58,994 nt of DNA from Candidatus Poseidoniaceae archaeon (GTDB lineage: Archaea; Thermoplasmatota; Poseidoniia; Poseidoniales; Poseidoniaceae): the NCBI GenBank assembly GCA_938075675.1, contig CALJHE010000007.1, forward strand, positions 1-58,994, given 5' to 3'. This document shows, in pieces, positions 1 to 58,994 of the stretch. The position numbers and the translations under genes are program-made. Position 1 is the first letter of the stretch. Each line of letters begins with the position of its first letter. The notes beneath the pieces were generated by a model, which was given only the letters and a program-made list of their open reading frames with translations, was not told where the DNA came from and did no database searches.

Positions 1-240
1 ATCCGCTAGTTTGTTGACTCGAGAGGCAGTAATTTTTCGATATCTCCTACTATTTTCGTAGGAAATGACGTGAGCTTGTGATAATTGTTCGGACCAAAAT
101 TCTGTGGAAACTCCACTGCCGAATTCAAGAATGCTCGATACCTCATTATTATCGATGTATTCTTTTAGGAATTCTAAGGTTGTTAGATTAATCGAGGCCG
201 GATTGATTCGGTGCTCAAAATTATCTTTGATTTCTGTCAT
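1..240 (-). CDS. SAM-dependent methyltransferase, N-terminal fragment cut by the window edge
   Basis: The minus strand is open for 80 codons from an ATG at 238-240 to the window edge, so the 3' part lies outside. Residues about 36-48 read ILEFGSGVSTEFW, the glycine-rich motif I that binds S-adenosylmethionine in class I methyltransferases, followed by a strand ending in 'SYEN', where the acidic residue that holds the ribose is expected. The start is fixed by an in-frame TGA directly before the ATG. The substrate cannot be told from this fragment. The nearest relatives are probably the small-molecule or glycan methyltransferases that carry this 'FGSG.ST' version of motif I. Confidence 0.72.
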   Translation of the reverse strand, partial: MTEIKDNFEHRINPASINLTTLEFLKEYIDNNEVSSILEFGSGVSTEFWSEQLSQAHVISYENSRRYRKITASRVNKLAD

Positions 241-518
241 TCAAACGCCTCTTTGTTGTTGTATAGATTTACGATCATCCGCAGTGGTTTCCATGAAGGA
301 AACATATCTTCCATATTGGTCGGTTTCAGTAATAGAACATCAATATTGTTGTGTAGCTGTTACTCAGGATAACATCCTGGCCCCTGTATATCATATTCGA
401 AGTGAAGGGCCTAAATGATCTCAACCTCTCGATTATCATTAAGCAAAGACGGGTACTTTGTAAGCCAAAGAAGCGGTGAAAAAATATATTGTTCGGTATT
501 CGTTAAACCTTGAAGAAA
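241..518. other. Gap with no convincing gene
   Basis: No frame on either strand gives a protein-like reading longer than about 35 codons. A plus-strand frame of 104 codons overlaps the methyltransferase fragment antisense and is cysteine-rich without pattern. On the minus strand a short run just upstream of the methyltransferase ends in the TGA before its ATG and could be the tail of a decayed gene, but I cannot support it. The right end contains the TATA-like element at 479-490. Confidence 0.5.
479..490 (+). promoter_or_regulatory. Archaeal TATA-box-like element
   Basis: The 12 bases AAAAAATATATT stand out in mixed-composition DNA. Their centre is about 34 bases before the ATG at 519, the distance expected for an archaeal TATA box serving a transcript with a very short leader. 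This is the main support for the small reading frame that follows. Confidence 0.4.
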
Positions 519-674
519 ATGATAATGCGTCAATATTGCCGGATTCAGCAATCGCGGGCAGTTGTTTCGATGGTGTTTTGGACAACCACATTGATATTGA
601 TTACAGATTCAGGCGCGCTATGTGGGCTTGTTAGCCGCATTGATATGGTTCGCGCCTTAGGCAAGGACCAGTGA
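519..674 (+). CDS. Possible 51-residue single-span membrane protein
   Basis: A reading frame of 51 codons begins MIMRQYCRIQQSR and continues with a hydrophobic stretch of about 20 residues containing VVSMVFW and LILI (residues about 15-30), then a polar tail ending ALGKDQ. The pattern of positive residues before and after one hydrophobic segment suggests a small membrane protein. It ends four bases from the stop codon of the converging peptidase gene, so it fills the gap exactly, and a TATA-like element sits at the right distance upstream. I do not recognise the family. It may equally be chance; the support is positional. Confidence 0.35.
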   Translation: MIMRQYCRIQQSRAVVSMVFWTTTLILITDSGALCGLVSRIDMVRALGKDQ

Positions 675-677
675 ACC

Positions 678-2459
678 TCACTGGTTATTGGCAGCGTCTT
701 CGCCTTGGGGGGTGATGAGGACATTGCTTCCATCTCGCATGATGTGTGGAATGGAAAGGGTCCCTCCATTGACGGTGATTGGACAAGAGATTCCGCAGGC
801 AGGTGCGAGGTAGTCTTCACCAGTTTCGGTTAACACAAGCCTGACGCCGTGGCCAGCCGGCAGAATAGCGTCGATTGCTTGGAACTCCATCAACATCGTC
901 AGTGATTGGCCAGGAAGCACTGTTGTTGGATCCGAACCGCCTTGATGGTATCGGATGTCCATTGTGGCATGGCCAAGACGGAGGCCAGTTTCTGCGTCTT
1001 GTAATTCTGCGAAAATTTGCCCGCCATCCATGGCTGCTTGAACTTCAAGATGAAGGGTGGCGAGGCCAGAAATCAACACATCGGCCGATGCATCGAGCGC
1101 TTCACACTCGAATGTCACCGATGCTAATGTCGCTCCGCCCCCTGACACGCCTTGCACGCTGTTGCCGTTTTTTGTGCAGCCGTCAAGGGCGACCATGTTC
1201 CACTCACGGTCTTCAGGCGGCCACGTCGGCTCGATTCGCCATTCACCGTCGTTGCGCTGGATTTGTGCATGGAGTTCTGGCTTCTCACCAACCCCTTTAA
1301 GGTAATATTCGAACCATTCAAACAGGTCTTGAGCCCAGTCCCAGCGCGTCATGTTTTGAATGGCTTCTCCGCCGTAACCGCTGTCTTGGGCGTTGTGCTT
1401 TGACCATTGGTCTGGATAATTGTGCTCCCATTGCCCCAGCATCCCGCGAACTTCGAAACCACCGTCAACAAACATCTGGTAACCAGGAAACACTTGGTGT
1501 GGATCGACGTTCCAATCTTGCATACCTTGTACCCAGTAAACACTGCCGTTGTAATTTTGGAAGGCTTTTGTCAGATGTTCCCGTTCATCGTAATAGTTCG
1601 ACATATACGGGTCAAGTTCGCCAGCGCCATAGGTCACAGGACCGGCAAAGAACCCCTCGATGATGTCCGGGCAAATATTGTCAAAGTCGTCTTCGTTGTA
1701 ATCGACGGTGCTGCTGAAATAATTCATGTGCATAACTTGACTTCGCGCTTCGGCACTGCCGTTTTTGTAGAGAAGCGGGTGAAGACCGGTTGTACCAGAA
1801 ATCGGCACAATTGTTGCGAGATGTTCGCTGCCCAGTGCTGCGGCTTCCCATTGCGTGGCGCCTTCGTATGATTTGCCGTAAAGTCCGACTTTTCCATTGG
1901 ACCAGTTTTGCGTTCCGAGCCATTCGACTGCTTGGTGAATCCCCCAACCCTCGCCTTCACCTCGATAATCGAAACAACCGGACGATTCTTCCGTGCCGAA
2001 AACTGAAACCTGAGCAAAGGCGTAGCCGTGTGGAATGTAGTTGTCGTAAATGAATTCGCCACGTCCGGCACCAACAACATAGGTTGCGCCGGATTCATCT
2101 CCGGGTTGGCCGTAAGAAAAGTAGGGGCTTACTACAGCGATAACTGGGACTTTTTCACCGAGTTCGGTGTTTGAAGGCAACCAGTACGAGAGATGAATGT
2201 TGGAAGTTGCAGGGCCTGTCTCCCAAACATCAGAAGTATCGACCTCAAACGTTGCTTCCTGGACATCGAGAGCGGTGTAGGGCCCAGGCTCAAGGACGTA
2301 AGAATAACTGTCCGTCCAGTTCCAGTCCAGTGTATGCCGTTCCCATTCCGATGGGTAGCCGGCCGATGCTGATGTGTCGTCTTGTGACGAATCGCTACCA
2401 AAGCATCCCGAAAGTGGACCGAGAAGGACCAGCATAGACAGGAATACTGCGATTCGCAT
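678..2459 (-). CDS. Secreted lipoprotein peptidase of the CocE/NonD (S15, X-Pro dipeptidyl-peptidase) family
   Basis: A 593-residue alpha/beta hydrolase predicted to remove dipeptides or acyl groups from peptides outside the cell. The start chosen is the ATG at 2457-2459, which places a lipoprotein signal (MRIAVFLSMLVLLGPLSGC, lipobox Cys19) at the N-terminus; a longer frame to 2594 would overlap the divergent gene. The nucleophile elbow is GLYGKSYEG (Ser197); the acid and base are expected at Asp315 (GMQDWNVD) and His346 (GQWEHNYP), all typical of S15. The C-terminal 200 residues match the beta-rich X-Pro C-terminal domain. It converges with the tiny frame at 519-674 and diverges from the SDR gene at 2541. 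Exact substrate is unknown; cocaine-esterase-like acyl hydrolases share the fold. Confidence 0.88.
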   Translation of the reverse strand: MRIAVFLSMLVLLGPLSGCFGSDSSQDDTSASAGYPSEWERHTLDWNWTDSYSYVLEPGPYTALDVQEATFEVDTSDVWETGPATSNIHLSYWLPSNTELGEKVPVIAVVSPYFSYGQPGDESGATYVVGAGRGEFIYDNYIPHGYAFAQVSVFGTEESSGCFDYRGEGEGWGIHQAVEWLGTQNWSNGKVGLYGKSYEGATQWEAAALGSEHLATIVPISGTTGLHPLLYKNGSAEARSQVMHMNYFSSTVDYNEDDFDNICPDIIEGFFAGPVTYGAGELDPYMSNYYDEREHLTKAFQNYNGSVYWVQGMQDWNVDPHQVFPGYQMFVDGGFEVRGMLGQWEHNYPDQWSKHNAQDSGYGGEAIQNMTRWDWAQDLFEWFEYYLKGVGEKPELHAQIQRNDGEWRIEPTWPPEDREWNMVALDGCTKNGNSVQGVSGGGATLASVTFECEALDASADVLISGLATLHLEVQAAMDGGQIFAELQDAETGLRLGHATMDIRYHQGGSDPTTVLPGQSLTMLMEFQAIDAILPAGHGVRLVLTETGEDYLAPACGISCPITVNGGTLSIPHIMRDGSNVLITPQGEDAANNQ

Positions 2460-2540
2460 GGTTGTGCCAAGCAGGGGTTTGCCATCAATGTGATGCTTGA
2501 TTGACGGCATCAATGAAGTGATGGGCGCGCATCGCAAACC

Positions 2541-3557
2541 ATGGTCGTCTTGGTTACCGGAGCTGCTGGGTTCATTGGTTCTCATGTTGTTCAACTTTTA
2601 TTGTCTGAAGGAAACGATGTTCGGGCAACAGTTCGCAACCTCAAGAACGCTCAATTCCTTGAGTCGTTTACCAAAAATGAGCGTTCTTCTCTCGAAATTG
2701 TTCAGATGGATCTGCTTGAGAGCGAGTCTGTTCGCGCTGCAGTTGATGGGTGTAGCACGGTTATTCACTGTGCAGCAAGCCTAATGGTGGACGTTAAAGA
2801 CCCTCAGCGAGATGTTGTAGACCCATCGGTAACGGGTACGCTAAACTTGTGTGAGGCTGTGCGTCTAAATGAGTCAATACACACCATCGTCCACACATCA
2901 TCTGTTGCGGCTATTCGCCGGACTGAATACGAGAATGGTCAAACCTTTACTTCGAAAGATTGGTGCGACGATGCAACTTTGAAATCGAATCCTTACGGAT
3001 TAGCAAAGGCTAAGGCGGAACAAAAAATGCGCTCATTTGTTGATGAATGTCATCATTCGGCAAGAAATATACGGCTGGTTACTGTACACCCATCCATCGT
3101 TTTTGGGCCGGTCTTCCACAAACGCCACACTCGAGGTTCGATGGCTTATCTCAAACATTATACCGGAAAATTGCCGTTTGTACTCAACGCCCACCTCAAT
3201 TTCGTTGATGTTCGAGATGTTGCTCAAGCGCACGTTCACGCAATACAGTTCGGTGAAAATGGCGGACGGTATATTGTTCACAAAACGGGACTGTGGATGA
3301 ACGAATTGGGTGCAAAATTGAGAGATGTACTGCCTGAGCGGAAATGGCCAATTGCTCGGTTGCCGACTGTCTTTGCCATACTTATGGCTGCATTCCATCC
3401 CAAATTGACAGTGCAACAGATTCGGTCATCAACCGGTCGGCATGTCAATTATGACATCCAGAACACCGAGGAGATGCTTAAGATGAAACTTCGTGGCATC
3501 GATGAAACGCTCGAAGACTCGATGAAATCGCTCGAAGAATTAAGCCGTAAGGTATGA
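2541..3557 (+). CDS. NAD(P)-dependent epimerase/dehydrogenase, extended SDR (3-beta-HSD-like)
   Basis: A 338-residue extended short-chain dehydrogenase. The N-terminus VTGAAGFIGSH carries the GxxGxxG dinucleotide-binding motif (residues 7-13); HTSSV supplies the catalytic serine (residue 120/121) and PYGLAKAKAE the Tyr152-x3-Lys156 pair. The later part, with SIVFGP and FVDVRDVAQAHVHA, is typical of dihydroflavonol reductase / 3-beta-hydroxysteroid dehydrogenase-like members, which act on sugar nucleotides, sterols or isoprenoids. It starts 81 bases from the divergent peptidase start and is followed 24 bases later by pyrF, so the two may be co-transcribed. The substrate cannot be predicted. 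Confidence 0.88.
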   Translation: MVVLVTGAAGFIGSHVVQLLLSEGNDVRATVRNLKNAQFLESFTKNERSSLEIVQMDLLESESVRAAVDGCSTVIHCAASLMVDVKDPQRDVVDPSVTGTLNLCEAVRLNESIHTIVHTSSVAAIRRTEYENGQTFTSKDWCDDATLKSNPYGLAKAKAEQKMRSFVDECHHSARNIRLVTVHPSIVFGPVFHKRHTRGSMAYLKHYTGKLPFVLNAHLNFVDVRDVAQAHVHAIQFGENGGRYIVHKTGLWMNELGAKLRDVLPERKWPIARLPTVFAILMAAFHPKLTVQQIRSSTGRHVNYDIQNTEEMLKMKLRGIDETLEDSMKSLEELSRKV

Positions 3558-3581
3558 GGGGCGAGACGCTCTGGAACTACC

Positions 3582-4382
3582 ATGCAGGCAGAACGCGTGT
3601 GGGGCCGTCGTTGGAGTGAAAACACACTCGTAATGGCTCGAAAATACATGGAAGTTGCATGCCGTAAACAGACCCTCGTTTGCTTAGCAGCAGATCGGAA
3701 CACCATGGCTGGGTTGTTTGAATTGATTGAAAAGGTTGGTTCTTCAATTGCAGCACTCAAAACGCATGTTGATCTGGTCGATGATTGGACGGCAGAGAGT
3801 TGGGATAGATTCTGTAAAGCTGCACAAGATGCTGATTTATTGATTTTCGAGGACCGTAAATTTGCCGATATCGGCGGCATCAGTCGCAAACAGATGGCAG
3901 GAGTGTACAACATCCGGGCTTGGTCCGATCTGGTGACTGCGCACTTAATCTCCGGACCAGATATTGTTGACGGTTTGCAAGCAGGATGGTCTGATGTAGG
4001 CCGAAATGGGGGCGTGTTGTTGCTCGCACAGATGTCCAGCAGAGGTAATTTGCTCAAACCAGAATACACATCACAAGTCGTCGCTAAAGGAAAAGCGCAT
4101 GAAGGGGTGTTTGGTTTCATTGGAAACGGTTCACGCCCAGAGGAGCTTGCGTTGCTTCGTGAAGCGGTTGGAGATGGGAAGCTCATCTGGACTCCGGGGG
4201 TAAATCTAGCAGTCGGCGACGGTGAAATGGGGCAAAGGTACGGTGACCCTAGAGAAGCCGTTCTTGCAGGCTCCGATTGTATCATTGTTGGTTCGGGAAT
4301 TCATAAGGCAGAAAATCCTGCACAGCAAGCTCAAGCTTACGCAGAAGCCTCATGGAACGCTTTGATTGAACGTAATAAGTGA
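3582..4382 (+). CDS. pyrF: Orotidine 5'-phosphate decarboxylase, eukaryote-type
   Basis: Catalyses the last step of UMP synthesis, decarboxylation of OMP, as a TIM-barrel dimer in the cytoplasm. The catalytic Lys60 (LKTHVD) and the Asp91-x-Lys93-x2-Asp96 set (EDRKFADIG) are present, as is the phosphate-binding GSGIHKA near the C-terminus. Lengths between motifs and the phrases IFEDRKFADIG, SDLVTAHLISGP and TPGVNL follow the fungal/animal enzyme (yeast URA3 layout) rather than the compact archaeal enzyme. At 266 residues it matches the eukaryotic size. A small membrane-protein gene begins 9 bases after the stop, so these are probably one transcript. Confidence 0.95.
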   Translation: MQAERVWGRRWSENTLVMARKYMEVACRKQTLVCLAADRNTMAGLFELIEKVGSSIAALKTHVDLVDDWTAESWDRFCKAAQDADLLIFEDRKFADIGGISRKQMAGVYNIRAWSDLVTAHLISGPDIVDGLQAGWSDVGRNGGVLLLAQMSSRGNLLKPEYTSQVVAKGKAHEGVFGFIGNGSRPEELALLREAVGDGKLIWTPGVNLAVGDGEMGQRYGDPREAVLAGSDCIIVGSGIHKAENPAQQAQAYAEASWNALIERNK

Positions 4383-4391
4383 GGTCATATC

Positions 4392-4625
4392 ATGGATGTT
4401 GTCTTGTGGTTTCTTGCTCTTGGAGCAAGTGGAGTCCCAATTTGGATTCTGTGGCGCGCTGGAAGAAAAGCCAAAATGTTAGATTTACGATTGGCTCAAA
4501 ACGACAGTTCGTTGCTCACAGAAGATGGCGTAATTATCACCCAAATGAATGCAGTTCCACCAGGTACTCAAATCACCAAAAATGCCTACGTCGTTATGGC
4601 GCCTGAGAACGGCCCTCAAATGTAA
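4392..4625 (+). CDS. Small single-pass membrane protein of unknown function
   Basis: A 77-residue frame with one N-terminal hydrophobic helix (about residues 3-22, VVLWFLALGASGVPIWIL), then a basic patch RAGRKAK and a soluble 45-residue tail containing LTEDGVIITQ. A GAGG ribosome-binding sequence lies 8 bases before the ATG. It follows pyrF by 9 bases and its last 10 bases overlap the end of the converging receiver-domain gene. No family recognised; the hydrophobic helix and operon position make it likely to be expressed. Confidence 0.65.
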   Translation: MDVVLWFLALGASGVPIWILWRAGRKAKMLDLRLAQNDSSLLTEDGVIITQMNAVPPGTQITKNAYVVMAPENGPQM

Positions 4626-5299
4626 TCCTGCAAGTAGCCCATAGCGTAAGCGCCGTACACTGCTGCGCCAGTAAGGGTAAGGAAAACGAGGAACTTGAAT
4701 ACCCTGCGCTTTGGCTTTGCTTTAACGGGCGTGTCGATGTCTGCAACAATGAGTTCAGGTAACGGTTCAATACCTACTGTGGGAAGTGGTAGTTGGGGCA
4801 TTCCCGGTAGCGCTGGAAGTGGCATAAGCCCGACATCCGGTTCTGGTTTAATGCGGTCTTCAGGATAAAGTTGGTCGAGATCTTCAAGACCCGGGGCGTC
4901 CGGAATTGGGCCGAGAATTTGGTCCCAGAGTTCGCCGACAGCGGTCGATGATACTGGCTTTTCGAGCCACGCAACGGCGCCTGCAGAATGGCTTGCGTCT
5001 TCCGCCAACTGTGCATTGCGTCTTGAAGCAATGAAAACAATGCGGCTCTCTCCCCCGTGTTCACGCATCTCTAACGCTGCGAGATGGCCATCGAGTGAAG
5101 GAATGTCGAGAGCGATTACAACCAATTCTGGGTCAAGGCGAATGTATTCATCGACTGCTTGGTCACCGTCCTGGCATTCTTCGATATTGAAATCTCGAAT
5201 CTTGAACACTTCACGCAACCGCATGAGTGACATCGGATTGTTGTCTACAAGAAGAACCGTTGGAGCGGTTTCTTCAGCAGTCTCCGTGACATAGGCCAT
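4616..5299 (-). CDS. Membrane-tethered response-regulator receiver domain protein
   Basis: 227 residues in three parts. Residues about 13-130 form a CheY-like receiver domain: VLLVDNN supplies one of the usual two acidic residues (Asp19, the other replaced by Asn20), ALDIPSLDG gives the phospho-acceptor Asp65, and EKPVSS the conserved Lys-Pro pair. Residues about 130-200 are a proline-rich linker rich in P/L repeats. The last 27 residues hold a basic stop-transfer (KPKRR) and one transmembrane helix. There is no DNA-binding output domain. The start is placed at MAYVTE (ATG at 5297-5299); a longer frame to 5347 adds a cysteine-rich leader of doubtful value. No histidine kinase lies nearby. Confidence 0.8.
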   Translation of the reverse strand: MAYVTETAEETAPTVLLVDNNPMSLMRLREVFKIRDFNIEECQDGDQAVDEYIRLDPELVVIALDIPSLDGHLAALEMREHGGESRIVFIASRRNAQLAEDASHSAGAVAWLEKPVSSTAVGELWDQILGPIPDAPGLEDLDQLYPEDRIKPEPDVGLMPLPALPGMPQLPLPTVGIEPLPELIVADIDTPVKAKPKRRVFKFLVFLTLTGAAVYGAYAMGYLQDYI

Positions 5300-5353
5300 G
5301 TGAATCAATCCGCTGAAGAGGTTATTGCACATCAAACAACCGCACAATTGAGG

Positions 5354-5731
5354 TCATTCTTCGCTGTCTTCTGGGGAGGAGAGGTCTTCAACAGGCCCAG
5401 ATTGTGGGTTTTCGAATGCTTCCCGTATTGTCTCAGATTGTGCTGCGTCGCTTTCTGCTTGTCGACGGCGCGTTGGGGCTTTAAGAAACTGGAGTTGGAG
5501 TTCGCTGACGATTCCGTTTAGCATTCGTTCCTCTTGATCGGTCATATTCCCCTTTGTTTTTGATTGAAGCATCCGAAGTAAATCGATAGCCGCTTTCGCT
5601 TCACCGAGGTTAAACATCATGTTTCCTTCTTGGTCTGGTAAGAGGCCCATGTGCAAAAGGGATGAGCGTTGAAACATGTGAATCAATTGGAAAAACTGTT
5701 CAGTCTCTTCATCTTTGAAAGTGCCCGCCAT
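5354..5731 (-). CDS. DUF1844 family protein
   Basis: A 125-residue soluble helical protein. Residues 1-90 match the DUF1844 pattern seen in bacteria: a helix with FFQLIHMFQRSSLLHMG, then EAKAAIDLLRMLQSKTKGN and EERMLNGIVSELQLQFL. In the family this reads as LLHMG..P...G....L..A...ID.L..L..KT.GN.T..E..LL...L..LR..F. The C-terminal 35 residues are acidic and disordered. The function of the family is unknown. It lies between ftsY and the receiver-domain gene on the same strand, 43 and 54 bases away, so it may belong to the same transcript. Confidence 0.8.
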   Translation of the reverse strand: MAGTFKDEETEQFFQLIHMFQRSSLLHMGLLPDQEGNMMFNLGEAKAAIDLLRMLQSKTKGNMTDQEERMLNGIVSELQLQFLKAPTRRRQAESDAAQSETIREAFENPQSGPVEDLSSPEDSEE

Positions 5732-5774
5732 ACCCTTGCCAGGGAGTTGAGGTCTAAGTCCTCATCGCTTGCAT

Positions 5775-7202
5775 TCAATCGAACATTTGTTCTAACAACC
5801 AGTCGGGGTCGAATTGTTTCAGGTCGTGATAGCCTTGACCGACGCCTGCAAATACGATTGGTCGGCCGGTTGAGAAGGCAATTGAAAGGCCTGCGCCGCC
5901 CTTAGCATCCGTATCCACTTTTGTAAGAACGGCTCCATCAAACTTCATGATTTCTTGGAACATCCTTGCTTGTTCTACGGCATCATTACCAGCAAGCGAG
6001 TCGCCGACGAACAGTGTCAAGTGGGGGTTTGCGACACGTCGGACCTTGTTCAGTTCGTTCATGAGATTGACCTTGTTTTGCATTCGGCCGGCGGTATCAA
6101 CAAGAACCACATCGATGTTTTTGGCCTTTGCAGATTCGATGGCGTCTCGAGCGATGGCAGCGGTGTCGCCCCCTCTTTGGCTGGATATACAACGAATTCC
6201 AAGGTTCTCGCAGTGGCTTTCCAGTTGCTGAATTGCGCCGGCTCTGAATGTATCGCCTGCTGCGGCTACAACTGAGATGTTTTGGTCAAGTAGGCGTTGA
6301 GCAATTTTAGCTGCTGTCGTTGTTTTGCCTGTGCCGTTCACACCAACCAGCATGACAACAACAGGCGTGTCACCTGCATCGATAAACGATTGAACACTGG
6401 CATCAAAATCCCAGTATCCTGCAGAAAGGATGTTGCGCAACGCCCGCTTGAGTGCTGCTTCCAGTACTTTGGCCAGGTCTGCACCCTTTCTTAGACGAGC
6501 ACCAATCAAATTGTCGCGTAGTGCTTGGGTAACTGCGGTGACTGCGTCACTGGAAATGTCGGATTCGAGTAATACCCACTCAAGTTCTTCGAGAAGATTG
6601 TCCAGAGCACCGCCAGCCTTGATGACTCGACCGCCTTCCGAAACAACACCGCCACCAAGTTCCACTTTGACTTTGGTTCCAGCCTCTGTCTCGATTTCAG
6701 CCTCTTTAACCGAGCCTTTTGGTGCACTTTGAACGCTGACGAGTTGCCGTCCTGTTGTCGTTCTCATGACCGAAAGGTCGACATTCGAACCTTTTGGACG
6801 AGCAATTTCGACTGCCCCTCGTTTTTTCAAATCATTACGTTGTTTTGCGAGGCGCTTTTCGTCTGCACGGCGAATTTTCTCAAGTCGCTTTTTCTCTTTA
6901 CGAGAAACTTCGACCGGTAGAGAGATTTCCTCTTCATCGTCGAAATCATCCCATTCATCTTCTTGTGCTGAAGGTTTTGGAGTTTCATTGATTTCGTCGA
7001 GATCTTCCCATTCCTCGTCCTCGGCTGTGGCGTTGAAAACCTCTGGCTCTGAATGCGGCGTCTCAGGAGGTTGCACGAGGCTTTCAGCGGCTACCAATGC
7101 TTCTTTGGCTTCCAAAGAGTCTTCTTCAGCAGATAACTCGTCGGTATCGACTTCGGAAGCAACCTCAGTTACGCGTTTCCTGAATCTGTCGAAAAGTCCC
7201 AT
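5775..7202 (-). CDS. ftsY: Signal recognition particle receptor FtsY
   Basis: GTPase that docks the SRP-ribosome complex at the membrane for co-translational protein insertion. 475 residues. The first 150 or so are very acidic (EEDEWDDFDDEEE-type runs), a variable A-domain thought to contact membrane and translocon; a basic coil rich in K/R/E follows. The NG domain occupies the rest: G1 GVNGTGKTTT (about residues 285-294), DTFRAGA, G3 VDTAGRMQ, G4 TKVDTDAKGG, and the closing GVGQGYHDL. It is the third gene of the LX-pfdA-ftsY set, an order conserved in many archaea, with a 9-base gap from pfdA. Confidence 0.97.
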   Translation of the reverse strand: MGLFDRFRKRVTEVASEVDTDELSAEEDSLEAKEALVAAESLVQPPETPHSEPEVFNATAEDEEWEDLDEINETPKPSAQEDEWDDFDDEEEISLPVEVSRKEKKRLEKIRRADEKRLAKQRNDLKKRGAVEIARPKGSNVDLSVMRTTTGRQLVSVQSAPKGSVKEAEIETEAGTKVKVELGGGVVSEGGRVIKAGGALDNLLEELEWVLLESDISSDAVTAVTQALRDNLIGARLRKGADLAKVLEAALKRALRNILSAGYWDFDASVQSFIDAGDTPVVVMLVGVNGTGKTTTAAKIAQRLLDQNISVVAAAGDTFRAGAIQQLESHCENLGIRCISSQRGGDTAAIARDAIESAKAKNIDVVLVDTAGRMQNKVNLMNELNKVRRVANPHLTLFVGDSLAGNDAVEQARMFQEIMKFDGAVLTKVDTDAKGGAGLSIAFSTGRPIVFAGVGQGYHDLKQFDPDWLLEQMFD

Positions 7203-7211
7203 CTCTTCCCC

Positions 7212-7766
7212 TCAGTCATCCAGAGTTAATTCATTGCCAAAACGGCCACCGCGACGCGATGAGCGTCGGGGTTTGTCTTCAGCCGAGGGTTGAGGGGTAT
7301 CTGTCGTTGCAGGTTGGGGGGTTGGAGTGGGTTGTGTTGGTTGGAGAGTTGCTGCCGCATCGTTAAATTCCTGTGCTAATTCTGTGATTTTGACTTCTAA
7401 TTTTGTGGCTTGTTCACTCAAATCCTTATGCAAATGTGTGATACCCTCCTTGCGTTCAATGGTCATTGCGTGGGCTTCACTCCACGGTTTTTCTCCATAG
7501 ACGCCGCTCCCGAGGTCGACCAAGGCTGTACCTTCAGTTTCGTTTTCGTGTTCGTAATGAAGCGTTACCCCAGAACCGATAGACAAGCGCGCACCTGCTC
7601 GCCCGGTCTGAACGGATTGTTGCAGACTTTGAAGAATGCTTGAGGTGATGTCGTGTTCATCGATGATTGCTGTAATTTGGTCGATGCGTGAATGGAGATC
7701 GTCCAATTGCTTTCTGTGCGCATCGATGGTGCGGGCCATTTTTTGTAACTCGCTGCGTTCAACCAT
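7212..7766 (-). CDS. pfdA: Prefoldin subunit alpha
   Basis: 184 residues from the ATG at 7764-7766; an upstream GTG at 7775 would add three residues. Prefoldin is a hexameric jellyfish-shaped chaperone that captures unfolded proteins. The two long helices (residues about 4-45 and 95-140, heptad-like with L, I and K/E) flank a central beta region, SGVTLHYEHENE and VDLGSGVYGEKPW, which matches the conserved alpha-subunit hairpin 'G.g..ve....A'. The C-terminal 45 residues are a Pro/Thr-rich, then Arg/Gly-rich tail, longer than usual for the family. It sits between the LX ribosomal protein gene and ftsY. Confidence 0.92.
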   Translation of the reverse strand: MVERSELQKMARTIDAHRKQLDDLHSRIDQITAIIDEHDITSSILQSLQQSVQTGRAGARLSIGSGVTLHYEHENETEGTALVDLGSGVYGEKPWSEAHAMTIERKEGITHLHKDLSEQATKLEVKITELAQEFNDAAATLQPTQPTPTPQPATTDTPQPSAEDKPRRSSRRGGRFGNELTLDD

Positions 7767-7814
7767 GCGCCTCACGCAATCCGTAGAGGTGGTCCTTGAA
7801 GAACTACCCGAAGG

Positions 7815-8087
7815 TCACTCTTCTTCAGCAACCGTAGCAATTGAGCCCCCGGCAGCAGCAATGTCTTCACGGAAGTGATCCATGATTCGTGGTTCAGTAG
7901 AAGTTCTTGGGTCAATCTCGGAAACGGATTTGATTTCGATTGAACGGCGATTTGCCTTGTGGCGGGAACCCATGATTGAGTATGTTCGGTGTTCTGCATC
8001 TGCAGCATCAGATGCTGGTAAATCCAAAGAAAACTTTTGGCGCATGCTGCCAAAGGGGGCGATTCCTGAAACTCGGTAGGCCTTCAT
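7815..8087 (-). CDS. rpl18a: Large ribosomal subunit protein eL20/L18Ae (LX)
   Basis: A 90-residue archaeal ribosomal protein. The start MKAYRVSG (ATG at 8085-8087) and the core FSLDLPASDAADAEHRTY, IMGSRHKANRRSIEIKSV match the LX signature 'GSRH..KR..I.I..I'. A longer frame to 8210 would read through the divergent subtilase gene and is rejected. The C-terminal 20 residues are an acidic alanine-rich tail. First gene of the LX-pfdA-ftsY transcript, with about 100 bases separating it from the divergent protease start. Confidence 0.93.
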   Translation of the reverse strand: MKAYRVSGIAPFGSMRQKFSLDLPASDAADAEHRTYSIMGSRHKANRRSIEIKSVSEIDPRTSTEPRIMDHFREDIAAAGGSIATVAEEE

Positions 8088-8187
8088 CAAAGTGGGCGAC
8101 TCGCAAACCCGACTTAAACGCGCCGTCGCGTGGAATGTGAAGATTTCAACCGCGAGATTGACAAAGTTTGACGGTTCAAGCCCAATT

Positions 8188-11100
8188 ATGCGACCTGCTT
8201 TGTTCATCACAATGCTGTTGTTGCTGCCTCTTGCTCAAGGCCTGAACACAACGATACCAGTCCAGCCACAAGATGGAGCGGAATACGTTCTTGAAATTGA
8301 GGGGGGAGTATGGAGTCAGGAGCTCTGGGATTCTTTAGATTCAACGGGACACGTTCCGCTCCGCATGATCAATCCAAGCCACATTCTCGTTTGGCGTTCT
8401 ACAGATTTCACTCCGCTCACTGATGTGCATACTCAAGAGCCGCCACATACAGAATACAAATTCGGTTTGGAACATGATGTTGAACACGCAAAAATAGTGT
8501 TTGAGCCTCGACTTCCTGCTGATGCTGTGTCATCGCTTGTACGAAAGTTTCTCGCTTGGGGATTGAGTATTGAATCAAACCCGCAGAAATATTCGATGCC
8601 CTTACCGCATATCGAAATCGTCGATTGGAATGTCTTTGGCCAACAATCAGGAATAAAGGACATCGATGGGGTGCTGTGGGTCGAACCGGTGTTCTCTGCT
8701 GAAGCAAGAAATGAGCTTTCTGGCTCTCTGCTTCAGCACGGTAAAACAACCGCAAATCCTGCTTGGGAACTGGGTCTTAGTGGAGACGGAATCGTTGTTG
8801 CAGCCGCCGACTCCGGCATCGATTACGATCACGCGTGTTTCAGAAACGCTACCTCTGCAACAGCGATTGGTTCGAACGGAACTGACGGTGTTGGCACACC
8901 AGGAGAAAACCATCGGAAAATTTTGGCTGTGAATCATTCCATCGATTCGGGGGATACGAACGGCCATTCTGATTACCGTCATGGCACACATGTTGCAGGA
9001 ACACTTGCTTGCTACAATGTGTACGACATGCGCTCAGGTTCACAACCAAAAAACGGCTCAGCGCTGGCATATGAGAGTAAACTCGTTTTCCAAGACATTG
9101 TTTCCGCCGATGGTTGGGTCCCACCTGATGTGGATTCGTTGTTCGTCGAAGCAGGTATGAATGGTGCAGTCATTCATTCTAATTCTTGGGGGGATGCAAC
9201 CACAGAATACACAGCTCGAACTGCTGACTTCGATGCGTGGGCATTAGAAATGCCATGGTCGATGACTTTTGTCGCACCTGGAAACAACGGCGCACAGTTG
9301 TTGGAGCCGGCGAACGGAAGAAATGTAGTTGCTGTTGGCGCATCGATGAAATCTCAGTCGCTGGCGGTTTGGCCATCGTCGTCTATCGGTCCAACTGAAG
9401 CAGGAACCAATGGCATCTTTGCTTTAGCTCCCGGGACTGCTATTCAATCGGCACGAGCGGATGGCATACCTGATTCATACAACGACGCCCTGCGTTCTTC
9501 TTCGGGAACGAGTATGTCGACCCCGGCCGCTGCTGGAACCGCTGCATTGATCCAACAGATGGTTGAGGATGGATGGATTTCCGGCAGCGAGAATCGCTCA
9601 TCTGTTGCGGTTCAATCCCTGCGACCAGTGTGGGCTGATGCAACCCTCAACTCTACAAATTATCTTCAGTTGTCCGAAGGGTTTACCCCTTCAGGCTCAT
9701 TGTTGAGAGCTTTACTTTCTCTATCGACAACCCAGCTCCCCCAAGATGAAAGGAACGGCGGAAATGGCGGCTATGCGGTTCAAAACGTATACGATGGTTG
9801 GGGGCAACTCAATCTCTCTGAACTCGTTGATTTTGAAGCGCTTGAAAACTCTCTTCACCAAGGAAATGCTTCACCTGCAAGCAACCTTTGGGTACACGAC
9901 TCGTATCGTTTGGATGAGGGCTCGCCAAGTGAATGGCTTTCACAACGTCAAGGAAATAATGAGGCGCTAGAGAATCTGATGTCTGCTGCATGGAACGGCA
10001 CGGGTGCGAAAGGTCCGTTCCTTGCAACAGGCGAGGTTTGGACTGAACGATTTGAACCGAACGGTGAACGTTTGGAAGTGAGGCTTGCGTGGCCAGCAGC
10101 ACCCGAACCGCACCTGGTTGAAGACTTGCAACTTATCGTACGACTTTCAGACGGCACAGATGCAGTTGCGGGCTCGTATCAAAACGATGGTGATTCAACC
10201 CTGTACCTCACCGATGTTGTCGACTTCTCCAACACAACAACATTCCCTAACCGAAACGAGACCACGGTCGCGATAACCCTCTCTGAAGATGACTTGGATG
10301 GCATAGAATGGATTGATGTTGAAGTTCGTGCTCGATATGTGGCCCCAGGAAATTCTGTTGATTCCGTTGGCGTTGATGGAAACAGAATGGGTTTCGCACT
10401 CGCCATCGAAGGCGTTGTACGCGATTCACAAGCATGGAGCGACAGTGATGGAGATGGGGTTGTCAATATGGTAGACGAATGCCCGAACCAAAACGCACAG
10501 GGTTGGGACAGTGATCTCAATGGCTGTATTGATGACAGTGATGGTGATTCTGTGAATGATCCGAACGATGATTGCCCAGAAATCAATTCTGGAAATTACG
10601 ATGCAGACGGCGACGGATGTATCGATGATTCTGATGGCGATGGGGTCCTCGATAACCTCGACCTCTGTTTGACAGAAGTCGTATCGGTGTTCTGGCCTGT
10701 AGACACTGACGGGTGTAGGCCTGTTGATGTTCTGCCGGCGGCCGATTTCACCTTGTCTCCAGACGACGGGGGGATTTGGTATGATGAATTAGTGGTCGAA
10801 TGGATGGTTTTCGACGATGATGGTGATTCGTTCGATACTGGTGCTGCAATTCACGTGCTAAACAACTCAAGCGATGGAGGTTCATACTCGATTACTCGCT
10901 GTACGAAAGTTAATGTTGAAAATGGTAATTTTTCATGCTCTTGGGAAATACCAAGGGACTTGCCCGTATGGGATATTCGAGGGCTTGACCTGCAAATTGA
11001 ATTGTTTGTACAATCTCGAAACAACTCACCCGAAGCAAAGCGCGATACCGTCATACTGCGAGATGATGCAATCTTCACCAGTCAATGGAACAACCCTTTA

Positions 11101-11319
11101 CTTGACGGAGGAGCGAAGGATAAAGATGTCCGAGCCGAAGGGGGAGCCTCACAAAACAGAGCGCTTCTTTGGGGCATCTTTGGTGTGATTGGAGGGTTTG
11201 TCCTCATGTACCAACTCGGATGGAATATTCGAAGGGATGAGCGTGATAAAAAGGTCCGACCGGCATTTGATATTGGGGTCTATCAACACAGTGATGGTTT
11301 GATGAGTGAAAACGAGTGA
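8188..11319 (+). CDS. Large secreted subtilisin-like serine protease (S8) with calcium-binding repeats and a C-terminal membrane anchor
   Basis: 1043 residues. The ATG at 8188 begins a signal peptide (MRPALFITMLLLLPLAQG); the longer frame to 8092 would overlap the LX gene. A pro-region is followed by the S8 domain with Asp208 (AAADSGIDYDHA), His265 (RHGTHVAGT), oxyanion Asn in APGNNG and Ser442 (SGTSMSTPAAAG). Residues about 752-828 contain three aspartate-rich thrombospondin type 3-like repeats (DSDGDGVVN, DSDGDSVND, DSDGDGVLD) with paired cysteines, expected to bind calcium. A transmembrane helix at about 991-1012 precedes a basic cytoplasmic tail, so the enzyme is displayed on the outer face of the cell. 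Likely role: breakdown of external protein. Confidence 0.95.
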   Translation: MRPALFITMLLLLPLAQGLNTTIPVQPQDGAEYVLEIEGGVWSQELWDSLDSTGHVPLRMINPSHILVWRSTDFTPLTDVHTQEPPHTEYKFGLEHDVEHAKIVFEPRLPADAVSSLVRKFLAWGLSIESNPQKYSMPLPHIEIVDWNVFGQQSGIKDIDGVLWVEPVFSAEARNELSGSLLQHGKTTANPAWELGLSGDGIVVAAADSGIDYDHACFRNATSATAIGSNGTDGVGTPGENHRKILAVNHSIDSGDTNGHSDYRHGTHVAGTLACYNVYDMRSGSQPKNGSALAYESKLVFQDIVSADGWVPPDVDSLFVEAGMNGAVIHSNSWGDATTEYTARTADFDAWALEMPWSMTFVAPGNNGAQLLEPANGRNVVAVGASMKSQSLAVWPSSSIGPTEAGTNGIFALAPGTAIQSARADGIPDSYNDALRSSSGTSMSTPAAAGTAALIQQMVEDGWISGSENRSSVAVQSLRPVWADATLNSTNYLQLSEGFTPSGSLLRALLSLSTTQLPQDERNGGNGGYAVQNVYDGWGQLNLSELVDFEALENSLHQGNASPASNLWVHDSYRLDEGSPSEWLSQRQGNNEALENLMSAAWNGTGAKGPFLATGEVWTERFEPNGERLEVRLAWPAAPEPHLVEDLQLIVRLSDGTDAVAGSYQNDGDSTLYLTDVVDFSNTTTFPNRNETTVAITLSEDDLDGIEWIDVEVRARYVAPGNSVDSVGVDGNRMGFALAIEGVVRDSQAWSDSDGDGVVNMVDECPNQNAQGWDSDLNGCIDDSDGDSVNDPNDDCPEINSGNYDADGDGCIDDSDGDGVLDNLDLCLTEVVSVFWPVDTDGCRPVDVLPAADFTLSPDDGGIWYDELVVEWMVFDDDGDSFDTGAAIHVLNNSSDGGSYSITRCTKVNVENGNFSCSWEIPRDLPVWDIRGLDLQIELFVQSRNNSPEAKRDTVILRDDAIFTSQWNNPLLDGGAKDKDVRAEGGASQNRALLWGIFGVIGGFVLMYQLGWNIRRDERDKKVRPAFDIGVYQHSDGLMSENE

Positions 11320-11432
11320 TTGCGTTACATTTTCATGTTTAAGCGCGTATAAACTGGCAACGCATTCAAAGGTGAACCTTGAAGGGTGGTGGCATCCTCG
11401 GCGACATATCCGCAATGCGGAAGGTGAAGAAT

Positions 11433-12437
11433 ATGAGTGACCGTCTATATGTTGGAATCGACCTGGGTACCTACCAATCTACAATTGCATCAAGCGCTGG
11501 AATCAGCCATACAATCGAAACCGTCGTCGGACGTCCAAAGGACCCGGTTGCGCGAAACTTCCTCGGAAGAGATGTTTTGTTTGGTAACGATGCTTTGAAG
11601 AACAAACTCGCTTGTAACCTCTACCGCCCAATGGCAGCTGGTGTTGCTCAAGACGATGAAGCAAATCTCGCCGCTGCTAAGGCGTTTGTCTCCCACCTGT
11701 TGGAAACTGTAGACCCTGAAGAATTCGACGAAGTTTTTGGTGTCATCTGCTCACCAAGCCACGTTTCATTCACTGACAAATCAAATCTCGTTGCTACTCT
11801 ACGAGGCCAAGTGAACGCCATTATGGTCGTCACAGAACCGTTCGCAACCGCATTCGGGATTGGTGAAATAGCGAGTTCAATCGTTGTTGACATCGGTGCT
11901 GGAACAACAGACATCGCCCGTATCTACGGCACATTCCCAACCGATGAAGACCAAGTCACCATCCAAGAAGCAGGTGATTGGCTCGATAACGAACTCATGG
12001 GCCTTATCCGAAAGAAGTACACAGGCGCTCAAGTCACCAAGGACATGGTCCGAAAGTGGAAGGAAGAAGTGTCTTACGTCGGCTCTGATGACCGTGAAGC
12101 AATGGTCGAACTTTCTGTTGAAGGTAAGAAACAAGTTGTCGACATTGGCGATCTGGTCAACAAGGCATGTGAACTCATTGTCCCAAAGATTGGAAACGCA
12201 ATCAAGCGAATCGTTGCTGGCGCTGACCCAGAATACCAACCTATTCTCCGCAACAACATCATCCTTTCAGGCGGAGGTTCTCTCATCGAAGGTATCGCAG
12301 CCCGTATGGCTGACGAAATTTCGGACATCGGAGACGTCAATGTTTGGTGTGTTGACGACCCAATCAATGCTGTTGCTACAGGCGCACTTCAACTCGCTGG
12401 CGAAATGCCAGACGATATGTTCACTGCAATCAACTGA
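11433..12437 (+). CDS. MreB/MamK-like actin-family filament protein
   Basis: 334 residues, the size of MreB. The actin ATPase fold is marked by phosphate loop 1 GIDLGTYQS (about residues 8-16), phosphate loop 2 VVDIGAGTTDIA (about 151-162) and the adenosine motif LSGGGSLIEGI (about 278-288). The absence of peptide-binding domains excludes Hsp70/DnaK. The start at 11433 is chosen because AAGGTGAAG lies just upstream; the frame continues to 11379. Actins of this kind polymerise in the cytoplasm to set cell shape or position cargo. The next gene on the same strand, 94 bases away, encodes a long coiled-coil protein, a natural candidate partner. MreB, MamK and archaeal ParM-like proteins cannot be separated by eye. 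Confidence 0.85.
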   Translation: MSDRLYVGIDLGTYQSTIASSAGISHTIETVVGRPKDPVARNFLGRDVLFGNDALKNKLACNLYRPMAAGVAQDDEANLAAAKAFVSHLLETVDPEEFDEVFGVICSPSHVSFTDKSNLVATLRGQVNAIMVVTEPFATAFGIGEIASSIVVDIGAGTTDIARIYGTFPTDEDQVTIQEAGDWLDNELMGLIRKKYTGAQVTKDMVRKWKEEVSYVGSDDREAMVELSVEGKKQVVDIGDLVNKACELIVPKIGNAIKRIVAGADPEYQPILRNNIILSGGGSLIEGIAARMADEISDIGDVNVWCVDDPINAVATGALQLAGEMPDDMFTAIN

Positions 12438-12531
12438 TTGCCGGACATTGTGCAAGGGTGGAAAACCAGCCATCTAAGTCGCCTTTTGATGGCGAAAGTT
12501 CAAGTGTGGTTGTGCGGCGATAGCCGCTTGT

Positions 12532-13797
12532 ATGACGCTCGACTCTTCCGGAACAAGTGGAATCAACCGTATCGGTGATGCAAGTGGAGATGAGCGGGCG
12601 GCGCTTGAAGGAATGCTCAAAGGGTATCCTGTAGAGCAACTGGTTGAAGAAGTTCTCATCGCTTGGAATGAGCTTGCTGCTCGAAATGAAGAAATGGTGT
12701 CTGTGAAACAACGGTTGCGAGTTCTTGAACTCGATTTAGCAGAGCGTGAAGACATGGTCGCACCTGAAGTAGCCCGTCTGGCTGAAACGGACTCTGCTCT
12801 ACAAGAAAGCGAAGCAAAAGTGATTCACCTTGAACGATTGTTGGGTGATGTCCGGGAAGAATTGGCTTCACAGCAATCTTCGTTGTCTCACGAAGAACGT
12901 GCTGCATCTGCGGCCGAAGTTGAACAATTGAGAAACCTTACAACTCAACAAGACGAAGTCATTGGTGAAATGGAGGGGCGAATCACACAGATGGTCGAAG
13001 CCCTCGAAAGGGCTGCTGATGCAGGATTAACCTCGGTTACTGCAGAAGAAGTTCGTCGACTAAAAGCCCAACTCGACACTGTTTTAGCCCAAAATGAGGC
13101 GGAGCAAGCGGCAAACAAAGCCTTGGAAGAAGAGCGCCAAAGATTACGAGACATTGCAGACCGTCTTCGTGGCTTGCTTGATGCCCGTGACGGGCGTTTG
13201 GGAGAACTCGAAGAACAACTCGAGAGGGTCATGCAAGGGCCACGCTCTGTTTCAGCGGAACACGACTATTTAGTTGAGCAAATCGATGAACTCAAGCGCA
13301 GACTGCTTGAGCGAAACCGGGAATATGACTCGTTGCGCCGACGTGAACGTCGATTACACAACGATGTCTTTGAACGTGATGAACGGATTCAACAAATTAC
13401 ACTTACACTCACAGATATGGAAGCAGCTCTTCAAGACAGAACTGCCGAAATGCGTGAACTTGAAGGGCAGCGTGAAACAATGGTGCACGAATTGGATTCG
13501 GTCCGACGTGGAGAAAGAACTCGTGAAGTCGTTGGAAGAGTCTTTGCTGACTCTCTATCGCTGGTACGTACACACGATGCTCGAGAAGCAAAGAGGGATG
13601 CTTACAGTAACGCACCTGACATGGAACGAAAACTTTCAACACCTGCTACCGAAGATATGGCAAAACTAGCCGATGGCGGTAGAGTTGCGCTTGAAGTGAG
13701 TGAGACTGCTATCGAACCTGGTATGGATGTCGATGGTGCTCGTCCGCCTTCACCCGGTGGTTCTGGGGACCCTGTTGTCTTTGAGGATGAAGACTAA
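12532..13797 (+). CDS. Long coiled-coil protein
   Basis: 421 residues, almost wholly alpha-helical with heptad patterning from about residue 40 to 340: runs such as RLRVLELDLAERED, EVEQLRNLTTQQDEV and RRLLERNREYDSLRRRER are rich in L, E, R and Q, with no cysteine and few aromatics. The C-terminal 60 residues are Pro/Gly/acidic and probably disordered. It has no catalytic motif and no membrane helix. The layout resembles SMC-hinge-less or filament-associated proteins. It lies downstream of the actin gene, so a cytoskeletal role is an attractive inference; the stop overlaps the end of the converging GGGP synthase gene by 4 bases. Confidence 0.85.
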   Translation: MTLDSSGTSGINRIGDASGDERAALEGMLKGYPVEQLVEEVLIAWNELAARNEEMVSVKQRLRVLELDLAEREDMVAPEVARLAETDSALQESEAKVIHLERLLGDVREELASQQSSLSHEERAASAAEVEQLRNLTTQQDEVIGEMEGRITQMVEALERAADAGLTSVTAEEVRRLKAQLDTVLAQNEAEQAANKALEEERQRLRDIADRLRGLLDARDGRLGELEEQLERVMQGPRSVSAEHDYLVEQIDELKRRLLERNREYDSLRRRERRLHNDVFERDERIQQITLTLTDMEAALQDRTAEMRELEGQRETMVHELDSVRRGERTREVVGRVFADSLSLVRTHDAREAKRDAYSNAPDMERKLSTPATEDMAKLADGGRVALEVSETAIEPGMDVDGARPPSPGGSGDPVVFEDED

Positions 13798-14609
13798 TCT
13801 TGCTGAATCGCATTTACGATTCCGCTGATCCGTTGACGAAGTTCTTCCAAATCGCTTGCATCCTCAGTGAGTGTGCCAGTGACAATCCAATCCGCCCCTG
13901 CTTTGGCTGCGAGAGTTGCTTGTTCTGGACTGCGTATTCCCCCTCCTACAACCAATGTTAGACCTTCAACAGAACGTGCACTTTCAATCAATGCGGGATT
14001 GACTTGCGTATGCGCACCGCTTCCTGCTTCGAGATAGAGAAGTTTGAATCCGAACATTCGAGCTGTGAGGGCATAAGCATGAGTCAAATCAGTATCCTCT
14101 GGTTGAATCAATTCAGCATCTCCAACTTCTCCGACTCGGCCGCCTGGCGAACATACAAGATATCCTGTTGGGAGTGCTTCAACTCCAAACTTATCCAAAT
14201 ATGGAGCGCCACGAACTTGTTCCCCGACAAGGAAGCGTCGTGTTTTTGAGTTCATAAGCATCATGAAAGTAATCGCATCGGCCGCCGGAGACAATGCGTG
14301 AGCACCGCCAGGGAACAAGACAACTGGAATATGCCATTGGGATTCGTCGGATTCTGGATCTTGACTTGCGGCAAAGGCCCTCAACTCAAAAGCCTCTTGA
14401 ATTGCCCTGCAGGTTGAATGAACGACCTCGTCGGGCGTATCGGTAGAACCACCTACAAATATCATGCTGCTGCCGCATTCAACGGCCACCATGGCCCGAT
14501 TAGCAGCCGTATTGGCGTCCTGTTTGGCAGGGTCAATGAGCGTCACGTGGCGCGGTGATTGATTTGTTGAAGTCACATACTCCAGCGTGGTAGCATCGGC
14601 CTTTCTCAT
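13794..14609 (-). CDS. Geranylgeranylglyceryl phosphate synthase
   Basis: Forms the first ether bond of archaeal membrane lipids by joining geranylgeranyl diphosphate to sn-glycerol-1-phosphate. 271-residue TIM barrel. Near the N-terminus HVTLIDPAKQ gives the conserved 'liDP.K'; FVGGSTDT, PVVLFPGGAHALSP, YLEAGSGA and VVGGGIRSPEQA (phosphate-binding loops) follow in the order of the GGGPS/PcrB family. GADWIVTGTLTED is the closing phosphate loop. Archaeal context and the YLEAGSGA motif favour GGGPS over bacterial PcrB. It converges on the coiled-coil gene and diverges from the ABC exporter. Confidence 0.93.
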   Translation of the reverse strand: MRKADATTLEYVTSTNQSPRHVTLIDPAKQDANTAANRAMVAVECGSSMIFVGGSTDTPDEVVHSTCRAIQEAFELRAFAASQDPESDESQWHIPVVLFPGGAHALSPAADAITFMMLMNSKTRRFLVGEQVRGAPYLDKFGVEALPTGYLVCSPGGRVGEVGDAELIQPEDTDLTHAYALTARMFGFKLLYLEAGSGAHTQVNPALIESARSVEGLTLVVGGGIRSPEQATLAAKAGADWIVTGTLTEDASDLEELRQRISGIVNAIQQD

Positions 14610-14716
14610 GTCATCCCCGAATCACCGTTCAACGGGCACAGCATAGGCGTTGCGCATCAAATGCATTCGAAAATGATGGGCATAGGGTTCTCATACCTCC
14701 TCGGAGTAGCCAAGTT

Positions 14717-16489
14717 GTGACAGAGGTTGGACCATTTCGACGCTTGCTTAGGCACATGAGTTCGCACAAGGGCACCATTCGCTTAGCATCGGCCTGTTCA
14801 ATCACAAACAAAATTTGGGATCTTGCCCCACCTCTCCTCATAGGGTTGGCAGTAGATGTTGTGGTCCTCAAAGAAGAATCGTTTCTGGCCTCTTATGGCT
14901 TAGTGGACCCATGGCATCAACTTATCTTGCTCTCGGTTCTAACCTTCGCTATATGGGGTTTGGAGTCGCTGTTCGAATACTTCTACGGCATACTGTGGAG
15001 AAATTTGGCGCAAACCGTTCAACACGAACTACGATTGGACACCTTCAATCATGTACAGAAGCAGGGGATGGGGTGGTTTGATGAGCGACAAAAAGGAGAT
15101 ATCTTAGCAATCCTTAACGACGATATCAATCAACTTGAACGCTTTTTAGATAAAGGAGCAAACGATTTGCTTCAGGTCAGTACGACTGTTCTCGTCGTCG
15201 GAGGTGTGTTTCTGTTCATATCTTGGCAAGTCGCTTTGTTTGCAGTACTACCAATACCGGTCATTCTTTGGGGGTCGTTCAAGTATCAAAGAAGCCTTGA
15301 ACCGAGATATGCGGAAGTGAGAAAGTCTGCAGGAGCAATGAATGCATTGCTCGAAAACGATCTTTCGGGAATGTCAACTATTCAATCGTTTACCGCAGAA
15401 GAGAGGGAAATGAAGCGTGTTGAGGCGTTAAGTAACGATTACCGTGAGGCGAACAGAGAGGCTATCCGACTTTCTGCTGCTTTTACTCCACTCATCAGGA
15501 TGGCAATCCTTTGTGGGTTCACTGCCACCTTGTTGTTAGGTGGATGGATGACGTTGGACAACACACTCGCCGTTGGAGCATATTCTGTTCTTGTCTTCAT
15601 GACTCAACGTCTCCTTTGGCCACTCACAAGACTCGGAGAAACTTTTGATTTGTACCAAAGAGCAATGGCGAGTTCGACCCGAGTTCTCGATGTGTTAACT
15701 TCGCCAACAGAAGTTAAGCAGGGAGAATATTCGCCGGATGAAAAAACCATTGAACAATCTTCAATTGTTTTCTCAAATGTTGATTTCGCCTATCCTGGCC
15801 GAGAGCCGGTGTTTTCAAAATTAAACCTCGAATTGCGCCCTGGAGAAACTGTAGGTGTAGTCGGTTCTACTGGGGCGGGAAAAACGACGCTGATTCGGTT
15901 ACTATTACGTTTTGCAGAACCGACCAAGGGCTCAATTGAATGGGCAGGTAATCCATTGGACGAGTGGAGGCTCGAACGGTTGCGCTCTTCAATGGCTCTA
16001 GTCGACCAGCATATCACGCTCTTTCCCACGAGCATTCTTGAGAATATCCGATATGGAGACCCTTCAGCAAGTGATGAATCCGTCCATGAAGCTGCTCGAT
16101 TGGCAGAAGTTTCCGACTTTGTAGAAGAGTTGCCCGAACATTGGGGCACTTTAGTCGGGGAGGGGGGGCATAGGCTCTCAGGAGGGCAAAGACAGCGGCT
16201 AGCCATCGCAAGAGCAGTTCTAAAGAATGCGCCTTTGCTTATTCTCGATGAAGCGACATCTGCTGTTGATAATGAAACTGAAGCCGCGCTTCAGCGTTCA
16301 ATAAATAAAATTTCGAAAGACAGAACTGCCGTCATTATCGCCCACCGTTTATCGACCGTCCGAAATGCTGACAGAATCTTGGTGCTTGACCAAGGCACCA
16401 TAGTTGAAGATGGGGTGCATGAAGACTTACTAGAAAAGGGCGAGATATATGCTCGAATGTGGGGCGTTCAAACAGGGCAGGTCGGCTAA
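14717..16489 (+). CDS. ABC exporter, fused membrane and ATPase domains (MsbA/MDR-like)
   Basis: 590 residues. Residues about 1-310 form the six-helix type IV exporter domain (first helix after LAPPLLIGLAVDVVVL); an intracellular loop carries the typical GDILAILNDDINQLERFLD. The nucleotide-binding domain holds Walker A GSTGAGKTTLIRL (about 383-395), Q-loop SMALVDQH, signature LSGGQRQRLAIARA, Walker B LLILDEATSAVD and H-loop AHRLSTVRNADR. The start is a GTG at 14717 with GGAG 11 bases upstream; an ATG 13 codons on is the alternative. A homodimer exporting lipids, drugs or peptides is expected; the substrate is unknown. Confidence 0.93.
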   Translation: MTEVGPFRRLLRHMSSHKGTIRLASACSITNKIWDLAPPLLIGLAVDVVVLKEESFLASYGLVDPWHQLILLSVLTFAIWGLESLFEYFYGILWRNLAQTVQHELRLDTFNHVQKQGMGWFDERQKGDILAILNDDINQLERFLDKGANDLLQVSTTVLVVGGVFLFISWQVALFAVLPIPVILWGSFKYQRSLEPRYAEVRKSAGAMNALLENDLSGMSTIQSFTAEEREMKRVEALSNDYREANREAIRLSAAFTPLIRMAILCGFTATLLLGGWMTLDNTLAVGAYSVLVFMTQRLLWPLTRLGETFDLYQRAMASSTRVLDVLTSPTEVKQGEYSPDEKTIEQSSIVFSNVDFAYPGREPVFSKLNLELRPGETVGVVGSTGAGKTTLIRLLLRFAEPTKGSIEWAGNPLDEWRLERLRSSMALVDQHITLFPTSILENIRYGDPSASDESVHEAARLAEVSDFVEELPEHWGTLVGEGGHRLSGGQRQRLAIARAVLKNAPLLILDEATSAVDNETEAALQRSINKISKDRTAVIIAHRLSTVRNADRILVLDQGTIVEDGVHEDLLEKGEIYARMWGVQTGQVG

Positions 16490-16538
16490 GTTCAATAAAG
16501 TGGCATTTTTGCATTTTTAAGCGTGGATATTTACATTG

Positions 16539-16547
16539 TTTTATAAG
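16539..16547 (+). promoter_or_regulatory. TATA-box-like element of the rhodopsin gene
   Basis: TTTTATAAG in an AT-rich stretch, centred about 27 bases before the rhodopsin ATG. At the usual archaeal spacing transcription would start at or within a few bases of the ATG, giving a leaderless message. No ribosome-binding sequence precedes the ATG, which agrees with leaderless translation. Confidence 0.5.
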
Positions 16548-16569
16548 TATAGTGTTGAAGAGTAACTAA

Positions 16570-17442
16570 ATGAGTAACATGCTGAGTCAGAAATTCTCAA
16601 AAACAACGAGCCTGCTTTTAATCGCAACCTTTGCCCTCGCAATGGCGGGAACGGTCAGTGCAGCTGAACCGCTTCCAACTGGTGACAATGGGCTCCCTGA
16701 GTTCATCGAAGGTGACACGCTGAAGACAATGACCTTCTTCCTCTTCTTCGTCGGATACATCGCCATGGGTGCTGCTTTCGTCTTCTTCATGAGTGAGCGA
16801 AATAATGTTGCTCCTCAATACCGAACAACAATGACCATCTCAGCATTGATTGTCGGTATTGCTGCATTCCACTACTACTACATGCGTGGAGTTTACGCAG
16901 ATTGGGGGGAAGTTTCCGTTGAATACCGATACATGGACTGGATCATTACCGTTCCTTTGATGGCCCTCAAATTCCCGACGCTTATCGGCAAAGATGCAAT
17001 CACTGACAAAAAGGTCGCTGGCCTTGGATTTACCGGTATCTGTTTCACAGGTGCACTCATCATGATTGGATTTGGCTACGCTGGAGAAGCTGGTCTCATG
17101 TCTGCTATCCCAGCACTCTTGCTTGGTGGCATGGGTTGGGCAATGATTGTCGTTGCAACTGGAACTCCTTGGACAGACGGACTCGGCGTTGATAACAGTA
17201 AAATCGCTCCAGAACTCATGTGGAGCGCAAACGCACTCCGCTGGTTCATCGTCGTTGGCTGGTTCATCTACCCACTCGGCTACCTCTTCAGCCCTGAAGT
17301 TGCATTGATTGAAGTTGACAACGGCGCAGAATACATGGCCGTTGCATACAACATTGCAGATATCATCAACAAGATCGGTTTCGGTGTTGTTGCATGGATG
17401 GGTGCTAAGAAAGCAACTGAAGTACTTGCTGCTTCAGAGTGA
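16570..17442 (+). CDS. Proteorhodopsin-type light-driven proton pump with lysine at the donor position
   Basis: 290 residues: a cleavable signal (MSNMLSQ... to about AMAGTVSAA) and seven membrane helices. Retinal binds Lys268 in ADIINKIGFG. By alignment to proteorhodopsin, Asp123 is the Schiff-base counter-ion (PR Asp97), Thr127 matches Thr101, and Lys134 stands where the proton donor Glu108 is expected, giving the motif D-T-K in RYMDWIITVPLMALKF. Met131 occupies the spectral-tuning site (PR 105), which predicts green absorption. His101 (AAFHYYYMRG) matches the counter-ion partner His75. Surface-ocean Marine Group II archaea are known to carry proteorhodopsins. No retinal synthesis gene (blh, crt) is in the window. 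The last 9 bases overlap the converging gene. Confidence 0.96.
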   Translation: MSNMLSQKFSKTTSLLLIATFALAMAGTVSAAEPLPTGDNGLPEFIEGDTLKTMTFFLFFVGYIAMGAAFVFFMSERNNVAPQYRTTMTISALIVGIAAFHYYYMRGVYADWGEVSVEYRYMDWIITVPLMALKFPTLIGKDAITDKKVAGLGFTGICFTGALIMIGFGYAGEAGLMSAIPALLLGGMGWAMIVVATGTPWTDGLGVDNSKIAPELMWSANALRWFIVVGWFIYPLGYLFSPEVALIEVDNGAEYMAVAYNIADIINKIGFGVVAWMGAKKATEVLAASE

Positions 17443-18471
17443 TTTTCGAATCGCCCGCAGTAGTTTCTCTGCACTCACACTTGGACAATAACGCAGCCAT
17501 AAAGTTGCGATAGGAATCCAGGTAACGGTGTACAGTAGCACAGCCACAGTCGACGTTTGTAATCCCCACTGGTGCGTGGCCTCAAGGTCACGCATCAGTG
17601 TTAGGGGTACAAAGTGAACGAGGTAAATCGTCAATGACAACTTGCCTGCACTGTTCAAGAATGAAAGTCCAAAACGCTGGATAATCAACCACAGCAGTAC
17701 AACCCCAGTCAGACCCGCAACCAGAAATGGAGGGTTGGCTGGAAAGAAGGTGAGGGTTGCATTTGCCGTAGGGTGAGCCCAAAGTAGGTCGTTCATTTCC
17801 GAATAAAGCAAAGTGGCTAAGCAGAACAAAACGCCGAGAGCGACGAAGTAATAAACGCGTGATGTTGGAGCTAATGATTCGCCCTCTGTCGATGGTTTTT
17901 GAGCAACTGTTGCTCCTAAAAGAGCGAAAAGAAACCATGGGAAGACCGGATAAGTGCCTGTGAAAAAGAGATTCGAGAGGACGATGGACAACGATTCATC
18001 TGAAATGTGATCTGACCAAACACCTGTGCCTTGAAGGCCCGGAATCGTCACCTGTAATGTGAATGTGATTCCTGCCAACAAGGATAAAGGGCGTGTATCC
18101 AACAAGTTCACTCGCTCGATAAACGGGGGGAGTGCCAGTGTTAAAATGGCCATCAGCGACAGAATGCCTGGTGTAAATGGATGAAACAAATGCGGCGAGG
18201 TTATGTTGACTCCGACTTGTGCAATCAAAAGAAAAGTGGCTTGGAAAAAGCGCTGTTTACCAGTCATCCGCCCTCTCGCAATACCCCATCCAAACAGAGT
18301 GACGAACAAAGGAGCTGCTAGACCGCCTAATCCTGAGACGACGTACGCTAATGGTGTCAGTTGAACATGTTCAAAGGGATTCCATGTGGCTGCTGCATGC
18401 ACCATCACCATGAGAAGTACTGCGAGTCCACGGAGTGAATCAATATGTGGAATACGCACTGTTTGTGACAT
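17434..18471 (-). CDS. Multi-pass membrane protein of the DUF1624/DUF418 (YeiB, acyltransferase-like) group
   Basis: 345 residues from ATG at 18469-18471, with about nine to ten hydrophobic helices. The N-terminus RIPHIDSLRGLAVLLMVMVHA is the hallmark 'ID.lRGla...m...h' of heparan-alpha-glucosaminide N-acetyltransferase-like (DUF1624) and YeiB-like proteins, where the histidine after the first helix is thought to take part in acyl transfer. The C-terminal SAGKLSLTIYLVHF resembles the 'G..sLT.Y..h' motif of DUF418. It might acetylate or otherwise modify surface glycans. A frame to 18612 exists but would overlap purQ widely. The stop overlaps the rhodopsin stop region; purQ ends 5 bases upstream of the start, so it may be transcribed with purL-purQ. 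Confidence 0.75.
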   Translation of the reverse strand: MSQTVRIPHIDSLRGLAVLLMVMVHAAATWNPFEHVQLTPLAYVVSGLGGLAAPLFVTLFGWGIARGRMTGKQRFFQATFLLIAQVGVNITSPHLFHPFTPGILSLMAILTLALPPFIERVNLLDTRPLSLLAGITFTLQVTIPGLQGTGVWSDHISDESLSIVLSNLFFTGTYPVFPWFLFALLGATVAQKPSTEGESLAPTSRVYYFVALGVLFCLATLLYSEMNDLLWAHPTANATLTFFPANPPFLVAGLTGVVLLWLIIQRFGLSFLNSAGKLSLTIYLVHFVPLTLMRDLEATHQWGLQTSTVAVLLYTVTWIPIATLWLRYCPSVSAEKLLRAIRKSL

Positions 18472-18475
18472 TGTA

Positions 18476-19330
18476 TCAGCGCTTCGAGATGACGTATTCG
18501 ATTGCATTGCGGAACATTTGCAGCCCTTCGCCTTCCCATTCACCCAATGCCTCGCTCGACGGTGGGCCTGGTGCCGTTCCTCTGGTGTGATGTGGGTGCA
18601 ACCATTTGGCATAGACCGCTTCAGGGTGTGGCATTAGGCCGAAAACAAGTCCGGTGGAATCGCATACTCCAGCAACATTTCGCATACTCCCATTCGGGGA
18701 AATTGGGAATGGGAGAGGTTCGTCCGTCACACCTTGTCCTAACGGGGTTGATGGATCCACATAGCGAACTGCAAGTTGGTGGTTCGCCGCCAATGCATCG
18801 AAATCAGTTGAAGAGGGCATGACAAATTTCCCTTCCCCGTGGCGAACTGGGCAATCCATCCGCCGGATTCCTTTGGTCCAAATACACGGGCTTTCAGGAT
18901 CAAATTCAAGTGTGACCCAACGGTCTTCATATCGACCGGAATCGTTGAGCGTTAGACTCGCTCGCTGAACAAAATCTGGTAGTGGGTTGGAGGTATTTGG
19001 ACCGGGTAGAAGACCGGTTTTCACAAGTACTTGAAAGCCATTGCAAATACCAATAATTGGTTTACCTGCCGCAACAAATGCATGAAGCTGTTCGCGAAGA
19101 GCGAAACGCATTCTGTTCCCCATTAAACGGCCACTACCAAGATGGTCGCCGAATGAGAAACCTCCCGGAACTGCGAGAATATCAAAGTCGTCGAGAACTC
19201 GATTTCCCTGCACAAAATGATTCACATGTATGCGTTCAGAATTTCCGCCTACCAGATTGAAAACAGCAGCGGTTTCATGATCGCAATTGATACCAAAACC
19301 GAACAACACGGCAACTCGAGGTGTAGACAT
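18476..19330 (-). CDS. purQ: Phosphoribosylformylglycinamidine synthase, glutaminase subunit PurQ
   Basis: Supplies ammonia from glutamine to PurL in the fourth step of purine synthesis. 284 residues with a class I amidotransferase triad: Cys96 in IIGICNGFQ, His235 and Glu237 in MPHPEAVY. VPGGFSFGDHLGSGR is the PurQ-specific loop. The start at 19330 overlaps the purL stop by one base (TAATG), a sign of coupled translation. A frame running on to 19369 would only read into purL. Confidence 0.96.
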   Translation of the reverse strand: MSTPRVAVLFGFGINCDHETAAVFNLVGGNSERIHVNHFVQGNRVLDDFDILAVPGGFSFGDHLGSGRLMGNRMRFALREQLHAFVAAGKPIIGICNGFQVLVKTGLLPGPNTSNPLPDFVQRASLTLNDSGRYEDRWVTLEFDPESPCIWTKGIRRMDCPVRHGEGKFVMPSSTDFDALAANHQLAVRYVDPSTPLGQGVTDEPLPFPISPNGSMRNVAGVCDSTGLVFGLMPHPEAVYAKWLHPHHTRGTAPGPPSSEALGEWEGEGLQMFRNAIEYVISKR

Positions 19331-22300
19331 TATGCTACACCCCCCGTCATATCCAAAGTATTCTGCCACGCATCAACCATCACTGGAATCTTGAGTTTGA
19401 TGAGTGGTTCATAACCATCGGAAATAATGAGTTCTTGAGAAGAGGTTACAGTTCCAAGGAATGTGAGGGGGTGGCCTGCCATCCATTCGATAAAATCGGC
19501 TTCGTGCTCAGGTTGAACGCCTACGATAAATCGGCCAAGGGACTCGCCCCAAAGACGGGACCAAACACTTGAGTCGCCCGTTCCATCGATGTCTAATTCT
19601 GCCCCGATTCGCCCACCAATGCACATTTCAGCCGCAGCGACCGCTACGCCACCTTCAGAACAGTCGTGAGCCGTTTGAATTAGGCCGGCATGAATTGCAG
19701 TTGAGAGTGCACGGTAAGTGTTGATATTTTGTTCAGGGTGAGGGAGGAGGGGGACTTGTCCGCCAATTCCTTCCGCCTGACCGTTTTCCTTCATCATAAA
19801 GGCAAGTTCAGATGCACCGAGTTCTTCCTTTGAGATGCCGACAAGGTAAACGCGTTCTCCTGCGCATTTGAAATCGCTTGTAGCGGTAAAGCGTACATCT
19901 GGTTGATCGCCAAATACCGAGTAAAGGAGCGTCGGGGGGATGGATATCTTGTTCTCTCCGCTTCCATAGTCGTTTTTCATCGAATCTTTGCCTGAAACGC
20001 AAGGGAGTCGATAGGCACGGCATACGCGTTCCAGTTCTCTGTTTGCTCGTACGAGTTGTGCAAGTTTGAATTTGCCATCGGGGGTTTTCACAGACTCGAT
20101 GGAGTCTGGCCAGCAGAAATTGTCTAACCCAGCCATCTTGTCCACGTCAATACCTGCGCAAACTGCATTTCGAACTGCTTCATCAATCGAAGCTGCAGCC
20201 ATAGCGCCAGCGTCTAAATCCGAATAACGCGGAGCGATACCACACGAGATGACCAAACCATGCGGGTCGCCGTGCAGAGGTGCGATAACTCCCGCATCCC
20301 CTGGCCCGTCTCTTTCAACTCCTACGAACGGCTTAACTGCTGTTTGAGCAATGACTTCGTGATCATACTGACGAACCCATGATTCCTTGGATGCAATATT
20401 AGGTCGGGCAAGCATATCCAACAAAACCGGAGAGTGTCCGGCGTCGTCACCCAACTCGATGCTTTCAGGATTGAAGAGGGGTTGTTGCGGGGTGCTCCAC
20501 TCGGATTCAAGTTGAAGTTGTGGGACGCCATCGTGAAGGAATTCAATAGGAAGGTAGGCTACTGTGTCGGTGTCGTATTTGACATGGAACATGCCGCTGC
20601 TGGTAAAGGTTGCAACTGGAGTTGCCTCTACTTCGTGGAGTTCGGCCATCGATTCAAATGCAGCACAATCTGATGATTTAACCGCAATAGTCATCCTCTC
20701 TTGACTTTCAGATACAAGAATTTCCCATGCCGATAAGCCCGGTTGTTTGAGAGGGACCTTAGCAAGATCAATCTCGCAACCGTTGGTGTATTCTGCCATC
20801 TCTCCAATGGATGAAGAAAGACCTCCAGCACCGTTGTCTGTAATGCATGTAATCAGGCCGGCGTCGCGTGCTTCAAGGACCATGTCAAGCATTTTCTTTT
20901 GTGTAATCGGATCACCAATTTGAACTGCGCTAGAAGGAGACTCTTCAGTAAGTTCAAGCGATGAAAAAGTAGCACCATGAATCCCGTCATAGCCTACTCT
21001 TCCACCAACCATGTACACGATGTCGCCAGATGTTGGGGTCTTGATGTGGGATTCACGGCCGTCAGGAAGAACGCGTGGCATGATTCCAACTGTACCGCAA
21101 TAAACGAGAGGTTTGCCAATGTAACGGTCATCAAAGACGATGGCCCCATTTACAGTGGGAATGCCTGATTCGTTTCCACCGACGCGTACGCCAGCATGCA
21201 CTCCACGAAGAACTCGCGAAGGGTGAAAGAGGTTGTCAGGTAAATCGCCTTCCCAATTCGGAGGTCCGAAACAGAATACATCGGTATTGGCGATTGGTCG
21301 AGCGCCGAGGCCCGTTCCCAAAATGTCGCGGTTCACCCCGACAATGCCCGTCATAGCACCCCCGTATGGGTCAAGTGCTGAAGGTGAATTGTGGGTCTCC
21401 GCTTTCATACAAACGCTCCAATTTTCATCCCAAGCAATGACGCCAGAGTTATCATGGAACACAGACAGGAGCCAATCGACTTCTTTTTGCATATCGTGGG
21501 TTGGTTTCATGATGTGTGTTTTGAATATTGAATCAATAACGCTGTCTTCACCAGTTTCGGTATCCACATGATGTATTTTTGATGCGAAAATCTTGTGTTT
21601 ACAATGCTCGCTCCAGGTTTGTGCTAGACACTCAAGTTCGACATCTGTCGGGGCATTAGCGACTATTCCGACTGCTGCGCGAGACGCTTGAACCTCCACA
21701 TCTCGATAATGTCCCTGAATCGTTTGCATTTCCTCAAGGTTGAGTGCAAGAAGGCCAGATTCTGATAAAGCAATAAGTTCCTCATCTGGAATCTCTAAGT
21801 TCATTGCTTGAGGGGGAGTTCGGGTCTGGGGGGGTTTTTCTGGGTAATCGATGGCGGGCCATTGCGCTTGAGCGCATGCTTCACCGTCCGCAACCTCTGC
21901 TCGTTGGATGAGGTTGTTATGCAGTGTTGTTGCGAGCCATTCGGCGGTTACTTCGCTCGGAAGCCCGTAGAAAATATAGGTTTGATATGTGGAAATTGAT
22001 GCATCTTCCAATAATTCATCCTGAGTGAAAATAGTTCGGAAGCCATCGTATGCGGCGCTGCCGGGGTTGTCTGTTACGCCCGGTTTGAAACCAACAGTGA
22101 TTGCGGCATCAGGGGCTGTTGGGAAATGTTGAGGAGATGTTAGAAAAAGGGTGTCTGTGACTGCGTCCTCAATTATTGGGTCTGAGAACAAGTCGTCGAC
22201 GCGTTCCGATATCTCGAAAGAGGGAACTGAAGATTTGATGAGAAATCCGGTTATTGAGCGTACTTCTGAAACATCAATTCCGTGATCGGCCTTGAGTTGG

Positions 22301-22377
22301 CGTCGGACTACGTCGCCACGGACATCGCGCATTCCAGCTCCTTGTTTTGGCGTTACTTCTACACGCGTTATTGCCAT
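19330..22377 (-). CDS. purL: Fused PurS-PurL phosphoribosylformylglycinamidine synthase
   Basis: 1015 residues. The synthase part, from about residue 190, has the PurL signatures CLAQTWSEHCKHKIF (ATP/substrate binding), KAETHNSPSALDPYGG, GVGGNESGIPT-like loop, ITDNGAGGLSSSIGEM and GKDSMKND, and HDCSEGGVAVA near the end. The first 180 residues hold two PurS-like halves: one beginning TRVEVTPKQGAGMRDVRGD, the other ITVGFKPGVTDNPGSAAYDG, each of about 75-80 residues. PurS normally is a separate small protein bridging PurL and PurQ, so this is a purS-purL fusion. The ATG at 22375-22377 is preferred over a frame extending to 22452. Operon order purSL-purQ. Confidence 0.95.
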   Translation of the reverse strand: MAITRVEVTPKQGAGMRDVRGDVVRRQLKADHGIDVSEVRSITGFLIKSSVPSFEISERVDDLFSDPIIEDAVTDTLFLTSPQHFPTAPDAAITVGFKPGVTDNPGSAAYDGFRTIFTQDELLEDASISTYQTYIFYGLPSEVTAEWLATTLHNNLIQRAEVADGEACAQAQWPAIDYPEKPPQTRTPPQAMNLEIPDEELIALSESGLLALNLEEMQTIQGHYRDVEVQASRAAVGIVANAPTDVELECLAQTWSEHCKHKIFASKIHHVDTETGEDSVIDSIFKTHIMKPTHDMQKEVDWLLSVFHDNSGVIAWDENWSVCMKAETHNSPSALDPYGGAMTGIVGVNRDILGTGLGARPIANTDVFCFGPPNWEGDLPDNLFHPSRVLRGVHAGVRVGGNESGIPTVNGAIVFDDRYIGKPLVYCGTVGIMPRVLPDGRESHIKTPTSGDIVYMVGGRVGYDGIHGATFSSLELTEESPSSAVQIGDPITQKKMLDMVLEARDAGLITCITDNGAGGLSSSIGEMAEYTNGCEIDLAKVPLKQPGLSAWEILVSESQERMTIAVKSSDCAAFESMAELHEVEATPVATFTSSGMFHVKYDTDTVAYLPIEFLHDGVPQLQLESEWSTPQQPLFNPESIELGDDAGHSPVLLDMLARPNIASKESWVRQYDHEVIAQTAVKPFVGVERDGPGDAGVIAPLHGDPHGLVISCGIAPRYSDLDAGAMAAASIDEAVRNAVCAGIDVDKMAGLDNFCWPDSIESVKTPDGKFKLAQLVRANRELERVCRAYRLPCVSGKDSMKNDYGSGENKISIPPTLLYSVFGDQPDVRFTATSDFKCAGERVYLVGISKEELGASELAFMMKENGQAEGIGGQVPLLPHPEQNINTYRALSTAIHAGLIQTAHDCSEGGVAVAAAEMCIGGRIGAELDIDGTGDSSVWSRLWGESLGRFIVGVQPEHEADFIEWMAGHPLTFLGTVTSSQELIISDGYEPLIKLKIPVMVDAWQNTLDMTGGVA

Positions 22378-22448
22378 TGAGTTACACCCGCCCCCGTAGG
22401 GGGCGTAGAGAATGCCATAGACTACGCTCTTTGAACAATACGGAGAAA

Positions 22449-25385
<2,937 letters not shown>

Positions 25386-25525
25386 GGACTCGCCTCAAAC
25401 TTAACGGACGGTCAACGGTTCTTCAAGTCGTGCTTTTCATCAAGCAAATCAGTGTATGATGATTTTATACTGATCTGGGATGTTTGGTTGACGTAATTTT
25501 ACTTAGAAATTGAAGAAATTGAATT

Positions 25526-26407
25526 TCAAGCAGGATGAAAGCCACGAGGAATAGGCACTTCGAATCGTACCGGCTCATCGCTTTCAGGGTGAAGGAATTC
25601 AAGGGCAGAGGCGTGTAAACAAACGCGATTTAATGGATTTGTTTCGGCACCATGTAATTCATCTCCAACAACAGGACAGCCCAGTGACCTCATTGCCATA
25701 CGTATTTGGTGACGCCTTCCTGTCTCAATACTGACTTGAAGGAGGGAGATGGTATTATCAGTCTCGGTAACACTCCAATGGGTAATGGCTTCTTTAGCGC
25801 CGTGAAAGCTCGACTTAACTCGCTTAACATGGAGTTGTTTGTCTTCAACGAGCCATTCTCTGGTCGAGCCCGAATTCTTTTTCGGACGGCCTTCAACAAG
25901 CGCATGATACGTTCGGTGAACTGCTCGCTGAGCAAATTGGAGTTGGATGTATTCCTTATGCCGTTCATGCCGTGCAAAAACCATAACTCCAGAGGTGTCG
26001 CGGTCCAGTCGGTGAACGATATGGCACCAGTTCCGCTCATCTTCGAGCCTCACATAGTCAACACATCGTGAATGGAGTGTATCAACTTCGAGTTTATTGG
26101 TGGCAATAGAGAGAAGCCCTGCTGGCTTTTCTACGACAAGAATTGCATCGTCTTCCCAGATGACGTTGAGATTGATTCGTTTATGTTTAGGTGTGGGTGG
26201 AGGTGTGATTTCTTGGGCTTTAATTCGGCTTAGAATTTCAATCTGAACATCTTTCCCAACCTGAAACTTAGCTTTGTGTTGGATTGTTCCATCCACTTGA
26301 ATGCGGCCTTCAGTAAGCATCTTACGTAGTTTGGCACGAGAGGTTTCTTTCATGAATTCCGATAGGGCCTCGAGAAGTGTCTGTTCCTGAGAGGATGTAA
26401 ATTTCAT
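25526..26407 (-). CDS. RluA-family RNA pseudouridine synthase
   Basis: 293 residues. An N-terminal S4-like RNA-binding region (KLRKMLTEGRIQVDGT) is followed by the RluA catalytic domain: VVEKPAGLLS and the motif HRLDRDTSGVMVF, with the catalytic Asp; RTYHALVEG and ETGRRHQIRMAMRSLGCPVVGD complete it. It isomerises uridines in rRNA or tRNA. The ATG at 26405-26407 follows the moeA stop by 8 bases with GGTG between them, so the two are translated from one message. The specific target base cannot be told. Such RluA enzymes are mostly bacterial or eukaryotic, so this may be a transferred gene. Confidence 0.92.
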   Translation of the reverse strand: MKFTSSQEQTLLEALSEFMKETSRAKLRKMLTEGRIQVDGTIQHKAKFQVGKDVQIEILSRIKAQEITPPPTPKHKRINLNVIWEDDAILVVEKPAGLLSIATNKLEVDTLHSRCVDYVRLEDERNWCHIVHRLDRDTSGVMVFARHERHKEYIQLQFAQRAVHRTYHALVEGRPKKNSGSTREWLVEDKQLHVKRVKSSFHGAKEAITHWSVTETDNTISLLQVSIETGRRHQIRMAMRSLGCPVVGDELHGAETNPLNRVCLHASALEFLHPESDEPVRFEVPIPRGFHPA

Positions 26408-26415
26408 GTTTTCAC

Positions 26416-27627
26416 CTACAAGAAGAGTGCGTCGCACCACGTGCCTTTTTCACCGGAGTGCCCCGGTTCAAGTAATGTTAAACCATCAGCTAAAACCAAA
26501 CTGTTGAGATTGCCAGAGCCTTGATATCCAGTTGAATATGCGAGAAGGTTTTCCCCTGATGTATCAATGACTATTCGTCGAAGGATAAGATCTGTAGGTG
26601 AGGTTTTGAACGGTTCTGCTAACTGCACTCGGACACGCTTTTCTTCTAAACCACCGCCCGAAGTTGATGCCCGTAAGTACGGCGCAACAAGCACTCTGAA
26701 AACAACATGACTGCTGACCGGGTTTCCGGGAAGTCCAAAGATTGGCGTGTCCTTCCATGCTCCGAAGAGAGGTGGTGATCCGGGTCTAACTTTAATTCGC
26801 CAAAAATCAATTTCACCCTCATCTTCCATTATCTTCCTAACAAAGTCTCTATCGCCCATTGAAACCCCGCCCGAGGTGATTATTAGGTCGCATTTTTTTG
26901 CCGCAGCATCGAGTGTTTCTCTCAATTTATCTAAATTATCAACCACTGAAGAAAATCTTACTGGCTCGTGCCCGAGCCACTTGACAAGACCGCATAAGCC
27001 GAAAGTATTGGATTCATAGATTTCGCCTTTCTGTAAAACATCACCTGGCAATCTCAATTCATCACCCGTGGAAATTATTGCAACCTTGAGTGGTTTGAAA
27101 ACTTTGATTTTATTATGCCCCATAGCAGCACAGAGTGAGGTTTTCTCAGGTGTTAAAAGTGTCCCGGCTTTGAGCAATATTTCGTTTTCTGTGAAGTTCT
27201 CGCCTTTTTTACGAATAAAATGAGGTTTGGATTCATGATTCAAGGTAACTGTTTCGTTCTCTTCATCTACTTCGCAAGCCTCAATTGGGATGATTGAATC
27301 TGCTCCCTCTGGTATTGGTGCGCCAGTCATTATCCGGGCTGCCTCTCCACTGACAATCGAATGATCAAATTTATTTCCGGCTGCTATGGTATTTGAAATT
27401 CTAAACTTATTTGGTGGATTTTGGGATTCTGAATATTTAACAGCAAATCCATCCATTGCAGAATTGTCAAAGGGTGGATCGTTCGTTCGTGCCGAAAGTG
27501 GCTCTGAAAGTATCCTCTGAAAGGCTTCGTCGATAGAAATGACTTCGCTGTCAAGTGATAATCTCCTTTTGTGAGTGATTTTTATCGCCTCTTCAAGTGG
27601 GATGAAATAAGGAGTTCCGCTGCCCAT
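26416..27627 (-). CDS. moeA: Molybdopterin molybdenumtransferase MoeA
   Basis: Inserts molybdate into adenylylated molybdopterin. 403 residues. The N-terminal domain has PPFDNSAMDGFAV, the MoeA hallmark, and MTGAPIPEGADSIIPIE. The central MogA-like domain carries ISTGDEL, ESNTFGLCGL, TSGGVSMGDRDFV and FGLPGNPVSSHVVF. The C-terminal 90 residues form the beta-barrel domain IV. No other molybdenum cofactor gene is in the window. The gene is AT-rich in its wobble positions compared with purL and uvrA. It diverges from the TauE-like permease, and the pseudouridine synthase gene follows it closely. Confidence 0.95.
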   Translation of the reverse strand: MGSGTPYFIPLEEAIKITHKRRLSLDSEVISIDEAFQRILSEPLSARTNDPPFDNSAMDGFAVKYSESQNPPNKFRISNTIAAGNKFDHSIVSGEAARIMTGAPIPEGADSIIPIEACEVDEENETVTLNHESKPHFIRKKGENFTENEILLKAGTLLTPEKTSLCAAMGHNKIKVFKPLKVAIISTGDELRLPGDVLQKGEIYESNTFGLCGLVKWLGHEPVRFSSVVDNLDKLRETLDAAAKKCDLIITSGGVSMGDRDFVRKIMEDEGEIDFWRIKVRPGSPPLFGAWKDTPIFGLPGNPVSSHVVFRVLVAPYLRASTSGGGLEEKRVRVQLAEPFKTSPTDLILRRIVIDTSGENLLAYSTGYQGSGNLNSLVLADGLTLLEPGHSGEKGTWCDALFL

Positions 27628-27681
27628 GAAAGTCCTAAAAAGAGATTTACTTTCATGTTATGGGACATATTATCGGTTGCT

Positions 27682-28437
27682 ATGGAGTTTGAGTTCGTAA
27701 TCCTATTATTCGGGCTCTTTTGTGTGGCTGTGCTGTATTCGAGTGTCGGCCATGGTGGAGCATCTGGATATTTAGCAGTATTATCTATGACCTCGTATGG
27801 ATTGATGGAAAGTTTATGGCTAAAACAACATTCATGGATACTTAATTTGGTCGTTGCCGGAATTGCTTTTTTCTATTACCAGCGAAATGGTTTCCATAAT
27901 TTAAAACTAACAATACCTTTCATTGTTGCAAGTATTCCTATGGCTTTTATTGGGGGGTATATCTCAATAGATGATTTGTATTATGACATATTGTTGTCGC
28001 TTGTGTTGTTTTGGGCGTCTTGGAAATTGTTGTCAAAAACAAAAATAAGTTCAAAAACTGAACAGTTGACATTGAAGAAAGCGATGCCTTGGGGTGGAGC
28101 AATTGGTTTTTTCAGTGGAATTATTGGCGTTGGTGGGGGTATTTTCCTATCTCCAATATTATTACTAAAGGGGTGGGCAACTCCAAAAACAGCAGCTGCA
28201 ACATCTGCTCTATTCATTTGGGTTAACTCGCTTGCGGGTTTGATGGGGGCTAACGTTTCTGGTGAATTAATGATCGATTGGAGTGTGTTGACATACTTTG
28301 TATCTGTTGTTTTGGTTGGTGGGCTCATAGGCTCTAACTATGGTGTTAAAATCGCTAATGAAAGAACAATAAAACAACTCTTGGTTGTTGTATTGATAAT
28401 TGCTGGATTGAAGAGAATTGTTCAAATTATTTTGTGA
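27682..28437 (+). CDS. TauE/SafE-family membrane permease
   Basis: 251 residues with about eight hydrophobic helices in two similar halves. The family motif appears as VGHGGASGYLAVL in the first half and IIGVGGGIFLSPILLL in the second. TauE/SafE proteins are thought to export sulfite, organosulfonates or related anions. Its position divergent from moeA might hint at oxyanion handling, but that is speculation. The ATG at 27682 directly precedes the first helix; ATG at 27655 is an alternative, and a frame extending to 27571 would overlap moeA. AT-rich like its neighbours. Confidence 0.88.
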   Translation: MEFEFVILLFGLFCVAVLYSSVGHGGASGYLAVLSMTSYGLMESLWLKQHSWILNLVVAGIAFFYYQRNGFHNLKLTIPFIVASIPMAFIGGYISIDDLYYDILLSLVLFWASWKLLSKTKISSKTEQLTLKKAMPWGGAIGFFSGIIGVGGGIFLSPILLLKGWATPKTAAATSALFIWVNSLAGLMGANVSGELMIDWSVLTYFVSVVLVGGLIGSNYGVKIANERTIKQLLVVVLIIAGLKRIVQIIL

Positions 28438-29673
28438 TTATTCCTCTTCAAAATACCGAGTGAGGGATTCGAGTACTTTCCTGGCCTGAGTTTCAGGTGT
28501 TAGATCGATTTTTTGGATGTGTTCTCGGCCAGCCTTCGACCATACCTTTCTGTTTTTATGACCTTCATCAATTGCTGAAATCCAATCATCTCCTTCATCC
28601 ATTAAGCGTCCCGTTTTTCCATCAACAACAGTTTCCCTAAACCCTCCTTGATTAGAAACTATAACCGGGCAATCGACAAAATATGCTTCGGGTGGAGTTA
28701 AGCCAAATGGTTCATTGATAGCATTACTCACCATTGCCTTAGCATTTCTCATCAATGCTCGAATGGTCGCTTGAGATACTTTAGGTAAGGGTTTCAATTC
28801 GACGTTGTTTTTTCTGGCGTGCTGCTTAAGTTTTTCATTAACTCCACCGCCGATTTGGACAATTTGTAAATTTGAATTACTCAGTTTTGTAATCGTGTTC
28901 CATAGGCCTTTTGCAAAAATAGCATGTCCAATTGTGATCACGTACTTATTTTTGATAAGGTCATATTCTTTCTTAACAGCCCCCCAGTCTTCGTCTGCGG
29001 TTGGTTTAATCGGCCACAGTTTTGTATTTATGCTGGGATAAAGAAAGTTTGAGTCGACATCGTAAACCTGTTTGATTCGATCGCATGTGTTTTTGGAATT
29101 ACCACTAATCACTCCCTTCTTGGAAGCGAGTGTTACTAATTTTTCATCAATCCTTCTCTGTTTTGACAATAGAAAATTTGTTAATTTGAGGTTTTGTTTC
29201 GGTGTTCCGTCGACATCAAAGTGGAGGTCGTTGCTGTGCAAACCCCGGTTTGGTTCATGCATGTATGTATGGACAGGGATGTTGTTGGGTATCAATGGAA
29301 GGATTTCTAAAGAAGCCATTCCTGTTGTTATGTTTACCGCATCAATATTTGAAAAGAGGGTGTTCAGGCCAACACCTTGTTTTGTTAAAGAAAGCATAGA
29401 GTACCATTTTTTAGATGCATTTCTAGATGAGCGTGCAAAGATTTCTGAAAAAACTCCACGCGAGTAAGACCATTTACTTACTGGAGAAAAGAGTGGTATT
29501 TTCAAATCATTTAATTTCTCTATTAGTTCTTTATTCGGATGCAAAGTTGCAACACTTAAGTCAAAATATTTTGACCAAGCTTCGAGATTATTTATCAAAT
29601 CTCTTTCACCTCCGCCAAACGGTTCAAAAGAGCCTTTCACAAGTAAAAGGCGCTTTCTTTGAAGGTTAGCCAT
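28438..29673 (-). CDS. Glycosyltransferase family 4 (GT-B) protein
   Basis: 411 residues with the two-domain GT-B fold. The N-terminal glycine loop reads SFEPFGGGERD; the C-terminal nucleotide-sugar site reads NEPFGLTPPEAYFVDCPVI, the EX7E motif of retaining GT4 enzymes, followed by SNQGGFRETV. It should transfer a sugar from a nucleotide donor to a glycan or lipid at the inner face of the membrane. The stop codon abuts that of the converging permease gene. The next gene upstream (57 bases) is an FkbM methyltransferase, so the pair may modify surface polysaccharide or the S-layer. Confidence 0.87.
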   Translation of the reverse strand: MANLQRKRLLLVKGSFEPFGGGERDLINNLEAWSKYFDLSVATLHPNKELIEKLNDLKIPLFSPVSKWSYSRGVFSEIFARSSRNASKKWYSMLSLTKQGVGLNTLFSNIDAVNITTGMASLEILPLIPNNIPVHTYMHEPNRGLHSNDLHFDVDGTPKQNLKLTNFLLSKQRRIDEKLVTLASKKGVISGNSKNTCDRIKQVYDVDSNFLYPSINTKLWPIKPTADEDWGAVKKEYDLIKNKYVITIGHAIFAKGLWNTITKLSNSNLQIVQIGGGVNEKLKQHARKNNVELKPLPKVSQATIRALMRNAKAMVSNAINEPFGLTPPEAYFVDCPVIVSNQGGFRETVVDGKTGRLMDEGDDWISAIDEGHKNRKVWSKAGREHIQKIDLTPETQARKVLESLTRYFEEE

Positions 29674-29730
29674 GTGTTATGTGAGAAGGGTTGTTGCTAT
29701 AATGTTGAGCCGTTGTAGTAGAGTTAAGAT

Positions 29731-30570
29731 CTAATTAGAAGTAAAGATAATTCCATCTTCACCAATGTTTGAGTCATACATTTTCTGGAGTACTGTCTTG
29801 ACTTCAGAAATATTGTGTTCTTGTTTATTATCTGGCAATGTAAACTTGGCAAAATGCCCTGGTAAAACCGAAAGGAATGTATCAACATCTATATCTGCAA
29901 CGTTCTTTAGGTGATGTGGTAGAAACTCTACAACCAATGTTTTACAATTGGATAGAATATCTTTCATACCTTTCATTGCAAAATACTCAGAGCCCTCTAT
30001 GTCCAGTAGAATGAGGTCATAGTCATGTTGAGGTAAATAATCATCAAGTCTGTGAGATTCCAATTCAATAATTTCTGGGTTATCATAAACATAGAGGAAG
30101 TTGCTCTTTTTCGGTTTTCTCTTGCTACCACCTGAGTTTACTGTATTGAGTAGAAACTCTACTTTTTCGTGAGAGTCGTTTGCAAAAATATTGTGTGGTG
30201 TTATGTTTACGATGTTGTTAAGTTGGAGATTTATTTTCAGTAATTCAAAGGTGTTCGGGTTAGCTTCAATCGCTGTTATTTCCTTACAATGTTTTGAAAG
30301 CGGGATTGCTAGAGAGCCAATGTGCGTTCCAACAATCAAAACTTTTGATGTATCGTTGATGAATTTCTTTAGTCGCTCCACTTCATCGATACCAAATCCA
30401 CCCGATCGTAACTTTTGACCTACTTCCAGATCTTCTGGGTCAACTGCAAATAAGCCGTTTTCACTGTTCGTAATGATGGCTTTGATATTCTTACCAAGCT
30501 TTTTCCTAAGTCGCTTTGATTTAATTTTCTTAAAACCAAGATTCAGGCGCCAAGAAAACGCTCGAAGCAT
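29731..30570 (-). CDS. FkbM-family methyltransferase
   Basis: 279 residues. The class I methyltransferase core starts with VLIVGTHIGSLAIPLS (motif I), then ITAIEANPNTFELL with the acidic ribose-binding residue, and ILLDIEGSEYFAMKGM, the FkbM signature 'D.EG.E...l.G'. FkbM enzymes O-methylate sugars or small molecules. The N-terminal 60 residues are very basic. Together with the following glycosyltransferase it suggests a glycan-modification pair. The DNA is AT-rich. The zinc-ribbon gene starts further upstream on the same strand and ends 9 bases before this start. Confidence 0.88.
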   Translation of the reverse strand: MLRAFSWRLNLGFKKIKSKRLRKKLGKNIKAIITNSENGLFAVDPEDLEVGQKLRSGGFGIDEVERLKKFINDTSKVLIVGTHIGSLAIPLSKHCKEITAIEANPNTFELLKINLQLNNIVNITPHNIFANDSHEKVEFLLNTVNSGGSKRKPKKSNFLYVYDNPEIIELESHRLDDYLPQHDYDLILLDIEGSEYFAMKGMKDILSNCKTLVVEFLPHHLKNVADIDVDTFLSVLPGHFAKFTLPDNKQEHNISEVKTVLQKMYDSNIGEDGIIFTSN

Positions 30571-30579
30571 GTCAATTCC

Positions 30580-30873
30580 TCAGTTGAAGCTCATGGTGTG
30601 CCCACATTCTGCGTATGCACATGAGACTGTGTAACGGGATTTTTTGGGTTTTGGGATTTTGAGCATTGAACCGCACATCTCACATTGTACTTTGAGTGTT
30701 TCAGGTGCAGCAACCTTTGGTGCATCTCCAAGAGTGCGTCCAACATCTTGAGACCATCCAAGAGAATCTGTATACTTGTCAGCCTTGATATTCATTTTCT
30801 TCTGCTTCAAAGAGAGACGCATTCTGCGCTTTCGCTTCTTGGGCTGGGAGCCTTTAGGTGACTTTGCCGCCAT
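30580..30873 (-). CDS. Small basic zinc-ribbon protein of unknown function
   Basis: 97 residues. The first 35 are strongly basic (KKRKRRMRLSLKQKK), as in proteins that bind rRNA or other nucleic acids. The C-terminal 35 residues hold two cysteine pairs, CEMC and CAYAEC, followed by GH, consistent with a zinc ribbon. I do not recognise the family; by composition it resembles ribosome- or transcription-associated archaeal small proteins. It lies 31 bases downstream of the beta-CASP nuclease gene on the same strand. Confidence 0.75.
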   Translation of the reverse strand: MAAKSPKGSQPKKRKRRMRLSLKQKKMNIKADKYTDSLGWSQDVGRTLGDAPKVAAPETLKVQCEMCGSMLKIPKPKKSRYTVSCAYAECGHTMSFN

Positions 30874-30904
30874 GGGTATCGACTACCGCTTAGCATTGTT
30901 GTAT

Positions 30905-32239
30905 TCAATTACTTCGGCTAAATTCGTCACCAAGATATTCAGATATGCCGTTCACTGGGTTGTGAACTACATGTCCGTTCTTTTCGAGTTCTTCAACAAG
31001 CGGTGGACGTGCATGAGAGGGATCTGTGTGGTATACTACCACTTCTTCGGCTTGACAAGCTGCAGCGAAATCAACAATTTCTTTTTGCCCAGCATGTGTA
31101 GAAAAGGAATACGACTCCCATTCAAGTGGAATATCTGTTTCATTGCCAAAAATATTGATTTTTCCTTCAGTTTGTAATTTTCTTCCACCGGTGTTTGAGG
31201 CTTGATAACCGGTAAATAGAATTGCATTTTTGGTATCTTGTCTCAGTCGATTAAGATACCAAATAGAGGGTCCTCCTTGAAGCATTCCCGACGTTGAAAC
31301 GATGACATCGGCATCGAGAGCCTTTTTTCTATCGGATTTACTTGAGACTCTTCTGCACCATGACCATGCAGTCTTCATGGCGTCTGGATCGCGCAATGTT
31401 TCAGGATGATTCATCTGCATTTTTGCGATACGTTTACCCATACCATCAACATGTACATTGAGATGAGGTAGGTGCTTGTATAATCGCATGACAACGTCTT
31501 GAGTCCTTCCATTCGCAAAAGCAGGAATCAGTACCTTCCCACCTCTGTCGATGACGCGTTGAACGTGATTGATGAATCGTAGTTCTTCTTCTTGAAGAGG
31601 GGGGTGGTTACGGCCACCGTATGTACCTTCAACGAATAATGTGTCCGTTTTTACTGGTTGAGCTCCTTGAGTTAATGGAGAATCCCTCGTATCGAAATCT
31701 CCAGAAAGTAAGATTTTGCGCTCGGGAGTTTCAATGTGAAGCATTGCCGCACCAGGAATGTGACCAGCCTTGTGAAGTTCTAGTTTCCATTCTTCTTTCA
31801 TCCATGGATCATTAAAAGAATGAATATTCCATGCGTCAAGAGCGGTGTCGATATCACGCTTATCCCATGCGAGAGGATATTTTTCGATTGAACTTACTTT
31901 GTGACAATCGTACCACATCAATTCGGATATTTCTGCTGTTAACGCAGTTCCATGCAAACGAGTACGATGGTTTGCACACAACCAAGGAGCCATCCCTAAA
32001 TGATCAACATGTGAATGAGTGATAACAGCATCACGTACTTCAGGCGCTTCAGATGGATATCTTGGAGGTGTTGTTGGAGCCAGTCCATAATCCAACAAAA
32101 GCCGGGTTTTTTTCGAATCTTCTAGCATTATACCAACGTTACCAACTTCATCGCCACCGCCGAGATAATGGTATCGAATTCCTTTTTCCGGGTGTTCTGT
32201 TGGATAGGAAGTTGTTCGACCAGGAGAGTAGAAGACCAT
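30905..32239 (-). CDS. Beta-CASP metallo-beta-lactamase ribonuclease (aCPSF2/Int11-like)
   Basis: 444 residues. The metallo-beta-lactamase part has motif 2 THSHVDHLG (His75, His77, Asp79, His80), motif 3 KAGHIPGAAM and motif 4 SGDFDTRDSP; motif A-like FVEGTYGG opens the beta-CASP domain, VLIPAFANGRTQ and STSGMLQGGPS follow, and SFSTHAGQKE carries the later histidine. There is no N-terminal KH domain, so it corresponds to the shorter archaeal aCPSF2 or aRNase J-like group and not aCPSF1. It should cut or trim RNA in a two-zinc site. A TTG three codons upstream is the alternative start. Confidence 0.92.
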   Translation of the reverse strand: MVFYSPGRTTSYPTEHPEKGIRYHYLGGGDEVGNVGIMLEDSKKTRLLLDYGLAPTTPPRYPSEAPEVRDAVITHSHVDHLGMAPWLCANHRTRLHGTALTAEISELMWYDCHKVSSIEKYPLAWDKRDIDTALDAWNIHSFNDPWMKEEWKLELHKAGHIPGAAMLHIETPERKILLSGDFDTRDSPLTQGAQPVKTDTLFVEGTYGGRNHPPLQEEELRFINHVQRVIDRGGKVLIPAFANGRTQDVVMRLYKHLPHLNVHVDGMGKRIAKMQMNHPETLRDPDAMKTAWSWCRRVSSKSDRKKALDADVIVSTSGMLQGGPSIWYLNRLRQDTKNAILFTGYQASNTGGRKLQTEGKINIFGNETDIPLEWESYSFSTHAGQKEIVDFAAACQAEEVVVYHTDPSHARPPLVEELEKNGHVVHNPVNGISEYLGDEFSRSN

Positions 32240-32680
32240 GTGAATCAAACTTTCCTCAACACTCCGACTCTTGAAGTTGATTCTCTTTTGTCTACACGCA
32301 CCCCTATGTTTCCACTGGAATAGTTTTTTTGGAATCAGTATGGAATTTCATTGGTTGTTAAGAGGTTAAGTTAAGTGCTTGTCGCGACCATATTCTACGG
32401 GGCATACTCTCGTTCACTACCATCTCATTCTACGTCATACTCACGTTCGAATTGGTAAATCTCTCCAGCGGAAACAGAGGGGTCTGTGAATGGATTGTTT
32501 TTTTCAACTTCTATATTCACAATCGTTTTCCACTCCAAAACATAATCGATATTGTTTCTCATTAAATTGTATTTTCAGAAACAACATTTTCCTTCTCGGC
32601 GAGGAAAAGAAACCACTGGAACTTCCAATTTCTTCAATCACAAGCGAAGATGAAATGAACCACCATGTCATCGAAACATC
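32240..32680. other. Intergenic region of about 440 bases between divergent genes
   Basis: It separates the divergent beta-CASP and ferredoxin genes and is AT-rich with several T-runs (near 32318-32330 and 32505-32510). It must hold both promoters. Frames of 65-130 codons exist but are either antisense or run out of frame into the ferredoxin gene, with no protein-like pattern. I see no tRNA fold or long inverted repeat. Confidence 0.55.
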
Positions 32681-32890
32681 ATGCCAAGACAACTTCACCA
32701 CAATTTTGTTGTCGATGAAGATCGATGTTTCGGCTGTGCTGCGTGTATTGCATTATGTCCAGTTAATGTGCTTTCCCTCGTTGACAGACTTGCTGTTGTT
32801 GATGAAGAAAACTGCACGCACTGCGAACTTTGCATTCCTTCTTGTCCAGTCTTCGCTCTTGATATTGTACCAGTGCAGGTGAAGGCGTGA
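32681..32890 (+). CDS. Two-[4Fe-4S] cluster ferredoxin
   Basis: 69 residues with two complete cluster motifs: Cys16, 19, 22 and Cys26-Pro (CFGCAACIALCP), and Cys45, 48, 51 and Cys55-Pro (CTHCELCIPSCP). It is a small cytoplasmic electron carrier. Its TGA overlaps the GTG start of the next gene in GTGA, so the two products are made together and probably interact. Pairing of a ferredoxin with a geranylgeranyl-reductase-type flavoprotein is known in methanogens. Confidence 0.93.
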   Translation: MPRQLHHNFVVDEDRCFGCAACIALCPVNVLSLVDRLAVVDEENCTHCELCIPSCPVFALDIVPVQVKA

Positions 32891-33609
32891 AATCAATTGT
32901 TCTGGTTGGTGGGACGATATCAAACATGATATCTGCTCTTGAACTATGCCCAAATTACCACATAACGATTCTCGAATTAAACGCAGAGATTGGACTTCCA
33001 TCCACATCACCTGGGCATGTCTACGATCTTGCTCTCCTCGAATCATACCTTGATTCAAATCAAATGGAGTTCTTACAACCGCATTCTATCGCGCAGGGCT
33101 ACACTCTTCGTTCTGAGTGGGTTTTGAAACATCTTGGTTCAATCGCAGCCAAGAATGGTGTAAATGTGTTAACACGCACTCGTATCACAGAATGCTACAC
33201 TTCACCGACTGGTTTCACAGTTGAATACATCGGAGCTGGTTTGAAAGAATCTGGCCAAATCGAGTGTGAATACCTTGTTGATGATCGACAATGGACCTAC
33301 TCGGCACCAGGCTCGAAACAACACAACCTCGGTGGATTGAACGACACACTTCAACCGGATTTTGGAGAATTTATCAGCATACACGGCGGGACTTCACTCA
33401 GCAGTGATTGTACGTCCATACCAGAACAAGTGTATTCATTACCTCGTCATGAAGGGTTGACTGAAGTTTGGCAAGAAGTCCCGGTATGGAATCCTCAACA
33501 CGGGTGGATTGAAACCATCGAATGTTTTCTTCCCCGTGAATTGGCTAAACGCAGTATTGACGCTCAAATTATCGAGGGCCGTAGTATTGCTAAGAAGATT
33601 AAATCCTGA
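32887..33609 (+). CDS. Reduced flavoprotein resembling geranylgeranyl reductase
   Basis: 240 residues, starting at a GTG that overlaps the ferredoxin stop. The N-terminus IVLVGGTISNMISALEL has the shape of an FAD-binding beta-alpha-beta unit but lacks the GxGxxG glycines. ITILELNAEIGLPSTSPGHV corresponds to the 'E....iG.P....e.v' stretch of geranylgeranyl reductases, and SEWVLKHLGSIAAKNGVNVL to the next conserved helix. The length is well below the usual 390-450, and the C-terminal substrate domain is missing. It could be an FAD-independent or decayed relative that works with the ferredoxin. Confidence is good that it is a gene, modest for the family. Confidence 0.6.
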   Translation: MKSIVLVGGTISNMISALELCPNYHITILELNAEIGLPSTSPGHVYDLALLESYLDSNQMEFLQPHSIAQGYTLRSEWVLKHLGSIAAKNGVNVLTRTRITECYTSPTGFTVEYIGAGLKESGQIECEYLVDDRQWTYSAPGSKQHNLGGLNDTLQPDFGEFISIHGGTSLSSDCTSIPEQVYSLPRHEGLTEVWQEVPVWNPQHGWIETIECFLPRELAKRSIDAQIIEGRSIAKKIKS

Positions 33610-33685
33610 TATTAGGTGTTGTCAAGCACACCACCTTAAATCCCCCCACCCCTGCCATGCGTTCGTAGAGCACTGCTCAGGGGGC

Positions 33686-34753
33686 ATGAATATGGCAGAA
33701 CATCCAATGGCCGACTTGCGAAAAAAACTCAAAGAAGCAAACCTTCTGGAAAAACCCACCTTTAAATCATGGCTGAAAGCAATGTCCCTTTTGGTTGTTG
33801 TTTGTGCACTTTACAGCGCACACATCTACCTCCCACTCAAGTTTGGATTGATACTTATTCCAATTACCGCTCTCTTCTCGACAACCCTTGCAATGTCCGG
33901 CCATGAAGGCGTTCATTCTTCTGCTTGTCAATCGAAGGCCGGCAACACCTCACTCGCCGCAATCATCTTCCCACTTTTCGCAGGTTTTTCCATGGAATAT
34001 TGGAGAGAGAAGCACAACGTCAAACACCACGCCCACCCGAACGTCGTTAACGTCGATCCAGATATTCATTCGTGGCCGTTTACATTTAGCCAAGAAGAAT
34101 ACAAAACAAGCGGACCCATCCGTCGTTTTTTCCAACGGTATTTGCAAGGCTGGACATTCTGGCCAATTTCTCTTCTTGTTGGTCATCTCATGCGATTTGA
34201 TGGCTTGAAATACATCGCTACTAAACCATTTAAAGCCAAGAAAAAGAAGCGAATTACCAAAATTTGGCTTCTCGATACTTCACTTATCCTTGCCCATTTT
34301 ACAATTTGGCTCGTCTTGCCGATTCTTTTCGGTCTTTCTTGGCAAGTTACATTCGGATTCTATGTTCTGCTTTGGAGTTTGGTCGGCACCTTCCTTACTG
34401 CAATTTTTATCGTAGGTCACGCAGGTCGACCTATCATTACTGAGTATGACCAAAACTGGCGATTGCAAATTGAGACTGCGCGGAGAATAAAACTCGGCCG
34501 AATCGGCTCGTTCTTCTTTGTAGGTCTTGATTACCAAATTGAACACCATCTCCTTCCAGCAATGTCCCACTTTAACCTTCCAAAAGCAGCACCACTCGTT
34601 AAAGAATACGCTGAAGAGCGCGGTTGGCAATACCAAGAACTTGGTTTCTTTCGAGCCCTGTGGCAATCTACAGTAGCCCTCCACACTGCATGGAAAACAC
34701 CATCACTTGTGTTGGATGAAAAGGGCGAGTTAAACGATCCGCTTGAAGCCTGA
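33686..34753 (+). CDS. Membrane fatty-acid desaturase-like di-iron protein
   Basis: 355 residues. Three histidine boxes of membrane desaturases are present: HEGVH (His73, His77), HNVKHH (His110, 114, 115) and QIEHH (Gln284, His287, His288). About four hydrophobic helices lie before and between them. The QxxHH box is typical of front-end and acyl-lipid desaturases; a GHAGRP stretch precedes it. The start is the ATG at 33686 after CAGGGGG; a frame reaching to 33509 overlaps the previous gene. Such enzymes need ferredoxin or cytochrome b5 and oxygen. An archaeon with ether lipids has no obvious fatty-acid substrate, so the target may be an isoprenoid or imported acyl chain. Confidence 0.88.
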   Translation: MNMAEHPMADLRKKLKEANLLEKPTFKSWLKAMSLLVVVCALYSAHIYLPLKFGLILIPITALFSTTLAMSGHEGVHSSACQSKAGNTSLAAIIFPLFAGFSMEYWREKHNVKHHAHPNVVNVDPDIHSWPFTFSQEEYKTSGPIRRFFQRYLQGWTFWPISLLVGHLMRFDGLKYIATKPFKAKKKKRITKIWLLDTSLILAHFTIWLVLPILFGLSWQVTFGFYVLLWSLVGTFLTAIFIVGHAGRPIITEYDQNWRLQIETARRIKLGRIGSFFFVGLDYQIEHHLLPAMSHFNLPKAAPLVKEYAEERGWQYQELGFFRALWQSTVALHTAWKTPSLVLDEKGELNDPLEA

Positions 34754-34786
34754 AAACCTCATCAAAGACGACCTCTACCCACAACT

Positions 34787-35554
34787 ATGGCGGGGACAGA
34801 GCGGCTGTATCTGAACAGTATTGAAGCTGGTTATTCAACAGATTTTGGCGCGACAGTTACGGCAGTAGAAGATGAAAAAATCGCTCTTGACCGAACTCTG
34901 TTTTATCCGTTGGGTGGTGGCCAAAATTGGGATACGGGAATCATCGAGGGGCCGAATGGAACCGCTACAGTACACGAGGTTCGAGGCCGTGACCAGATAG
35001 TACATACCGTCGGGCCGGAACACAACTTTTCAGTTGGAGATAAGGTCCATGGCTCTCTTGACTGGGAAAGAAGGCACGCTCATATGCGCATGCATACTGC
35101 TCAACACCTCATGTCAGGGGTAGTGTATGAATTGTTCAACGGTACGCGAACCGTTGGTAATCAAATTCACAACGACCGTTCGCGTATAGATTTCAATCCA
35201 ATCTCTTTTACTCCAGAAATGCTTGAAGAAATAACTGCACAGGTTAACCTACTTATCGATGCAGATCACCGTGTTACAGATTCGACGATGACACGAGAAC
35301 AGGTTAATTCTCAGATGCCACCCGAACGAACAAACATGGATTTGCTCCCAGCATCGGTTAACGAATTGCGTGTGGTTACGATTGGGCAAGGACTTGACCT
35401 TTGCCCTTGCGCTGGGACGCACGTCCAACGGCTTGGTGAAATTGGGCATATCGACATCACTGGCAAAAAATCTAAAGGAAAAGGAACACAAAGAATCACT
35501 TATGAATTACAAATCCCAAAAATAGTTGCGAGTCCAAACAGAGAACTTCTTTGA
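34787..35554 (+). CDS. alaX: Alanyl-tRNA editing hydrolase AlaX
   Basis: 255 residues. A free-standing editing domain that removes serine or glycine wrongly attached to tRNA-Ala. Zinc is bound by HTAQH (His103, His107) and CAGTH (Cys208, His212). An N-terminal beta-barrel with DRTLFYPLGGGQNWDTG matches the same region of AlaRS and of the medium-length AlaX-M class; there is no long C-terminal extension. It follows the desaturase by 33 bases. Confidence 0.93.
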   Translation: MAGTERLYLNSIEAGYSTDFGATVTAVEDEKIALDRTLFYPLGGGQNWDTGIIEGPNGTATVHEVRGRDQIVHTVGPEHNFSVGDKVHGSLDWERRHAHMRMHTAQHLMSGVVYELFNGTRTVGNQIHNDRSRIDFNPISFTPEMLEEITAQVNLLIDADHRVTDSTMTREQVNSQMPPERTNMDLLPASVNELRVVTIGQGLDLCPCAGTHVQRLGEIGHIDITGKKSKGKGTQRITYELQIPKIVASPNRELL

Positions 35555-35629
35555 GCCGGTGGAGTCAAAACACTGGAAATAAAAATAATTTTTTTATTTT
35601 TTGTAAGGCGATTAAGTAGTATTCATAAA

Positions 35630-36316
35630 TTACTCATTATCGAGCAATTCATCAACCTCAGAAAGCACAGTTTTCCATTCTTTCCTTTGGTTTTGCAACT
35701 CTTCGAAGATTTCTTTTTCAACCATCTCTTTGGATTGAATTGGGGTTTTCTGGGCGTTTTTGGCGGCCTCAAGGCGGTCCGTAAGTGCAACATCTTCACC
35801 AATCCGTTCACTTCGGTCAACTTTAGCAATCTCTCTCGATGGAATTGTTCGTGCCCCATAATCGGAGTGATCCTCTCCACCAAACACTTCGAGAATTTCT
35901 TCCCGTTGCTTCGATGTTGGTGGCCGATCTACCCATTCATTCTGGTTAGCCACATCACGGAGAACATTCACCTTTCGTTGTTTTTTTTGGTTGTCGAACA
36001 CCGATAAAACATCGTCGAGAGTTTGTTGTTGAACGGGCGCTGACAATCCTGCAGCCAAGCGCTGTTGTTCAAGCAGAGTAGGCCCATGAATTTCATCATG
36101 GTCGTGCCGGTGTGGTTCTGCAGCCATCACCAACAACTCTTTTGCAAATTGAGAAAATGGGTCATCATGGGATATTTTGGCTAACTCATCACGTACCCCG
36201 ACATGCCGAGATATACATTTCTTACAACGGCTTGTCGCTGCAACATCTTCAGCATCACATCGAAGGCAACAGGCTTGGAAACCCATTTCTTTCATTGCGC
36301 GACGGGGCATTGACAT
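35630..36316 (-). CDS. Zinc-finger-containing protein of unknown function
   Basis: 228 residues. The N-terminus contains CCLRC and, 10 residues later, CKKC, a probable zinc knuckle. The rest is charged and helical, with a run rich in H/D (HRHDHDE) near residue 70 and a coiled C-terminus (KEIFEELQNQRKEWKT). No membrane segment or catalytic motif is seen. No family recognised. It converges with alaX, with an AT-rich 75-base gap holding T-runs that could end transcription. Confidence 0.7.
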   Translation of the reverse strand: MSMPRRAMKEMGFQACCLRCDAEDVAATSRCKKCISRHVGVRDELAKISHDDPFSQFAKELLVMAAEPHRHDHDEIHGPTLLEQQRLAAGLSAPVQQQTLDDVLSVFDNQKKQRKVNVLRDVANQNEWVDRPPTSKQREEILEVFGGEDHSDYGARTIPSREIAKVDRSERIGEDVALTDRLEAAKNAQKTPIQSKEMVEKEIFEELQNQRKEWKTVLSEVDELLDNE

Positions 36317-36400
36317 GGCAGACTCAATACAACTGACTCACCCATTTGCCATCAAACTTCGGATGCGAGGCTTCAAATCCACCTGACGTGAGAACACAAT

Positions 36401-37336
36401 ATGGCAGGTAAAGATTCACGTGCGGACATTCTTGATGATGACCCCTTTCGGCGTCAAAAGCCCAGAATCCACCGCGTTCATGCGCGTCAAACATCAGACG
36501 GCACCATCCATTTTGACACCGGGTCAAGCGTCAAAATGAACCCTTTATTCTCTCAACTGATGGGCATGTCACAACATCAGCCAGCGGAGCTACATAAGGG
36601 CCGAATATGGCACTTTAGTGATGAAGAAAAGCGCCACCTCGGACTTGCAATGGCTGCGTTTACACTCGCTTTAGGCTTCATGTCAGTTGGAGGTATGTGG
36701 GGCATTAGCAGGCTCGGAATCTCTCCATGGGTTATCCAAATGCTTCTCTCCATGCCCGTTTTCCTCCTCGCAATTGGCCCAGCCTTTCTCTTCCATGAAA
36801 TTGGACATAAAATCATTGCAAAGAAAAACGGGTGCTGGGCCGAATTTCGTGCCGACCCAAAGGGGTTGCGTTTTGGCATATTCCTCTCCTTTTTCATTGG
36901 AGTTTTGTTTATGGCGCCAGGGGCTGTCATGGTTGCAGGACTTGTCACTCGTCGTCAAAATGGTCACATTGCCATTGCAGGCCCACTTGTCAACTTTGGA
37001 CTTTTTTTAATCGGCATCCCGCTGTGGGGGCTCATTCTTGGTCTAACCGGTGCATTCGACGCAGATGTATCCAACACTCAATATTTGGTTGGCGGCCAAT
37101 TGATCTGGCAGAAAATGCTTATCGATGCGGGCCGGTACTGGATTGGTGCGAATCTTGCACTTGGTTTGTTCAACATGATTCCTTGGGGGCCGCTTGATGG
37201 TTTGAAAGTCAAGGATTGGAGTGAAAATGCGTTTTACATTACAATTTCCGTTTTTGCAATACTCAGCTTGTCAGCATGGCCACTCGGTCTTTGGTCACCG
37301 TCTGCACTGCTTGAGACAATCGCATCTCTCTTCTAA
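36401..37336 (+). CDS. Membrane zinc metalloprotease of the M50 (site-2 protease) family
   Basis: 311 residues. After a soluble basic 70-residue N-terminus come about six hydrophobic helices. The zinc site is FHEIGH (His132, Glu133, His136) and the third ligand lies in MIPWGPLDG, the NPDG-type motif. The archaeal rhomboid-like small M50 members have the same layout. These enzymes cut transmembrane segments of anchored regulators or signal peptides. It is divergent from the zinc-finger gene and followed by the giant gene, 83 bases downstream. Confidence 0.92.
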   Translation: MAGKDSRADILDDDPFRRQKPRIHRVHARQTSDGTIHFDTGSSVKMNPLFSQLMGMSQHQPAELHKGRIWHFSDEEKRHLGLAMAAFTLALGFMSVGGMWGISRLGISPWVIQMLLSMPVFLLAIGPAFLFHEIGHKIIAKKNGCWAEFRADPKGLRFGIFLSFFIGVLFMAPGAVMVAGLVTRRQNGHIAIAGPLVNFGLFLIGIPLWGLILGLTGAFDADVSNTQYLVGGQLIWQKMLIDAGRYWIGANLALGLFNMIPWGPLDGLKVKDWSENAFYITISVFAILSLSAWPLGLWSPSALLETIASLF

Positions 37337-37352
37337 TCCAATTTTCCTTCTC

Positions 37353-37364
37353 TTTTTATATAAC
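37353..37364 (+). promoter_or_regulatory. TATA-box-like element upstream of the giant gene
   Basis: TTTTTATATAAC lies 56-67 bases before the ATG at 37420, the clearest TATA-like element in this gap. Transcription would begin near 37384, leaving a leader of about 35 bases that contains a GAGGTG ribosome-binding sequence 8 bases from the ATG. The giant gene therefore seems to have its own promoter and is not read only from the protease gene. Confidence 0.5.
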
Positions 37365-37419
37365 GTCAAAGCGAACACGAATACGGGCAGCAACGGTTAA
37401 ACCAGGCGAGGTGTGATTT

Positions 37420-40400
37420 ATGGATACAGATTTCATCTCTAAAATTTCCATAAACATTGGAAAAATTCCCCCACTCATCCCTCGTGTTGAGAGGTTCTCT
37501 GCAAACGGTTCAGTTATATCTAAGAATTTTACGAAATATATCGGACAACGTGTTCTGAAGGGCTTATCGAATTCAAGACCCGGTAAGGCAGTCAATTTAA
37601 TGCTCTATGGGCACCCGTCGTTAGGTAAAACGACGGAGTTGCGCAACGTAACGAAATTGTTGTCTAACAATGCGAAGTTCAAGCAGAATTTTTTATTGAT
37701 GTATTCTGAGTTCCAACGCGCTGAAACATTCGCCAATCAAACAATGTGGGAAAATATTCGATCGGGTTCAATTCTTCATTCCGACGCTCCTAAACATGAA
37801 ACCTCCTTAGAAGAATTTGCGAAGACTGCTTTGGAAGCGAATAAAACACCGGTAATTTTTCTTGATACACTCGACATTCTTCTTCTTGATGAGGTCGCCG
37901 GAACTTCAAACACAATGGATATGTGGAATGAATTTCTAATGAACACCTCTAGACATGGTGTTTCTGTATTTTGGACCTGTCGTCCTTATGAGTGGAATTA
38001 TTTCAAAAGCAAACTCAACCCCAAGATCCTCAAGAGAACAATGGATATAGAATTACCACCACTTGACAGCAACAAGTGCGTCGAATTCCCTATTATATCG
38101 GGCCCGAATCAACACCGTTGGTCTACATGGTCTCTACAACTCCAATCATACATGCCACTCTTTGCGAACAGATGGACCGTGAAAGGTATTGAAACCACAA
38201 AACTCTCACCTAAATTTTTCTCTCAACTCAGTCAGCACATGGAATGGATATGGGATAGCCCGTTGGGAACGCAACAACTCGAACTCCCATCTACAATGTA
38301 TTACCAATCTCTTTGGTCGAACATCCGTACCGACCTCGAGACAGATAAGAGGTTTGAAAAACAAGAGATAATCGGTTTGCAGAATTATTTCGAGAAACAC
38401 ATAATGGCTATTACGAGCAAATCAAGAAGCCACCGGCTTCGTTTTTCCGAGGAAAATTTCACCCGCGGCTATATCGAATCTCTCGGCAAATCACTCAGGG
38501 GCATGTCCTCACAATTTGTTTTATCAACCACTACACATTTAAAAAAAACAGCCCCACAATTGGCAAAATATCGCAATCAGCTTACGAAAGCAATTGACGA
38601 TTTAGGCGATGATTTGGTTGTGGAAAAAGAGAACCCTTTCGTGAAAGAACTCGAGGAATTTATCCCGCTTAGGGACGCCTTCATCTTGGAACAGGCCGAA
38701 ATCTACCAAAAGTCGGAAAAGTTTCTCAATGTATGCAAACACCATGGTCTGTTAAACGACTTTGAAAAATGGTTTGAATTTTCACACCAATTATTATTCG
38801 AAGAAACTTTGTTTACACAAAACTCTGATGAACTCACATCCTATCAATTCCCATCTGTCGCGCTTCGAAAACTCCCCCCTGGAAGCGGTAAAGATCTCCT
38901 ACGCCGCGAGGCTGAAAAAGCCAGAGTACACTGGACTGGTGCAGCATTGAGTTTTCACCCCGGAATCAGTAACGCTGAAAATGCCGATTGGAATCTTTGG
39001 ATTGAGAAAGCGTACCAACTCGGACTCATACAAATTGATGAAGAGAATGAGATGAATGAAAAGAACACCATTCTGCATGATTATATGAGTTCAAACAGCG
39101 ACACGGCACTGTTTTTACGCGGCGCCCCAGGCACAGGGAAAACTTATTTCTGCCACAATTTCATAATTGAACATCTCAAGACGACGACGACTAAACTTCT
39201 TTGGCGATACGTAACTCTTAACAAACCACTTGTGGACAGTGTTACGGCTCAGTGGTCGGAACGCGAAGCACGCCCACAGAACAGCGGCGTAATAGGTATG
39301 CAAAGACATGGTTCTGGCGCCCGTAGCGTCGGTGACATAATCAAAGCAGTCTTATGCGAATCTGAAGACAGTACTTTACATTCAATAACGCTTCTTGACT
39401 TTCCCAAATTTAAACAAACACTTGACTATTGGTTTGAAACGAAAGGCCAAGGCACAATTCCTCCCCCTTCGTATACAGACGCTTGGTCTGACTTAACCTC
39501 ACTCTTTCACCATGTAGGGGGCGCCCGGAATATGGAAATTTTAGATGAGTTTGATTATGAAGAAAGCTCACAGCGTTCAGTAACAGGGACGAAAACACAA
39601 CGAGAACTGTTCGCTAAATTCTGTTTTCGTTCGTTTGAAGAAAATTGGAAAATTTACTCAAACGCTTCGTATCTAGCCCGTAAACAATTGATGAGAGCTC
39701 GCGGGAGATCCAGTCAAAAATATGACATGTTGATGCTTGATGAAGTACAGGACATAACCCCCTCTACAATGGCCCTCCTCCTCCTCCTTCTCAACCCAGG
39801 CTTTACGACGAAATCTATCTTAATAGCTGGCGACGATTTACAAACCGTAAACAGGAGTGGATTTGCATGGAAAAGTTTCATTGCGGATACAATCAGCATT
39901 TTACGACGTGTCGGGGCCAGCGCACACCCAGAACTCGATCGCCTTACCACATTCGGCGCCCCCTATAACATAGAAACGGAATTAAAAACCCTAAAACAGG
40001 TTTATAGAAACGCTCCTAAAATAGCAACATTCAACGATACACTTCGCAGCACTTTTGCCGATCAGTACCCGACTGAAACCATGCCAAACTACCCTAGAGA
40101 GTTTTTAAAAATAAGCGATATGGCTAAAGAGAAAAATTCTGATTGTCAAATTTCAATAATTTCTGCCCCCTCCGATCACCATGTTGAAAAAGTGATAAAT
40201 TCACTCAACACTCATTCACGTGAAATCTCTGTTTCTTCTAAAACATCAATCATTACACCCTATCAGTCTACTCTCGGTACGAGTTTAGATTCGGTTGGCA
40301 ATTTTACCACATACAACGGCGAGACCGTAAAAGGCTTAGAGTTCTCTGGGGTAGTTGTATTCAATCCATATGAATTAATGTATGACGAGGCCGAAGGTAA

Positions 40401-43400
40401 CCTAAACAAAGGATTGCAAAAATCAAACATCGAAGACCGTATTCGAAAATGGATGGAGAGGGACTCAGATGCTTCTATCCATTCCATTCAAGGTTTTTTA
40501 CGATTGTATCGTAACATCATGACACGAATGAACGTTTTATTTTCACGACCCGAGTATCGCTTACTTATCGTTACCAGAGAACCCTTTCCACGAACACCGA
40601 TTAACTCCGATGCGATCAGAATTAACCGTTTCTTTGAAGCCCCACTCTCAATAATATTCAGCCTCCCAACATTGTCTGAGGACACCATATCTTCTCTTGG
40701 AATTAACATGTTGGATATGGACGAAGGGCACGAAGATCTTGATAACTTCATCCTTGATGCTTTACGGCGAGAAAGTAATATTGAGGGTTACAGCATCAAC
40801 GATTACTTGAGATGGGTAATGGATGAATCTCAAATAAGTAATTTCTCTAATGAAAAACAATCTTGGGAGAATTTCCTAAACGTCAAACCATCTGAGCTTT
40901 TGAAACCACAAACCGCCCCAATTCCGGTATTTTCAACACTTTTGTTGTCGGGGACAAGCTACGCCCCAACCGGTTCTTTCATCAGCAAAGAAGATATCAA
41001 ACTTCCAATAGTGCTTACAGCTTTTCGAAACAAATACAACAATACTCATGGGTGGGGGGTCGAATCCGAACAATCACAATCAGGGGTAACTGAAATATTC
41101 TTAACTTCATTGTCCAAAGGCATCTATCAAGGTGAATTGTCGATTGAGACCTATTACTCTCTCGGAGATTTACTGGAGCCATTCATTGAGTATGTATTAC
41201 GAGATGCGGCTTTATGCGCAGAACATTATCCATACTTACTCCAACTTGTAGGTAAAGAGATTTTAGGCATTCATTTCGACGAATATTCTCTAAATGATGA
41301 AGAAGTGGTTGCTATTGATAAGAATTTATCATTCGATAAAAATTTCAAACCCATATTCACGAAACCAACATTAGAAGATTCCATAGGGAGAATGAATGGC
41401 AAGAACATCACTCTCGATTCCAAGGCACACATTCTAGATAAGATTCTCATACACATCAGTGAAACCATAGATCATTCTGTTTTCGACCACATCTTAGACC
41501 CAGCAACAGGCTTCAATTTAGCCCCCGAATCCCGTAATGAAATCGATATGATTCTCAACGCACCAAATGAATCTCATTTCTGGGGAGAAATGGCGCGTGA
41601 ATATCCTACCTGGGAGTCGGTTTCAGATTCACCGAGTTCAATTGGTGAATTACTCGGCTCGTCTATAAAACGTCAAGAATTGCGACACACTGTCCAAATG
41701 CTGTGGAATCTTTCGTCAGATAATAAAACGCTTACGGACTGGCCAGCTGAGACAAATCTTCTATCCTTGAAAAAATACTTCTTCGAAGAGAATGATACCT
41801 CTATCCCGAACAAATTCCCATCCCATCTTCAATCTTCAACACGAGAATTCTTTGAAGATGTTCTCGATACCCAATTCATAGAATTTGGTGGGGAAGACGA
41901 GGAATTCCCAATGCGACTTCTTTTTAGAAATGTTAAATTTTGGTCTGCAATTATTACAGACACACTTCTCCGTTTGAATACAGCGCCTCCGAAGCACCTT
42001 GACGTTGAACAAAAGGCGTTGTGGGCAAATTGGTATTTTAATTTAGATGGCCAACGCCCCCCTTCCAACTCAGCATTTTTTGACTATCTTTCGTTAATTG
42101 GACAGTCTTTTAATTCAACCATATCTTTCAAAAAGTCTCGCAATTTAGCATTAGACCTTATGCTTTTCATGAATTTCCACGATGAGAGTATTGTAGAGAA
42201 CTACCCGTTAATGGATGACCTTCTCGATGTATTCGAACACGGCGACATTCTTAACCGCAGTCCACGCGCTAAAATGAAGACGAATTCATTGATGAAGGCA
42301 TTGATTGCAGGGCCACGATTGACAGTCGCAGCCACCGAAGGTCACGTTAGACGCGGTGAGGCCAAGAAAATCGGCGAACGCGTTCGGACTTCATTACGAG
42401 ATAGCAAATATCGTGTCGATGACCGGCACCTCGAAAAACGACTTTTTTTCCTGTTCCAACTTGTACGTAATTACACGGAACCGAATGAGAATTTGAAAAC
42501 GATCGAACCAACGGAAAGAGGCGCGTACAATCAAGTTTATCAAAGTGCAATTGATTTTACATCTAAGATTTTTACGGTTTTGAGCGGCAAAGATGACGAT
42601 GAAATACAGAGGAAATCAAATTATGCAAAACACTTCAACAATTTGGCAATGAATCTTGACTCCCCCAACAATGTACTTTCAACGCGAAAGCCCTTTGTTG
42701 GAGAGAATAACAAAGAGGCATGGTCTCAGTGGCTAGCCATTTTGCTATACGGCGCTCTTGAGTACCAATATTCAATTGGCGGTAAGTCAACTGCACTTGA
42801 GATTGGTGCGGGTAAAAGACTCATCGCAAAATCAGGAGGCCGAATAATTACCAATACTCTACACGATTATTTTGCTGAGAATTTAGCTAACTGTTCCGCT
42901 GAAAAATTCTTCGAATCCTATTTTTCCATGGTTAACTGTGGCTTCTATATACCTCCGGCGAGCATCTCTTTCCCCGAAGGAGATGTTAGATTACGCGGAG
43001 TCTTGACAGGTATTGAATCCCACTTCAATATCAGTAAGAGAACCGGATTTTTCATTGGCGCCCTTACCGAACTTATCGACAGAGTACTTCCAGATGGTGA
43101 GCAGTTTAAGAATGCGAGAGAAACGAACCCCATGCGTTACCACCCGGCGTATGATTCTGCACAGAGGACTCTTGGTGTCTCTGCCGAAGTTATACGGGCA
43201 ATCCGAAAGAGCGAAGAAACATCACGCGATCTCGCTGTTCAATTTGGTCTAAAATTAGATGAAGTATTAGAAATCCGCTCATCAATAAATTACGTCCCAT
43301 TTTATATCGAATCGAAACGAGTAACAAAGCAAGAGGACGGAACAGAAATTGTACGCCAACTGACCGATCAGAAGTTTAGCATTCAACAACCACGAATGTC

Positions 43401-44139
43401 AGCATTTGATATTGCCTACCCTCCGATAAACAGAGGCGGCCTTATACGAGGCAATGATCCAAGGAAAGAATGGATCGTAAAGAACCTTGATGGACTATCT
43501 AAAGCATTTGGAGGAGACTCGAGCAGTCATAGAAAGCGTATTATTCATCACATTTGCTATGCTATGGCGAACTCCTTTGACAAACCCTCATCTCAAAATC
43601 GGCCGGCGGATATGAAAGTTTCAATCGGCCGTTATTTAGCGATTGAGATTTTGCGTTCGGACGACATTGAAAGAACAACACATATCGAAGACTACCAGTT
43701 AGATTGGCGGGTGTTGTATGAGATGATGAGAATGAATGTAGAAACGAACAAGACGTTTGACATGTTTGTCAATTTCGAAGTTGAAGAGATTATTAAATCA
43801 GAAACGACAGAACTCACATTCAATTCTTTACTTGGCGATAATGAAGTACTGGCCGAATTTTTTGAATTAATGGTTAACCCAATCCAGTACCTCTTTACTA
43901 AAAACCAAGTCTTCAATATTCGCTCTGACTTTACAACATTGCCTCGCACCATTGACAGAACACAACTTTTCTTTTTGAGGCAAAAAAGTAATTCTATGAC
44001 TCCGGAACAGAGAATTTATGCTAATAATATTGCTTGGGGCTTCATACGTTACACAATGTACAGAGCCGGGTTTGATTGCGCCGAGGATATCGATGAATCT
44101 GTGCCGATTGACCAGAGAATATTCACCCGGCGTGATTAG
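37420..44139 (+). CDS. Giant two-ATPase protein: N-terminal P-loop NTPase plus UvrD-type SF1 helicase plus about 1180 unassigned residues
   Basis: 2239 residues in one uninterrupted frame. Part 1: Walker A GHPSLGKTT (64-72) with a Walker B-like IFLDTLDILLLDEVAG (146-161) and a sensor-like FWTCRPYEW, resembling STAND/archaeal-ATPase folds. Part 2 (about 560-1055) is a full superfamily 1A helicase: motif I GAPGTGKT (568-575), II DEVQD (774-778), III GDDLQ (804-808), IV QVYRNAP (Arg863), V GETVKGLEF (967-975), VI MTRMNVLFSRPEYRLL (1034-1049). All key residues are intact. Part 3 (1060-2239) has no motif I recognise, no membrane span and no obvious nuclease site. It is AT-richer than most neighbours, has its own TATA-like promoter, and its TAG overlaps the end of the converging M28 gene by 4 bases. 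Function unknown; defence or nucleic-acid surveillance is inference. Confidence 0.9.
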   Translation: MDTDFISKISINIGKIPPLIPRVERFSANGSVISKNFTKYIGQRVLKGLSNSRPGKAVNLMLYGHPSLGKTTELRNVTKLLSNNAKFKQNFLLMYSEFQRAETFANQTMWENIRSGSILHSDAPKHETSLEEFAKTALEANKTPVIFLDTLDILLLDEVAGTSNTMDMWNEFLMNTSRHGVSVFWTCRPYEWNYFKSKLNPKILKRTMDIELPPLDSNKCVEFPIISGPNQHRWSTWSLQLQSYMPLFANRWTVKGIETTKLSPKFFSQLSQHMEWIWDSPLGTQQLELPSTMYYQSLWSNIRTDLETDKRFEKQEIIGLQNYFEKHIMAITSKSRSHRLRFSEENFTRGYIESLGKSLRGMSSQFVLSTTTHLKKTAPQLAKYRNQLTKAIDDLGDDLVVEKENPFVKELEEFIPLRDAFILEQAEIYQKSEKFLNVCKHHGLLNDFEKWFEFSHQLLFEETLFTQNSDELTSYQFPSVALRKLPPGSGKDLLRREAEKARVHWTGAALSFHPGISNAENADWNLWIEKAYQLGLIQIDEENEMNEKNTILHDYMSSNSDTALFLRGAPGTGKTYFCHNFIIEHLKTTTTKLLWRYVTLNKPLVDSVTAQWSEREARPQNSGVIGMQRHGSGARSVGDIIKAVLCESEDSTLHSITLLDFPKFKQTLDYWFETKGQGTIPPPSYTDAWSDLTSLFHHVGGARNMEILDEFDYEESSQRSVTGTKTQRELFAKFCFRSFEENWKIYSNASYLARKQLMRARGRSSQKYDMLMLDEVQDITPSTMALLLLLLNPGFTTKSILIAGDDLQTVNRSGFAWKSFIADTISILRRVGASAHPELDRLTTFGAPYNIETELKTLKQVYRNAPKIATFNDTLRSTFADQYPTETMPNYPREFLKISDMAKEKNSDCQISIISAPSDHHVEKVINSLNTHSREISVSSKTSIITPYQSTLGTSLDSVGNFTTYNGETVKGLEFSGVVVFNPYELMYDEAEGNLNKGLQKSNIEDRIRKWMERDSDASIHSIQGFLRLYRNIMTRMNVLFSRPEYRLLIVTREPFPRTPINSDAIRINRFFEAPLSIIFSLPTLSEDTISSLGINMLDMDEGHEDLDNFILDALRRESNIEGYSINDYLRWVMDESQISNFSNEKQSWENFLNVKPSELLKPQTAPIPVFSTLLLSGTSYAPTGSFISKEDIKLPIVLTAFRNKYNNTHGWGVESEQSQSGVTEIFLTSLSKGIYQGELSIETYYSLGDLLEPFIEYVLRDAALCAEHYPYLLQLVGKEILGIHFDEYSLNDEEVVAIDKNLSFDKNFKPIFTKPTLEDSIGRMNGKNITLDSKAHILDKILIHISETIDHSVFDHILDPATGFNLAPESRNEIDMILNAPNESHFWGEMAREYPTWESVSDSPSSIGELLGSSIKRQELRHTVQMLWNLSSDNKTLTDWPAETNLLSLKKYFFEENDTSIPNKFPSHLQSSTREFFEDVLDTQFIEFGGEDEEFPMRLLFRNVKFWSAIITDTLLRLNTAPPKHLDVEQKALWANWYFNLDGQRPPSNSAFFDYLSLIGQSFNSTISFKKSRNLALDLMLFMNFHDESIVENYPLMDDLLDVFEHGDILNRSPRAKMKTNSLMKALIAGPRLTVAATEGHVRRGEAKKIGERVRTSLRDSKYRVDDRHLEKRLFFLFQLVRNYTEPNENLKTIEPTERGAYNQVYQSAIDFTSKIFTVLSGKDDDEIQRKSNYAKHFNNLAMNLDSPNNVLSTRKPFVGENNKEAWSQWLAILLYGALEYQYSIGGKSTALEIGAGKRLIAKSGGRIITNTLHDYFAENLANCSAEKFFESYFSMVNCGFYIPPASISFPEGDVRLRGVLTGIESHFNISKRTGFFIGALTELIDRVLPDGEQFKNARETNPMRYHPAYDSAQRTLGVSAEVIRAIRKSEETSRDLAVQFGLKLDEVLEIRSSINYVPFYIESKRVTKQEDGTEIVRQLTDQKFSIQQPRMSAFDIAYPPINRGGLIRGNDPRKEWIVKNLDGLSKAFGGDSSSHRKRIIHHICYAMANSFDKPSSQNRPADMKVSIGRYLAIEILRSDDIERTTHIEDYQLDWRVLYEMMRMNVETNKTFDMFVNFEVEEIIKSETTELTFNSLLGDNEVLAEFFELMVNPIQYLFTKNQVFNIRSDFTTLPRTIDRTQLFFLRQKSNSMTPEQRIYANNIAWGFIRYTMYRAGFDCAEDIDESVPIDQRIFTRRD

Positions 44140-45902
44140 AGATAGGCGTTTCGAACCGGTGTTTCATCAAGGTGGAAGAACGAATAAGTTGCCCACCAAG
44201 TGATGGTGTCAAGCGCATCAACAAGATTGCTGGTGCCCGATTGTTCTTCCCCGTAATCCTTCCCCGTTGTGTCCATCCAATCTACCATTTCATCCACCGT
44301 GTCGCATGTCTGATGATAACACCAATACCCATCAACAAGGCCTCCAAAGCCCATGGTTACCGTACCAAGGTTGTCTTGGAATGTTGCATGATCAGAACGA
44401 GCAGTCGTATCTTCATAGATGATGATTTCAGGACGATCCTTTGCCATCCAATCATCCACTTTCCACGTCTCAGCTGAATGCCCCTCTCCAAGCAAAGGTG
44501 CCATTTGCTCTTCAACACCAATCGCATCTGAACCAATCCACATCGCAAGGCCGACCATGCCAGGCTGATTCATGACATCGTGATCGAGGCTTGGGCCAAT
44601 GTAAACTCGCATTGGCCAAACTTCCTCATCCTTCGGATATCCATCTGGGTCGATTTCGGGTTGCGGGTCACATCCTGCGGCTCCGCCGCCGTGACCATTG
44701 CCGCATGGCGCGCCGCCACCACCGGGCCAGTTCACACCAGCCATGTCGAGGTTGACATAATTGGTGACTTCGACGTTAGGGTTCTCTTCTTTTACCCAGT
44801 AATCGGTCCAGAAGTCACTCCCTCTCTTCCCACCTTCTTCACCAGACCATAGGCAAAACACCATTGTATTACGCGTGTCAAAATTTGCCATTGCTTCTGC
44901 GACGGTGAGTACCATCGATGTCCCTGCGGTGTTGTCATAGGCTCCAACACGGGTTCCGTATGTACGTCCAAAAATGTGCGGGTCAAGCATTCCTGCGTTG
45001 GCCGGTGGGGCGATATCAAAGTGAGCGCCAAAAACCATCCACTTGTCAGGATTAACCTCGCCAAATCGGTAACCACATATGTTGTATGCTTCGGGGTTTT
45101 GTGCTCCAGTCATGAGCGAATCATAGGTAAATCGTTGCACGATGACTTCTAATCCGAAACTTTCGAGGTTTCCAATCAGGTATTGCGCAGCATCTTCGTA
45201 GGCCGCATTACCTTGACCAGCCCAACGATCTAGGTAGCCAACAGCGCCGTCTGCAGCATCAGTGGGGTCCGCAGTTTCATCAGTAATATGGCTCATGTAA
45301 TTGAATACATTTAGTCCGTCCACCAAACCGGTTGAGTGGCGACCCCCATCTGCTTCTGAATAAGCGGCAGCCATTGGACGGTCCACACTTATACGAACCG
45401 CAGTTACCTGACCACCACTGTTGTTTGATGCCACAACTGTGTCTAAAGTTCCGTTGACGCCCGCCACTCTCATGACCCCCAGTGCATCTCCAGCCTCAAA
45501 CCCAGACCGGCCGTACCATGTTTTCCACGACTCATCAATCGATCGAATCGGCCAATCTTCTCGACCGTATTCACCAAGCAAAATCACAACAGTATCTGTT
45601 CTTGGGGGCGCAAGAACGTTGAGCAAGACAGAATCCCCTGCACGCATGTCGAGCACAGTTGAATTTTGAACAAAACCAGTTTCTTGGTTCTTGATAAGGT
45701 ATGGAATGAATGCCGACATGTCTTGTTCAACCGATAGAGTCATTCCCTGGAAAATACCACCAATCATCGTGGCTGGAGTTATTGTTACATCATCGGGCTT
45801 CACGAGCCCATCGTTGTCATTTTCACCAAAACATCCCGACAGAGGTGCGAGACACATGAGCAGAACGAGAAACAATGCTTGCACTCCTTTTGACCCGGCC
45901 AT
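44136..45902 (-). CDS. Secreted lipoprotein M28 metallopeptidase (copy 1)
   Basis: 588 residues. The lipoprotein signal is ALFLVLLMCLAPLSGCFG with the lipobox cysteine at residue 24, followed by GENDND. A 200-residue beta-rich lead domain precedes the M28 core. Zinc ligands are seen at His294/Asp296 (GAHFDI), Asp323 (GAYDNTAG), Glu355/Glu356 (SGEEGG, general base and ligand), Asp386 (NLDMAG) and a C-terminal His in WCYHQTCD. It should release N-terminal amino acids from peptides outside the cell. It is a close paralogue of the gene at 49492-51087, sharing the 'GCFGENDND' start and the same domain order; this copy has an extra glycine-rich insertion after NLDMAG. Confidence 0.92.
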   Translation of the reverse strand: MAGSKGVQALFLVLLMCLAPLSGCFGENDNDGLVKPDDVTITPATMIGGIFQGMTLSVEQDMSAFIPYLIKNQETGFVQNSTVLDMRAGDSVLLNVLAPPRTDTVVILLGEYGREDWPIRSIDESWKTWYGRSGFEAGDALGVMRVAGVNGTLDTVVASNNSGGQVTAVRISVDRPMAAAYSEADGGRHSTGLVDGLNVFNYMSHITDETADPTDAADGAVGYLDRWAGQGNAAYEDAAQYLIGNLESFGLEVIVQRFTYDSLMTGAQNPEAYNICGYRFGEVNPDKWMVFGAHFDIAPPANAGMLDPHIFGRTYGTRVGAYDNTAGTSMVLTVAEAMANFDTRNTMVFCLWSGEEGGKRGSDFWTDYWVKEENPNVEVTNYVNLDMAGVNWPGGGGAPCGNGHGGGAAGCDPQPEIDPDGYPKDEEVWPMRVYIGPSLDHDVMNQPGMVGLAMWIGSDAIGVEEQMAPLLGEGHSAETWKVDDWMAKDRPEIIIYEDTTARSDHATFQDNLGTVTMGFGGLVDGYWCYHQTCDTVDEMVDWMDTTGKDYGEEQSGTSNLVDALDTITWWATYSFFHLDETPVRNAYL

Positions 45903-46120
45903 GGTGGTGGCTTAGGGCGTACCCTTCTCAAACCTACGCTTGAATGTGGGGTGGAAGAACATAAACTGTCAACCACATTCTATTCAACAGAATTGCAAAT
46001 TCTACCTACTCTTTACCGGAATCCGAAATTTTTTACCGGAAACTGGAAAATATGTCCCTACGAGCAAAGAAATACGGCAATTGTTTGATATAGGTAGTAT
46101 AACAATTTAAACATGATAAT
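45903..46120. other. Non-coding gap upstream of the M28 peptidase gene
   Basis: About 220 AT-rich bases that must carry the promoter of the M28 gene. The direct near-repeat ATTTTTTACCGGAA / TTTTTTACCGGAAACTGG (around 46020-46042) is visible but its role is unclear. No reading frame with a protein-like pattern is seen here. Confidence 0.45.
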
Positions 46121-46276
46121 ATGGAACGAGATGAGAACCATTCATTCAATGTGAAGTTCATCACTACGACGAAAAAACCCCAGATGAGCAACAAAGCTGT
46201 ACGAACATCGTATTTATGGGCCAGCATTGTCATCGTTGATGATGAAGATTGCAATTGTCCGGTAATCGAAGGATAA
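46121..46276 (+). CDS. Possible 51-residue soluble protein
   Basis: An ATG frame of 51 codons that ends exactly one base before the stop of the converging gene. It is mildly basic in the first half (TTTKKPQMSNKAVR) and ends in an acidic, cysteine-bearing tail (VDDEDCNCPVIEG). TTTGATATAGG, 30-40 bases upstream, could be a TATA element. A 73-codon antisense frame overlaps it. Support is only positional and compositional. Confidence 0.22.
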   Translation: MERDENHSFNVKFITTTKKPQMSNKAVRTSYLWASIVIVDDEDCNCPVIEG

Positions 46277-46942
46277 TCATTCTTCTTCGTTTGAATCAGA
46301 ACTTCGAATCAGCCGTTCTTTACGAATGCTGAGGGTAAGAATCACCGTCCCAAACGCTGCAAAAACCATAACACCGATTAACGTATTACGAGAATCCCAT
46401 TCGGAATCGGATTGTGTTTCAGTGGAAGCATCGTCAGCACAATTTGTTCCAAAACAATCGCCGATAGAAGGCTGCCCAGGTTCGGCGTGAATGTCTGGAT
46501 GGACGGTAATGTTGTATTGCCAAACATCAACAACAGAATCATTTATTTTTCGTTCAATTTGGTAATGATATGTGCCTTGGGATGTTGAATTGAAGTTGCG
46601 TTCATAGGATACGGCGCACCCATCATCTGCTAAACTTCCGTTGTCATCGAGTTCACACGTTCTTGTCAACCAAGTGGAGACATTGTCGCCTTGATCGGAA
46701 AAATTCCCGTTTTGATTGTTGTCAATTGAGACCCGCATCGAGGAGTTTTCAGTGTTGTCTCGCATCCGGAAAACTATATTGTTCCCTTCTACGAATGCCG
46801 AGTCAGTGACATTTCCCGGCCGGGCTTCGTCTTCGACCAGTATAACATTCAACGTTTCTTGTTCGTGGGCTGTAGCGCTTGGCACGAGGATTAAAACACA
46901 CAAAAGCACAACGAGTGAGTTGAGCCCCTTCCTCTGCGACAT
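46277..46942 (-). CDS. Secreted, C-terminally membrane-anchored protein of unknown function
   Basis: 221 residues. A signal peptide (LVVLLCVLILVPSATA) is followed by an Asn/Asp-rich beta domain of about 140 residues with two cysteine pairs, many N-x-S/T sites, and a C-terminal transmembrane helix (TLIGVMVFAAFGTVILTLSI) before a short charged tail. The mature protein begins HEQETLNV; a histidine at the mature N-terminus is sometimes used for metal binding. No family recognised. It diverges from the LVIVD propeller gene, 57 bases away. Confidence 0.8.
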   Translation of the reverse strand: MSQRKGLNSLVVLLCVLILVPSATAHEQETLNVILVEDEARPGNVTDSAFVEGNNIVFRMRDNTENSSMRVSIDNNQNGNFSDQGDNVSTWLTRTCELDDNGSLADDGCAVSYERNFNSTSQGTYHYQIERKINDSVVDVWQYNITVHPDIHAEPGQPSIGDCFGTNCADDASTETQSDSEWDSRNTLIGVMVFAAFGTVILTLSIRKERLIRSSDSNEEE

Positions 46943-46999
46943 ATTCCCCCCTTCACAGCATTACATAAAGACAAAACGGAGAAGCGTATCGCCACAACC

Positions 47000-48805
47000 A
47001 TGGCAGAGGGCATCGGCATCGGCGCGAAAGAAGTCGGTCTCGGTATTTTCATCGTTCTGCTTCTTGGCTCAGCATCGTTGTTGACATTCGGCTCATCCGT
47101 TTCTTCTGATGCCCCAGAAATTCAGTTTTCACAATCGGATGACCCACTCTTCCAAGGCGAAGGTCACGACCATTCCAACGCCTCACAACATATTGCCGGC
47201 ACTGATAACATGGCATTGATGGACTACAATTCACTTACGACGACCGGAAATGCGGAAATTCAAGTCGCAACAACTCCAGATGGAGAAACGTATGCTTACC
47301 TTGCAGGCTGGAACGATATGCATATTGTCGATGTTACCGACCCCAACAACACGACGGTGACGGGGGTGTACAACGACCCGAATACCCAAGTGCTCGATGT
47401 AAAGTACGTCGAATACAATGGAAGAGAGTATATTTTGCAACAAAATCAACTCATAGATCCAGGGAATGCAGACCCAAATGTAGGCCAATGGAGCGACCCC
47501 GCACAAGTTTCAGTGACCCTCATCGATGTAACGGACAAAACAAATCCGACATGGATTGATTCATGGTACGATGTTGACCATCCAAGTGGCCCACACAACA
47601 TGTACACACAGATGATCGACGGGGAATGGTATGTGTTTATCGCAAACCCAGATTATGAGCAATGCAACGATGCAATCGGCGAAGCCTGTGGGGGCGTCAC
47701 CATTGCCCACTTGAACCTCGACGGCTCAGCATCGCGCAACCTACCGGGTGTTCCAGCTTCAGGGCTTGGCCATACAATCATCAAAGTTGGTGAATATGAA
47801 GTTGCTTGGGAAGCAACCAACGGTGGTTGGATTTACATTCATGACATGACAGTACAACTCTGGCCCGGTGAAGACCCAAACGACCCACGCTACGGCCACA
47901 CCTTCATCTACGGAAGTTACTGGGAAGCAGGCCTACGGATTGCTGATGTCACCAATGTCCCTCACCCGACAAATTCCCCCGAAGAATATACGCTGCACGC
48001 TACGCTTTGCAAAACAGGCCAAGGCAACCCTCTTCAATGCCGCTGGCGAGCTGAAGAAGTTGGCCAATGGATGGAATTCCTCGACTTAGATGACGATGGA
48101 AAGCCTGACAGCGGCACCAACGGAAACGAAAACGGCGGACGTGTTTCGTACATCCACTACGCTGAACCGTTCCCAAACATGGTTGATCTTTCCCATGTTG
48201 GCTATTCGGATGAGCCAGTACATCTTGTGACGGCAGCAGTCGAAGTTCTTTCGACAAACGTCGGAACTGGCATCATCTACCTGATTGACACCACGGACTA
48301 CACGATGGTCGACGGGCAACTCAAATTCCAACCAAAACTGATTCGAGATTGGGAAATTCCGTGGGCGAGCGATCACTGCTATGGTGCAGATTGTGAAGCT
48401 TATCCAAACGATGACGAATGGCTTTTATTCTCTCCGCATAACCTTGACAGCGCCTATTTTGAGACCGATGAAACGACCGATCAGAGCCATGGTGGCGGCT
48501 GGGATGGAAGACTCTACATTTCTCATTACCATGCTGGCCTGTGGGTTATTGACGTCGAAACCCTGGTATCGCCTACAAACCCCGACGATCGCATTGCAAC
48601 TCACTTCGAAGCAACCGTGGGGTGGTATCTCCCACACGGCGAGGACGGGACACCACTCGACTCAAGTTTCTACGATTTCGGTTGGGTTCCGTTTTTGTGG
48701 GCGGTTGAGCATCATAATGGTTTGACGTACGCATCATGTATTTCTACAGGACTTTATATTGTCCAACTTGAGACCGACATTGCATATCTTGGCCAACTCG
48801 TTTGA
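47000..48805 (+). CDS. Membrane-anchored LVIVD-repeat beta-propeller protein
   Basis: 601 residues. One N-terminal membrane helix (VGLGIFIVLLLGSASLLTF, about residues 13-31) places the rest outside the cell. The outside part has blades with the LVIVD pattern: YLAGWNDMHIVDVTDP, VSVTLIDVTDKTNP, GLRIADVTNVP, GIIYLIDTTDY and LYISHYHAGLWVIDVETL. The histidines in DVDHPSGPHNMY and FSPHNLDS, together with a His-rich GEGHDHSNASQH near the N-terminus, might bind metal. The family is seen in secreted proteins of unknown role. It overlaps nothing; the SCO1-like gene follows in 10 bases, so the two form an operon. Confidence 0.82.
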   Translation: MAEGIGIGAKEVGLGIFIVLLLGSASLLTFGSSVSSDAPEIQFSQSDDPLFQGEGHDHSNASQHIAGTDNMALMDYNSLTTTGNAEIQVATTPDGETYAYLAGWNDMHIVDVTDPNNTTVTGVYNDPNTQVLDVKYVEYNGREYILQQNQLIDPGNADPNVGQWSDPAQVSVTLIDVTDKTNPTWIDSWYDVDHPSGPHNMYTQMIDGEWYVFIANPDYEQCNDAIGEACGGVTIAHLNLDGSASRNLPGVPASGLGHTIIKVGEYEVAWEATNGGWIYIHDMTVQLWPGEDPNDPRYGHTFIYGSYWEAGLRIADVTNVPHPTNSPEEYTLHATLCKTGQGNPLQCRWRAEEVGQWMEFLDLDDDGKPDSGTNGNENGGRVSYIHYAEPFPNMVDLSHVGYSDEPVHLVTAAVEVLSTNVGTGIIYLIDTTDYTMVDGQLKFQPKLIRDWEIPWASDHCYGADCEAYPNDDEWLLFSPHNLDSAYFETDETTDQSHGGGWDGRLYISHYHAGLWVIDVETLVSPTNPDDRIATHFEATVGWYLPHGEDGTPLDSSFYDFGWVPFLWAVEHHNGLTYASCISTGLYIVQLETDIAYLGQLV

Positions 48806-48815
48806 GGTTTTTTAC

Positions 48816-49490
48816 ATGAACTCGAAACAAATTCTTGCCCCGCTCATAGCAAGTGTGTTGCTGTTGGCTGGGTGTACGGGAATAGAGAGCGAAACATCGA
48901 AGTTCTATGGAGAAGATATCACGCCGAAAGTTTTTGTTGAAGACTTCACCCTGGTAAATGGGGATGGTGAAAATTGGAATTTCAACAACAAGACTGAAGA
49001 TAAAATTGTCATCATCGCCTTTTTATTCACAAATTGTATCGATATTTGTCCGATTGTGACGGAGAACTTACGCTGGGTACATTCGCAACTTTCACCCGAA
49101 GAGCACAACCAAACCCAATTCCTCACAATCACGGTTGACCCTTGGAGAGACGATGTACCCACTCTGTTCGAATGGCAGTATTACCGTAATGTATCATGGC
49201 CTCATGTCACTGCAAATTCGACCGATGAAAACGCACCGCAATTCCAAACCATTCAGTCGGTTTGGAACAACTTTGCAGTCGGGCTCTCTATCGAAGAACA
49301 GGAGTTGGAGGAGACCGGAAACAACTCAACGTCTGCCCGTCATCATCCCGATGCTTACAGCGTCAACCACTCAACAGGCACAGTGATTGTGGATTCAAAG
49401 GGCATGCAGAGGGTTTGGTGGGGGGATAACGACTGGATCACTGATCTTTTCCTCGCCGACGTTCGAACCCTCCTTGCGGAAATTGAATGA
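48816..49490 (+). CDS. SCO1/SenC-family copper chaperone lipoprotein
   Basis: 224 residues. Lipoprotein signal with lipobox Cys20 (VLLLAGC), then a thioredoxin-like fold. Copper ligands are the CxxxC pair Cys74 and Cys78 (FTNCIDICP) and His185 (YSVNHSTG), the standard SCO1 set. TITVDPWRDD is the conserved strand-turn. SCO proteins deliver copper to the CuA centre of cytochrome c oxidase, so the organism probably respires oxygen. A frame back to 48759 exists, but the ATG at 48816 gives the signal peptide. It follows the LVIVD gene on the same strand. Confidence 0.93.
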   Translation: MNSKQILAPLIASVLLLAGCTGIESETSKFYGEDITPKVFVEDFTLVNGDGENWNFNNKTEDKIVIIAFLFTNCIDICPIVTENLRWVHSQLSPEEHNQTQFLTITVDPWRDDVPTLFEWQYYRNVSWPHVTANSTDENAPQFQTIQSVWNNFAVGLSIEEQELEETGNNSTSARHHPDAYSVNHSTGTVIVDSKGMQRVWWGDNDWITDLFLADVRTLLAEIE

Positions 49491-49491
49491 T

Positions 49492-51087
49492 CTACAATTC
49501 GTTTGGAACTGGCGTTTGGTCCATGTGTAAAAATGCGTATACAGCCCACCATGTTACAATGTCCCAAGAGTGGACAAGGTTTGCTTCACCGGTCGCATTG
49601 TCGGTTGCCATGTACTCCTCCATCTCAGGGAGTTTATCACAAATCTTGTGGTAGCAAGGATATCCATCGACAACCCCATTCCATCCAAGAGTAGCAACAC
49701 CGATGTCTTGGAACGGCTGATGATCACTTCGAGCAGTAGGGCTTTCATAAATTGCTACAACATCTTGGTAATTGTTCTGCCAAAGAGGTTCTTCACCTCC
49801 TGCAGCCCATTCAGCACGCCCCCGCTCCATTTGATAAGAGAGGTCAAAAGCATCAGCTCCTATCCACTCTGCGAGGTGATACATACCTGGTTGATCAATA
49901 ACATCTCCAGTTCCGTCAGGGCCGAGGTAGACTGAAAGTGCAAAATCTCCCGGGTAATTTATTCCGGCCATATCCAAGTTGAGATAATTGCTGACAGTGA
50001 CTCCATCAGGTAGGTCGCCTGCAAAAGCGCTTGAACCCCACAACCCCTCTTCCTCTGAGGACCATAAACAAAATACCATTGTCCTACGTGCATCGAAATC
50101 AGCCAAAACACTCGCGGTCGTGAGAACCATTGAGGTTCCTGCAGAGTTGTCGTATGCTCCGGTTCGAGTCCCGTAACCAGTCTGCTCGAGTCCTGGGACA
50201 AATGAGGTAGGTGTAGCGATTGGGGCGATATCGAAGTGTGCTCCGAAGACCAACCATTCGTCAGGATAAACGGTTCCGGTTTTGTAGCCGCAGATGTTTA
50301 CTGCCCAAAGCGTACCTGACTGGAATCTGTGGACTTCAACATCAAGACCGTATCCAATCATTACGCCTTCAAAGTAAGTTATAGCATCTTCATATGCTGG
50401 ATTACCATTTCCAATCCATCGGTCAAGATAGCCAACAGCACCATCTGCAAGATCGAGTGGGTCTGGGGTTTCATCAGTGATGAAGTCAACCCATTCATAG
50501 ACATCTCTTCCATTCAGCCAGCCGCCGCTTGCAGATACACCGTTTTCCTCGGTTAGGTCTGCTCTTTGCGGGCGTTCTGTCGACAGTTGCACGACAGAAA
50601 CATCCCCGCCTGAAGAAGGGCCAGGGACAATCCATGGCCACATGCCACCCGCATCCTCGTTTGGAACAACTGAGACACTTGACCCTCTTGAACCGTCAAG
50701 AATCCAATCCATCCAAGATTCATCTGCAGCTCTGATTGGCCAGTCGGAACGCGTGTATTCCCCAACGAGAAGCACAATGTTCGGGTTTCTTGGCGGGAAC
50801 AATACGTTTACGCTTTGAGATTGACCTGCTTGAATATCGAACACCGTGCCGTTTTGAGCCCTCATTGAACCCATGTCTTGAATAAAATATGGAATGAAGA
50901 CAGAGAGGTCGACTTCGGCTCTAAGCGTGATTGATTGCCATGCACCTCCCAGCAATGAACTGGCTTCCTCTACGACGAGGTCGGAAGCCTGAGGGGGGTC
51001 GTTATCGTTCTCTCCAAAGCAACCAGCAAATGTGGCTGAGAACATCAACAAAATCAGTAACATTGCTCGCGTATAACTGCTGCGCAT
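49492..51087 (-). CDS. Secreted lipoprotein M28 metallopeptidase (copy 2)
   Basis: 531 residues. Signal MLLILLMFSATFAGCFG with lipobox Cys23, followed by GENDND as in copy 1. The core has GAHFDI (His284, Asp286), GAYDNSAG, SSEEEGLWGSS, NLDMAG and CYHKICD for the remaining zinc ligand. The lead domain is recognisably homologous to copy 1 (VDLSVFIPYFI against QDMSAFIPYLI). It lacks the glycine-rich loop of copy 1. The gene converges on the SCO1 gene with a single base between stops. Exported aminopeptidase of amino acid scavenging type. Confidence 0.92.
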   Translation of the reverse strand: MRSSYTRAMLLILLMFSATFAGCFGENDNDPPQASDLVVEEASSLLGGAWQSITLRAEVDLSVFIPYFIQDMGSMRAQNGTVFDIQAGQSQSVNVLFPPRNPNIVLLVGEYTRSDWPIRAADESWMDWILDGSRGSSVSVVPNEDAGGMWPWIVPGPSSGGDVSVVQLSTERPQRADLTEENGVSASGGWLNGRDVYEWVDFITDETPDPLDLADGAVGYLDRWIGNGNPAYEDAITYFEGVMIGYGLDVEVHRFQSGTLWAVNICGYKTGTVYPDEWLVFGAHFDIAPIATPTSFVPGLEQTGYGTRTGAYDNSAGTSMVLTTASVLADFDARRTMVFCLWSSEEEGLWGSSAFAGDLPDGVTVSNYLNLDMAGINYPGDFALSVYLGPDGTGDVIDQPGMYHLAEWIGADAFDLSYQMERGRAEWAAGGEEPLWQNNYQDVVAIYESPTARSDHQPFQDIGVATLGWNGVVDGYPCYHKICDKLPEMEEYMATDNATGEANLVHSWDIVTWWAVYAFLHMDQTPVPNEL

Positions 51088-51209
51088 GACTGTTCCAGTT
51101 TACGGTTGTTGTTCAATCCAACGGTCTCCATACCCAGACTTCCGCACACCGGAAACTGGCTTCCAATAAAGGGCGAAGCGTTAAGAGGTGCTGAGCGGCC
51201 GATTTACTC

Positions 51210-52019
51210 ATGGCAACGGTTCGATTGGACCAAAAGAGCCGGGCGCTAACCCGTGCAATTCCTAACACGTTCGACCGTGCTTTGGCAAATTTCTTTGGAA
51301 CCGGGCCAACCGATATTGAGTTGGCAAAGCAGCAACACAGAGCCTACAGACAAGCGATGCTTGACGAGGGAATTGAAGTGACCGTCCTACCATCGGACGC
51401 AAAACATCCAGATTGCACATTTGTCGAAGACCAAGCTGTCGTCATAGACGGGCATGTTCTCCTTCCAGTACCCGGCCACCCGTCGCGAGTCAATGAACAA
51501 CCACCAATTGCAGAATTCATTACTCGACAACTTTCGGGTACGAAAATTTGCAGAATGCACGGGGATGCACGGATGGACGGAGGAGACATCCTTCGCCTAG
51601 GAGACTTGTTCTTTGTAGGGCGCTCTTCGCGCACGAACGATGCAGGAATTGAAGAGTTACGCGATCTCCTCACTCACCTCGGCCATAAATTGCGTGTCAT
51701 TGACATTCCGGACCACGCCCTACACCTCACAAGTATCAGTTCTACACCCACCGACTCAGTGATACTCGCTCCAGAAGGATTCTTACCGAAAGATGCTTTT
51801 GGTGAATTGCCAGATGGATGTGAAGTTTTGTGGATGCCGGCTGAAGAAGTCTACGGATGCAACACCATTGGGCTACCAAATGGCAAAGTTTTGGTGGCTG
51901 AGGGATACCCGAATGTATTGCAAGCGGTAATCGATATTGGTCTAGAGCCAATTGTTCTCGACATGAGTCAAATCCGTGAAGCAGATGGCTCCTTGACTTG
52001 TTGCTCCCTTTTCTTCTGA
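51210..52019 (+). CDS. Dimethylarginine dimethylaminohydrolase-like amidinotransferase-fold enzyme
   Basis: 269 residues in the five-bladed arginine-deiminase fold. Substrate-binding DGGD (123-126) and GRSSRTN, the catalytic His172 in ALHLTS, and the catalytic Cys264 in GSLTCCSLFF match DDAH. DDAH splits N-methylarginines into citrulline and methylamines; ornithine-forming or arginine-deiminating relatives share the motifs. The double cysteine near the C-terminus matches the vertebrate enzyme and its bacterial relatives. It stands between two minus-strand genes and ends on the base before the converging gene. Confidence 0.88.
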   Translation: MATVRLDQKSRALTRAIPNTFDRALANFFGTGPTDIELAKQQHRAYRQAMLDEGIEVTVLPSDAKHPDCTFVEDQAVVIDGHVLLPVPGHPSRVNEQPPIAEFITRQLSGTKICRMHGDARMDGGDILRLGDLFFVGRSSRTNDAGIEELRDLLTHLGHKLRVIDIPDHALHLTSISSTPTDSVILAPEGFLPKDAFGELPDGCEVLWMPAEEVYGCNTIGLPNGKVLVAEGYPNVLQAVIDIGLEPIVLDMSQIREADGSLTCCSLFF

Positions 52020-52418
52020 TTACTCAAACCGTGCATCCGGCGAATGGACAAGTGAATACCAATGTTCAAGTCGCTCAGCGGTTTCTTTTTCCACCGTGCA
52101 ACGATAGAGATTTTCTGAGAAAGCACCTGTAGCTGAATTGTCTGCAAAAACCACTTCTTTTTTTGAAGGAAATACGTCGAATGTTTTGGTATGGTCTTCA
52201 TACAACCCAATTTCAAACCCAATCCAAACTTCGCCCTGCCTGGTTAAATTTTCAAACATTTCAGAGTGCAGGAAACTTGCCAAATCTTCAGAACTGTGGA
52301 ATGAACACAACATCGAAAGGGTATTCATGAGCCCAAGTGATTTGTCTGACATCCCTTCAGGGACATCACCAAGATCCTGTGATTTAACCATGGTAAACAT
52401 TGGTGAACCATCTGCCAT
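52020..52418 (-). CDS. Small protein of unknown function
   Basis: 132 residues, soluble, acidic, without cysteine clusters, signal peptide or membrane span. HSSEDLASFLHSEMFENL and TVEKETAERLEHWYSLVHS are probably helices; the middle FEIGLYEDH, FDVFPSKKEVVFAD suggests a small alpha/beta domain. No family recognised. It is 42 bases downstream of the SDR gene on the same strand, and directly abuts the DDAH stop, so it may be co-transcribed with the SDR. Confidence 0.6.
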   Translation of the reverse strand: MADGSPMFTMVKSQDLGDVPEGMSDKSLGLMNTLSMLCSFHSSEDLASFLHSEMFENLTRQGEVWIGFEIGLYEDHTKTFDVFPSKKEVVFADNSATGAFSENLYRCTVEKETAERLEHWYSLVHSPDARFE

Positions 52419-52460
52419 ACCTACTGCACCTCACCCATGAACATAATCCTAACCAAATCT

Positions 52461-53138
52461 TCACCAAGGAAGCAGTTCGCCATCGAATTGTACAAACTCT
52501 CCGGTGTTTTCAAGAGTTCTTGTCTCCAAGACATTTCGCATTCCGGTGACACTTTCAGGAATTTCAACAGGTGCTCGGTCACCACCCATGTCTGTTTTCA
52601 CCCACCCAGGGTGAAGGATAACAAATGAGATATTGTCTTCAAGTGCTTCTTTTTTCATCGATACCGTAAACATATTGAGCGCAGTTTTACTTGCTCTGTA
52701 AGCATACGATCGCCCCATATGACAATCGTCAATGGAAGCCATTAGGCTGCTGATCATGGCGATTTTTGTTAGTGAGTTATGTTTCATCTTTGGGTAAAGT
52801 GATTTGACCACTCGAACTGGTCCGAGGGCGTTAATGTCGAGAACTTCAAGCGCCCACTCGTCATCAATTTCAGATAGGTTTCTCCACCGACCATCAGCCA
52901 CTCCTGCGTTGTTGACAAGGAGATCAATTTTCAGTGGGGCGTTTTCTGCAAACAGTTGAACGGAGTCATTTGACTGCACATCGAGAACATGGGTGGTTAA
53001 ATTTTCATTCGCTAAAGTGGTTAATCTGCCGAGTTCGCTTCGATACCCCGCATACACTTGCCACCCATCTTCAAGCAGTTGGTGTGTCCATTCCGCTCCT
53101 AACCCTCTGTTTGCTCCAGTTACTACTGCGACTCGCAT
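52461..53138 (-). CDS. Short-chain dehydrogenase/reductase
   Basis: 225 residues, classical SDR size. VVTGANRGLGAEW provides the TGxxxGxG cofactor loop, LVNNAGVAD the NNAG motif, SSLM the catalytic serine region, and YRASKTALN the Tyr-x3-Lys pair. The ATG at 53136-53138 puts the Rossmann strand at the very N-terminus; a frame on to 53162 adds eight residues. The presence of GRG-type arginine after the glycine loop suggests NADP(H). Substrate unknown. Confidence 0.92.
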   Translation of the reverse strand: MRVAVVTGANRGLGAEWTHQLLEDGWQVYAGYRSELGRLTTLANENLTTHVLDVQSNDSVQLFAENAPLKIDLLVNNAGVADGRWRNLSEIDDEWALEVLDINALGPVRVVKSLYPKMKHNSLTKIAMISSLMASIDDCHMGRSYAYRASKTALNMFTVSMKKEALEDNISFVILHPGWVKTDMGGDRAPVEIPESVTGMRNVLETRTLENTGEFVQFDGELLPW

Positions 53139-53283
53139 AGTCTTTCCATTGCACATTCCCACAAGAACCTTTCAAATTGAATCCATGAAATCGATGGTGA
53201 GTATGCACCACTGTAATGCGTGTATTACGGTCATTTCGTAGGTGGAGTTCTTGAGGGGGCGGCCTCTGGAGACATCCGATACC

Positions 53284-53883
53284 ATGTCCGAAACACCTGA
53301 CAACAACTTCTTCCTTCGCAAGTGGGTTATGCGCCAATACTGGCGTATGCAGCAGTCACAAGCTGTCGTCAGTTTGATTCTCTGGGGGACTACAATCACG
53401 CTTCTGGTTTGGCCGTTGATTGATTGGCGATTCACATCTTCATGTAACTCAGGCGTCTGTTTTCCAGTAGAAGTTGGACCTATTTCAAGCACTTATATTG
53501 CCCTCATGATTATCTTCTTTTCCGTTATGTTAGGCGTTCTTGTCATTGGTTTTCTCTATGATCAGGTGTTCTCTCTGTGGACAGAGTGGCGTAGCGTTGA
53601 CATGGAAAGAAACCCATACGCAACATATGCACTTGCCCCCATATGGGGCATGATAATTGCCCTGCAGGCTGAAAATTTGAAAAGAACCTCTCCAGATGAT
53701 GAGGAGATGGTTAAGCAAGCAGACTGGTATCTCAAATGGTGTGAATCATACACAGAAGGAGAAATGTTCGCTCGAGCAGTCCAACAATGGGACAAGGATT
53801 TGGGAGAAACCCCAACGTTCTGGTTCACCACGGATGAAGCGATGCAACGTGCTCGAGAAATCCAAATTGTAGATGAAGGCTAA
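53284..53883 (+). CDS. Two-helix membrane protein of unknown function
   Basis: 199 residues. The N-terminal 20 residues are followed by two membrane helices (about 30-48, VVSLILWGTTITLLVWPL, and about 70-97, IALMIIFFSVMLGVLVIGFL) separated by a short loop with two cysteines (SCNSGVC) that may be outside and disulphide-bonded. A soluble acidic C-terminal domain of about 100 residues follows, rich in Trp and with SPDDEEMVKQADWYLKW. No family recognised. The ATG at 53284 is preferred over a GTG 14 codons upstream. Confidence 0.75.
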   Translation: MSETPDNNFFLRKWVMRQYWRMQQSQAVVSLILWGTTITLLVWPLIDWRFTSSCNSGVCFPVEVGPISSTYIALMIIFFSVMLGVLVIGFLYDQVFSLWTEWRSVDMERNPYATYALAPIWGMIIALQAENLKRTSPDDEEMVKQADWYLKWCESYTEGEMFARAVQQWDKDLGETPTFWFTTDEAMQRAREIQIVDEG

Positions 53884-53890
53884 GTAAGCC

Positions 53891-54961
53891 TCAACGTCGT
53901 CTTCCGCCGCCACTACGACCCCTACTGCTCCCGCCACGGCTTGAACCGCCGCTGCTACGGCTTGAACCGTCACTGCCACGGCTTGAACCGCCGCTGCTAC
54001 GGCTTGAACCACCGCTGCTACGGCTTGAACCACCGCTGCTACGGCTTGAACCACCACTGCTACGGCTTGAACGACCCTGTCTACTTGGAGGAGGACTGTT
54101 CGAATTGTTGTTATTGTCGCCCATATAGTAGTTGTTTTGCTGATAGCCGCCTTGGCCACCTGGATAATACCCGTTGTTGTTGTTCCACCCGCCATTGTTT
54201 CCGTAGTTTCGTCTCATACTCACTCCAGACCCACCATTTCTTGCACCTCTAAACATGAAGAAGCCAATTGCTCCTAAAACCCCGAGACATCCAAGGCAAG
54301 CCACCACGCTAAAGAGGGTATCTCCAAGGTCTGAGGTTTGCATATCACTCTCATCGCCGTTGAGTACTGGAGGGTTGTACCAGTCATCCGCAAACGGCTC
54401 AATACCCGGATTTTCAAACCAGAACTCATCAACATCATTTGACAAGGAAGTCACCATAGGCAGAATTGCACTGGACCAATTAGAATTATTGAGGTCTGTG
54501 AATACAGTATCAGGCAAATCTTCTTCCCACTCTTCCAGAACATACCAATACTCCCACCAATGCTCTCCCCCGGTATAAGCCCAATCATAACCACCGCCAG
54601 ATTGGTTGGTGGCAATGAGCAACAACAAACCGTCTCGGTAATCTTGGTCGCCAATTTTCCATTCATTGAACAATTCAACAGCGTAGTCGCCGAGAGACAT
54701 GTTTGTATCGTTTCCAGTTGTGTAATTCATTGTAGAATTGATTGTTACGACAACCAGTACGGTGCCAGTATTGAATTCGAGGTCATCAGATACTTGGTTA
54801 ATGTCTCGTTTCTCGCCAAGGCTGAGCACATCGACATCATCGACAATAAAGATGTTTGAATCAGCAGGATATGTGATTTCTGCTTGCGCCCCTGGGGTGA
54901 AAATGCTTGCACTTAGGAGGGAGATCATGAGTATTGACAGGGAATATTTCCATACATTCAA
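53891..54961 (-). CDS. Secreted TPM-domain protein with a Ser/Arg/Gly repeat tail
   Basis: 356 residues from a TTG at 54959-54961 that sits directly before a signal peptide (VWKYSLSILMISLLSASIF, cut near GAQA); ATG at 55027 would add 22 polar residues. The TPM domain (residues about 35-180) has IFIVDDVDVLSLGEK, GTVLVVVTINS, NEWKIGDQDYRDGLLLL and GEHWWEYW. TPM proteins in bacteria and plants act in membrane-protein or photosystem upkeep or as weak phosphatases. A membrane helix (SVVACLGCLGVLGAIGFFMF) follows, then an Asn/Gly/Tyr-rich region and a basic tail of SSRSSGG repeats. The DNA of the tail is a 21-base tandem repeat. Confidence 0.83.
   Translation of the reverse strand: MNVWKYSLSILMISLLSASIFTPGAQAEITYPADSNIFIVDDVDVLSLGEKRDINQVSDDLEFNTGTVLVVVTINSTMNYTTGNDTNMSLGDYAVELFNEWKIGDQDYRDGLLLLIATNQSGGGYDWAYTGGEHWWEYWYVLEEWEEDLPDTVFTDLNNSNWSSAILPMVTSLSNDVDEFWFENPGIEPFADDWYNPPVLNGDESDMQTSDLGDTLFSVVACLGCLGVLGAIGFFMFRGARNGGSGVSMRRNYGNNGGWNNNNGYYPGGQGGYQQNNYYMGDNNNNSNSPPPSRQGRSSRSSGGSSRSSGGSSRSSGGSSRSSGGSSRGSDGSSRSSGGSSRGGSSRGRSGGGRRR
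53938..54073. repeat. 21-bp tandem repeat, six full units and a partial one
   Basis: The unit GGCTTGAACCGCCGCTGCTAC (given here on the plus strand, 21 bases) repeats at 53938, 53959, 53980, 54001, 54022 and 54043, with a partial copy from 54064. Copies differ by at most a few bases. Being a multiple of three it keeps the TPM gene in frame and encodes seven-residue GSSRSSG units. Copy-number change would lengthen or shorten the tail without frameshift. Antisense frames through it (for example at 53746-54195) are a by-product of the repeat. Confidence 0.92.
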
Positions 54962-55072
54962 CGTTTGTTCACCAAACCATCCTACGTTGTTGAATGGTTT
55001 AATGTTGGGTCGGTTTTTACAAATCATCAGCCGTTATTGTTTCTTGTTAAGACCAGCCGTTATGGCTCTGAG

Positions 55073-55159
55073 TGGTGCAGAGGGCAGGATTCGAACCTGC
55101 GAACTCATAGAGACTGGGACCTCATCCCAGCGCCGTTGACCAAGCTTGGCAACCCCTGC
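55073..55159 (-). tRNA. tRNA-Leu (anticodon GAG), CCA encoded
   Basis: Reading the minus strand from 55159: acceptor GCAGGGG, D arm, anticodon stem CTGGG, loop ATGAGGT with GAG as anticodon, stem CCCAG, a 13-base variable arm typical of type II tRNAs, T arm GCAGG-TTCGAAT-CCTGC, acceptor CCTCTGC, then A and CCA. The acceptor has one G-U pair. GAG reads the CUC and CUU leucine codons. No intron is needed to fold it. The CCA tail is encoded, which is not universal in archaea. Confidence 0.93.
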
Positions 55160-55183
55160 TTCGACCTACCGTTAGAACGCGCG

Positions 55184-55190
55184 TATATCA
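55184..55190 (-). promoter_or_regulatory. TATA-box-like element of the tRNA-Leu gene
   Basis: On the minus strand the sequence TGATATA lies about 28 bases before the 5' end of the tRNA, at the usual archaeal promoter spacing. Confidence 0.42.
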
Positions 55191-55302
55191 ATTCCGCGAC
55201 TTAACCCCAAGCAACGAAATGCCGATGGTGGCAATAAATTGGAATTAAAAGACTCACAATCAAGGAGAATCATTGCTTGCAATTATTGATGAATTTAACG
55301 AA

Positions 55303-57750
55303 TCATTGCCGAGGCATTCGTCCACGCATCCGCAACCATGTTTCGCTACCAAACATCAGCGCGTACAATGAAGCGAGCCATAACGTTGGCCGACCCCATT
55401 GTTCCATGGCATCTTCAGGAATCGTCCCTTGTCCGAGAATAAGCAGCATACACAACCAGAGCATTGTAATGCCGTGCAGACCCCATCGAACCCCCGACAT
55501 GATTTGTGAGGAATTCGCCTTCATCTCGGTGATTTCTACTTCAGTAAGAACAGCAGTCACACCCTTGAGTTTATCCAGCGCCGAACCACCGTTCCATCGA
55601 ATGCGACCGAGTCTAAATCGGTGTGCTATTTCGATAAGCGTGAATGTGGTGACCCATACGACGACGATTTCAAGCAATGGCCCAGCACCTCGTAAATCCA
55701 AGGAACCAAACGTGGACCACATCAGAAGTCCCCATAACCATCCGATTAAAACAACTTGAAATGTTCGAGCAAATCTCGTGAGGCGATGCAGTAGTTCAGC
55801 ATCGTGCGATAATAGATTTTCAAGTGTGATAACAAGCAAAGTAATTCCAGAAAGCCCCATACTAAGCAACAGCCACCACCAGTCAATACCCCCGTCTCGC
55901 CATGCAAACATTAGGGCGACCATGGTCCATGCAAGAACAACGACAGAAGCCATATTCGCAGCAGCCTGCATTGTATACAAAGGATCGCGACCATCCTTCA
56001 AGACTGCAAATCCTCCCATGAGGCGAATTTCAAAAGCCGAATCATCAATGATGCCGTGTGCAGCGGCAGTCATGCCTCCCACTGCTTTGATACGAGCATT
56101 CTCAACTATACTTTCGGCTTTACCGGTTGCCCATTCGTCATCGAGGCCCTTCACCTTCCAGGAAGAACCTCGACTTGCAGCATGTGCCGCACCTGTGCCA
56201 CGGTTTTTCGTATTCCCAGACGACCGGGTTTTCGCCCATGCACGGATTTCTTCAGACATGATTTCTTCAACTTGGTCTTCATTCAGCGGTGCGCCGTGGT
56301 CGGTGTAGAGCCACCTACACTGTATTGGGACGGGGGCAGGGTCGACATCAGGGGCAACCATTTGGAATTGACCCGGCCCAAGCGTTGGTAGTTGGGCAAC
56401 CAAATCTTGGTCTCCCCCACTTTCCTTGAGTAAATGTCGAACCTTTTCAACATCTTGAGGTTGAGTAAACCGGCCAATAAATGTGGTATTGGCTTGTGCG
56501 AGGATTTTGTAATCGACATCACTTACGTTTTGAGTTGCTAACACACAAGCTACGCCGTATTTTCGTGCCTGTTTGAATATTAATTTGATCAAATCTTTAG
56601 CCGGAGGATTGCGTGGGTGTGGCGGCAGATAAGGGGCGACTTCGTCCATGAAAAACAAAAGCTTGATTTCACCATCAGCCGGTTGCTGAGTTAGCATCCA
56701 ATCGTACAATTCCCGAGAAAGTTCTTGCACAAAATATTGCTTTTGTGCTTCATCTTGGATGGTGTTGAGGTAAACAATATTGAGCGGTATTTTTCCAGGT
56801 ATTGCGGGCTCCACAAACGCATCGATGTCAATTGGTACGCCATTCGAGAAAAGCAATTGATTCACTCCAGAGGAATAGGCCGACAACCTTCTTGCGAGAT
56901 CATTCCGTGTCGTCTTTGGTAGCCTTTCTTCAAAATCTGTAAGACGATGTTCCATCATAACCTCGTCCCAAGTTGGGACATCAGGTTTCTCTTCACCTTC
57001 CTCAACTTCGTAGAAACACTCCGGGTAAAGCTGACGAGTAAATTCTTGATTTGGTTCTCTAACGACACGTGCTAGGGCTTGGAAATCACCAACATTGAGC
57101 CCGTGCTTTGTACCTTCGACAAGGATTTCATAGAGGAATGGTTTGACAACTTTTCCTTGCGCCTTCTCTACATCGTATCCAGCAAGACTTGTGAATCCGG
57201 CAGCCACCATATCCCATGCAGTTATCGCCTCTTCAGCATCAAGGTCAGCGGGCGGCGCTCTGAATGGGTCGATACACAGCGGCAATCCCTTGCTCCTTAA
57301 CGGCGTCCAAATTCTGACTTCACACATATCGAGCAATTTTTTTGCTCGGGCAGCGTCACCGTTTTGCGCCTCAAGTTCCGCTGGTTCAATGCCAAGCGCA
57401 AGTCTCGCTAAATCTCCTTGTGGGTCAATGATAAGCGATGGAATTTTTGCTAAAGCCGCTTCTTCGATGAGTGCTTTGGCCATTACAGTTTTTCCAGAAC
57501 CCGTAGAACCAAGCATCGCTGCGTGCCTTGCAAGCACCATCGGTTTGATGTCAATTGGCTCACCAGTATCTCTTCTGTTTCCTAAATACATGCCACGGGG
57601 CTTGAATCTTTTTTTGCGTTGCTGTATCGGTTCTGACACCTCAACATTTTCGATTTCATCGGGCGAAAGAATGTCTCCGATCATGTCAGCAAGACTGCGC
57701 TCTTCCACTGGCTCGGAGTCTTCATCGAACCCGTTGTTCTCAGACACCAT
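55303..57750 (-). CDS. HerA/VirB4-like ATPase with a membrane-embedded C-terminal domain
   Basis: 815 residues. The HerA-type P-loop ATPase occupies residues about 50-560: Walker A LGSTGSGKTVMAKAL (Lys87), LIIDPQGDLARLA, Walker B KLLFFMDEVAPYLPP (about 362-376), sensor-like VACVLATQNVSDVD and FTQPQDVEKVRHLL. The family (HerA, DUF853, VirB4, FtsK relatives) forms hexamers that pump DNA or protein. From about residue 600 there are five or six hydrophobic helices, for example VVVLAWTMVALMF, WWWLLLSMGLSGITLLVI, VVLIGWLWGLLMW and ITMLWLCMLLILG. HerA partners NurA nuclease, which is not in the window. The fused membrane part suggests DNA or protein transfer across, or anchoring at, the membrane. 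Divergent from the aminotransferase gene. Confidence 0.9.
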   Translation of the reverse strand: MVSENNGFDEDSEPVEERSLADMIGDILSPDEIENVEVSEPIQQRKKRFKPRGMYLGNRRDTGEPIDIKPMVLARHAAMLGSTGSGKTVMAKALIEEAALAKIPSLIIDPQGDLARLALGIEPAELEAQNGDAARAKKLLDMCEVRIWTPLRSKGLPLCIDPFRAPPADLDAEEAITAWDMVAAGFTSLAGYDVEKAQGKVVKPFLYEILVEGTKHGLNVGDFQALARVVREPNQEFTRQLYPECFYEVEEGEEKPDVPTWDEVMMEHRLTDFEERLPKTTRNDLARRLSAYSSGVNQLLFSNGVPIDIDAFVEPAIPGKIPLNIVYLNTIQDEAQKQYFVQELSRELYDWMLTQQPADGEIKLLFFMDEVAPYLPPHPRNPPAKDLIKLIFKQARKYGVACVLATQNVSDVDYKILAQANTTFIGRFTQPQDVEKVRHLLKESGGDQDLVAQLPTLGPGQFQMVAPDVDPAPVPIQCRWLYTDHGAPLNEDQVEEIMSEEIRAWAKTRSSGNTKNRGTGAAHAASRGSSWKVKGLDDEWATGKAESIVENARIKAVGGMTAAAHGIIDDSAFEIRLMGGFAVLKDGRDPLYTMQAAANMASVVVLAWTMVALMFAWRDGGIDWWWLLLSMGLSGITLLVITLENLLSHDAELLHRLTRFARTFQVVLIGWLWGLLMWSTFGSLDLRGAGPLLEIVVVWVTTFTLIEIAHRFRLGRIRWNGGSALDKLKGVTAVLTEVEITEMKANSSQIMSGVRWGLHGITMLWLCMLLILGQGTIPEDAMEQWGRPTLWLASLYALMFGSETWLRMRGRMPRQ

Positions 57751-57841
57751 GAACGGGGCAAACCGGTTGCAGGTCTTGAAGGGCGCGCTCCTCTCGATGT
57801 TTGAGAAGCAGACTCAAGGGGGTCGGCGGATTCGCCGGAGC

Positions 57842-58942
57842 ATGGAGCGCATTCCGATGGCCCGCCCGACATGGAACAACGAAATGCGTTCAGCAGCACT
57901 CAATACCCTTGATTCTAAGCAATGGGTCAAAGGGGTCCAAGGCTCGGCTTTTGGAATGGAGTTTGCAGAACATTGCGGGGCGTTGAGCGCAACGCCTTGC
58001 CAAAACGGCTCGTCAGCGCTCTGGGCCGCACTCAGAATCGCTGAAATTGGTCCGGGAGACGAAGTAATAGTTCCATCTTTTACTTTTATTTCTTCAACCA
58101 CATGCGTTCTTCTGGTAGGCGCAACACCAGTTTTCGTTGATATTGAGCCAGAGTACTTCTGTCTCGATGTTGAGCAAGTTCGTCGAGCAATAACTCCGAA
58201 GACAAAAGCCGTCATAGGCGTCCATCTGTTTGGACAGGTCTACGCTCCAGAACTTATCGATTTGTGTAAGAAAGAAAACCTCGTATTAATCGAGGATGCA
58301 GCACAGGCGCACGGGTCCACCCAAACATATGCAAATGGAAGCACCCGTATGGCTGGGGCGATGGGCGATATTGGTTGCTTCTCTTTTTTCCCATCGAAAA
58401 ACATGGCCGTCGGCGGTGAAGGCGGCATGCTCACGACAACTCAAATCCGTTTCCAAGATCGCATTGTTGGTATAACGAACCATGGCCGAAGCCCAGACCT
58501 TGAAGCCATCCAACTCGGAAGCAATCTTCGGATGTCAGAAGTGTCTGCTGCAATTGGCCGTTCGCAACTTTCTCACCTTGAGCAATGGGTTGCCAAACGT
58601 CGACAAAACGCAGAGAAGTACACCGCCGCACTTGCAACACACCCATTGCTTGAACCACCTCAAGTCCGCCCGAACACTCAACATTCATGGCATCAATACT
58701 GCATTCGAACTCCGAACCCAGCGCAACTCATCACCCATTTAGATGAACGAGGAATCGATGCCCGACGCTATTACACAGTACCATGCCATCGACAACAAGT
58801 GTACAGCACCCATCATCAATTCAACAGCGAACTTCCTCATACGGAGCGTGCCGCTTCTTCACTGGTTGCCATACCCGTCATGCATGAATTGACGGCAGAT
58901 GAGCAACAACATATCATTGAAGCATTACTGGCATACCAGTGA
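57842..58942 (+). CDS. DegT/DnrJ/EryC1/StrS-family PLP aminotransferase
   Basis: 366 residues. A sugar aminotransferase of the type that makes amino sugars on nucleotide carriers. The N-terminus IPMARPTW, the glycine-rich CQNGSSALWAALR, VIVPSFTFISST, VFVDIEPEYFCLD, LIEDAAQAHGS (PLP-binding Asp and Gln) and the internal Schiff-base Lys186 in SFFPSKNMAVGGEGG follow the family order. The C-terminal HSWHQYCIR and substrate loop are also present. The ATG at 57842 is preferred; an upstream ATG at 57797 and a frame reaching 57143 run antisense to the HerA-like gene. The end is 52 bases from the window edge. Confidence 0.93.
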   Translation: MERIPMARPTWNNEMRSAALNTLDSKQWVKGVQGSAFGMEFAEHCGALSATPCQNGSSALWAALRIAEIGPGDEVIVPSFTFISSTTCVLLVGATPVFVDIEPEYFCLDVEQVRRAITPKTKAVIGVHLFGQVYAPELIDLCKKENLVLIEDAAQAHGSTQTYANGSTRMAGAMGDIGCFSFFPSKNMAVGGEGGMLTTTQIRFQDRIVGITNHGRSPDLEAIQLGSNLRMSEVSAAIGRSQLSHLEQWVAKRRQNAEKYTAALATHPLLEPPQVRPNTQHSWHQYCIRTPNPAQLITHLDERGIDARRYYTVPCHRQQVYSTHHQFNSELPHTERAASSLVAIPVMHELTADEQQHIIEALLAYQ

Positions 58943-58994
58943 ATCACGGCCTGCCATTACGAGCAAGGCTTGAGTTCGACCATTGGTGACGGCC

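What the first reader, a model, noticed from the sequence alone, without database searches (positions are those of the whole stretch)
37420..44139. Orphan giant protein joining a second P-loop NTPase to a complete SF1 helicase and 1180 unassigned residues
One 2239-codon frame carries an N-terminal Walker A (64-72) and Walker B (146-161), a full UvrD-like helicase with all six motifs (568-1049) and a long C-terminal region with no motif I can name. The NTPase plus helicase pairing recalls known single-gene or two-gene anti-phage systems (for example Nhi, Gabija GajB or AAA-helicase fusions), yet the layout matches none I know. It stands alone, with its own TATA-like promoter, between ordinary chromosomal genes, and is AT-richer than most of them. 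I infer a mobile or fast-evolving defence or surveillance function; the sequence shows only the domains.
Basis: partly seen in the sequence, partly recalled or inferred. Interest (0 to 1): 0.82.

Follow-up and report, generated by a model that had tools for sequence, protein, structure and literature searches.

The report
Swappable giant switch-helicase gene in archaea
Some marine archaea carry, at one fixed spot in the chromosome, a single huge gene that fuses an immune-type ATP switch to a helicase; some relatives have it, others lack it, and the copy studied here seems to have been swapped in from another strain, as antiviral genes often are, but its function is untested.

Summary
Window 37420-44139 is one 2239-codon gene: an N-terminal P-loop NTPase of the STAND/ORC-Cdc6 (NACHT-like) kind, a complete UvrD-like SF1 helicase and ~1190 residues matching no described domain. 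Catalytic residues are conserved in relatives down to 19% identity (one exception in a partial row). It is an optional insert between convergent M50 and M28 peptidase genes: of 62 same-genus genomes 37 sites were resolved; 8 carry it, 25 have the peptidases adjacent, 4 carry other cargo. The window's allele looks swapped: flanking genes are close to those of G066 and G005, but the giant is synonymously saturated and 60% and 52% identical, its tree conflicts with the flanks, and identity breaks 90-120 nt before the stop. The measurable pairs show purifying selection. Distant relatives elsewhere follow an overlapping upstream gene; one (G115) also follows a DEAD helicase and a GmrSD_N protein. 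Best reading: an NTP-gated helicase immune factor (0.5); no nuclease or toxin domain was found, and other cargo at the site is not defence-like. It has no full-length match to Gabija, Avs, MADS or Mokosh models; the BREX BrxD-BrxHI pair is closest in principle. New variant of a known kind.

The parts
37420..44139 (+). giant STAND-SF1 gene, 2239 aa, including stop
   Evidence: orthologues
37353..37376 (+). TATA-like element with conserved downstream sequence, probably the gene's own promoter (inferred)
   Evidence: single match in window; aligned in 6 members, window included
37540..38049 (+). residues 41-210: STAND/ORC-Cdc6-type P-loop NTPase (Walker A 64-72, Walker B D149/D152, TxRP arginine R188)
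38050..39108 (+). residues 211-563: mostly helical linker, fold not assigned; residues 301-450 are the least conserved stretch
39109..40575 (+). residues 564-1052: SF1 (UvrD-like) helicase, motifs I-VI
40576..44136 (+). residues 1053-2239: C-terminal region found only in this genus, predicted mainly helical (model of low confidence)
44017..44139 (+). last ~120 nt of the gene: identity to G005 and G066 falls from ~0.9 to ~0.5 going inward; inferred 3' breakpoint of the allele swap
36401..37336 (+). left flank of the insertion site: M50 peptidase gene
44136..45902 (-). right flank of the insertion site: convergent M28 peptidase gene, stop codon overlapping that of the giant gene

Best explanation
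A single-protein, NTP-gated helicase that most likely acts against viruses or other invading nucleic acid. Shown: an intact STAND/ORC-Cdc6-type NTPase fused to an intact SF1 helicase, both catalytic centres conserved; the gene is an optional cassette at a fixed chromosomal site; its alleles differ deeply between genomes whose flanks are close; the measurable pairs show purifying selection. Inferred: the window's allele came in by homologous recombination; the C-terminal ~1190 residues, predicted helical, serve as scaffold or sensor for a foreign ligand; ligand binding switches the STAND NTPase, which loads or activates the fused SF1 helicase on the target nucleic acid, so that viral replication or transcription intermediates are unwound or stripped. 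No nuclease or toxin domain was found, so the helicase itself is proposed as the effector unless one is hidden in the C-terminal region.
For: Domains and catalytic conservation; the residue 1-1060 model (pLDDT 71, pTM 0.50) lists NLRP/NOD2 NACHT proteins, ORC, UvrD/Upf1-type helicases and, at rank 49, Avs4 (low TM-scores). Same site in all 8 carriers, 25 empty and 4 with other cargo of 37 resolved among 62 same-genus genomes. Allele difference: G000-G005 pS 0.14-0.28 in 8 downstream genes but 0.76 over the giant's 519 shared codons; G000-G066 pS 0.29-0.61 in 9 flanking genes but 0.80 in the giant; tree conflict; 3' breakpoint. Close pairs dN/dS 0.06-0.19, for example G066-G005 0.080/0.73. A distant relative (G115) lies in one same-strand cluster with a DEAD helicase matching PsyrT/DpdF models and a GmrSD_N protein. 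PMC12839542 (passages seen) proposes that BrxD, an ORC-Cdc6 ATPase, loads or activates the BrxHI helicase: the same logic in two genes.
Against: No known effector domain was found. Of the window's other genes only the two flanking ones were scanned (Pfam), so nearby defence genes are neither shown nor excluded. Other cargo at the same site is an MFS transporter, a DUF1565 protein and ~150-aa orphans: a generally flexible site rather than a defence island. The tie to defence genes rests on one distant relative. The N-terminal part alone passes no Pfam cut-off, and AAA_16 is matched as often as NACHT. The C-terminal model is poor (pLDDT 46.9), so 'sensor' is a guess. PADLOC matches are weak and local. 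The 5' breakpoint is not established: a control pair shows a similar fall in identity there. The relatives with named records are metagenome-assembled; which allele goes with which flank in one bin could be an assembly switch between strains.
Confidence: 0.5

Rival explanations
1. An accessory genome-maintenance machine: the ORC/Cdc6-like NTPase loads the SF1 helicase at stalled forks or recombination intermediates; the gene is dispensable and so comes and goes.
For: Best NCBIfam match is orc1/cdc6 (E 1.4e-7 over two stretches, far below its cut-off); Foldseek lists ORC and UvrD/Upf1; helicase motifs intact.
Against: NACHT is matched by 7 of 10 family members and R188 (TxRP, signature recalled) is invariant; deep allelic replacement at a fixed spot seems unusual for repair genes (inference); the G115 cluster has genes that match restriction and defence models.
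Confidence: 0.25
2. Remnant or cargo of an integrated mobile element (virus or plasmid replication protein).
For: Optional presence, different cargo at the same site.
Against: The insert is the gene plus about 80 nt; no other gene in it, no tRNA at the site, and the two ends share no exact word over 7 nt, within chance. No tblastn match of the window protein in phages or plasmids; viral contigs gave none, but were screened with only four short peptide patterns. The 3' breakpoint fits homologous recombination.
Confidence: 0.1
3. NLR-like abortive-infection receptor: the STAND domain oligomerises, the helicase domain is part of the sensor, and a toxic (for example RNase) activity lies undetected in the C-terminal half.
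For: STAND-plus-helical-region layout; Foldseek lists Avs4 and NLRPs; an invariant R2038/R2040...H2044 cluster in a predicted helix loosely recalls an Rx4-6H RNase motif (pattern recalled, not tested).
Against: No convincing domain hit in 7 members, low-confidence model, and such short motifs arise by chance.
Confidence: 0.15

Closest known systems
BREX type 2 BrxD-BrxHI pair (PMC12839542, passages seen)
   Same: ORC-Cdc6/STAND-clade ATPase working with a helicase; the paper proposes that BrxD loads or activates BrxHI
   Different: two genes inside a BREX locus (recalled: BrxHI is an SF2 enzyme); here one polypeptide with an SF1 helicase, and the insert holds no other gene
Avs/AVAST STAND NTPases
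   Same: STAND-type NTPase in a very large defence protein with a long C-terminal part (layout recalled)
   Different: no N-terminal effector; a complete SF1 helicase follows the NTPase; the Avs1b model scores 11.6 bits against a 1500-bit cut-off
Gabija GajB
   Same: UvrD-like SF1 helicase; weak match E 7e-4 over 722-796
   Different: no GajA gene beside it (flanks are peptidases), an extra STAND domain and ~1190 C-terminal residues
Relatives in G115, G008, G030, G184 (more remote: G043, G172)
   Same: N-terminal P-loop NTPase followed by SF1 helicase in proteins of 1981-2112 aa where unbroken (for G172 the NTPase rests on its alignment to G043)
   Different: no detectable similarity of the C-terminal halves (G043 compared whole); in five of the six an overlapping upstream frame of 512-635 aa, absent in the window's clade; G008 and G030 are of the same genus, the others of other genera

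Membership tests
STAND/ORC-Cdc6-type P-loop NTPases | intact Walker A and Walker B | tested here: met
   K70, T71 10 of 10; D149 11 of 11; D152 10 of 11
STAND/ORC-Cdc6-type P-loop NTPases | STAND-type arginine after the sensor-1 strand (TxRP; signature recalled) | tested here: met
   R188 10 of 10
STAND/ORC-Cdc6-type P-loop NTPases | curated NACHT/STAND model above its cut-off | tested here: not met
   NACHT 26.0 bits against 26.7 for the whole protein, 22.5 bits for residues 1-560; AAA_22, AAA, AAA_19 and NPHP3_N (the last on the helicase P-loop) pass for the whole protein only
SF1 UvrD-like helicase | motifs I-VI with catalytic residues | tested here: met
   9 of 9 rows at every residue checked; UvrD structures among Foldseek matches
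Gabija | GajB-GajA gene pair | tested here: not met
   the two neighbours are M50 and M28 peptidases
AVAST (Avs) | full-length Avs model match | tested here: not met
   Avs1b 15.3 bits, best stretch 35 residues; 11.6 bits against 1500
MADS (mad8) | full-length mad8 match within a MADS operon | tested here: not met
   partial or P-loop-sized matches in this and two related proteins
Mokosh (MkoA) | full-length MkoA match | tested here: not met
   26 residues at E 0.0014
BREX | PglZ, BrxC and other core genes at the locus | tested here: inconclusive
   no BREX model matched the protein and the insert holds only this gene, but the other window genes were not scanned
anti-phage defence system | protection against a virus | not testable with these tools
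   needs an experiment

The most novel reading that the evidence does not exclude
A one-protein innate immune receptor in uncultured marine archaea in which an NLR-like STAND switch directly drives its own SF1 helicase as the effector, kept as deeply diverged alleles that are exchanged as whole cassettes at one chromosomal site, so that the locus works as an allelic immunity locus of the population.
Probability: 0.25. Interest if true: 0.82.

Novelty: new variant of a known kind. Interest (0 to 1): 0.6.

Why it matters
Two intact motors in one chain make the proposed 'ATPase gates helicase' logic of multi-gene defence systems testable in one protein. It also gives marine Poseidoniales a concrete candidate immune locus, with natural allele differences and empty sites for comparison. 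Of 13 papers in the held library that contain both 'Poseidoniales' and 'defense' (titles and abstract openings seen), none is by its title about antiviral genes of this group.

Tried and rejected
Housekeeping helicase at a conserved locus: rejected, the gene is missing at 29 of 37 resolved sites (25 empty, 4 other cargo). Virus or plasmid origin: no hits (relatives G115 and G008 against plasmids). Fast protein evolution as the cause of 60% identity: rejected, synonymous sites are saturated too while flanks are not. Known defence family by HMM: none full-length. RNA element: none at the gathering threshold in 35000-47000. Repeats linking the two ends of the insert: one search searched each end apart, so I compared the ends directly: longest shared word 7 nt, shuffled mean 7.75. 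C-terminal fold: no match with E under 0.001; importin/HEAT-like hits on a model of pLDDT 46.9 are not used as proof. Similarity of the C-terminal half to relatives' C-terminal halves or upstream partners: none detected. HTH-like hits in the C-terminal half (HeH/LEM, Xre-like, HTH_23) came each in 1 of 7 members at E 0.004-0.26 and were not counted.

Limits and results against: genome contigs was scanned once, with two C-terminal peptide patterns, so it says nothing about the NTPase-helicase half in other groups; phylum searches drew 389 genomes; five of the 15 matching genomes lie outside the order (E 6e-7 to 7e-9), on short P-loop or helicase-motif stretches only. The metagenome collection could not be scanned. 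In one search pairs with under 150 aligned residues were skipped, and pairs that set N-terminal against C-terminal fragments (21-28% identity) are meaningless and not used. In one search gene 47000 alone did not reject the rival grouping (p 0.12); the strong flank test (p 2e-9) used M28 plus gene 47000 without G079, whose M28 is itself foreign; in the giant tree (7 genomes, 512 of 678 columns) G000 is a long branch with a printed warning, the grouping without it has support 92/94 and the rejections are modest (p 0.02 and 0.04). In one search the last 120 nt are also somewhat better conserved between G000 and G014 (0.67-0.80), so part of the 3' rise may be constraint. One search read the wrong strand and was not used. 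Of the paper searches, searches listed no paper holding 'Poseidoniales', so they say nothing about that group.
Full report
What is there. Window 37420-44139 (+) is one open frame of 2239 codons with no full-length match in Pfam, PADLOC, NCBIfam, PHROGs or the PDB sequences. Residues 41-210 form a P-loop NTPase. For the whole protein Pfam gives AAA_22 (E 3e-9, two stretches summed) and a NACHT match just under its cut-off; NCBIfam gives orc1/cdc6 (E 1.4e-7, two stretches, far below its cut-off). Residues 1-560 alone pass no cut-off (NACHT E 1.1e-4 is best); among 10 family members scanned so, 7 match NACHT and 7 AAA_16 at E 0.1 or better, NACHT with the best single E (3.6e-7). Residues 564-1052 are a complete UvrD-like SF1 helicase. 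In a 12-row alignment reaching relatives of 19-30% identity, every catalytic residue checked is kept in all rows that cover it, except D152 in one partial row. AlphaFold2 of residues 1-1060 (12 sequences, pLDDT 71, pTM 0.50) lists NLRP/NOD2 proteins, ORC, UvrD/Upf1-type helicases and also dynein and ClpC; Avs4 is at rank 49; TM-scores on the query are 0.12-0.28. Residues 1051-2239 gave a poor model (7 sequences, pLDDT 46.9), mostly helical, whose best matches are large helical-repeat proteins such as FANCD2 and CRM1, none with E under 0.001: a hint only.

Where it lives. Left is an M50 peptidase gene, right a convergent M28 peptidase gene; the giant's stop codon overlaps that of the M28 gene. 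Searches of 62 same-genus genomes with each flank plus fetched stretches resolve 37 of 62 sites. Eight carry the gene, all at this site: G000, G014, G066 and G065 between both flanks, and G005, G079, G074 and G080 cut by contig ends but next to one or both flanks. In 25 the peptidases are 5-108 bp apart. Four carry other cargo: a 972-aa DUF1565 protein (G006), an MFS transporter (G059) and orphans of 150 and 146 aa (G025, G033). The other 25 lack a flank or are broken by contig ends and are not counted. No other gene lies in the insert, no tRNA at the site, and the insert ends share no word over 7 nt. A promoter-like element is recognisable in the 6 members with the upstream region, window included.

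Allele exchange. G005 is the nearest carrier: 8 downstream genes differ from the window's at pS 0.14-0.28, yet the 519 shared codons of the giant differ at pS 0.76 with 52% amino-acid identity. G066: nine flanking genes pS 0.29-0.61, giant pS 0.80 and 60% identity over 2232 codons. By contrast G066 and G005 giants differ at pS 0.47, like their flanks (0.31-0.53). The trees conflict: M28 plus gene 47000 put G000 with G005 and G066 (rival grouping rejected, AU p 2e-9; G079 left out), gene 47000 alone does not decide (p 0.12), and the giant puts G066, G005, G079 and G014 together without G000 (support 92/94; G000+G005+G066 rejected at p 0.02; G000 is a long branch). The last 90 nt of the giant are 93% identical to G005, then identity falls to about 0.5; the control pair G066-G014 shows no such step (0.73 in all three end blocks). 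At the 5' side identity falls from 0.9 at the promoter to about 0.6 inside the gene, but G066-G014 falls too, so no 5' breakpoint is claimed. This is best explained by homologous replacement of the cassette. Close pairs give dN/dS 0.11, 0.09, 0.13 (G066, G005, G079; C-terminal ~500 codons) and 0.19 and 0.06 (G065-G080, C- and N-terminal pieces; the G065 gene is frame-broken): purifying selection. Residues 301-450 and the C-terminal half vary most.

Relatives. Across 318 genomes of the order, 18 match the full profile, several on helicase motifs only; the NTPase-plus-linker profile finds 10, which misses carriers cut before that part (G005, G079). The C-terminal half was found only in this genus. 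More distant proteins with both motors occur in G008 and G030 (same genus, elsewhere in the chromosome; the G030 copy is frame-broken and its M50-M28 site is empty), G115 and G184 (same family), and more remotely in G043 and G172. In G115, G008, G184, G043 and G172 the giant overlaps an upstream frame of 512-635 aa by 4-25 nt; G030's partner region is broken up. These partners are not recognisably related except G008-G030 and weakly G008-G184. In G115 a DEAD helicase (PsyrT and DpdF models, E down to 1e-37) and a GmrSD_N protein (Pfam E 1.4e-24) precede them on the same strand: the one direct tie to defence-type genes. No homologue was found among phage and plasmid records or, by four short patterns, viral contigs.

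How it may work (inferred). The two motors in one chain suggest that the STAND/ORC-Cdc6 NTPase gates or loads the helicase, as PMC12839542 proposes for BrxD and BrxHI (passages). PMC7159879 (passages) notes a superfamily-I helicase module among effectors of the conflict systems it describes. PMC10853773 (passages) places STAND and ORC/Cdc6 NTPases in one family and reports Orc/CDC6 copies fused to STAND NTPases in its neighbourhoods. PMC12799240 (passages) mentions an SF1 helicase only as a phage trigger. In the listings I saw no title or abstract opening on a STAND-SF1 fusion of this layout; this is not proof that none exists.

Against. Other cargo at this spot is not defence-like; the link to defence genes rests on G115 alone; the other genes of the window were not scanned for defence models; relatives with named records are metagenome-assembled, so which allele goes with which flank in one bin could be an assembly switch between co-occurring strains, although several alleles at the site are seen in independent bins.

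Noticed in passing
window 44136-45902 and 49492-51087: Two peptidase-like paralogues (about 43% identical; the first matches M28) lie near each other on the minus strand and recur in relatives.
   Followed up: no
L092 (G079) 1481-4247: In G079 the M28 gene and the next gene are only 68-70% identical to those of G066 (M28 also to G000), while the following gene is 96-97% identical: a second recombination tract beside the giant gene.
   Followed up: partly
window 27571-30570: Three neighbouring frames have lower GC (36-39%) than the giant gene (41.6%); possibly another flexible region.
   Followed up: no
L091, L089, L088, L086, L012: A separate group of 1476-1617-aa proteins with SF1 helicase motifs in other chromosomal contexts; related to each other, only locally similar to the window protein.
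   Followed up: partly
L085 5557-18332: Four-gene same-strand cluster: DEAD helicase (DpdF/PsyrT models), GmrSD_N protein, 564-aa orphan, 2057-aa STAND-SF1 protein; a candidate defence operon.
   Followed up: partly
L044 10876-10938: The G065 copy of the giant gene is split by a frame break near ambiguous bases; an assembly fault or a pseudogene.
   Followed up: no
L054, L056: In G010 an M50 gene lies next to a 1018-aa TIG/BNR protein and a 154-aa gene, not next to M28; G069 has one M50 gene beside M28 and a second beside a short frame and a similar 151-aa gene.
   Followed up: no
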